From contig QHOV01000093.1 of NCBI GenBank assembly GCA_003218885.1, forward strand, positions 1-33,279: a stretch of 33,279 bases of DNA, written 5' to 3'. Every line of letters starts with the position of its first letter. The first letter of the stretch is position 1. This DNA comes from Verrucomicrobiota bacterium (lineage in GTDB: Bacteria > Verrucomicrobiota > Verrucomicrobiia > Chthoniobacterales > UBA10450). The notes beneath the pieces were generated by a model. It was not told the origin of the DNA. It made no database searches and was given only the letters and a program-made list of their open reading frames with translations. This document shows, in pieces, positions 1 through 33,279 of this stretch. Made by a program: the position numbers and the translations under genes.

Positions 1-284
1 TAGCCCTGGTGACTCACATCCATCACGAACCGGTCGCGTGGTGTATCGAACACGCGATGCAGCGCAATCGTCAGCTCGACCACACCAAGATTCGGCCCGA
101 GATGTCCGCCAGTCTGGGAGAGTACTTTTATCAACTCATCGCGCACTTCCTGCGCGAGCTGCGGCAGATCCTGTTCGCGCAGCGCTTTGATATCCGCGGG
201 CGAACGAATCCCATCGAGCAGACGCGCGGGCGCGGCTGTCGCGTCGGGGGTCTGAGAATTCTCAGAAGAGTTTGATTTCGTCAT
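1..284 (-). CDS. dxs: 1-deoxy-D-xylulose-5-phosphate synthase, N-terminal part (runs off window)
   Basis: Dxs condenses pyruvate and glyceraldehyde 3-phosphate (thiamine diphosphate dependent), the first step of the MEP isoprenoid pathway. On the minus strand, 94 codons from the ATG at 284 are open to the window edge. They read [14 protein letters not shown], then [20 protein letters not shown] and [17 protein letters not shown], the hallmark N-terminal region of Dxs. The His in GGHLGPNLG belongs to the family's cofactor/substrate site. A GGAG ribosome binding site lies 5 bases before the ATG. The start lies 23 bases inside the end of xseB, so the two genes are probably translationally coupled. 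The xseB-dxs pairing is common in bacteria. The first 16 or so residues (Ser/Thr/Pro-rich) are a lineage-specific tail. ispF, another MEP-pathway gene, lies about 6 kb away. Only the N-terminus is visible. Confidence 0.93.
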
Positions 285-579
285 TTGTCTCCTGGGGTTC
301 ATCGGCTGTGCCTCCCGGTGTGGCCGCTTCCTGCGTCGGCTCAAAACCTTTCACTACTGATTTGCCTGCGCTATTACGAGCAATGATTTCGATCTTCTGC
401 TCGGCGTTGGCAAGCCGTTCCTGGCAAACTTTTACAAGGTTCATTCCTTCCTCGTAGCGCACGATCAGATCTTCAAGCGGCAATTTACCGGACTCCATCT
501 GTTCGACAATTTTTTCGAGCCGATCCATCGCGTCTTCGAAGTTAAGCTCTGCCTCACGCGGCTTCGATTTGCTGCTCAT
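262..579 (-). CDS. xseB: exodeoxyribonuclease VII small subunit
   Basis: Small subunit of exonuclease VII, which with XseA degrades single-stranded DNA to oligonucleotides. The 105-residue product carries the family core at about residues 13-65: [19 protein letters not shown], then [20 protein letters not shown] and a [11 protein letters not shown] segment. This is the short two-helix XseB fold. The C-terminal 35 residues, rich in Gly, Thr and Glu, are a variable tail. The stop codon lies within the start of dxs. xseA is not in the window. A 92-bp gap separates it from gcvH, so it may share that transcript or use its own promoter. The identification is firm because of the motif and the dxs linkage. 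Confidence 0.93.
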
Positions 580-671
580 GGGGAGAACAAGAAATTAAGC
601 ACAGGTTAGCCAAGAAAAAAAGGCGACTTCGGGAACGCACGTTTCCAGCGTGTAGCGCGCTGAAGCGGGTT

Positions 672-1049
672 TCAACCAATCTGCTTTCGATATGCCTCCG
701 CGTCTTTCAATTGTCTGAGATCATCCGCATTGCCGATCTTGAGAACGAAAATCCACCCTTGGCCGTAGGGTTCGCGGTTGATCAGGCCCGGATCGGCTTC
801 GAGCGCTTCGTTTACCTCGACAACGGTTCCTTTCACCGGCGCGTAAATGTCGCTGGCCGCTTTCACTGATTCGATAACGGCGACGGCTTCTTTCGCGTTT
901 GCTTGCCGATCCATTTTCGGCAACTCGACGTAAACCACGTCAGTCAATTCCGATTGCGCGTGATCGGTGATGCCCACGCGGACATTTTCGCCTTCGCGTT
1001 TGATCCATTCGTGAGTCTCGGTGTAAAGCAAATCGTCTGGGACATTCAT
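672..1049 (-). CDS. gcvH: glycine cleavage system H protein
   Basis: Lipoyl carrier of the glycine cleavage system; it shuttles the aminomethyl group between P, T and L proteins. The product has 125 residues, normal for GcvH. It reads YTETHEWIKREG near the N-terminus and ESVKAASDIYAPVKGTVVEV around residues 60-79. Lys63 in ESVKAASD is the lipoylation site. NREPYGQGWIFVLKI matches the conserved C-terminal region. The ATG overlaps the gcvT stop as ATGA, so H is translationally coupled to T. The P-protein genes that often follow are absent; xseB comes next. No glycine riboswitch was recognised upstream of gcvT. Confidence 0.96.
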   Translation of the reverse strand: MNVPDDLLYTETHEWIKREGENVRVGITDHAQSELTDVVYVELPKMDRQANAKEAVAVIESVKAASDIYAPVKGTVVEVNEALEADPGLINREPYGQGWIFVLKIGNADDLRQLKDAEAYRKQIG

Positions 1050-2152
1050 GATGCTGATTTCTTGTAGAGCGGTTTCTTTTCAATGACAGCCGGAAATTTT
1101 TGGCCGCGAATCTCGATGTCGATCTCTGCGCCGATCTTCGCATGCGCGGCATCGATGTAAGCCATTCCAACTCCGAAATTCAAGCTCGGAGAAAGCGTGC
1201 CGCTAGTCACTTCGCCGACGCGCTCGCCGTTATGGAAAACGGCGTAGTGCGGCCGCGGCGGCGGCCCTTTCTCCCTCATTCGGAACGGCACGAGCTTCTC
1301 TCGCGATCCGATTTCTTTTGTCTTCAACAAGGCGTCGCGTCCAATGAAGTCTGGTTTCGTTAGATCGACGAATGTTCCAAGTCCCGCCTCGATTGGATTT
1401 CGTTCCGGCGAAAGATCGGAGCCGTTGAGCGGGTAACACATTTCCAATCGCAAGGTGTCGCGCGCGCCAAGTCCGCAGGGCTTAATTCCAAACGGTTTGC
1501 CCTTCTCGAGCGTAGCGTTCCAAAACTTCACCGCGTCCGTTGCACGAAAAAAGACTTCGATCCCGTCCTCGCCGGTGTAACCAGTTCGGGCGACGAAAAC
1601 ATTTGTCCGATCGAATGGAAGCTCAGCGATCGCGTTTCGCGGCGGCGGCTGCATGTCCTTTCCAAAAAGTGCGTGAAAAAGCTCCAGAAGACGCGGCCCT
1701 TGAATGGCCACGCCACCAAAATCTGCGCTGCGGTTCTCGATCTGAATGGGCGCACACAAATGTTTTTGCAGCCATGCGAAATCGTCTTCCGTGCGAGCCG
1801 CGTTGACGACAAGCAGAAACTTCTGATCGCCAATCCGGTAAACGATCAAGTCATCAATGATGCCGCCTCGCTCGTTAAGGAGAAAAGTGTATTGGCCCAT
1901 GCCGACATCGAGCTTGTCGATGTTGTTGGTCAGCATCGTATTGAGCCATTCACGCGCGCCCGCTCCATCGACAATCAGTTGTCCCATGTGCGAAATGTCG
2001 AAGATGCCAACGTTATTTCGGACAGCCTGATGTTCCTCCACGATGCTGGTGTATTGCACTGGCATGAGCCATCCGGCGAATGGAACCATTTTCGCGCCCA
2101 GCCGCACGTGCTCGTCGTGAAGCGGCGTCCTTTTCGGCGCGGTCTCAGTCAC
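1046..2152 (-). CDS. gcvT: aminomethyltransferase (glycine cleavage T protein)
   Basis: T protein releases ammonia from the aminomethyl-lipoyl H protein and passes the one-carbon unit to tetrahydrofolate. Family motifs are RTPLHDEHVRLGAKMVPFAG near the N-terminus, FDISHMGQL, NERGGIIDDLIVYR, ARTGYTGEDGIEVF, the LGARDTLRLEMCYPLNGSD stretch, and GRDALL before the C-terminal barrel. An open frame continues upstream to 2260, but residues there come from the palindromic repeat at 2170-2224. The GTG at 2152, eight codons before the conserved RTPLHDEH, gives 368 residues, the usual family size. No clear Shine-Dalgarno sequence precedes it, so the exact start is moderate in certainty. The stop overlaps the gcvH start. 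Confidence 0.94.
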   Translation of the reverse strand: MTETAPKRTPLHDEHVRLGAKMVPFAGWLMPVQYTSIVEEHQAVRNNVGIFDISHMGQLIVDGAGAREWLNTMLTNNIDKLDVGMGQYTFLLNERGGIIDDLIVYRIGDQKFLLVVNAARTEDDFAWLQKHLCAPIQIENRSADFGGVAIQGPRLLELFHALFGKDMQPPPRNAIAELPFDRTNVFVARTGYTGEDGIEVFFRATDAVKFWNATLEKGKPFGIKPCGLGARDTLRLEMCYPLNGSDLSPERNPIEAGLGTFVDLTKPDFIGRDALLKTKEIGSREKLVPFRMREKGPPPRPHYAVFHNGERVGEVTSGTLSPSLNFGVGMAYIDAAHAKIGAEIDIEIRGQKFPAVIEKKPLYKKSAS

Positions 2153-2169
2153 GCGCCGAACGTAGCACA

Positions 2170-2224
2170 GGTAGGGGCGATTGACCTTAATCGCTCCCGG
2201 GCGGTTCGGTGAACCGCCCCTACC
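2170..2224. repeat. two-hairpin REP/BIME-like element, copy 1
   Basis: A 55-bp intergenic element between the divergent gcvT and rhomboid-like genes. It begins GGTAGGGGCGATT and ends GAACCGCCCCTACC. The right half, read on the minus strand, is GTAG followed by a perfect 9-bp stem (GGGCGGTTC/GAACCGCCC) with a 3-base loop. The left half is GTAG followed by an imperfect GCGATT/AATCGC stem. Two hairpins in opposite orientation, each led by GTAG, is the layout known for REP/BIME elements moved by RAYT proteins. Copies 2 and 3 lie at 3043 and 6505. No RAYT gene is in the window. Confidence 0.8.
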
Positions 2225-2263
2225 TTGAAAACCAAACGGGTGAACCTTACGCTGCGGCACCTC

Positions 2264-3043
2264 ATGACCTTGCTGGATAAACTCGAACGCCGTTTTGGTT
2301 TTCTTGGCATTCCGGGACTAACGCGCATCATTGTCGCCTTCACGGCGCTCGTTTGGGGTCTCATCTGGCTTAATCGTGATTTTGGTTCTGCGCTCGAGCT
2401 TGATCCAGCGCGTATCCTCCATGGTGAAGTCTGGCGGCTGGTGACTTACATTTTTCTGCCGCAGACCCTCAGTCTTTGGATCATCCTTGCCCTGTGGTTC
2501 CTTTGGTTTATTGGCGAAGGTCTCGAACGCGCGTGGGGCGCGTTCCGGTTCACCCTCTATTTTCTTGTTGGGATGGTCGGCACAACGGCCGCTGCATTTT
2601 TCTTCGGCGCGAAATTTTCGAACGGTATGCTAATCGCGTCGTTGTTCTTCGCCTTTGCGCGCTTTTATCCCGACGAAATAATTTACGTGCTGTTTATTTT
2701 GCCCGTCAAAATTAAGTGGCTTGCCTGGGTTTTCGCTGCGTTTTTGCTGCTTGGGTTTGTCGTGAACTCAAATTCCTATCGCGCTGCGCTCATTGCCGCT
2801 TTCGCCAATTATTTCATCTTCTTCGGTCCGGAGATCATTCACCAGGTGCGACATCGCCATGACGTCTCAACACGACGAAGACGTTTCGAAGACCATTCAC
2901 GCGTCGCAGATGACGCGCTGCATCACTGCGCGGCCTGCGGCGCCACGGAGTTGACCGATCCGAATCTCGATTTCCGCGTCGCGCGCGACGGCGAAGAATA
3001 TTGCATCGCGCATCTGCCAAAGGTGCAAACACCGGCCCCTTAG
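2264..3043 (+). CDS. rhomboid-like membrane protein, apparently catalytically inactive, with C-terminal zinc-ribbon-like tail
   Basis: A 259-residue integral membrane protein with about six hydrophobic segments. Rhomboid-fold signatures are visible: WRLVTYIFLP (loop 1), GEGLERAWGAFRFTLYFLVG (membrane segments 2-3) and the segment ending AFARFYPD with the following LFILPVKIKWLAW. At the place of the rhomboid GxSG nucleophile it reads FSNGMLIAS, so serine appears to be glycine. The last membrane segment shows no histidine. It is therefore probably a pseudoprotease of the rhomboid superfamily. The cytosolic tail has CAACGATEL and YCIAHL, a CxxC...CxxH pattern that could bind zinc. A TTG at 2225 would extend the frame; the ATG at 2264 is preferred because the protein then starts MTLLDKLERRFG. 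Its TAG stop shares one base with the downstream repeat. Substrate and role are unknown. Confidence 0.8.
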   Translation: MTLLDKLERRFGFLGIPGLTRIIVAFTALVWGLIWLNRDFGSALELDPARILHGEVWRLVTYIFLPQTLSLWIILALWFLWFIGEGLERAWGAFRFTLYFLVGMVGTTAAAFFFGAKFSNGMLIASLFFAFARFYPDEIIYVLFILPVKIKWLAWVFAAFLLLGFVVNSNSYRAALIAAFANYFIFFGPEIIHQVRHRHDVSTRRRRFEDHSRVADDALHHCAACGATELTDPNLDFRVARDGEEYCIAHLPKVQTPAP

Positions 3044-3096
3044 GTAGCGGCGGTTCACCTGAGCCGCCCGGGCGCTTGAGCTCAATCGCTCCTACC
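3043..3096. repeat. two-hairpin REP/BIME-like element, copy 2
   Basis: A 54-bp element that starts on the last base of the rhomboid-like gene's stop codon (TAGGTAGCGG). It begins GGTAGCGGCGGTTC and ends AATCGCTCCTACC. The left hairpin is GGCGG...CCGCC and the right is built on TTGAGCTCAA. It matches copy 1 in order inverted (GGTTC half first) and copy 3 in the same order. It could act as a terminator or 3' stabiliser of the preceding mRNA, since no other terminator is seen. Confidence 0.8.
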
Positions 3097-3133
3097 TTCT
3101 TGACCAGTGGATGACGCAGCCGAAACTAGCGCG

Positions 3134-3949
3134 ATGACCGATAAAAACACCGCCCTCGTTCCCGAGGAAGGCTGGCATTGTCTGCATCTGTTTTACCGGA
3201 TCGAGTACGGCCAATGGCAATTGCTAAGCCGCGACGAACAAAACTCGACCAAGACGAATCTGTCGTCGCTTGTGCAGGAAGTGCGCGCGATGGAATCGAC
3301 GCAATTGCTCACGCTTGGCGTGGTCACACCGAAGGCCGATATCGGATTCATGTTGATCACGCCCGACCTGCACAACGCCAACCGGATCGAGAAGCGACTC
3401 TCGCTCTCGTTAGGCGCAGACGTGCTGACGCCGGTTTACAGTTACCTCTCGCTTACCGAGGAAAGCGAATACATCACCAGCGAGCAAGAATACGCGCAAA
3501 CTCTGGAGCCGAGTGTGCGCAACGACTCTGCAAAACTCGATGAAGCTCTGACGACATTTCAGGAGCGAATGAAACATTACCGTCAGGAGCGCGTTTATCC
3601 GACGCTCCCCGATTGGCCGGTGGTTTGTTTCTACAACATGAGCAAACGTCGCGGCGAGCAGCGCAACTGGTACGCGCTTCCGTATGATGAACGCCGCAAG
3701 CTGATGAAAGGTCACGCTGCGGTCGGGCGCGAGTTCGCCGGCAAAGTGAAACAGCTGATTACCGGTTCCACCGGCCTCGATGATGCCGAATGGGGAGTGA
3801 CGCTGTTTTCGCGCGACACATTTCAGATCAAAGCGATCGTTTACAAAATGCGCTTCGATCCGGTCAGCGCCGAGTACGCGGATTTCGGCGAATTTTACAT
3901 CGGCATCCAATTGCCTCTCGACGAATTGTTCCGCCGATTGCAGCTTTAG
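3134..3949 (+). CDS. hemQ: coproheme decarboxylase, chlorite dismutase family
   Basis: HemQ (ChdC) decarboxylates Fe-coproporphyrin III to haem b with peroxide, the last step of the coproporphyrin-dependent haem pathway. The 271-residue protein aligns by eye with HemQ over its length. It reads FYNMSKRRGEQRNWYALPYD around residues 166-185, LMKGHAAVGREFAGKV at 190-205, then GSTGLDDAEWGVTLFSRD and YADFGEFYIGI. Tyr167 corresponds to the catalytic tyrosine and His194 to the haem-ligating histidine. This context (Arg/Lys-rich MSKRR, GEQ.NWY) is HemQ rather than true chlorite dismutase. The ATG at 3134 is preferred over the upstream GTG at 3107; neither has a strong ribosome binding site. It stands alone between two repeats; no other haem gene is nearby. 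Confidence 0.92.
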   Translation: MTDKNTALVPEEGWHCLHLFYRIEYGQWQLLSRDEQNSTKTNLSSLVQEVRAMESTQLLTLGVVTPKADIGFMLITPDLHNANRIEKRLSLSLGADVLTPVYSYLSLTEESEYITSEQEYAQTLEPSVRNDSAKLDEALTTFQERMKHYRQERVYPTLPDWPVVCFYNMSKRRGEQRNWYALPYDERRKLMKGHAAVGREFAGKVKQLITGSTGLDDAEWGVTLFSRDTFQIKAIVYKMRFDPVSAEYADFGEFYIGIQLPLDELFRRLQL

Positions 3950-3956
3950 CTTTCAA

Positions 3957-4030
3957 TCGTGCTCGTGCTCATGATCGTGCTCGTAATCGATCCAAATCGA
4001 GCACGATTACGATTACGAGCACGAGCACGA
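3957..4030. repeat. AATCGTGCTCG low-complexity inverted repeat
   Basis: A 74-bp stretch built from variants of ATCGTGCTCGT. The first 14 bases (TCGTGCTCGTGCTC) are exactly complementary to the last 14 (GAGCACGAGCACGA). The interior pairs imperfectly, so the whole could fold into a long hairpin. It starts eight bases after the hemQ stop and ends nine bases before the tRNA. It may terminate hemQ transcription, but there is no T tract. Confidence 0.75.
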
Positions 4031-4038
4031 CTTAGACC

Positions 4039-4123
4039 GGATGGGTGACAGAGTGGTTGATTGTGCACGCCTGGAAAGCGTGTGTGCTGAAAGGCACCGG
4101 GGGTTCGAATCCCCCCCCATCCG
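4039..4123 (+). tRNA. tRNA-Ser, anticodon GGA
   Basis: An 85-base tRNA with a long variable arm. The acceptor stem GGATGGG (4039-4045) pairs with CCCATCC (4116-4122), followed by discriminator G. The anticodon loop CTGGAAA (4071-4077) is flanked by CACGC/GCGTG; the anticodon GGA at 4073-4075 reads UCC/UCU serine codons. The T arm is GGGGG TTCGAAT CCCCC (4099-4115). The extended variable arm between anticodon and T stems is the class II feature of serine tRNAs. The CCA end is not encoded. Confidence 0.96.
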
Positions 4124-4200
4124 CGTTTGATCTCTTGCTCTTAATCGTGCTTGCCTGCGAAGCCGTAGCTTTGCGAAGCTTGGTGTCTTGCTCGCTCGCC

Positions 4201-4881
4201 CTACCTATCGCGCCGTTCAAGAAGTTGCAGTTCCTGCCGCAGCTTGACCATACTGCCGTGCGGCAGGACGCCGCGAAAATTCACCCCAGGATAAATCATG
4301 CAATCGCGGCCGATCACCGAGCCAGGATTGATGACCGCGTTGCAGCCGATCTCCGTTTTGTCCCCGATGATCGCGCCGAATTTTCTTAATCCAGTTGCGA
4401 GTTCGCCGTCTGGCGTGATCACTGCGATTTCGCCATGATCGAGCTTCACGTTTGAGAGAATCACGCCCGCGCCAAGATGAGCATGATGACCAAGGATTGA
4501 ATCGCCGACGTAATTGAAATGCGGCACCTGCACTTCGTCGAAGAGAATGCAGTTCTTGAACTCGCACGAGTTTCCCATCACAACACCGTTGCCGACGATC
4601 ACGTTCTCGCGCACGTAGCAACCGCTGCGGACCCGGCAATTTTCGCCGATCCATGCAGGGCCTTTCAAAAACGCGCCCTGCTCAACGATTGATCCTCTGC
4701 CGATGAAGACATGGTTACTGATGAACGGCTTGCCCATCAGCTCGCCCAGGATCGCAGGCTTCAAACGAAATTGCAGGTAACTCGCGAGCTGTTTGAGAGC
4801 GTCCCAGACGTAGTTCTGGTTTTCGAACAGTTTGGGATGGGCCGTGTGTTCGAGGTCAAGAAAATCGGCGGGCGCGAACAT
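4201..4881 (-). CDS. left-handed beta-helix protein, sugar-nucleotide acyl/nucleotidyltransferase-like
   Basis: A 226-residue protein built mostly of left-handed beta-helix hexapeptides: ISNHVFIGRGSIVEQGAFL, VFI-, WIGENCRVRSGCYVRENVIV and GNSCEFKNCILFDEVQVPHF. The HFNYVGDSILGHHAHLGAGV stretch resembles the acetyltransferase half of GlmU and related UDP-GlcNAc enzymes. No N-terminal nucleotidyltransferase (pyrophosphorylase) domain is present; the protein instead opens with about 45 residues that look helical. It may be a stand-alone acetyltransferase or a subunit of a sugar-nucleotide enzyme; the substrate cannot be told. The TAG stop (4201-4203) lies inside a GGTAGGG sequence on the minus strand, as at several genes here. 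The upstream neighbour cysS is separated by a repeat element. Confidence 0.75.
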   Translation of the reverse strand: MFAPADFLDLEHTAHPKLFENQNYVWDALKQLASYLQFRLKPAILGELMGKPFISNHVFIGRGSIVEQGAFLKGPAWIGENCRVRSGCYVRENVIVGNGVVMGNSCEFKNCILFDEVQVPHFNYVGDSILGHHAHLGAGVILSNVKLDHGEIAVITPDGELATGLRKFGAIIGDKTEIGCNAVINPGSVIGRDCMIYPGVNFRGVLPHGSMVKLRQELQLLERRDR

Positions 4882-4930
4882 TCTCAGCGCTTAAGATGGC
4901 GAATCGCTCTCCGAGTTGCGAGCGCATTTT

Positions 4931-5070
4931 TCTGGGGAGCACAGGCTGCCGGCCAGTAGGTCTCGGCAGCTTGCCGAGAACGGGAAATGATGTCACCTCG
5001 GCATTGCGCGTGCAAAGATGTTGCCGGCAGAGCTGCCAGCAACTACAAGCTGGCAGCCTGTGCTCCCAGA
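4931..5070. repeat. 140-bp element with imperfect terminal inverted repeats
   Basis: The left end TCTGGGGAGCACAGGCTGCC and the right end GGCAGCCTGTGCTCCCAGA are complementary over about 22 bases with one extra G and one mismatch. The interior holds further short palindromes, for example TCTCGGCA...TTGCCGAGA near the left end and CTGCCAGCA...TGGCAG near the right. The right end touches the cysS stop codon (5071-5073). This looks like a non-autonomous MITE-like or large hairpin element; there is no coding content. Confidence 0.75.
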
Positions 5071-6495
5071 TCACTCCGCTCCACGGCGCGTGAGCTTCGG
5101 CCTGTCCTTCGTGTCGCGCACCTCCCAGCCGAGGGCGGAAATTTGGTCGCGCAGTTCGTCGCTTCGCTCCCAATTTTTTTCGCGCCTCGCGTTCTCGCGC
5201 TCCTTTGCGAGTTGTGCCACTTCTGTTGGAATCATGATTTCGACGTCCGCTTCGAGATCGAGAACCGTGTTGATCCGTTTCCACCAATCCAGCCATGCTT
5301 TCGCTGAAGCGGCGTCCAGTTTGTTTTCATCCATGGCGCGATTTGTCTCCCGGATCGATTCAAACAAAAATCCCAGCGCCGCGGAAATGTTCAGATCGTC
5401 GTCCAGCGAATTCTCGAAATCAGACTTCTCAATTGGGCTTTGGGCGTTGGACGTTGAGCGTTGGACGTTTTCTTCTTGCGCGATTTCGCGCAGCCTTGTC
5501 AGCCATTCATCGATGCGACCGAGCGATTCTCGCGCCTCATGCATTCCCTCCCATGTAAAATTGAGCGGCACGCGATAGTGCACGCGCAGGAGCGCGTAAC
5601 GAAGCTCGCGCCCGGTGTAACCTTTCGCCAGAACATCTGGAACCGTGTAAAAATTGCCCAGCGATTTCGCCATTTTCTGGCCGTCGACCAGCAAGTGCGC
5701 GCAATGCAGCCAGTAGCGGACGAATTTCTTACCGGTCACGCCTTCGCTCTGTGCGATCTCTGCTTCGTGATGCGGAAAAATGTTATCGACGCCGCCACAA
5801 TGGATATCGATCTGATCGCCGAGTAGCGCCGTCGCCATCGCGCTGCATTCGATATGCCATCCCGGGCGGCCCGGCCCCCACGGCGAATCCCATTTCACAT
5901 CGCCATCTTCTTCGTCCCACGCCTTCCAAAGCGCAAAATCGCCGATGTGTTCTTTGTCATATTCATCGTGCTTCACGCGCCCGGTCGATTGCAACTGGGA
6001 GAGATCGAAATGCGCGAGCTTTCCGTAATTGGGAAATTTGTTGATGCGAAAGTAAACCGATTTGTCGTCCGCTTGATAAGCGAGTCCGCGTGCGATCAGC
6101 GCGCCGATCATCTCGATCATTCTGTCAGTGTAACGCTGATCGGTGGCGGCGGGAAATTCATCCGCCCGTTTGATCCGCAACGTTTCAACATCTTCGAAGA
6201 ACGCTTGTTTGAATTGCTCGGTGAACCTGGCCAGCGGCACTTTGGCCTCCCGCGCGCCGCGGATTGTTTTGTCATCCACGTCGGTGATGTTCATCACGCG
6301 ATGCGCCTTGTAACCGCGCAGCTCGAGGTGCCGCTGAAGCAAGTCTTCGAAGATGTAGGCGCGAAAATTTCCAATGTGCGCGTGGCTGTAGACGGTCGGC
6401 CCGCAAGTGTAGATACCAATTGTGCGCGCAGCCGGATCGCGCGGCTCGAATTCTTCCAGTTCGCGCGAGTAGGTGTTAAAGAAGCGCAGCGCCAT
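5071..6495 (-). CDS. cysS: cysteinyl-tRNA synthetase
   Basis: Class I aminoacyl-tRNA synthetase that charges tRNA-Cys. Of the 474 residues, IYTCGPTVYSHAHIGNFRAY at residues 28-47 gives the zinc ligand Cys31 and the HIGH-type motif (HIGN). GWHIECSAMA, GGVDNIFPHHEAEIAQSEGV and the KMAKSLGN motif (KMSKS variant with Ala) follow, all standard for CysRS. Around residues 340-355 the sequence NVQRSTSNAQSPIEKS interrupts an otherwise normal helix region; it is encoded by a 14-bp tandem repeat (5442-5469) and appears to be an in-frame insertion in a tolerant loop before the DDDLN motif. It is the last gene of the group IMPase-ispF-cysS. The stop is flush with a downstream repeat element. Confidence 0.96.
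   Translation of the reverse strand: MALRFFNTYSRELEEFEPRDPAARTIGIYTCGPTVYSHAHIGNFRAYIFEDLLQRHLELRGYKAHRVMNITDVDDKTIRGAREAKVPLARFTEQFKQAFFEDVETLRIKRADEFPAATDQRYTDRMIEMIGALIARGLAYQADDKSVYFRINKFPNYGKLAHFDLSQLQSTGRVKHDEYDKEHIGDFALWKAWDEEDGDVKWDSPWGPGRPGWHIECSAMATALLGDQIDIHCGGVDNIFPHHEAEIAQSEGVTGKKFVRYWLHCAHLLVDGQKMAKSLGNFYTVPDVLAKGYTGRELRYALLRVHYRVPLNFTWEGMHEARESLGRIDEWLTRLREIAQEENVQRSTSNAQSPIEKSDFENSLDDDLNISAALGFLFESIRETNRAMDENKLDAASAKAWLDWWKRINTVLDLEADVEIMIPTEVAQLAKERENARREKNWERSDELRDQISALGWEVRDTKDRPKLTRRGAE
5442..5469. repeat. 14-bp tandem repeat inside cysS
   Basis: Two consecutive units, GGGCGTTGGACGTT and GAGCGTTGGACGTT, differing at one base. Read on the minus strand they code in frame for part of NVQRSTSNAQ in CysRS. 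Units of this kind (CCAACGTCCAACGCT) otherwise look like intergenic low-complexity sequence. Confidence 0.85.
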
Positions 6496-6504
6496 ACGTT
6501 TTAT

Positions 6505-6558
6505 GGTAGCGGCGGTTCACCTGAGTCACCATGGCGATTGAGGTCAATCGTCGCTATC
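6505..6558. repeat. two-hairpin REP/BIME-like element, copy 3
   Basis: A 54-bp element between ispF and cysS. It begins GGTAGCGGCGGTTCACCTGA as copy 2 does and continues GGCGATTGAGGTCAATCG, a hairpin with GATTGA...TCAATC stem. The right end GCTATC has diverged from CTACC. It extends 15 bases into ispF (6544-6558), supplying that gene's last four sense codons and its TGA stop. It also covers most of the region upstream of the cysS start at 6495. Confidence 0.8.
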
Positions 6559-7032
6559 TGTTGTCTCAATAGTTGCAATCGCAATTGCAGCCATCCCTTC
6601 GCCCCGCCCGACTGGACCGAGTTTTTCGTTGGTAGTGGCCTTCACGCTCACATTCGATTCGCTTGTGCCGATGGCAGTCGCAATTTTTTGGCGCATCGCG
6701 GGAACGTGGGGGGCGATTTTTGGCGTTTCGGCGATGAGTGTGGCATCGACATTGAGCACGCGCGCTCTTCTGTCGGTAAGCAATTCCGTCACCCGTTTCA
6801 AAATCTCGATGCTGCTGATGCCGCGAATCGACTCATCCGTATTTGGAAAATGCTGGCCAATGTCGCCTGCGCCGATCGCGCCGAGCAAGGCGTCCGCGAT
6901 CGCATGCGACAAAACATCCGCGTCCGAGTGTCCTTCCAGCCCGTGCGAGTGCGCGATCTCGACGCCGCCTAAAATCAGTTTTCGTCCCTTCGCGAGACGA
7001 TGCACATCATAGCCGATTCCACATCGAGTCAT
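6544..7032 (-). CDS. ispF: 2-C-methyl-D-erythritol 2,4-cyclodiphosphate synthase
   Basis: IspF forms methylerythritol 2,4-cyclodiphosphate in the MEP isoprenoid pathway, releasing CMP; it works as a trimer with an active-site metal. The 162-residue product begins CGIGYDVHRL, giving metal ligands Asp9 and His11, and has GLEGHSDADVLSHAIADALL with His43. GDIGQHFPNTD and the C-terminal VKATTNEKLGPVGRGEG are conserved. The final residues DSDD and the stop are encoded by the invading repeat copy 3. The ATG lies 18 bases after the IMPase stop, so the two are likely co-transcribed. dxs, an earlier enzyme of the same pathway, begins at 284. Confidence 0.96.
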   Translation of the reverse strand: MTRCGIGYDVHRLAKGRKLILGGVEIAHSHGLEGHSDADVLSHAIADALLGAIGAGDIGQHFPNTDESIRGISSIEILKRVTELLTDRRARVLNVDATLIAETPKIAPHVPAMRQKIATAIGTSESNVSVKATTNEKLGPVGRGEGMAAIAIATIETTDSDD

Positions 7033-7050
7033 GGTGGAAATTGTTTGTCG

Positions 7051-7797
7051 TCACAATTTGAGATCGATAACGCCATTGGAGGCGACGATGCTGTACTTAT
7101 CCTTCATGTCGTCGCGCGGACGAAGATCGACAGTTCCGCCGGCATTTTCAACCAGAAGCCAGCCCGCTGCGATGTCCCACAAACTGATTCCCTGTTCGAT
7201 ATAAGCGTCGAATCGTCCGCACGCGACATAAGCCATGTCGAGCGCAGCGCTGCCAAGGATCCGGCATTTGCGCACGCGATGAATCATTTCCTGGAGCAGC
7301 GGGAAATTCGCGTTAATCGTCTCCCCGGTCTTGGCGAGCCCAACCGAGATGACGGCTTCAGCCAGGTCCGCGCGATCGCTCACATGGACGGGGTGGCCAT
7401 TTAATTTCGGGACCTCACCCTTCTGTCCAGACCACATTTCCTCGCGAATTGGATCGTAGATGACGCCAATCATGATTTCGTTTTGAAGGCGTAGCGCAAT
7501 CGAGACACAAAAATGAGGTATGCCGTAGAAATAATTCACGGTGCCATCAAGTGGATCGACAATCCACTGATGCTCGGTCGATTGATCGCCCGCAACTCCT
7601 TCTTCGCCGTAAAGCGCGTGCTCGGGAAATTCTTCGAGAAGTAATTTGGTAATCAACTCCTGCGCCTGGATATCGATCTCGAGTTTCAGATCGTGCGCTG
7701 CGACCGCATTGACTCGCTGCTGCCGCGGGAAATTTTGGCGAAGCAACTTGCCCGCCCCGCGTGCGGCCTCTTCGGCCGTATCGAGGTAATGCTTCAT
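7051..7797 (-). CDS. inositol monophosphatase family phosphatase
   Basis: A 248-residue Mg-dependent sugar/inositol phosphatase of the SuhB/IMPase family. ALYGEEGVAG (Glu65-Glu66 region) and QWIVDPLDGTVNYFYGIPHF (Asp81, Asp84) make the metal site; SLWDIAAGWLLVENAGG gives the third Asp. All metal residues are present, so it should be active. Substrates in this family range from inositol 1-phosphate to other phosphomonoesters and cannot be decided from sequence. It is probably the first gene of an IMPase-ispF-cysS transcription unit. The 70 bp before its start include ACAAAGAACACAAAGTGCAC, again a repeat-like sequence; no clear promoter was identified. Confidence 0.93.
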   Translation of the reverse strand: MKHYLDTAEEAARGAGKLLRQNFPRQQRVNAVAAHDLKLEIDIQAQELITKLLLEEFPEHALYGEEGVAGDQSTEHQWIVDPLDGTVNYFYGIPHFCVSIALRLQNEIMIGVIYDPIREEMWSGQKGEVPKLNGHPVHVSDRADLAEAVISVGLAKTGETINANFPLLQEMIHRVRKCRILGSAALDMAYVACGRFDAYIEQGISLWDIAAGWLLVENAGGTVDLRPRDDMKDKYSIVASNGVIDLKL

Positions 7798-7870
7798 GAA
7801 TGATTACGTCGCACAAAGAACACAAAGTGCACAGCGGAAATGAAGGCGAAACCAAGCGCAAGCAACGTGG

Positions 7871-7987
7871 GTCATCCCGAGCGCAGCGAGGGATCTCTCA
7901 TAACTCCAGTGGTTACACTTAATGGAATTGCGCAATCGTACGCTTCGATTGTGAGATCCCTCGCCGTCTGTTGCGGCTCGGGATGAC
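7871..7987. repeat. 117-bp inverted-repeat element (GTCATCCCGAGC family)
   Basis: The left end GTCATCCCGAGCGCAGCGAG, followed by GGATCTCTCA, is nearly complementary to the right end, GATCCCTCGCC...GGCTCGGGATGAC. The arms are about 30-35 bases with a short AT-richer centre. The right arm carries a few extra bases (CGTCTGTTG). There is no open frame inside. It looks like a non-autonomous miniature element; similar GTCATCCCGAGC ends occur in many unrelated genomes as interspersed repeats (recalled knowledge, not searched). Confidence 0.8.
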
Positions 7988-7999
7988 AGAGCGCATGCG

Positions 8000-8035
8000 A
8001 AAAAAAACCGGGAGGAAAATAAATTCTCCTCCCGG
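8000..8035 (-). terminator. Rho-independent terminator of the lysine-rich micro-gene
   Basis: On the minus strand the sequence reads CCGGGAGGA, a 10-base AT-rich loop, then TCCTCCCGG, followed at once by eight T. The stem is nine GC-rich base pairs (8027-8035 with 8008-8016). A second smaller hairpin, CTCCGA/TCGGAG (8055-8072), lies between it and the micro-gene stop. This is the best terminator in the window and indicates a transcript arriving from higher coordinates. Confidence 0.88.
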
Positions 8036-8093
8036 GTTGAAGTTAGGAGTTGTGACTCCGAGGAAATTCGGAGCCGTTAATGAAGCGTCAGGC

Positions 8094-8147
8094 TTAATGC
8101 CTTTTTTTCTTCGCTGATTTTTTCTTTGCTGCTTTCTTTTTCGCCAT
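8094..8147 (-). CDS. 17-residue lysine-rich micro-protein
   Basis: A tiny frame encoding MAKKKAAKKKSAKKKRH: ten lysines and one arginine in 17 residues. Support for translation is good. GGGGGG lies nine bases before the ATG as a Shine-Dalgarno-like sequence in AAAGGGGGGAA. The frame is followed by a small hairpin and then a canonical Rho-independent terminator. The composition resembles the KAAKKK tails of bacterial histone H1-like proteins, so nucleic-acid binding is a reasonable guess. A decayed stub of a longer protein or a leader peptide remain possible. It stands directly downstream of coaB with 87 bp between; TTGACA at 8248-8253 (inside coaB) could be a -35 element, but no good -10 was found. 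Function unknown. Confidence 0.6.
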   Translation of the reverse strand: MAKKKAAKKKSAKKKRH

Positions 8148-8234
8148 CGACTAATTCCCCCCTTTCAATCCGCAACACGCGCGGAGATTCGTGAAGAGTT
8201 GGGAATGACTTCACTCAATTGCGTTCAGTAATCG

Positions 8235-8891
8235 TCACATTTTTTTTGTCAAACATTTTTGTTGGGAATTTTGCAAAATTTTTATGAGCTCCCGCGCGAT
8301 AATTGTTTTGGGCGCGCGCGAAATTTTCTGTCGTTCGCCGTTTTGAAAGAGAATCGTCACCTCATTCACGTCGCTTTCCATTGCCGAATTTGCGCCGCTC
8401 ACGTCGTTTGCGACCATGATGTCGCACTTTTTTTCGCGCAGTTTCTGATCGGCGTTTTCTTCCACGTCATTGGTTTCTGCGGCGAAACCAACGAGGAGAA
8501 ATCGTCGATCTTGGCGGCGGCCTAACGAATGGAGAATGTCGCGCGTGGGAACCAAGTCGAGTGAAAATTTTGCGCAGCGCTTCTTAATTTTTGTCCGCGA
8601 AGCTTTTGTCGGCTTGTAATCCGCCACGGCGGCGCACAGGACGCATACGTCGCAGTTGTCTGCATGCCGGCGGACGGAAGCGAACATTTCGTCGCTGGTG
8701 GAAACGGAAACCAATTTGGCGCCGCCCGGCGGCTCGATGTTCACGGGGCCCGAAATCAAGATAACATCGTGGCCGGCATCGAGCGCCGCTTCGGCGATGG
8801 CGTAGCCCATTTTCCCTGATGAGCGATTCGAAATGTAACGAACCGGATCAATCGGCTCGCGCGTCGGCCCGGCCGTGACGAGAAATCTCAC
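8235..8891 (-). CDS. coaB: phosphopantothenate--cysteine ligase (CoaB, stand-alone)
   Basis: CoaB joins 4'-phosphopantothenate to cysteine using CTP in coenzyme A synthesis. The 218-residue product starts VRFLVTAGPTREPIDPVRYI, then NRSSGKMGYAIAEAALDAGH, the classic CoaB opening with its substrate-binding Asn. VCVLCAAVADYKP and KIKK supply the AAVAD and lysine motifs. In most bacteria this is the C-terminal half of the bifunctional CoaBC (Dfp) protein; here it is a separate gene. The GTG start (8889-8891) overlaps the coaC TGA as GTGA, so the two halves are translationally coupled. The frame remains open upstream of the GTG but that reading is the shadow of coaC. A sequencing frameshift in a fused gene is less likely because the junction has a proper coupled start. 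Confidence 0.9.
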   Translation of the reverse strand: MRFLVTAGPTREPIDPVRYISNRSSGKMGYAIAEAALDAGHDVILISGPVNIEPPGGAKLVSVSTSDEMFASVRRHADNCDVCVLCAAVADYKPTKASRTKIKKRCAKFSLDLVPTRDILHSLGRRQDRRFLLVGFAAETNDVEENADQKLREKKCDIMVANDVSGANSAMESDVNEVTILFQNGERQKISRAPKTIIARELIKILQNSQQKCLTKKM

Positions 8892-9511
8892 GCGATCAAA
8901 TTTTCCTGACGCGCGAGCAGAAACTCGGCACGGAAAGCGATGTCGTTCACTTTCCAAAGCCGGCCAATGCCTTCGTAACCGCACGCGAGCATTCCTTCTT
9001 CCGGCCCGATAAATTCGACGCCGCGCGCTTTGAGTTTTTCGACGTTCTCCTGCGTGGCGTGATGTTGCCACATTTTTCCATTCATGGCGGGCGCGATCAG
9101 AATCGGCGCGCGCGTGGCGAGCGCAATGGCAGCGAGCGGATGACCCGCCAGACCGTGCGCAAGTTCGGCGATGATGTGCGCGGTGGCGGGCGCGATCAGA
9201 AGCAGGTTCGCGCGATCCGCAAGGTCGATGTGACCTGGTCGCCAATTTTCCTTTTCATCGTAGAAGCTGGTCGTGACCGGATTTTTGGAAAGCGTTTGCA
9301 ACGTCAGCGGCGAGATGAATTCGGTCGCGTCGTGCGTCAAGATCACAAAAACTTCGTGGCCCTGTTTGACAAGCAGACTCGCCAGCTCAGCAGATTTATA
9401 CGCTGCGATCGATCCTGTAACGCCGAGCACGACGGATTTTTTTCCAGCTGGAATACGCACCACTCTTCGGGCGCTGGTTTTTTCAAGCCTGCGCTTGGAA
9501 TTTTTTTCCAT
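8888..9511 (-). CDS. coaC: phosphopantothenoylcysteine decarboxylase (CoaC, stand-alone)
   Basis: Flavoprotein that decarboxylates phosphopantothenoylcysteine to 4'-phosphopantetheine. The 207 residues include VVLGVTGSIAAYKSAELASL (FMN-binding start), ANLLLIAPATAHIIAELAHG, the PAMNGKMW motif (PxMNxxMW) and LACGYEGIGRL, the substrate flap with its catalytic Cys. The N-terminal 25 residues are basic and lineage-specific. It ends in TGA overlapping the coaB GTG. It follows gmk by 38 bp, giving the order yicC-gmk-coaC-coaB, a housekeeping cluster of a type often seen around gmk and coaBC in bacteria. Confidence 0.93.
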   Translation of the reverse strand: MEKNSKRRLEKTSARRVVRIPAGKKSVVLGVTGSIAAYKSAELASLLVKQGHEVFVILTHDATEFISPLTLQTLSKNPVTTSFYDEKENWRPGHIDLADRANLLLIAPATAHIIAELAHGLAGHPLAAIALATRAPILIAPAMNGKMWQHHATQENVEKLKARGVEFIGPEEGMLACGYEGIGRLWKVNDIAFRAEFLLARQENLIA

Positions 9512-9549
9512 CTTAAATCGACAAGACTAAACGGGAATAGTTTTGCGAG

Positions 9550-10161
9550 TCATTTCGGCCTCAACCGCCGGCTCAAATAACTTTCTGCAGCCATGATGTG
9601 GCGGATTTTTTCCAAGTCCCCTTCGATTGACCCGCTGACAATAGTGTAGCGGTAATCGCGCCATAATTCCATTTCTCGCTTGGCCGTGGCGAGACGCGAC
9701 TCAATCTGCTGCGTTGTCTCCGTTCCGCGCTTCGTCAAGCGGCGACGCAATTCTTCCAGATTGGGCGGCATAATAAAAACATCCGCCAGAGCCTGGCGAA
9801 TAATCGGATCACCGCAGTTGCGGATGGTGGCGGCGCCCTGTATGTCGATGTCGAGCAAGACATCCGTGCCGTTGTTCAAATTGTTCAGCACCGGCTCGCG
9901 CAGTGTGCCGTAATAATCTCCGTGCACCCGCGCGTGCTCGAGAAAATCACCGGCTTCGACTCGCGCGCGAAAATCTGCATTCGATAGAAACTGATAGTTT
10001 TCTCCGTCGATTTCACCGGCGCGCGGCGCCCGAGTGGTGCAGGAGACGGAATAAAAAAGATTGGAAGTTTTCCGGAGCGCTTCAACCAGGGTTGTCTTGC
10101 CCGCGCCCGATGGTGCAGAGATGACGAAGAGAATTCCGTGGCGGCTGAACTGTTTACTCAA
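9550..10161 (-). CDS. gmk: guanylate kinase
   Basis: Gmk phosphorylates GMP to GDP with ATP. GILFVISAPSGAGKTTLVEA holds the P-loop; SVSCTTRAPRAGEIDGENY and DFLEHARVHGDYYG are the GMP-binding signatures; DVLLDIDIQGAATIR and a C-terminal helix follow. An in-frame ATG at 10251 would extend far into yicC. The TTG at 10159-10161, five bases before the yicC TAA ends (TTGAGTAA), gives 203 residues and places the P-loop where Gmk usually has it. GGGAG lies 13 bases before that TTG. The start is therefore an inference; the identification is firm. The rpoZ gene that often follows gmk is absent. Confidence 0.93.
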   Translation of the reverse strand: MSKQFSRHGILFVISAPSGAGKTTLVEALRKTSNLFYSVSCTTRAPRAGEIDGENYQFLSNADFRARVEAGDFLEHARVHGDYYGTLREPVLNNLNNGTDVLLDIDIQGAATIRNCGDPIIRQALADVFIMPPNLEELRRRLTKRGTETTQQIESRLATAKREMELWRDYRYTIVSGSIEGDLEKIRHIMAAESYLSRRLRPK

Positions 10162-11029
10162 GGTTTTGAACTTGCTCCCGGACCTTCTCGAGTTCGGCTT
10201 TGCAGGCGATGACGCGTTGCGAAATGGCGGCGTCATTCGCTTTTGCGCCAAGTGTGTTGAGCTCGCGAAAAATTTCCTGGATGATGAATTCCAGTGTGCG
10301 CCCGACCGGTTCTTTGCTGCGCAAATGATGAGCGAACTGAGCGAGGTGACTGTCGAGGCGTGTCAACTCCTCCGACACGTCCGACCGGTCGGCAAAGAAG
10401 GAGATTTCCTTGAGCACACGTTCGTCATCGCTGGCGATCGGCAGCCCGGCTTTTTGAATACGGTCGAGCAGCGCAGCGCGATATCGTTTCACGACGTCGG
10501 GATGAAGCGCGCGAACCTCCTTGAGTTTTTTCCGGATCGCCTTGAGCCGATGAATTAAATCCTTGGCCAGATGTTTGCCTTCGCGCTCGCGCATTTTGAC
10601 TAAATCGGCGAGCGCGGCACGCAGCGCCCGTTCGATTGCCGGCCATGCTTCTTCCGCCTTCACGGCCTCTTCCGGGAACCGCATCACACCGGGCGCTTGC
10701 AAAATCGTGCTGATAGTGATCTCGCCCGGCGCGTTTAACTCCTTTTGCAACGCGCGCATCGCTTCGTGATACGAGCGGGCAAGTTCCGTGTTTAGCGCCA
10801 GGTTTCGCGCACCGTCTGCGCCAGTATGAAGGGTGATGGTGGCATTGGTCCGGCCGCGCGAAATATTTTCGTTGATGGTCTGACGAACACGCGGTTCGAG
10901 TTCGACCAGGTCGCGCGGCAAATTGATCACGACGTCGCTCTGCTTCCGGTTCACAGAATTCAGTTCGACGCTAAATTTCGTCCCGGCGTGATCGGTCTCG
11001 GCGCGACCGTATCCAGTCATGCTCCGCAT
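10154..11029 (-). CDS. yicC: YicC-family endoribonuclease
   Basis: YicC proteins are conserved, and E. coli YicC has been described as an endoribonuclease affecting small-RNA turnover. The 291-residue product begins MRSMTGYGRAE, the invariant family N-terminus, followed by VELNSVNRKQSDVVINLP. It ends with the DUF1732-type region VSEELTRLDSHLAQFAHHL and GRTLEFIIQEIFRELNTLGA. An upstream ATG at 11041 (MHRD before MRSM) is possible; the family start favours 11029. The gene overlaps gmk, the neighbour it commonly keeps. No clear Shine-Dalgarno sequence is seen. Confidence 0.93.
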   Translation of the reverse strand: MRSMTGYGRAETDHAGTKFSVELNSVNRKQSDVVINLPRDLVELEPRVRQTINENISRGRTNATITLHTGADGARNLALNTELARSYHEAMRALQKELNAPGEITISTILQAPGVMRFPEEAVKAEEAWPAIERALRAALADLVKMREREGKHLAKDLIHRLKAIRKKLKEVRALHPDVVKRYRAALLDRIQKAGLPIASDDERVLKEISFFADRSDVSEELTRLDSHLAQFAHHLRSKEPVGRTLEFIIQEIFRELNTLGAKANDAAISQRVIACKAELEKVREQVQNLE

Positions 11030-11113
11030 ATCTCGATGCAAAAGCTTATCGCAGAGAAATGCTCAACGATCAACGTTCATCGACGATCGTGCAGAGCAGT
11101 AGTTTTCCAGACG

Positions 11114-12127
11114 TCACCGTAACCCGACGCCAAAAGCCTTCGAGGGCGTTCCTGGGGAGCTGTTAACAAGGCTCTGCGCTGCACGCCGATGCGGGGAAGG
11201 CATTGCAATATGATCGATGGATTCAAACCACCGCTGCTCCGGGGCGATTCGGTTTGGTGCGGGGCGGCGATACACAGCAAGCGTGACCCGGTGATGCGTG
11301 AACGGAAATTTGGATATGTGTAGCGGCAGGCCAGACTCGCTTGTTTCCAGCGGCGGCAAAATCCACAAGCCGCGCCAGCGACTAGAGGATTGTTCGAGCA
11401 GAATCTTGCCCTCACGAACCACAAATGCATGCTTTTCGACGAGTCGCGTTGTACGCAAGCGAGCTTTCCTGACCGGAAGCGTTTCCGGATTTTTTGCCTG
11501 GCAGAATTTTTTGACGGGGCAGATTCCGCATCGCGGTCGGCGAGGCCGACAAATAAGCGCGCCAAGATCTGTGAGCGCAGAGTTGTAAATGTGCGCGGAG
11601 CGCTCTGGAACAAGCGTGGCCGCATGCTCCCAAAGTTTTTCCCGGCTGCCCCTTCGATCGATCGGGCGGCGAAAATTAAGAATGCGCACCAACACGCGCG
11701 CAGTGTTGGCTTCGATAATCGGAACTGCTTGATCAAAGGCGAAGTTGGCAATGGCGTGTCCTGTATATTTCCCGATTCCAGGGAGTCGCTGCATTTGATC
11801 GATCGATCGCGGAAAGCGTCCGCGAAATCGATTTACGACGGCCCTTGCGGTGGCGTGAAGATTTCGCGCACGAGCGTAATAGCCGAGTCCTTGCCAGGCG
11901 CGCAGAATATCGTTTTCGGAAGCGCGATTTAGTGCAGCGAAATCAGGAAATTGCCTGAGCCACTCATGGTAATAAGGAATCACGGTGGCAACCTGAGTTT
12001 GCTGGAGCATGACCTCAGACACGAGGATGGCGTAGGGATCGCGGGTCCGGCGCCAGGGCAAGTCACGTCCGTGTTTGCGATACCACGTAGTCAATGCGCG
12101 GCGGAATTCAGCTTTTGGAAAGGCCAC
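11114..12127 (-). CDS. mutY: A/G-specific adenine glycosylase, MutY-like
   Basis: MutY removes adenine opposite 8-oxoguanine. With the GTG start at 12127 the product has 337 residues. It shows YAILVSEVMLQQTQVATVIP (catalytic Glu38), WQGLGYYARARNL, the helix-hairpin-helix LPGIGKYTGHAIANFAF, and the iron-sulphur motif CRPRRPRCGICPVKKFC (Cys193, 200, 203, 209; CX6CX2CX5C). At the place of the catalytic Asp of MutY (LDGN in E. coli) it reads PIIEANTARVL, so Asp is Glu139. The C-terminal NUDIX-like part (from KHAFVVREGKILLEQ) is present. An upstream GTG at 12148 lies inside the CACAGAT repeat, so it was not used. Whether this is MutY proper or a MutY-like glycosylase cannot be decided by eye. Confidence 0.88.
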   Translation of the reverse strand: MAFPKAEFRRALTTWYRKHGRDLPWRRTRDPYAILVSEVMLQQTQVATVIPYYHEWLRQFPDFAALNRASENDILRAWQGLGYYARARNLHATARAVVNRFRGRFPRSIDQMQRLPGIGKYTGHAIANFAFDQAVPIIEANTARVLVRILNFRRPIDRRGSREKLWEHAATLVPERSAHIYNSALTDLGALICRPRRPRCGICPVKKFCQAKNPETLPVRKARLRTTRLVEKHAFVVREGKILLEQSSSRWRGLWILPPLETSESGLPLHISKFPFTHHRVTLAVYRRPAPNRIAPEQRWFESIDHIAMPSPHRRAAQSLVNSSPGTPSKAFGVGLR

Positions 12128-12132
12128 AGATA

Positions 12133-12222
12133 AGCCACGGATTAACACAGATGAATGATAATGTCTCGCCAGCTAATTCGGCATGCATGCAAACTGTGTT
12201 TCATCTGTGTTAATCTGTGGCT
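12133..12222. repeat. CACAGAT-type inverted repeat between mutY and rnhC
   Basis: Two 23-base arms at 12133-12155 (AGCCACGGATTAACACAGAT...) and 12200-12222 (...ATCTGTGTTAATCTGTGGCT) are complementary at 22 of 23 positions, with a 44-base spacer. They fill the divergent region between mutY and the RNase HIII gene and must overlap both genes' promoters or leaders. The same word family recurs at the ribE stop (TTAACCACGGATGG). Confidence 0.85.
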
Positions 12223-12224
12223 CA

Positions 12225-13193
12225 ATGAATTCATATACCCATCCGCTGACGAAAGAGCAGGCAACAAAGCTTCGCGCGTTGCTGGAAGAGGTCGGATTCG
12301 AATTTTCGCCGAAGGAGTGGACGATTTTCTTCGCGCAGAAAAACAAGTTGAGCGTAGCGGTTTATGAGAAGGGGCCGAAGGTGCTCGTGCAAGGTCGCGG
12401 CGTGGAAGAGTTCGTCCAGTTCGAGCTGGAACCGAAGATTCTAGGTGAGGCGAAACTGGGCTACGAAGAAGTGCACTCACCGGAAATGTTTCAGCCGCAT
12501 TTCGGGGTGGACGAGAGCGGGAAAGGGGATTTTTTCGGGCCGCTTGTGATTGCGGGCGTCTATGTCGATCCCGGAATTGCGCGCAAATTTCTCGATGCTG
12601 GCGTGGTGGACAGCAAAAGGATCGGTTCAGACGCGCGCATTCGCGCCCTGGCGGATATGATTCGGGAAAGTTCGTTAGGTCTGGTGGAAACAGTTCTGAT
12701 CGGCCCGGCCAAATACAACGAGCTTTACGAGAAGTTTGGCAATCTTAACCGGCTGCTTGGGTGGGGGCACGCGCGCGTGATCGAGAATTTGCTGGCGAGA
12801 AAGCCGGGATGCCCGCGGTCGTTATCGGACCAGTTCGCGGACGCGGGGGTGATCCGAGCATCATTACTAAAGCACGGGCGCAAGATTGCCATCGAACAGC
12901 GTCCGAGAGCCGAATCGGACATTGCGGTCGCGGCGGCTTCGATCCTTGCGCGCGAGGCGTTCATCAACTGGCTGGACCGCAAAAGCAAAGAGCTCGGCCT
13001 GCAATTGCAGCGCGGAGTATCGTCGAGCGTAAAGGAGAGCGCCAGAAAGCTGGTGGAAATGAACGGGCCAGGCGCATTGCGTCAGGTGGCAAAAGTGCAT
13101 TTTCGCACCGCGCACGAGACCGCGCCGGACTACTATCGCGCCCCGCCGCCTCGCGAGAATTGGGCAGGCCCACGTGATTCGTTGAAGCGTTAA
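12225..13193 (+). CDS. rnhC: ribonuclease HIII
   Basis: RNase HIII cleaves the RNA strand of RNA-DNA hybrids. The 322-residue protein has the N-terminal TBP-like substrate-binding domain (about residues 8-80, including KNKLSVAVYEKGPKVLVQGR) and the catalytic domain starting FGVDESGKGDFFGPLVIAGV. The DESGKGD form (Asp96, Glu97) is specific for HIII rather than HII. VVDSKRI and ESDIAVAAASILAREAF carry the other acidic residues. The ATG at 12225 directly follows the inverted repeat; the frame upstream reads repeat sequence. The last residues DSLKR and the TAA stop fall within a TTCAACG-type hairpin element (13172-13205). Confidence 0.93.
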   Translation: MNSYTHPLTKEQATKLRALLEEVGFEFSPKEWTIFFAQKNKLSVAVYEKGPKVLVQGRGVEEFVQFELEPKILGEAKLGYEEVHSPEMFQPHFGVDESGKGDFFGPLVIAGVYVDPGIARKFLDAGVVDSKRIGSDARIRALADMIRESSLGLVETVLIGPAKYNELYEKFGNLNRLLGWGHARVIENLLARKPGCPRSLSDQFADAGVIRASLLKHGRKIAIEQRPRAESDIAVAAASILAREAFINWLDRKSKELGLQLQRGVSSSVKESARKLVEMNGPGALRQVAKVHFRTAHETAPDYYRAPPPRENWAGPRDSLKR

Positions 13194-13205
13194 AAACATT
13201 CAACG
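13172..13205. repeat. CGTTGAA/TTCAACG hairpin at the rnhC stop
   Basis: ACGTGATTCGTTGAAGCG at 13172-13189 continues to a TTCAACG at 13199-13205. CGTTGAA (13180-13186) and TTCAACG are perfectly complementary; the rnhC TAA stop (13191-13193) is in the loop. It resembles the element at 27263-27320 that overlaps the aroD end. Further CAACC-type relics follow to about 13245. Confidence 0.7.
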
Positions 13206-13365
13206 AGGATCCATCTCTTCAACCGTTTAAGGCTTCAACCATTTAGCTTGGCAAAGCGAGTTGCGTTTGGTGTTCTTCTCGAACACCTTAGACCGTTAAA
13301 AATTTGCCGTTTTATGCTTCATTTAGCCACCGTTAGAAGCCCATGGAACGATTATTAAGATAGAT

Positions 13366-13722
13366 ATGTCAAAGTTAACCAAGCGCGACATCGTCGTCTC
13401 CATCAGCAACCAAACCGGCATGGTCCAGCATCAAGTCTTCGATGTGGTGCAGCGCACGCTGGATAAAATCACCGATAGCCTGGCTAACAATATCCCTGTT
13501 GAATTGCGCAATTTTGGCGTTTTCCAGCCGCGTCTGACAAAGCCGCGAGTTGGCCGAAACCCGAATCAACCAGGCAGCAGTTTTGTGATTCCGCCGCGCG
13601 CCACAGTGAAATTTAAGGCTGGCAAAATCATGCGTCAGCGTGTGGAGAAACTTTCCCGGGAATTAAAAGAAGCGGCAGAGCGCAAGACCAAAGCAGAAGC
13701 AGGTGGGCAAGACGGCGAATAG
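13366..13722 (+). CDS. HU/IHF-family DNA-binding protein
   Basis: Small nucleoid protein of the HU/IHF family, 118 residues. It begins LTKRDIVVSISNQTGMVQHQ, then VELRNFGVFQPRL and the beta-arm region RVGRNPNQPGSSFVIPPRAT with VKFKAGK, the DNA-binding signature with the conserved Pro. A charged tail of about 25 residues (KEAAERKTKAEAGGQDGE) extends beyond the usual 90-95. It is monocistronic, 172 bp after rnhC and facing a histidine kinase gene across 37 bp. Whether it is HU or IHF-like cannot be told. No obvious Shine-Dalgarno sequence is seen (AAGATAGAT precedes the ATG). Confidence 0.93.
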   Translation: MSKLTKRDIVVSISNQTGMVQHQVFDVVQRTLDKITDSLANNIPVELRNFGVFQPRLTKPRVGRNPNQPGSSFVIPPRATVKFKAGKIMRQRVEKLSRELKEAAERKTKAEAGGQDGE

Positions 13723-13759
13723 GGAAACGTGACGCGGACAATCTTGTCTGCCTCACGAC

Positions 13760-16240
13760 TCACGAGAGCAAGTTCTGAATCGTTTTCTCCAGGCGCTCAA
13801 AATTGATCGGCTTGGTGAGATGTTCAGAAAAGCCTGCCTCCCTGGCTTGGTTTACGTCCTGTTCGCTGCCAAAGCCGCTGAGCGCAATTGCGGGCAAATC
13901 CTTCTTGAGACGTACTTGACGCATTAATTCATAGCCGCTGCGATCCGGCAATCCGATGTCGCTGATGAGCAGGTCGAAATCCTGTGTGCGCATTTTCTCC
14001 ACGGCCTGTTCAGCAGAATGGGCTACCGTAATTTCGTAGCCGTGGCGTTCCAGCATCCTTTTCATTCCGATGCAAGTGTCGTAATGGTCATCCACGAGCA
14101 GGACGCGCCGATGCTTTAAAACGGTTCCTTCTGCTTCTCGGTCTGCGGGTTGATCTTCCCCGTCGCCGTCGCCACCGATCGGAGTTAACACCGTGTTTAG
14201 TTCCACTGAAAAGGTGGCGCCCTGGTCTTTCCCGGGACTTTGCGCCCGGATCTTTCCGCCGTGCGCGTCGATCAACGCCTTCGAAATGGCCAGGCCAAGC
14301 CCGAGGCCTCCAAAGCGGCGCGTGATTTCAGCCTGGCCCTGCTCAAATGCGTTAAAGATCTTGTCGATTTTTTCCTGTTCGATGCCGATGCCGGTGTCGA
14401 TGACGCGGGCCTCAATTTTATCCGGCGCCGGGTTAAGAGTCTCGATAGTGATTCGGCCTCTTTCAGGAGTAAATTTCACGCTGTTCTTGATCAGATTCCA
14501 AAAGACCTGTTGCAATCGCGCCGGATCGCCCTCCACATGGGTGTGAGCAGCGCGAAAGTGAAATTCCACTTCCAGATTCTTCGCTTCGACTTCTTTTCGA
14601 CATATCTCGTAAGCGCGCTGCAGGATTTGGTGCACGCAAATAGTCTCAAAGCTTAATTGCAGTTTGCCTTTCGAGATACGAGTCACGTCGAGTAAATCGT
14701 CAATTAACCGTGCCTCCAGCTCAACGTTGCGGCGGACGACCTCGAGCGCTTCTTTGACTGGCTGGGAATCTGGCACTTCGGCTTCCAGCTCCCCTACCAT
14801 CGCAATTACCGGCGTGAGGGGGCTGCGCAGCTCGTGCGACAAAAGTGCCAGGAATTGATCCTTGGCAGCATCTGCGGCAATCAACTCCTGGCGCAATGTG
14901 ACGTCGCGCGTCTTGTCTTCTACCAGATAAAGCACGCCTTGGATGGTTTCCTGCGCGCCTTGTAGCCGGAGCAGGTTAATATCCAAAAAATGCGTCATAC
15001 CCGTCTTGTCTTTCAACGGCTGCTCGGTTAACTGAAATGGTGTTCCAAAGGTAAGCACTCTCTCAATCGCTCCGGGGGGCGCAATCTTCACATCGTCATA
15101 GGTGATTTCCGTGATGTCGCGGCGGCTGGCAGGTAGGTCTCCAAAGCGTTCGGCCATGCGCGCAAAAGCATCGTTGGCGTGAAGAAAGCGGCGAGAAGTT
15201 GGATCGACAAAAGCGATTCCGCTGGGCATGTTCGCCAGCATTTTCTCGTTGAAGACAACTTCACGCTCCAGCCGTTGCTTGGATTCCATCTGGCGCTGAT
15301 AAAACCTGCTGCCCAGCCAAGCGAAGACCGCCGTAAGGGCGACCAGCCAGGCTGTCAGCAACGTCATCCGCCCCAGCAGATCGTGAACCGGTTTGTAAGC
15401 CAGCGCTTTCGGCTGTTCCACGACTGCCACCCAACCGGTGTTCTCGATAGGACTGAATGAATAGAGGTTGCCGTGCTCTTCGAAATGTCCGGTTTTATTT
15501 TGGCGGATTTCCTTGATCAACACGCCACCCTCCGGGGAAGTCACACTGGGGTTCGGCTTAAAATCATTCGCGAAAAGGGCGACGCCGTTTTGATCGAGAA
15601 CTTCGAACAGAAACCGGTCGGAAAATTCGATCGTGGACAAACGCCGGCCAATTCTTTCCACGAGGACCGAGTCACCGACGTAGCCGAGAATTCTTCGGTC
15701 GGGCGCGCGCACAGCTGCGACGATATTGGTGACCAGCCGGTTATCCGTCAGCCGGGAATGAACTGGCGAGACCACGGCTTCGTTGGATTCCGCCGCTTGT
15801 TCGCGCCAGTAACTGGACCCAAAATCCTTTCCGACCATCTCGGGCGCCGTCGGGATCGATGCAATTAAGGCACCGTCAGGTGCGGTTAAAAACATTCCGT
15901 CGATATTGGGGTGCGAATAAAATGCCGAGTTGAGCCATGGCTGAGCCACGGGCGTCGGATTTGCCGCGCTCAGAACTCTCGTAACTTCGGGGAGCGTCTG
16001 ATAATAGTTAATGATGGCACTACTGCGGCTGAGATCGTGGCCGACCAGATGGCCAACCAATTGGATCAGAGTTTGCCTGTCGCGTAGGATTCGGGATTCC
16101 AGGGTATCGCGCAGGATGGTGTAGGAAACAATTAACGTCAGGACGGACGGGATCCATCCTGCCAGAAGAATGGGAAAGATGATCGTGAAACGCTCGAAAC
16201 GGTCGCGTCTTCGTTTCGTTATTGTATCTCCCAGCTGCAT
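13760..16240 (-). CDS. membrane hybrid sensor histidine kinase (Cache-PAS-HisKA-HATPase-REC)
   Basis: An 826-residue two-component protein. Membrane segment 1 is at about residues 18-42 and segment 2 at 291-313; the extracytoplasmic part between (with FLTAPDGALIASIP and RILGYVGDSVLV) looks like a double Cache sensor. A PAS-like domain follows (330-445). HisKA carries FLALLSHELRSPLTPVIAMV with phospho-His469; HATPase shows WNLIKNSVKF, VIDTGIGI and FGGLGLGLAISKAL. The C-terminal receiver has VLLVDDHYD and DLLISDIGLPDRSG with phospho-Asp761, and HLTKPIN. The ATG at 16240 is preceded by AAAGGCAGG; the TTG at 16261 is less likely. The ligand is unknown and no separate output regulator is adjacent. 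It is divergent from the glycosyltransferase gene across 273 bp in which no further gene was recognised. Confidence 0.93.
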   Translation of the reverse strand: MQLGDTITKRRRDRFERFTIIFPILLAGWIPSVLTLIVSYTILRDTLESRILRDRQTLIQLVGHLVGHDLSRSSAIINYYQTLPEVTRVLSAANPTPVAQPWLNSAFYSHPNIDGMFLTAPDGALIASIPTAPEMVGKDFGSSYWREQAAESNEAVVSPVHSRLTDNRLVTNIVAAVRAPDRRILGYVGDSVLVERIGRRLSTIEFSDRFLFEVLDQNGVALFANDFKPNPSVTSPEGGVLIKEIRQNKTGHFEEHGNLYSFSPIENTGWVAVVEQPKALAYKPVHDLLGRMTLLTAWLVALTAVFAWLGSRFYQRQMESKQRLEREVVFNEKMLANMPSGIAFVDPTSRRFLHANDAFARMAERFGDLPASRRDITEITYDDVKIAPPGAIERVLTFGTPFQLTEQPLKDKTGMTHFLDINLLRLQGAQETIQGVLYLVEDKTRDVTLRQELIAADAAKDQFLALLSHELRSPLTPVIAMVGELEAEVPDSQPVKEALEVVRRNVELEARLIDDLLDVTRISKGKLQLSFETICVHQILQRAYEICRKEVEAKNLEVEFHFRAAHTHVEGDPARLQQVFWNLIKNSVKFTPERGRITIETLNPAPDKIEARVIDTGIGIEQEKIDKIFNAFEQGQAEITRRFGGLGLGLAISKALIDAHGGKIRAQSPGKDQGATFSVELNTVLTPIGGDGDGEDQPADREAEGTVLKHRRVLLVDDHYDTCIGMKRMLERHGYEITVAHSAEQAVEKMRTQDFDLLISDIGLPDRSGYELMRQVRLKKDLPAIALSGFGSEQDVNQAREAGFSEHLTKPINFERLEKTIQNLLS

Positions 16241-16513
16241 GCCTGCCTTTTGCGAAAACAAATTGGCCTATCACGGTTACCTTGCTGACCCTCTCAGGCA
16301 AGGGCGAATGTCGGGAGACGTTGAACGGCTTTAGGCAGCGTATTTCTTTTAAACAGCAGTAGGCTGGCCAGCGACCAAAGAGATTGCCCAAACCGATTAC
16401 TCCCGCAATTACGAAGGTCGATTGGAGACTACTGCGTATCAACACAATATGACCGCGGTTTTCACAGGCAAACATGCGATTTTTGGATTGACGCAACCGC
16501 TGGAAACGGCATC

Positions 16514-18064
16514 ATGACGCCCTTACTGGCTCAACGATTGGTAGCCATAGAAACTCCTATGCAAGGAAGTGTCGGACATATCATTTGGACGGTTTGCTAC
16601 CTGAGTGTGCTCATCGGGCTTTCCGCTTATGGCGTCCATCGCTACTTCATCATTTACCTCTACCTGAAAAACCGGAAGCGGGCGCCGGCGCCGGCCCATT
16701 ATTTTGAACAACTGCCGAAGGTGACGATGCAGTTGCCGATCTTCAACGAGATGTATGTGGCCGAGCGGTTGCTCCGTTCGGTGAGCGAGCTGGATTATCC
16801 GCGAGAGCTTTTGCAAATTCAGGTGCTGGATGATTCAACCGATGAGACCCGCGAGATCACCGCCTCCTGCGCGGAGGAACTGCGTCAGCGTGGGTTCAAT
16901 GTTCAGCGTATTCATCGGGTTGATCGCACCGGTTTCAAAGCCGGCGCACTGGCGGTAGGGCTTGAAGCTGCAGAGGGCGAGTTCGTTTGTATTCTGGACG
17001 CCGATTTTGTCCCGCAAAGAGACTTACTAAAACGCACGATCCATTTCTTCACCGATCCTAAAGTGGGAATGATCCAGACTCGCTGGGGCCATTTGAACCG
17101 TGGGTATTCATTGCTCACGCGCATGCAGGCGATTTTTTTGGATGGGCATCTTTTGCTCGAGCAAACCGCACGCAGTCGCAGCGGCCGTTTTTTTAATTTC
17201 AATGGAACCGCCGGTCTCTGGCGGCGTTCCTGCATCGAACAAAGTGGGGGCTGGCAATATGACACGCTGTGCGAGGACCTCGACCTGAGCTATCGCGCCC
17301 AGCTGGCAGGCTGGAAATTCATTTATCTTTCAGATGTGGTCACTCCTGCGGAGTTGCCGGTGGACATGAATGGTTTCAAGTCTCAGCAGCATCGCTGGAC
17401 CAAGGGTTCGGTCCAAACGTGCAAGAAATTGTTGCCCACGATCTGGCGCAGCCAGCTCCCGTTTCCAATCAAGCTCGAGGCCACGGGGCATTTGATGTCC
17501 AACTTCGCTTACCTTCTCCTTGCCTTTCTGTGTGTTCTTTTACATCCCTCGACGGGAGGGCCTGAGGGCGGCTGGGTGCGCACGGTGCTTATCGACATTC
17601 CCATCTTTCTTGCAGCGTCGGCATCAGTCGCCGCTTTCTATATTTGCGCCCAGCGCGAGTTGTATCCACGGACGTGGATGAGAGAGATTCTTTTTCTGCC
17701 ATGCCTGCTTGCCTTGGGAATTGGTCTCTCGCTCAATAACGCGCGAGCGGTGCTGGAAGCGCTCATCAATCACAAATCCGATTTCACGCGTACGCCGAAG
17801 TACGGCATTGAACGCAAATCGCAGCACTGGCGCACCTGCAAGTACCGGCCGCTCAAGTCAACACTTCCCCTGCTGGAACTGGCCTTCGCCATCTATTTCA
17901 GTTACTTCGTGGTGTTCGCCATTGTGCACGGCCAGTTCCTCTCAGTGCCATTCCTGCTGATGTTCCAGGCCGGTTTCCTTTACGTTTGCCTTTCTTCATT
18001 CGGCAGTCGCTGGTCAAAAATCAATTTTGACAGCTCACGCACAAGCGCCGCAATTCCCGCGTGA
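16514..18064 (+). CDS. family 2 glycosyltransferase, processive membrane type
   Basis: A 516-residue membrane glycosyltransferase of the cellulose-synthase/glucomannan-synthase-like group. An N-terminal membrane segment (about 22-50) precedes the GT-A domain: MQLPIFNE, VLDDSTD (106-110), LDADFVP (161-167), TLCEDLDLSYR (251-261) and QQHRWTKGS (291-299). These are the D, DxD, ED and Q(x)xRW motifs of processive GT2 enzymes. Four or five membrane segments follow from about residue 325. It probably polymerises a beta-linked glycan across the inner membrane; the sugar is unknown. GGAAAC lies just upstream of the ATG. The stop overlaps a GTG of the next frame, and an L,D-transpeptidase gene follows, so an envelope operon is likely. 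Confidence 0.9.
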   Translation: MTPLLAQRLVAIETPMQGSVGHIIWTVCYLSVLIGLSAYGVHRYFIIYLYLKNRKRAPAPAHYFEQLPKVTMQLPIFNEMYVAERLLRSVSELDYPRELLQIQVLDDSTDETREITASCAEELRQRGFNVQRIHRVDRTGFKAGALAVGLEAAEGEFVCILDADFVPQRDLLKRTIHFFTDPKVGMIQTRWGHLNRGYSLLTRMQAIFLDGHLLLEQTARSRSGRFFNFNGTAGLWRRSCIEQSGGWQYDTLCEDLDLSYRAQLAGWKFIYLSDVVTPAELPVDMNGFKSQQHRWTKGSVQTCKKLLPTIWRSQLPFPIKLEATGHLMSNFAYLLLAFLCVLLHPSTGGPEGGWVRTVLIDIPIFLAASASVAAFYICAQRELYPRTWMREILFLPCLLALGIGLSLNNARAVLEALINHKSDFTRTPKYGIERKSQHWRTCKYRPLKSTLPLLELAFAIYFSYFVVFAIVHGQFLSVPFLLMFQAGFLYVCLSSFGSRWSKINFDSSRTSAAIPA

Positions 18065-18096
18065 CAAAACCCGAATTATCGGGTAAGAGGTTGCGC

Positions 18097-18828
18097 ATGT
18101 TTCGGCCGTTGGCTGTAATTTTTAGTCTGGTTTCGATCGCGCCTGCATTTTCTGCCACACAGCTCACACAGCTCGATACGTCCCATCGTGTGGTAATCAG
18201 TATCCGCGATCAGAAGCTGATGCTTCTCGAGAATGGCGGGAGAGTGGCAATTTATCCGGTCTCGACGTCCAAGTACGGAGTCGGTGATTTTCGAGGAAGA
18301 ATGACCACACCGGTCGGTTACCTGACGGTCGCGAAAAAGATCGGCGATAACGCGCCAGTCGGCGCCGTCTTTCACAATCGGCGGTGGACCGGCGAAATTC
18401 TCCAGCCCAATGCTCCTGGGCGGGATCCGGTGACGACGCGGATCATTTGGCTAAGCGGACTTGAAGCCCAAAACGCGCAGGCCTTTCACCGCTGCATCTA
18501 CATCCACGGCACGCCGGAAGAAAAGACGATCGGCCGGCCAGCCAGCTATGGTTGCATCAGAATGAAAGCCGCCGACGTCGCGCTGCTCTATAATCAAGTT
18601 CCGCTGGGGGCGCTGGTGCAAATCACTCCCGACCGTTTGCCCAAAGTGCCAAAGGCGCGGCCGACGCCGGCCAGTACTACGTTGGTCGTGCAGAACGAAA
18701 AACCGAACAACCAGCAGCCTGAACCAACATCTGCTTCAGGCACGCTCAGCACCGAGCAAATGCGAATGGGTGGAGCGCTCGCTGCCGAGCGAGAAAAAGC
18801 GAAGCTCGCATTGGGCAAACGCTTGTAA
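18097..18828 (+). CDS. L,D-transpeptidase (YkuD domain), secreted
   Basis: Envelope enzyme that forms peptidoglycan cross-links or attaches partners at diaminopimelate, acting in the periplasm. With the ATG at 18097 the 243 residues start with a signal peptide (MFRPLAVIFSLVSIAPAFSA, predicted cut near residue 20). The YkuD domain follows, ending IYIHGTPEEKTIGRP and ASYGCIRM, giving His137, Ser150, Cys153 and Arg155 of the catalytic motif. The C-terminal 55 residues are Pro/Thr/Gln-rich and then helical. The GTG at 18061 overlaps the upstream stop, but AAGAGG six bases before 18097 and the signal peptide decide for the ATG. It is probably co-transcribed with the glycosyltransferase. Confidence 0.92.
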   Translation: MFRPLAVIFSLVSIAPAFSATQLTQLDTSHRVVISIRDQKLMLLENGGRVAIYPVSTSKYGVGDFRGRMTTPVGYLTVAKKIGDNAPVGAVFHNRRWTGEILQPNAPGRDPVTTRIIWLSGLEAQNAQAFHRCIYIHGTPEEKTIGRPASYGCIRMKAADVALLYNQVPLGALVQITPDRLPKVPKARPTPASTTLVVQNEKPNNQQPEPTSASGTLSTEQMRMGGALAAEREKAKLALGKRL

Positions 18829-18882
18829 CCTTCGGCCTCCGGCGCGGCGCGCGGGCCTGGTCCACAAAATTTTTGATCGACA

Positions 18883-19131
18883 ATGGCTAATACCAGATCA
18901 GCTGCCAAACGCGCCCGGCAAAGGATGAAGCGCATGCTTCGCAATCGCAGTGTTGTCACACGTCTGCGGACCATGCAGAGGCAGGTGGGTTCCACCCAAG
19001 CGCCCAGCGCAGATCAAATCCGCGCGTTAATCTCGGCAATCGATAAAGCGGCCAAGCGCGGTATCATTCACGAAAACGCAGCCCATCGCCGCAAAGCGCG
19101 GCTCAACAAAGCGCTAGTAGCCGCCAAGTAA
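18883..19131 (+). CDS. rpsT: 30S ribosomal protein S20
   Basis: Primary 16S rRNA-binding protein of the small subunit. The 82 residues are highly basic and begin MANTRSAAKRARQRMKRMLR; the C-terminal half reads KRGIIHENAAHRRKARLNKA, the S20 signature (I/H-x-NxAxRxKSRL). The length is normal. It lies 54 bp after the L,D-transpeptidase gene; the spacer is GC-rich and may hold a promoter, but none was clear. Two small hairpins follow the stop at 19141-19207. Confidence 0.96.
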   Translation: MANTRSAAKRARQRMKRMLRNRSVVTRLRTMQRQVGSTQAPSADQIRALISAIDKAAKRGIIHENAAHRRKARLNKALVAAK

Positions 19132-19140
19132 TCTGCTGAC

Positions 19141-19207
19141 CGCTTCCGTATGGAAGCGCGGCGTTGATGTGTTTGTAACGCGTGCGTTGCGCGTCTCACA
19201 GAGACGC
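19141..19207. repeat. two short palindromes downstream of rpsT
   Basis: CGCTTCC GTAT GGAAGCG (19141-19158) is a perfect 7-bp hairpin with a 4-base loop. GCGTCTCACAGAGACGC (19191-19207) is a second palindrome and continues GGCTACGG. Neither has a T tract. They are likely members of the intergenic repeat population and could weakly terminate rpsT. Confidence 0.6.
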
Positions 19208-19259
19208 GGCTACGGTAAATGCCCTTTGCATATCTCACGGGACAGATAGATTCTTCCGA

Positions 19260-19856
19260 ATGATTCCCGCGCTTCTTCTCATTATTTCTGCTATCGCCTA
19301 TCGCATCGTGACGGGGCTTTTCGCCCAGCCGGGCTCGATCGGGTTATTGAACTTCGCGCCGCTGGCCGCGATTGCCCTTTGCGCCGCGGCATATTTCCCG
19401 AGGAAATACAAGTTTACCGTGCCGATGATCGCGCTGCTGATCTCGGATGTGGTACTCAACATTCACTACGGTTTTTCGCTGCTCAGCCCGTTCGTTCTCT
19501 CGCACTACCTCGGATTCGCGCTGGTTGGCTGCCTTGGCTTGCTTCTGCAAAACCGCAGGTCAATGAAAACTCTCCTTCCGGCGTCGATTGCCGGCTCGTT
19601 GATCTTCTACATCGTCACCAACTCAGTCTCGTGGCTTTTCGATCAGGGCTACGTCAAGAATTTCGCCGGTCTGATTCAAGCGTTGACGATTGGTCTCCCT
19701 CAATACAGCGCGACACCGAGCTGGATGTTTTTCCGCAACTCGATCATCAGTGATCTTCTGTTCACTTTGCTGTTTGTCATTTGTATGAATTTGGGGCGAA
19801 GCATGGAGAGATCGCGAGGGCGCGCCGCGCGGTTTCGCCCCGTCCCTGCGGGGTGA
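19260..19856 (+). CDS. DUF6580-family multi-spanning membrane protein
   Basis: A 198-residue hydrophobic protein with about five membrane segments: PALLLIISAIAYRIV at the start, LNFAPLAAIALCAAAYFP, VPMIALLISDVVLNIHYGF, the LGFALVGCLGLLL region and LLFTLLFVICMNLG. The motifs LNFAPLAAIALCAAAYFPRK and LISDVVLNIHYG, plus TNSVSWLFD and YSATPSWMFFRNSIISDLLF, fit the DUF6580 family, which resembles substrate-binding S components of ECF-type transporters; transport is a guess. The ATG at 19260 is used, since the longer frame upstream covers a repeat and lacks membrane character. It ends six bases before the pdhA start. No function is established. Confidence 0.82.
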   Translation: MIPALLLIISAIAYRIVTGLFAQPGSIGLLNFAPLAAIALCAAAYFPRKYKFTVPMIALLISDVVLNIHYGFSLLSPFVLSHYLGFALVGCLGLLLQNRRSMKTLLPASIAGSLIFYIVTNSVSWLFDQGYVKNFAGLIQALTIGLPQYSATPSWMFFRNSIISDLLFTLLFVICMNLGRSMERSRGRAARFRPVPAG

Positions 19857-19861
19857 CCGCC

Positions 19862-20839
19862 ATGCAGCCGGGAGAGCAGCGCGACGAAGTCGAGATGCTC
19901 TCGCTGATGCTGTTGATCCGGCGTTTCGAGGAACGTGCCAGCCAGCAGTATCAAGCGCAGAAGATCGGCGGGTTTTGTCATCTTTACATCGGTCAGGAGG
20001 CGGTCGTGGCCGGCGCGGTGGCTGCGGTACGGGACGACGATTATATCATCACCGCGTATCGTGACCATGCTCATGCGCTGGCCCGCGGCACGAGCGCGGA
20101 CGCGTGCATGGCGGAGCTGTTTGGAAAAGAGACTGGCTGCTCGCGTGGGCTCGGCGGTTCAATGCATTTTTTTGACCGGAAAAATCACATGTACGGCGGC
20201 CATGCCATTGTCGCTGCGCATGTTCCACTGGCGGTTGGGATGGCTTTTGCCATCAAGTACCGTGGAGAAGATCGTGTCACGCTTTGCTTCTTTGGCGATG
20301 GCGCAATCAATCAGGGAGCGTTCCACGAAGCGCTGAATCTAGCCGCGTTGTATAAATTGCCGATCGTTTTCATTTGCGAAAACAATCTGTTTGCCATGGG
20401 CACCTCGGTGAAAAGATCGACATCACTGAAGCAAATTGTGGACCGTGCCGAGGGGTACGACATCCCTGGAGAAATCGTCGACGGAATGAACTTTCGCGAA
20501 GTGCGCGACGAGATTGCTGAGATTGTCGATTCCATCCGCAAAGAACCGCATCCGGCGTTCCTCGAAGTGCGCACATATCGGTACCGCGGCCATTCGATGT
20601 CGGACCCTGCAAGTTACCGAACCAAAAAGGAGCTGGAAAAATATCGGCTCGACGATCCAATCACGCGTCTGCGCGCTCAGCTCACGCGCGAAGGGAAATT
20701 GACTAACGAACAATTTGACCGACTCGACAAGCAGGCGAAGGAAACGGTTCTGGCGGCCGTGAAGTTTGCTGAGCAAAGTCCGCAGCCGCCGCTCGAAAAA
20801 CTTTACGATTACACGTATGCCGACGGAGCAAAGCCGTGA
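19862..20839 (+). CDS. pdhA: pyruvate dehydrogenase E1 component, alpha subunit
   Basis: Thiamine-diphosphate-dependent E1 alpha of the pyruvate dehydrogenase complex. The 325 residues show GGFCHLYIGQEAV, IITAYRDHAHALARG, RGLGGSMHFF and the cofactor motif FFGDGAINQGAFHEALNLAA with CENN (GDG 145-147, NN 174-175). YRYRGHSMSDPASYR is the phosphorylation-loop region typical of E1 alpha. The ATG at 19862 follows GGGGTGA by a suitable distance; the frame upstream belongs to the DUF6580 gene. The TGA overlaps the pdhB GTG. The specificity (pyruvate versus branched-chain 2-oxoacids) is inferred from overall resemblance. Confidence 0.94.
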   Translation: MQPGEQRDEVEMLSLMLLIRRFEERASQQYQAQKIGGFCHLYIGQEAVVAGAVAAVRDDDYIITAYRDHAHALARGTSADACMAELFGKETGCSRGLGGSMHFFDRKNHMYGGHAIVAAHVPLAVGMAFAIKYRGEDRVTLCFFGDGAINQGAFHEALNLAALYKLPIVFICENNLFAMGTSVKRSTSLKQIVDRAEGYDIPGEIVDGMNFREVRDEIAEIVDSIRKEPHPAFLEVRTYRYRGHSMSDPASYRTKKELEKYRLDDPITRLRAQLTREGKLTNEQFDRLDKQAKETVLAAVKFAEQSPQPPLEKLYDYTYADGAKP

Positions 20840-21819
20840 GAGAAATCACATATCGTCAGGCGCTCAATGAAGCGCTCGCGGAAGAACTCGAGCGGGATCC
20901 AAATGTTTTCCTGATGGGCGAGGAAGTCGCCGAATATCAGGGCGCATACAAGGTGAGCCAGGGCTTGCTTCAGCGCTTTGGGCCGCGGCGGATTATTGAT
21001 ACTCCAATCAGCGAGAACGGGTTTGCCGGCCTCGGAGTCGGCGCAGCGATGGTCGGATTGCGGCCGATTATTGAGTTCATGACGTTCAGCTTTTCGCTCG
21101 TAGCCTTCGATCAGGTCGTGAACAACGCCCCGAACATGTTTACGATGTCAGGCGGCCAATTCAATATTCCCATCACGTTCCGCGGCCCGAACGGACCGGC
21201 GCACCAGCTTGGCGCCACGCATTCGCACGCGACGGAAAACTTTTACGCCAGCGTGCCCGGCCTCAAAGTTTGCACCCCGGCCACGCCGCGCGACGCAAAA
21301 GGGCTGCTCAAAACAGCCGTGCGCGACGATAATCCGGTGCTGGTTCTGGAAGCCGAGTTGCTCTACAGCTCGAAGGGAATGGTCGAGCCGCCGGATGAAG
21401 AATTGCTCATTCCGCTTGGCAAAGCCGACGTGAAACGCGAAGGCAGCGACGTCTCGATTATTTGTTACGCGCAGACCGTTCCGCTCGCGCTCAAGGTCGC
21501 GGCACAACTCGAAGAGGAGGACATCTCCGCGGAAATTGTCGATCTTCGTTCGATCAAACCGCTGGATGAGAAGGCGATTTTCGATTCGGTTACAAAGACG
21601 CATCGCGTCGTGATAGTCGAACAAGATCATCCGTTTTGCGGCGTGGGCGCGGAAGTTTGTTACCGGATTCAAAAAAACATTTTCGATGCGCTCGACGCGC
21701 CGATCATCCGCGTATCACAGGAAGATGTTCCAATGCCCTACAACGAGCGGCTCGAGCACGCTGTGCTCCCGAACGCGGAAAAACTCATCGCTGCCGTGAA
21801 ACAGGTTTGCTACGCGTGA
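20836..21819 (+). CDS. pdhB: pyruvate dehydrogenase E1 component, beta subunit
   Basis: E1 beta partner of PdhA, 327 residues. It begins REITYRQALNEALAEELERD, then VFLMGEEVAEYQGAYKVSQG, RIIDTPISENGFAGLGVGAA and the FRGPNGPAHQLGATHSHATE loop. It ends with IVEQDHPFCGVGAEVCYRI and ISQ/VSQEDVPMPYNERLEHA, all standard. The start is GTG, overlapping the pdhA stop as GTGA, so E1 alpha and beta are translationally coupled. A 43-bp spacer with a TTAACGCGTTAA palindrome separates it from pdhC. Confidence 0.94.
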   Translation: MREITYRQALNEALAEELERDPNVFLMGEEVAEYQGAYKVSQGLLQRFGPRRIIDTPISENGFAGLGVGAAMVGLRPIIEFMTFSFSLVAFDQVVNNAPNMFTMSGGQFNIPITFRGPNGPAHQLGATHSHATENFYASVPGLKVCTPATPRDAKGLLKTAVRDDNPVLVLEAELLYSSKGMVEPPDEELLIPLGKADVKREGSDVSIICYAQTVPLALKVAAQLEEEDISAEIVDLRSIKPLDEKAIFDSVTKTHRVVIVEQDHPFCGVGAEVCYRIQKNIFDALDAPIIRVSQEDVPMPYNERLEHAVLPNAEKLIAAVKQVCYA

Positions 21820-21833
21820 TGCTCGATCTCCGC

Positions 21834-21859
21834 TTCAACGCTTTAACGCGTTAACGAAT
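21834..21859. repeat. TTCAACG/TTAACG palindrome between pdhB and pdhC
   Basis: TTCAACGCTTTAACGCGTTA continues to CGAAT, with the perfect palindrome TTAACGCGTTAA at 21843-21854. The words match those of the hairpins at 13172 and 27263. It ends three bases before the pdhC ATG, so it overlaps the place where a ribosome binding site should be. Confidence 0.6.
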
Positions 21860-21862
21860 CCC

Positions 21863-23185
21863 ATGCCTGAAATCCAAATGCCCAAGCTGAGCGACACGAT
21901 GACCGAGGGGACTCTCGTCGCGTGGAAGAAAAAGAAGGGCGATCAAGTTTCTGCTGGCGAAGTGCTCGCCGAAATCGAGACCGACAAGGCGACGATGGAA
22001 TGGGAATCACCCGAGGACGGAACGCTCACCGAGATTTACGTCGAAGAAGGCGGCAAGGTAAATGTCGGCGACAGAATCGCGTTCATTGGCGGTGAGGGCG
22101 AAGAAGCGCCTAAGCCGAAAGAAAAGGAAGAAAAGGAGAAAAAGCTCGAAGCGAAAGAAGAGGAAACGGAAAAAGAGAAACCGAAGGAAGAGGAAGAAAA
22201 GCCGGAGGCGCCGAAAGCGGAAGAGAAAGAAAAGAAAAACGCCGTGCCACCGAACGCGGAAAAGAAAGAACCTGAAGCTGAAGAGCGACCGCCAGCCGCT
22301 GAAAAGCCCGAGGAAGCGCGAGTAAAAGCGTCGCCCGTGGCGCGGCGAATCGCGGCTGAATTCGGTGTTGATCTGTCGAACGTGAAAGGCACAGGCCCGG
22401 AAGGTCGTGTCACGGAAACCGACGTGCGCGCCGCGGCGAAATCAAAAGCCGCCGCTGCAAAACCTTCCGTCCCGGCTGCCGTTAAGGCTGGCGAAAGCGC
22501 CCGTATTCAACTTTCCGGGATGCGCAAAATCATTGCGCAACGGCTGGTTGAAAGCCTTGGTCCGGTTCCGCATTTTTATCTCACCATCGAGGTTAATGCC
22601 GGGCCGCTTATGGAGGCGCGCGAGGAGTTGAAATCCGCGGGCGAAAGCGCGGAGGCTTCGAAGATCACGGTGAACGACTTCGTTCTAAAAGCCGCGGTGC
22701 AAGCCGCGGTAAAAGTGCCGCGAGTGAACGCCTCGTTCGATGGCGACGCCATCGTCCAATATGCCGATGTCGATCTCGGGATTGCGGTGGCGATTGAAGA
22801 CGGGCTGTTGACGCCAGTCATTCGCGCTGCGCAAAACACATCGCTCCGCGAGATCAGCGAACTGGCCAAGGATTTGGCGCATCGCGCGCGCAACAAGCGA
22901 ATGAAGCCGGAGGAATTTCAAGGCGGCACGTTCACCGTCTCAAATCTCGGCGGAATGGGTATCGACAGTTTCTCGGCCGTCATCAATCCACCTCAAGGCT
23001 TCATTCTTGCCGTTGGCAAGATCACAAAAGTTCCGGTGATTGACGATTGCGACCAAATCGTGGTCGGCCACCGCATGTCGCTTACGATGAGCTGCGATCA
23101 TCGCGTTATCGACGGCGCGCTCGGCGCAGAGTATCTGAAAGAACTGCGCCACTTGCTGGAAAATCCAGCGCTGCTGATGGTCTGA
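21863..23185 (+). CDS. pdhC: dihydrolipoamide acetyltransferase (pyruvate dehydrogenase E2)
   Basis: E2 core enzyme, 440 residues. One lipoyl domain (about 1-76) carries EIETDKATMEWESPEDG with lipoyl-Lys42. The peripheral-subunit-binding domain is at about 160-197 (ASPVARRIAAEFGVDLSNVK, GTGPEGRVTETDV). The acyltransferase domain runs to the end, with SCDHRVIDGALGAEYLKEL giving His413 and Asp417. The linker at about 76-155 is not the usual Ala/Pro-rich hinge but mostly Lys and Glu (KEKEEKEKKLEAKEEE and similar). No E3 (lipoamide dehydrogenase) gene follows; the next gene is convergent, eight bases away. The start follows a repeat and lacks an obvious Shine-Dalgarno sequence, but MPEIQMPKLSDTMTEG is the canonical E2 start. 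Confidence 0.95.
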   Translation: MPEIQMPKLSDTMTEGTLVAWKKKKGDQVSAGEVLAEIETDKATMEWESPEDGTLTEIYVEEGGKVNVGDRIAFIGGEGEEAPKPKEKEEKEKKLEAKEEETEKEKPKEEEEKPEAPKAEEKEKKNAVPPNAEKKEPEAEERPPAAEKPEEARVKASPVARRIAAEFGVDLSNVKGTGPEGRVTETDVRAAAKSKAAAAKPSVPAAVKAGESARIQLSGMRKIIAQRLVESLGPVPHFYLTIEVNAGPLMEAREELKSAGESAEASKITVNDFVLKAAVQAAVKVPRVNASFDGDAIVQYADVDLGIAVAIEDGLLTPVIRAAQNTSLREISELAKDLAHRARNKRMKPEEFQGGTFTVSNLGGMGIDSFSAVINPPQGFILAVGKITKVPVIDDCDQIVVGHRMSLTMSCDHRVIDGALGAEYLKELRHLLENPALLMV

Positions 23186-23193
23186 TCGGCTCC

Positions 23194-23673
23194 TCACTGA
23201 CGCGCCGTCGTTTCCCATGTCATGAAGTCGTCCAGCGCCTGGCGGTTTTTATCGGTTACAAATTCGATAACCGTCGCGTCATCCACGAAACCGAGAAATG
23301 GCGTCTTATCGGGGATCAAATCGAATGGATCGACTAGGTAATTGAGAGCAGCAACGATCCACAAGAGTGCATCATTCGGAACCTGATTGTATTCGCCGCG
23401 ATGGTGCGCGCGGACCAAACGCAGCATGGTCTGAAGATACGGCCAGCTTTCTTTGAACGGCTCTCTGGGGACTGCCGCCGCCTTGCTCGCTGCTTCGTCC
23501 ACAAGCGCCTGTAAACTCTCGCGATCATTCAGGCAGGACTTTGCATCGTTGAGTGCTCTGACGAACGCGTCGCTGCGAAGCGCGGGCTTTCGGTAGGGGA
23601 CGTTCGCCTCGAGATTTTTCGGAGCCGAGCGCGTCTTTCCTTTGATGGGCGATTTCGTTTTCGCTTTTTTCAT
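23194..23673 (-). CDS. DUF1232 (YkvA-like) protein
   Basis: A 159-residue protein with a basic, probably disordered N-terminus (MKKAKTKSPIKGKTRSAPKN) and the DUF1232 core near residues 105-140: LWIVAALNYLVDPFDLIPDK and TPFLGFVDDATVIEFV. The DxxPD...GxxDDxxV pattern is the hallmark of this small family, which is often membrane-associated and has no known function. It faces pdhC tail to tail across eight bases and is 50 bp downstream of the methyltransferase gene, possibly on the same transcript. Confidence 0.88.
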   Translation of the reverse strand: MKKAKTKSPIKGKTRSAPKNLEANVPYRKPALRSDAFVRALNDAKSCLNDRESLQALVDEAASKAAAVPREPFKESWPYLQTMLRLVRAHHRGEYNQVPNDALLWIVAALNYLVDPFDLIPDKTPFLGFVDDATVIEFVTDKNRQALDDFMTWETTARQ

Positions 23674-23723
23674 CCGGCGCTATGAAAACACTTCGATGAG
23701 CCGATGAGAAGCCAATTCGTCAG

Positions 23724-24749
23724 CTACGGTTTTGTCGCCAGAATGAGTGGTGATGGTCCGGGCGCTTCCAGCTTGCGCACTTTTTTGAAGCCCGCGTCTT
23801 CGAGCCAGCTTTTGATTTCTTTAAAGCTGAAGGTATCGCCACGCTCGCTGTGTACCAGCATGTTCACGGCAAAGATCAATCCGTTCAATGGTCCGGTGCG
23901 ATTATCGTTCACCAGCCATTCGGCGATTGCGATGGTGCCGCCCGATTTGAGTGCTCGGAAAGTTTTCTTGAGCAATTTTCGGCTGCGCTCTTCGCCTTCG
24001 GTGTGAAGAATGTGGCCCAGCGTCGCGATGTCGTAGTTGTTTCCAAAATCCGCTGCAAGCACGTCTCCCTCGATGTAGGAGAAGCGGTCGGCCAAGCCGA
24101 ACTTCTGCGTCATCCGCTTTGTAATCGGAATCATTTCCGGCCAATCCTGCGCCGTCACGCGCACAGAGGACGATTGCTGCGCGAGCGCGATTCCCCATAT
24201 GCCGGAGCCCGCCGCGATGTCGAGCACGCGCACCGGCTCACGTTTTTTCGACACACCGAGGGCTTGGCCGAGCTTCGTCGCTGCCGGATAACTCATCGGG
24301 ATAATGTTCTCGACGAGGACCGAAAAGAACTGCGGGCCCTGCGTTTCGAGATTGAGCGCGATTGGCGGCGCGCCAGTTCTAACCGCTTCGTCCACATGCA
24401 GCCAATCGGGCAGGATATGGGTCTTCGCCATGGCGAAAAATCCAGCAAGCGTGCCGGGTTTGTTGCTCACAAGAAACGCGGTGCTTTCCTGTGTGAGCGA
24501 ATATTTTCCTTGTCGATCCTTTTTTAAAAGTTCAAGGCCAACCAGCGCATTCATGATCGCGCGCAAACCGCGCTCGGACGCGCCCGTTTCTTTTTTGACG
24601 TGCTCGACCGTCTTCGCTCCGGCCTCGAGCGTATCAAAGACTTTGCTGCTCACCGCGGCTCCGATGATGAGCGGCGGCGCGTAGGCGAACCCGAACTGCA
24701 TCAAGCGCTCGGGCGTGACTTGCTTTTTCCGGCGAATTTTCTTTGGCAT
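23724..24749 (-). CDS. SAM-dependent methyltransferase, O-methyltransferase-like with N-terminal dimerisation domain
   Basis: A 341-residue protein resembling class-2 O-methyltransferases (hydroxyneurosporene/acetylserotonin type). The N-terminal winged-helix dimerisation domain (about 1-105) includes ASERGLRAIMNALVGLELL and KDRQGKYSLTQESTAFL. The Rossmann domain shows VRVLDIAAGSGIWGIALAQQ (SAM-binding GxGxG-like loop), TAQDWPEM, YIEGDVLAADFGNNYDIATL and SGGTIAIAEWLV. The substrate is unknown. The ATG at 24749 (MPKKIRRKKQV) is chosen over longer readings that run into the divergent gene. It is divergent from the small membrane protein gene over 74 bp. Confidence 0.87.
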   Translation of the reverse strand: MPKKIRRKKQVTPERLMQFGFAYAPPLIIGAAVSSKVFDTLEAGAKTVEHVKKETGASERGLRAIMNALVGLELLKKDRQGKYSLTQESTAFLVSNKPGTLAGFFAMAKTHILPDWLHVDEAVRTGAPPIALNLETQGPQFFSVLVENIIPMSYPAATKLGQALGVSKKREPVRVLDIAAGSGIWGIALAQQSSSVRVTAQDWPEMIPITKRMTQKFGLADRFSYIEGDVLAADFGNNYDIATLGHILHTEGEERSRKLLKKTFRALKSGGTIAIAEWLVNDNRTGPLNGLIFAVNMLVHSERGDTFSFKEIKSWLEDAGFKKVRKLEAPGPSPLILATKP

Positions 24750-24790
24750 GTTTGCTTTGGATTTTTTGGAATTGTAAGATTGATAAGTAG

Positions 24791-24808
24791 CCAGCGCGCA
24801 AGCGCTGG
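24791..24808. repeat. hairpin with GCAA tetraloop upstream of the small membrane protein gene
   Basis: CCAGCGC GCAA GCGCTGG is a perfect 7-bp stem capped by a GNRA tetraloop. It lies 15 bases upstream of the GTG start at 24824 in the divergent spacer. It may be a leader hairpin or another repeat of the CCAGCGC type. Confidence 0.55.
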
Positions 24809-24823
24809 CAAATTCGCTGCACC

Positions 24824-25165
24824 GTGTCGAACAATTCATCTCAGGGAAAGGCACAGCCTGCGACTTCCCCTGTCGTTCACGTGACGCGCGGAATCATCCG
24901 CGACCGTAACACGCGTCGCAAAACGATGTTAGTTTTGATTATGGTTGCACTTATTCTTTTGCTCTCCGGATCGACGTTTCTGCAATCGGCGCTCAACCCG
25001 CACGAGCATCCGGGCTGGTTCATCTTGTTCTGGTTGATTTGCGCGTGGCTGACGCTCACAGCGATGTTGCTGGCGATTTTCGATTTGTTGGTCGTTCGAC
25101 TGGAAGCGCGAAAATCGCAACGCGAGCTGCGCGAAGCCTTTGACAGATCCCCATCGAGTCAGTGA
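24824..25165 (+). CDS. small two-span membrane protein coupled to dgt
   Basis: A 113-residue protein of unknown family. The N-terminal 33 residues are polar and basic (RGIIRDRNTRRK). Two hydrophobic segments follow: TMLVLIMVALILLLSGSTFL (about 34-53) and WFILFWLICAWLTLTAMLLA (about 65-84, continuing to IFDLLVV). The tail RLEARKSQRELREAFDRS is charged and helical. The GTG start is provisional. The TGA overlaps the dgt GTG start (GTGA), so the two are translationally coupled and the gene is probably real. No function can be offered. Confidence 0.72.
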   Translation: MSNNSSQGKAQPATSPVVHVTRGIIRDRNTRRKTMLVLIMVALILLLSGSTFLQSALNPHEHPGWFILFWLICAWLTLTAMLLAIFDLLVVRLEARKSQRELREAFDRSPSSQ

Positions 25166-26310
25166 GCATCACGAACTGCAAAACGCGCAAAGAAATGGAA
25201 GCGACCGAGCGCGCCGTGCTCGCGCCGTTTGCGGAAAAATCGGGCGAATCGCGCGGTCGCAAATACGCCGAGCCGAGCCACGCCTATCGCACAGAGTTTC
25301 AACGCGATCGGGCGCGCATCATTCATTCGCGCGCGTTTCGACGCATGGAATACAAGACGCAGGTTTTTTTGAATGGCGCAGGCGACCATTTGCGCACGCG
25401 CCTCACGCATTCCATCGAGGTGGCGTCGATCAGCCGGACGATCGCCCGCGCGTTACGCCTGAACGAAGATCTCGCCGAAGCGATCGCGCTCGCGCACGAT
25501 CTGGGGCACGCGCCCTTTGGACACTCGGGCGAGGAGATGCTGGCCGAATGCATGCGCGCTCACGGCGGCTTCAATCACAACCGCCAGAGTTTGCGTGTGG
25601 TGGAGCTGCTCGAAACTCCGTATCCGAATTTTCCGGGTCTCAATCTGACGTTCGAAGTGCGCGAAGGTCTGCGGAAACACGAGGCCTCCCATGAGTTTCC
25701 CGCGCCGGAAGACGAGAAATATCATTGTCCGTCATTGGAGGCGCAGGTCGCGGATCTTGCGGACGAGATTACTTATTATAGCCACGACCTCGATGACGCG
25801 GTCGATTTTGAAATTCTAAGCGCGACGCAATTGGAAGAAAACGAGGTCTGGCGCAGGAGCCATCATGCTGTGCTCGCGAACTACGCGGGTGCCAGGCAAC
25901 CCGACCTGCACAAGTTAATCATTCGCGACATCATCGACAATGAGGTGCACGACCTCGTTACGGCCAGCGCAAAATCCATTGCTGAATCCGGCGTACAAAG
26001 CGCAGATGACGTGCGCCGGCAGATGACGCAGCTGATTCGCTATAGCGATGAATTAGCCGAAGCGAATCGCGCGCTGCGGAAATTTTTGTATCAAAATGTT
26101 TATTATCATCCGCGCGTCTCCGAAGTGAACCGGCGCGCGTGCGAGATGCTGCGGCGCATTTTCGAGGCGTACCTTGTCGATCCCGACAGGCTAGGCGATG
26201 GAGCGACGAGACGGATTGAGAAGGAGGGATTGTACCGCACAGTTTGCGATTACGTCGCGGGAATGACGGACCGCTATTTGATGGAAGAATACGTGCGCAT
26301 TGCTGGGTAG
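25162..26310 (+). CDS. dgt: deoxyguanosinetriphosphate triphosphohydrolase-like protein
   Basis: HD-domain enzyme that hydrolyses dNTPs (typically dGTP) to the nucleoside and triphosphate. The 382 residues show the family start HAYRTEFQRDRARIIHSRAF, then RTRLTHSIEVASISRTIARA (first metal His), IALAHDLGHAPFGHSGEEML (HD motif), GGFNHNRQSLRVVELLE and QVADLADEITYYSHDLDDA (final metal Asp). The metal residues are all present. The GTG at 25162 overlaps the upstream stop; an internal ATG at 25195 is possible but the coupling favours GTG. Its TAG stop (26308-26310) lies within the GGTAGGG of the downstream repeat. Confidence 0.93.
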   Translation: MSITNCKTRKEMEATERAVLAPFAEKSGESRGRKYAEPSHAYRTEFQRDRARIIHSRAFRRMEYKTQVFLNGAGDHLRTRLTHSIEVASISRTIARALRLNEDLAEAIALAHDLGHAPFGHSGEEMLAECMRAHGGFNHNRQSLRVVELLETPYPNFPGLNLTFEVREGLRKHEASHEFPAPEDEKYHCPSLEAQVADLADEITYYSHDLDDAVDFEILSATQLEENEVWRRSHHAVLANYAGARQPDLHKLIIRDIIDNEVHDLVTASAKSIAESGVQSADDVRRQMTQLIRYSDELAEANRALRKFLYQNVYYHPRVSEVNRRACEMLRRIFEAYLVDPDRLGDGATRRIEKEGLYRTVCDYVAGMTDRYLMEEYVRIAG

Positions 26311-26357
26311 GGACGCAGCGCTATGGCGTCCTGTCGACGCAGCGCGCCGACCCTACC
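26306..26357. repeat. GGTAGGG...CCCTACC two-hairpin element at the dgt stop
   Basis: A 52-bp element beginning GGTAGGGACGCAGCGC and ending GCGCGCCGACCCTACC. The left hairpin is GGACGC/GCGTCC; the right half can form a GTCG...CGAC stem. The ends are perfect 7-bp inverted repeats (GGTAGGG/CCCTACC). Same GTAG-led layout as the elements at 2170 and 3043 but different stem sequence. It contains the dgt stop and its other end touches the stop (26358-26360) of the broken small gene on the minus strand. Confidence 0.8.
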
Positions 26358-26590
26358 TCAGCTCGGGGGAAGAAAGCGGAATTCAGCCTGTAAATCGCCC
26401 CAGAGCCACTTCACGAACCAATCTTTTTCGATCAAGGACGCTTCAGCGGTGCCGAGCGCCTCGGCTCGATCGACGTTTCCGTGCAAGCTCGTCAGCATGA
26501 CAGCGGGCGCGATTTTCCTCGCGCTGGAAGTGATCTGGTTCCGTTTTTGCGCTTGTACATCACATCCACGGCGATCTCTTTCGCCGTCAT
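26358..26590 (-). pseudogene. small gene of about 77 codons, one-base frameshift, unknown function
   Basis: The minus strand reads MTAKEIAVDVMYKRKN from the ATG at 26590. One base short in a run of five A (plus-strand T5 at 26544-26548), the frame then continues ITSSARKIAPAVMLTSLHGN and on to EASLIEKDWFVKWLWGD and LQAEFRFLPPS with a TGA at 26358-26360. The total of 233 bases is 78 codons less one base, so a single missing A restores a continuous 77-residue protein. The Trp/Phe-rich end looks like genuine protein. I do not recognise the family. It fills the dgt to LON gap (370 bp) between two GGTAGGG elements. The reading is an inference from frame continuity only. Confidence 0.45.
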
Positions 26591-26655
26591 GCTTGCAGTG
26601 GATTCAGCATAATTCCGCGGCGCTTTGCATCGCGACGTCGCTATAAAACCCAAGT

Positions 26656-26681
26656 GCGTCGCGCAGCGCGCTGTCCCTACC
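26656..26681 (-). repeat. GGTAGGG half-element at the LON gene stop
   Basis: On the minus strand the sequence reads GGTAGGGACAGCGCGCTGCG then CGACGC; it resembles the left half of the element at 26306 and can form a short GCGC-rich hairpin. Its first G is the last base of the TAG stop of the LON-domain gene. Confidence 0.6.
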
Positions 26682-27209
26682 TATGCAGCGGCGTTTCCGA
26701 TTTCGTCGCGCAAATACGTGATGAGGAAACGGAGGCGTTGATTGAGAGAACGTTCTTCGAGCACGCGTTGCCGTCGCAACGGATCGTTCACGAATGTCCA
26801 AGCCATAAGGTTTTGCGCCGAGCGCTTCGGTCTCGACGGTAGTTGCGTCGTGCGACTCGACGATCTCGATCCTGGCGATCGGAAACGGAGTTTCCTGTTC
26901 GAAACTGGTGAAGCGCACACGTTGCAGACCTTGCAGGATCAAATTCGACGTGCCATCGCTGCGCCCGACACAGGCGCGAATCAACCCGACGGTAGCAAGA
27001 TGAAAGAAATCCTCCGGGGCATGCCAATCCGGGCAACTGGGTTTGATGAGAGTCACGCAAAACATGCGATGATGACGAAGCGCGTGTTCCAACATGTTGC
27101 GATACCGCGGCTCGAAAATGTACAGCGGGAGCAACGCATGCGGAAAGACCACCGCGCCCGGCAGCGGCATGACCGGCAGTTGCTTTGGCAAAGTTACTGG
27201 CGAAGGCAT
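26681..27209 (-). pseudogene. LON substrate-binding-domain protein, frameshifted
   Basis: Resembles the stand-alone N-terminal domain of Lon protease, a small family of unclear function. The first 130 or so residues are good: LPVMPLPGAVVFPHALLPLY, IFEPRYRNMLEHAL, FHLATVGLIRACVGRSDGT and LILQGLQRVRF. Near 26810-26813 (run of four A on the coding strand) the frame shifts; the adjacent frame continues LMAWTFVNDPLRRQRVLEER and SLNQRLRFLITYLRDEIGN to a TAG at 26681. Removing one A would give one protein of about 175 residues. This may be a sequencing error, a real inactivation or, least likely, programmed frameshifting. It lies downstream of ribE-aroD on the same strand. Confidence 0.75.
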
Positions 27210-27262
27210 GATATGTTGCGCTTTGTACGATATGTGCGCTGGAGAAAGAGCAAGCGAATGGG

Positions 27263-27320
27263 ACGTGATTCGTTAAAGCGTTACATCGGATTACGATTCA
27301 ACGCCTTCAACGATTCACGT
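27263..27320. repeat. ACGTGA(A/T)TCGTT inverted repeat overlapping the aroD end
   Basis: ACGTGATTCGTTAAAGCGTT at the left and AACGCCTTCAACGATTCACGT at the right are complementary except for a few positions, giving a roughly 20-bp stem around an 18-base centre. On the minus strand it encodes the aroD tail ESLKALNRNPM and its TAA stop. Words match the element at the rnhC stop (13172). Confidence 0.75.
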
Positions 27321-27938
27321 CGCGGAGCGACTTCAAGCGCGCGAAGTTGTTTGAGCGAGAGTTGCCCTTCGATGTCGGTTTCTGCGCCCACGGATCCATA
27401 AACCAGCGCAGAGCCCACGCGCGCGAGCAAGACTCGCGACGAGCAGACGCGCGAGTTGCACGGGTGTGTCGGTGCGTGTCGCGACCTTGAAAATATCTGC
27501 GCCATGGGTTTTGGCAGCGCGGGCTTTGGCGCGCAACACGCGTAAGGGCGGCGTCGATTTAAAATTATGGAATGAAATGATGCGCCGCACTTTTTTCTGC
27601 TTTGCTAATGTGAGCAACGAACGCAAAGCAGATGCCGAGCGCAGTTCAACATCGACATAGTCGGCATGCGGTAAAAATCGAGTCAATACATCGCGCCGTT
27701 GCCGCAGTGACAATTTGTTCCCGCCTCCTTCCTGCGGGTGTCGCGCGGTGATGATGAGCGGCGCGCGTAACCTCGGCAGTTTATTTTCCAATTGATCGAC
27801 GATGCCTGCGAGACGATCCAGGCGCAGCTCGAATAAATCCGGCGGATTGCACATCCGCACGGCACGACCCAAGTCCGCGCGGGATGCGACCACGCCAATG
27901 ACACGCGGACGCTTCGTGGCCGAGTTGCGCACCGTCAT
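27281..27938 (-). pseudogene. aroD: 3-dehydroquinate dehydratase type I, internally deleted and frameshifted
   Basis: Type I enzyme of the shikimate pathway. The first frame shows VIGVVASRADL, LFELRLDRLAG, LIITARHPQEGG, VDVELRS, RRIISFHNFKSTPP (catalytic His) and GADIFKVATRTDTPVQLARL (Schiff-base Lys). It then runs into nonsense. The next frame resumes SRVLLARVGSALVYGSVGAE and TDIEGQLSLKQLRALEV, the normal family C-terminus. The join falls near 27420-27440 and lacks about 20 residues (the usual MGxGxxGxxSR strand with a substrate-binding Arg). So roughly 60 bases appear deleted, out of frame. The ATG is three bases after the ribE stop. As it stands it would not make an active enzyme. Confidence 0.8.
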
Positions 27939-27941
27939 TTT

Positions 27942-28574
27942 TTAACCACGGATGGCGAGCGCTCTCTCGACGTACTTGGCCAGAATGTCGAATTCGACAT
28001 TCACTAGGTCGCCGACCTGAGCGCGATCAAGATTGGTATGGCGCTTCGTGTACGGGATGATCCATACGAGAAAGCTTTTCGGAAAAACATCAGTAACGGT
28101 GAGGCTGATTCCATTGAGAGCGATCGAACCTTTGCGGGTCACATACTGTACAAACTCGGCCGGCAACTCGACTTCCAATCGAAAGTCTGCGCCTTTCTTG
28201 TCGAAAGCAACAATGCGGGACACCCAATCGATATGGCCCTGCACGAAATGTCCGCCGAGCCGTCCCTCGGCCGGCAAAGCGCGTTCCAGATTCACCGGAT
28301 CGTTTCGGCGCAATTTTTGCAAGTTGGTGCGAGCGATTGTTTCTTCGAGAAGATCGAAGGTGAGCCGATCGCCGCGCCGCGAAGTCAACGTGAGGCAGCA
28401 GCCATTCACGGCGATGCTGTCGCCGCGCCGTGCCTTTTTCCCAGTCTTCGACGCGGCAATTTGCAACACCGAACGTCTTCGCGTGCTCGCGACCCGCGGT
28501 CGGAGTTGAGTGCCGCCATCGCTCGCGCGCACCTCAACGACCTTGCCGACTTCTTCGATCAGGCCGGTGAACAT
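27942..28574 (-). CDS. ribE: riboflavin synthase, alpha chain type
   Basis: Forms riboflavin from two 6,7-dimethyl-8-ribityllumazine molecules. The 210-residue protein starts MFTGLIEEVGKV and has two lumazine-binding repeats: GDSIAVNGCCLTLTS with GRLGGHFVQGHIDWV, then GSIALNGISLTVTDV and IIPYTKRHTNL. All conserved stretches are present and the frame is open. Residues about 23-38 (QLRPRVASTRRRSVLQ) are longer and more basic than usual and look inserted between beta strands of the first repeat. It is the only unbroken gene in the minus-strand block from 26.3 to 31.1 kb. aroD follows after three bases, implying an operon. The stop lies in TTAACCACGGATGG, similar to the CACAGAT repeat. Confidence 0.93.
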   Translation of the reverse strand: MFTGLIEEVGKVVEVRASDGGTQLRPRVASTRRRSVLQIAASKTGKKARRGDSIAVNGCCLTLTSRRGDRLTFDLLEETIARTNLQKLRRNDPVNLERALPAEGRLGGHFVQGHIDWVSRIVAFDKKGADFRLEVELPAEFVQYVTRKGSIALNGISLTVTDVFPKSFLVWIIPYTKRHTNLDRAQVGDLVNVEFDILAKYVERALAIRG

Positions 28575-28655
28575 GACGATCCACTTCTTAAGAGCGATCT
28601 AGCCATGAAGCGAGCATCTTTGGTAAAGGGAACGAGTTGCGGGCAATGCGACCTG

Positions 28656-29722
28656 TCACTTTCGTTCCGCCACCATCAAGTTGGCTTCCTTCCAGTTCCA
28701 GCGATAGCCGAATCCGAACTCGAGCGGCGGCGGATTGCTTCGCGCGAAGAGCTCTTGCAGTTTGGGCTGAAAATGTTGTTTGAAGAGCTCGATGGGGCCG
28801 AGATAGGTGCCGAAGAGGCGGAGACTCCACTTGTTTGGGTCGAAATAAGCCAGGGGAATTCCAGAGTCGTCCTGCACAACGCGGTTGCTATGTTCGAGAA
28901 TGAAATTGCGGATCGTCGCGAAACCGTCTTCGAACATCAAATACGACGATGATTTGAGAAAACTCGAGCCGGGGCCTAATCGCTGGCAGAATTTCAAGAA
29001 GCCGGGTGTCGTTTTAATTCCACCGTCAGAAATATCTGCGGTGAAATAATACAGTGTTTGTGAGCTGCCCGACTGATTGTCGGTGTAATTGATCCGGACG
29101 CCGGAAATACTGCCACCTTTTCTGCGATGAAAACGTAAAGAATCGGCAGCACACCGTTGAGGTTCTGCTGTAGTAGATCGATTTTCATGTCTTTGGTGAT
29201 GAAGTAGGTCGTTTCGAGCGAGGACTTCATCGCGTTTTCCAAGTTTCCAAGCGCGCCGGCCAGATTCGCGATCCGCAATGGATCAGGAGGCGGCCCCATC
29301 GATTCCTTTCCGCAAAGGATGTACACCGAAGCGCGTGGAAAAAATTGATCTACGTAGAGAAAATCGGGCCCGCTGAACATGTAAAACGCTACAGGGATCG
29401 GTTGCAGCAATTCCGGAACATACGTCTCCTGCCAGGCGTGCAGTTTCTGGAGCTGTCGGAGATTGAGCTTTGAGAATTCTTTCTCAAAAAATGCGGCATG
29501 TCCCTGCCATGCCGGATCGCGCGTGAGCGGTGCGAGCGGGGAATTTTCCGGCACTGGCATTCCAGCAAGAAAACGCGCGACATCGTTTGGTCCGGCAGCG
29601 ACCGGCATTGCACGAGGTGCAACTTCGGGACTCTCCTGAGCACAAATCCTCAGTTCATCGACACTGGCCAGGGTTAACAACAGGATTGCGGCAACTGTTT
29701 TTCCGAACGAATTCCTAGTCAT
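28656..29722 (-). pseudogene. secreted protein of unknown family, frameshifted
   Basis: From the ATG at 29722 the frame begins with a signal peptide (MTRNSFGKTVAAILLLTLAS) and continues PVPENSPLAPLTRDPAWQGH, VAFYMFSGPDFLYVDQFFPR and LPILYVFIAE. At 29118-29121 (four A on the coding strand) it goes out of frame; the adjacent frame gives GGSISGVRINYTDNQSGSSQ, LYYFTADISDGGIKTTPGFL, SLRLFGTYLGPIELFKQHF and a TGA at 28656. One extra A would yield a single protein of about 355 residues. I do not recognise the family. The start overlaps the permease stop as ATGA, so both were one operon. The shift coincides with the edge of a 199-bp segment that is duplicated in the permease gene. Confidence 0.7.
28925..29123. 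repeat. 199-bp direct repeat, copy A (in secreted-protein gene)
   Basis: Identical base for base to 29985-30183, 1060 bases away, in the same orientation. Here it encodes, in frame with what follows, the native stretch GGSISGVRINYTD...SSSYLMFED of the secreted protein, so this is probably the parental location. Its upper edge coincides with the frameshift in that gene. Confidence 0.95.
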
Positions 29723-31068
29723 ACAGGACGAGCTTTTCCTGCGCAAAAGTAGAGGAGCAAACCCAAGAGCGCTGTTCCCACGCCAGCGAGCGACTCCGCG
29801 GTATGCCACCGCACCAAATAAACGATCATCCAAATCGTGATTATCGAGAAAAGAACAGGCGGGAGCGGATAGAGCCAAACTCGATACGGGCGCGTGATTT
29901 CCGGGTGTGTGAAGCGGAGCACGATTACTCCGAGCACAGCAAACAGCGAGCAAATCAACAAACTGAATTGAGTATAGCGGACGACGTCTTCGAACATCAA
30001 ATACGACGATGATTTGAGAAAACTCGAGCCGGGGCCTAATCGCTGGCAGAATTTCAAGAAGCCGGGTGTCGTTTTAATTCCACCGTCAGAAATATCTGCG
30101 GTGAAATAATACAGTGTTTGTGAGCTGCCCGACTGATTGTCGGTGTAATTGATCCGGACGCCGGAAATACTGCCACCTTTTCTTGATCGAGGAAATCAAT
30201 CCGAGGCAAATCCCCGCTCCTGCGGCGCGCCCGCCGGCTGCTCCGAAAATGTGTTTACCTGCGATCAATGCCACTTCGAGTTGACCCTTCAATTCTCCAA
30301 GAGGCGTGGTTGCGAGAAAGACGGCATTAAGCAGCACATAGATCACAATCACAAGACCCGTTCCGACGAGCAAAGAGCGCGGCACAGTTTTCTTCGGTTG
30401 CTTAATTTCGCCGCTGATATAGGCGGCCGCGTTCCAACCAGAATAGGAGTACATCACATAAACGAGCGCGATCGCGAATGGCCCGCTGAGGATCGCCATT
30501 GTATCGCCGGGCGCGGGAAAAAGGCTGATGGGTTGTTTGGCTGGAACAAAAAACCCAGCGGCGATCAGCGTGCCAATTAAGAGCAATTTCACGAGGGTAG
30601 AAACATTCTGAAACGCGCTGCCGACTTGCAGATTGCCAAGGTGAAACACCGCTACCATCCAAACGACCACAAACGACAGGAGGAACGGCGAACCCATTCC
30701 AAAGACGCCGGTAAAATATTTTCCGAAGGCCATGGCTGCGAGCGCCACAGGAGCGGCGAATCCGACCGTGGCAGAAACGAAACCCGCCATGAATCCAACC
30801 GCGGGATGATAAATCCGCGACAGAAAATGATATTCGCCGCCAGAGCGCGGCAGCTCGGCGCTGAGTTCGCCGTAACAGAGGGCCCCACAAAGCGCGGCGA
30901 TTCCGCCGACGATCCACAGCATGAGCAGTGCGAACCCCGATTGAATCTCGGCTACCTGGAAACCGAGGCTCGTGAAGAAGGACGCTCAGCGATGGCAGTC
31001 ATCGTTGAATCGACAATCCCGAAATTATCTGGCTTGGCGAATTGTTTCGGCGTGGCATTCAACTTCAT
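29719..31068 (-). pseudogene. amino-acid permease (APC superfamily), disrupted
   Basis: Membrane transporter fragments on one strand. The start reads MKLNATPKQFAKPDNFGIVD and STMTAIA, then about eight foreign bases (30980-30987) replace the conserved GSGIF region. The next frame continues FFTSLGFQVAEIQSGFALLM, GELSAELPRSGGEYHFLSRI, VYVMYSYSGWNAAAYISGEI and GICLGLISSI. At 30183 it enters a 199-bp segment copied from the neighbouring gene, leaving frame. Native permease resumes FEDVVRYTQFSLLICSLFAV and HPEITRPYRVWLYPLPPVLF to the TGA at 29719. The parts total roughly 380 residues against the usual 450-470, so about 70 residues in the middle are replaced. It would not work as written. The ACT-domain gene is divergent, suggesting an amino-acid link. 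Confidence 0.82.
29985..30183. repeat. 199-bp direct repeat, copy B (inside permease gene)
   Basis: Exact copy of 28925-29123. Here it sits between permease fragments and codes for no permease sequence in any frame. Flanking joins are at AGAAAAGG on one side and TTCGAAGACG on the other; the latter fits both the native permease (FEDVV) and the donor gene (FEDGF), so microhomology lies at the junction. Confidence 0.95.
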
Positions 31069-31184
31069 GATTGTCTCGTCTCTGCGGGAGATTCGTTGCT
31101 TGCTTAAAATCAGCGCATCCAGCAGCCGCCGGATGATTTTCCTGAGTTGTCAGAAGCCGTTCCCGGCATCACTTTGAAAACGGC

Positions 31185-31604
31185 ATGAATCCACATCCGA
31201 AACTCTCGATTGAAACCGCCACTCAACTTGCGGTCTTTCTTGCAAATCGTCCCGGGGCGCTTGCGCGCGTGTGTGAAGCGCTGGCAAAGGCGGAAATCAA
31301 CATCAACGCGCTCGCTACATCCGACACCGTCGATCACACCGTGGTGCGCATGGTGGTAAGCGATCCGACCAAAGCGCTAATGCTTTTGGGTGAAGCAGGC
31401 GTGCTCGCGCTCGAGGCGGAGGTGCTCATGATCGAAACCGCGAATCAACCGGGTGTGCTGGCCACGATTGCCGAGCGTCTCGCGAAGGCGGACGTCAATA
31501 TCGAATACGTCTATCTCGCCGGCGGCCGGGGCGCTGAAAGAGGTCTTATCGTCCTGCGGCCATCGGATATAGAAAAAGCGCAAAGCGCGTTGGAAGGCCT
31601 GTAG
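31185..31604 (+). CDS. tandem ACT-domain protein
   Basis: A 139-residue protein of two ACT domains, the small regulatory fold that binds amino acids. Domain 1 reads TQLAVFLANRPGALARVCEA and LAKAEININALATSDTVDH; domain 2 reads EVLMIETANQPGVLATIAER and LAKADVNIEYVYLAGGRG. The NxPGxLxxxxxxLAxAxxNI pattern occurs twice. There is no catalytic domain, so it is probably an amino-acid sensor or allosteric partner. It is divergent from the broken amino-acid permease gene across 116 bp. The start ATG (MNPHPKLSIETATQ) has no strong ribosome binding site. It is intact although next to the damaged block. Confidence 0.88.
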   Translation: MNPHPKLSIETATQLAVFLANRPGALARVCEALAKAEININALATSDTVDHTVVRMVVSDPTKALMLLGEAGVLALEAEVLMIETANQPGVLATIAERLAKADVNIEYVYLAGGRGAERGLIVLRPSDIEKAQSALEGL

Positions 31605-31741
31605 AGTCATTAAAAAAAGCGGGCAGAACACCGCCGCACTCTAAAACGCAGGCGAGGAATAGAGCTCAGCGGGCGCAGCTACGTTTGGTGCGATGTCCAT
31701 CCACCATTCGTGATTGCCATTGCGAACTCCATGCTGGATAA

Positions 31742-33279
31742 ATGCGCCGCGCGTTTATGACTTCGGTAAGGACTTTCCTCGGTTATCCATACCCTCTGGG
31801 CGCGACATGGATGGGGAACGGCGTCAACTTCGCTATCTTTTCCGAGCATGCCACCGGTGTTGAGCTTTGTTTGTTCGACAACATCGAGGCAACAGAAGAA
31901 AACATTCGCATTCCGGTCACTGAACACACTAATCAGGTCTGGCACGTTTTTTTACCCGATGTGCGGCCAGGACAATTGTACGGTTTCCGCGTTTCCGGCC
32001 CGTACGATCCAGAACGCGGGTTGCGGTTTAACAGTTCGAAACTTCTTCTCGATCCCTACGCAAAAGCTATCGCCGGAGAAGTGAGCTGGGCGGATGAAAT
32101 GTTCGGTTACGTCATCGGAGACAAGAAGGAAGATTTGACTCAGGATTTTCGCGATGACGCGTGGGGCGTGCCGAAGTCGGTGGTCATCGATACCGGATTC
32201 GACTGGCAGGGTGACAGGAGACCCGGCATCGCGCTGGACAATTCTGTAATTTATGAGCTGCACGTGAAAGGCTTCAGCACACTCTGGCCCGATGTGCCAG
32301 AGGAATTGCGAGGCACTTATGCGGCGCTCGGCAGCCCGGCGGCCATTGATTATTTCAAAAAGCTCGGCGTGACGGCAGTTGAGCTATTGCCAGTACACGC
32401 GCACATTGACGACAAGGTTCTAATTGATCGCAGCCTGACGAATTACTGGGGTTACAATACGATCGGTTTTTTTGCGCCGCATGCGCAGTACTCCAGCAGT
32501 GGGCAAATGGGCGAACAGGTCTTCGAGTTCAAATCGATGGTGCGTAGTCTTCACACCGCCGGTATCGAGGTGATTCTCGATGTGGTTTACAACCACACCG
32601 CCGAAGGCAACCACATGGGCCCAACACTTTCCTTTCGCGGTATTGATAACCCCGCCTACTACCGCCTGCTCTCCGACAATCCGCGCTATTACATGGATTA
32701 CACCGGCACGGGCAACAGCCTGAACATGCAGCATCCACGCGTGTTACAGCTCATCATGGACAGCCTGCGGTATTGGGTCCAGGAGATGCACGTAGACGGC
32801 TTGCGCTTTGACCTGGCAGCCACCCTGGCCCGGGAACTGCACGAAGTCGATCGTCTGGGCGCCTTTCTCGACATCATTCAGCAGGACCCGGTGCTCTCGC
32901 AGACGAAGCTGATTGCGGAGCCCTGGGACTTAGGGGAAGGCGGCTACCAGGTTGGCAAATTTCCCGTAGGGTGGGCCGAGTGGAATGACCGCTATCGCGA
33001 TGCTGTGCGTTCTTACTGGAAAGGCGACGGTGGCCTGATCGGCGAGCTCGCCTATCGCATGACGGGATCAAGCGATCTTTATGAGCGCAGCGGGCGCAGG
33101 CCTTATGCGAGCATCAATTTTGTGACCGCCCATGACGGCTTCACGCTGTGCGATCTGGTCAGCTACAACCAGAAGCATAACGAGGCGAACGGAGAAGAAA
33201 ACCGTGATGGCAGCGACAACAACCGGAGTTGGAATTGCGGAGTGGAGGGCCCGACGGACGATCCGGCCGTGAATACGTG
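31742..33279 (+). CDS. glgX: glycogen debranching enzyme GlgX, N-terminal part (runs off window)
   Basis: Family 13 isoamylase-type enzyme that hydrolyses alpha-1,6 branches of glycogen. The plus strand is open from the ATG at 31742 to the window end (512 codons). It reads [20 protein letters not shown] (CBM48 start), [41 protein letters not shown] (nucleophile Asp), [16 protein letters not shown] (acid Glu) and [20 protein letters not shown] (third Asp). These are all the catalytic residues of GlgX. The ATG at 31757 ([18 protein letters not shown]) is an equally possible start and closer to the family length. No other glycogen gene is in view. The 137 bp before it show no clear promoter. Confidence 0.93.

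What the first reader, a model, noticed from the sequence alone, without database searches (positions are those of the whole stretch)
29985..30183. Exact 199-bp copy of a neighbouring gene replaces the middle of an amino-acid permease
29985-30183 equals 28925-29123 at every base read. The segment is native to the secreted-protein gene, where its reading frame continues downstream; in the permease it takes the place of about 70 residues and breaks the frame. The permease-side junction TTCGAAGACG fits both genes, and both copies end at AGAAAAGG, exactly where the donor gene itself loses frame. This suggests template switching or non-homologous gene conversion between adjacent genes, or a misassembly. 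Zero divergence means it is recent or artificial.
Basis: partly seen in the sequence, partly recalled or inferred. Interest (0 to 1): 0.72.

Follow-up and report, generated by a model that had tools for sequence, protein, structure and literature searches.

The report
Assembly error duplicating 199 bases
A 199-base piece of one gene appears a second time inside the neighbouring transporter gene, but comparison with many related bacteria shows it sits in a badly assembled stretch of a draft genome and is almost certainly a joining error made by software rather than biology.

Summary
29985-30183 equals 28925-29123 at all 199 bases, and no third copy exists in the assembly. The segment is native to the secreted-protein gene; in the amino-acid permease it stands in for about 165 bp that relatives have. 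Two things were missed. First, copy 1 is also bounded by a false joint: the donor gene lacks about 79 bp exactly there, at 29123/29124. Second, the surrounding 4.2 kb carries three more clean block losses (101 bp at 26810, 68 bp at 27439, 85 bp at 30978), all frame-shifting, in genes that relatives keep whole. The rest of the window has no comparable lesion. Two different upstream blocks jump to the same base of the same piece, as expected if a contig began there; biology would need two events sharing one breakpoint. Same-genus draft genomes show similar block losses, two of which remove the P-loop of the only guanylate kinase found. The project behind most named relatives trimmed reads to at most 200 bp and ran IDBA-UD up to k=200, so 199 = k-1 is suggestive. 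Verdict: local misassembly, confidence 0.93.

The parts
28925..29123 (-). Copy 1 of the 199-bp segment, native to the secreted-protein (donor) gene; low-coordinate flank native, high-coordinate end is a false joint
   Evidence: Alignment with relatives
29985..30183 (-). Copy 2 of the same 199 bp, inside the permease gene in place of about 165 bp of native permease
29123..29124 (-). Joint in the donor gene where about 79 bp are missing; same landing base (AGAAAAGG) as at 30183/30184
29985..29994 (-). TTCGAAGACG, 10 bp that fit both the donor segment and the native permease (as seen in G007)
30977..30978 (-). Joint near the permease N-terminus where 85 bp are missing relative to relatives
27439..27440 (-). 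Joint in aroD (type I 3-dehydroquinate dehydratase) where 68 bp are missing
26810..26811 (-). Joint in a LON substrate-binding-domain gene where 101 bp are missing
29719..31070 (-). Amino-acid permease gene (PF13520 in the intact relative), broken at 29984/29985, 30183/30184 and 30977/30978
28656..29720 (-). Secreted-protein (donor) gene, no Pfam or NCBIfam match in the intact relative; broken at 29123/29124

Best explanation
Local misassembly in a short-read metagenome-assembled genome. Between about 26.8 and 31.0 kb the window consists of correct blocks of roughly 0.6-1.7 kb; native stretches of 68-165 bp between them were not recovered, and the blocks were butted together. In gene direction the true order is permease-N block, missing 165 bp, permease-C/donor-N block, missing 79 bp, donor-C block. 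The donor-C block begins at AGAAAAGG. Both upstream blocks were joined to that same end: the donor-N block by skipping 79 bp, and the permease-N block by skipping everything in between. On the second path the sequence returns to the permease through a 10-bp match, TTCGAAGACG, which leaves 199 bp of the donor-C block inside the permease. Shown: the repeat, the missing stretches, the shared landing base and the extra lesions. Inferred: that they arose in assembly or scaffold correction, because of thin or tangled coverage.
For: Relatives keep both genes whole and adjacent. Five lesions lie in 4.2 kb, none of the four simple losses a multiple of 3, and no lesion against all relatives lies elsewhere in the window; chance of such clustering about 0.001. 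Two joints land on the same base with 0-1 bp homology. Missing pieces are nowhere else in the genome. Sister draft genomes have single-genome block losses of 106-152 bp, including P-loop loss in the only guanylate kinase found in G007 and G008. The project behind most named relatives trimmed reads to at most 200 bp and used IDBA-UD with maxk 200 (PMC6784897); 199 = k-1. Chen et al. 2020 (PMC7111523) suspect that local assembly errors are especially common in IDBA-UD assemblies and describe artificial repetition of identical sequence.
Against: No reads could be mapped. The source project of this genome is inferred from its relatives, not stated. Exact 199-bp overlaps between sampled contigs were not found. 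The return joint with 10 bp of shared sequence is shorter than any k used and is explained only loosely.
Confidence: 0.93

Rival explanations
1. Real replication template switching: the polymerase jumped from the permease forward into the neighbouring gene, copied 199 nt, jumped back at TTCGAAGACG, and jumped forward again, leaving a recent pair of pseudogenes.
For: 10 bp of shared sequence at the return joint; segment is local and in the same orientation.
Against: Needs two forward jumps onto the same base with 0-1 bp of homology and leaves the 101-, 68- and 85-bp losses in neighbouring genes unexplained.
Confidence: 0.04
2. Non-homologous or homologous gene conversion between the two neighbouring genes.
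For: Zero divergence between copies.
Against: Gene conversion copies along homologous tracts; the two genes share no more than about 10 bp at one edge. The source copy itself has a defect at the same boundary.
Confidence: 0.01
3. Chimeric library molecules (PCR or ligation artefacts) that became the only coverage in a thinly covered region, faithfully assembled.
For: Short shared sequence at the return joint; joints with little homology.
Against: Would need several independent chimeras within 4.2 kb; an assembly cause explains all joints at once.
Confidence: 0.02

Closest known systems
Local assembly errors in IDBA-UD metagenome assemblies (Chen et al. 2020, PMC7111523)
   Same: Locally wrong sequence in otherwise good scaffolds, gene-breaking joints, and in one described class an identical sequence of hundreds of bp repeated artificially.
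   Different: Here the repeat is not tandem: the two copies are 1060 bp apart, and the repeat goes together with missing native stretches. Read support could not be checked.
Replication template switching / microhomology-mediated templated insertion
   Same: Short shared sequence at one joint and an insert copied from nearby.
   Different: Two jumps land on one base without homology, and unrelated block losses lie in neighbouring genes.

Membership tests
Local misassembly of a short-read MAG | Assembled sequence departs from the arrangement conserved in relatives | tested here: met
Local misassembly of a short-read MAG | No perfect read support across the joints | not testable with these tools
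   Raw reads are not held
Local misassembly of a short-read MAG | Further errors of the same kind nearby or in assemblies of the same sort | tested here: met
   Three more block losses in 4.2 kb; single-genome block losses in G007, G008, G010
Local misassembly of a short-read MAG | Exact k-1 overlaps between contig ends of the same assembly | tested here: inconclusive
   Shared stretches between sampled contigs were 79-160 bp, not 199; 79 of 217 contigs sampled
Template-switch insertion | Microhomology at the jumps | tested here: inconclusive
   10 bp at one of three joints, 0-1 bp at the two others
Template-switch insertion | Source copy left intact | tested here: not met
   Source gene lacks about 79 bp at the same boundary
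Gene conversion | Homology between donor and recipient around the tract | tested here: not met
   No similarity beyond about 10 bp at one edge

The most novel reading that the evidence does not exclude
A genuine recent templated insertion of a neighbouring gene's segment into the permease, with two replication jumps onto one fragile site and several associated small deletions, in an uncultured soil Verrucomicrobium.
Probability: 0.04. Interest if true: 0.4.

Novelty: not a real feature. Interest (0 to 1): 0.08.

Why it matters
As biology it most likely does not exist. As a caution it is useful: draft genomes of this genus contain stretches where pieces of about 60-165 bp are silently dropped, and here one exact piece is duplicated, giving false pseudogenes and false losses of essential genes. 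An exact short-range repeat search plus comparison with relatives exposes such places.

Tried and rejected
The 56-bp repeat of contig C195 (L162) was looked at as a possible second case; part of the stretch has a 92% relative in G014 and nothing marked it as an artefact. The apparent 68-96 bp loss at 20829 was rejected as a lesion, because the window's state is shared by G010, G013, G019 and G026. Exact k-1 overlaps between contigs were sought and not found. No strain close over the whole locus was found among 35 genomes of the genus. Structure prediction was not used: it would not bear on the question.

Full report
OBSERVATION. The window holds one exact direct repeat of 199 bp, 28925-29123 and 29985-30183, and the assembly of 2.30 Mb in 217 contigs has no third copy. 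In 79 other contigs of the genome (789 kb) no other exact within-contig direct repeat of 60 bp or more exists.

WHAT THE LOCUS SHOULD LOOK LIKE. The two genes lie next to each other on the minus strand. In relatives they are an amino-acid permease of about 465 aa (PF13520, E 4e-53) followed by a conserved protein of about 430 aa without a Pfam or NCBIfam family. The locus is found in 30 of the 34 other genomes of the genus searched, mostly as long open frames. Named relatives are uncultured Verrucomicrobia, mostly 'AV' genomes with sample names such as 14_0929_05_30cm.

WHAT IS WRONG IN THE WINDOW. Alignment with relatives shows, in gene direction: (1) 85 bp are missing near the permease N-terminus at 30978/30977; (2) the permease runs normally to 30184, then jumps to the 199-bp segment and returns to permease at 29984, with about 165 bp of native permease absent; (3) the donor gene runs normally to 29124, then lacks about 79 bp and resumes with copy 1 at 29123. 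The low-coordinate flank of copy 1 is native. So the segment belongs to the donor gene, but both of its copies are joined at the same base (AGAAAAGG) to sequence that does not natively precede it.

MORE LESIONS. Comparison of the window with twenty stretches of relatives adds a 68-bp loss at 27439 in aroD and a 101-bp loss at 26810 in a LON-domain gene, each of the same size against five relatives. None of the four simple losses is a multiple of three. Elsewhere in the window no lesion stands against all relatives; the one at 20829 is shared with four of them. Five random lesions would fall within 4.2 kb with probability about 0.001. The blocks between lesions are 628, 1683, 861 and 794 bp.

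WHY ASSEMBLY. The missing permease and donor pieces are nowhere else in the genome. Two different upstream blocks joined to the same base of the same piece is what one expects if a contig began there; as biology it needs two breakpoints on one base with 0-1 bp of homology. Other genomes of the genus show block losses one at a time: G008 lacks about 106, 152 and 128 bp and G007 108 bp at places where the others are whole. In G008 and G007 two of these remove the P-loop of the only guanylate kinase found by the family model; that guanylate kinase is essential and needs this loop is established knowledge, so these are assembly faults. In the window's own genome the only type I dehydroquinase found ends early at the 68-bp loss. 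The project behind most named relatives trimmed reads to at most 200 bp, assembled with IDBA-UD from k=30 to k=200, and then corrected scaffolding errors (PMC6784897). An exact repeat of 199 = k-1, or about one read length, is suggestive. It is not proof: the origin of this very genome is not stated, and no exact 199-bp overlaps were seen between sampled contigs. A contig of G018 (AV72) 95% identical to window 6372-18376 makes a common site likely. Chen et al. [quoted passage not shown]

RIVALS. Template switching could use the 10-bp match TTCGAAGACG for the return jump but not for the two forward jumps, and does not explain the other three losses. Gene conversion lacks homology. Chimeric library molecules remain possible for single joints but not for the whole pattern.

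SHOWN AND INFERRED. Shown: the repeat, the missing stretches, the common landing base, the clustering, and the same class of fault in sister assemblies. Inferred: that coverage was thin or tangled here and that contig joining or scaffold correction made the duplicate. Not tested: read support.

VERDICT. Real in the file, almost certainly not in the organism. Low interest.

Noticed in passing
window 26604-27209 and 27333-27938: A LON-domain gene and aroD look truncated only because 101 and 68 bp are missing against all relatives compared.
   Followed up: yes
window 4931-5067: An element of about 137 bp recurs at 80-87% identity at another place of this genome (C13:710-846) and in many genomes of the genus; no Rfam family matches it at the gathering score. 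A dispersed repeat.
   Followed up: no
L185 near 6145 (G008) and L183 near 6514 (G007): The only guanylate kinase found in each of these two assemblies lacks its P-loop because of a 152-bp and a 108-bp block loss at nearly the same place.
   Followed up: partly
L177 (G018:C110, 1-12057): G018 holds a contig 95% identical to window 6372-18376 and also other contigs (C80, C46, C190) homologous to parts of the same stretch at about 78-84%, which suggests a mixed bin.
   Followed up: no
G000 contigs C11, C14, C31, C191, C193, C194, C198, C199: These short contigs read as all N (withheld or masked) in the stretches taken.
   Followed up: no
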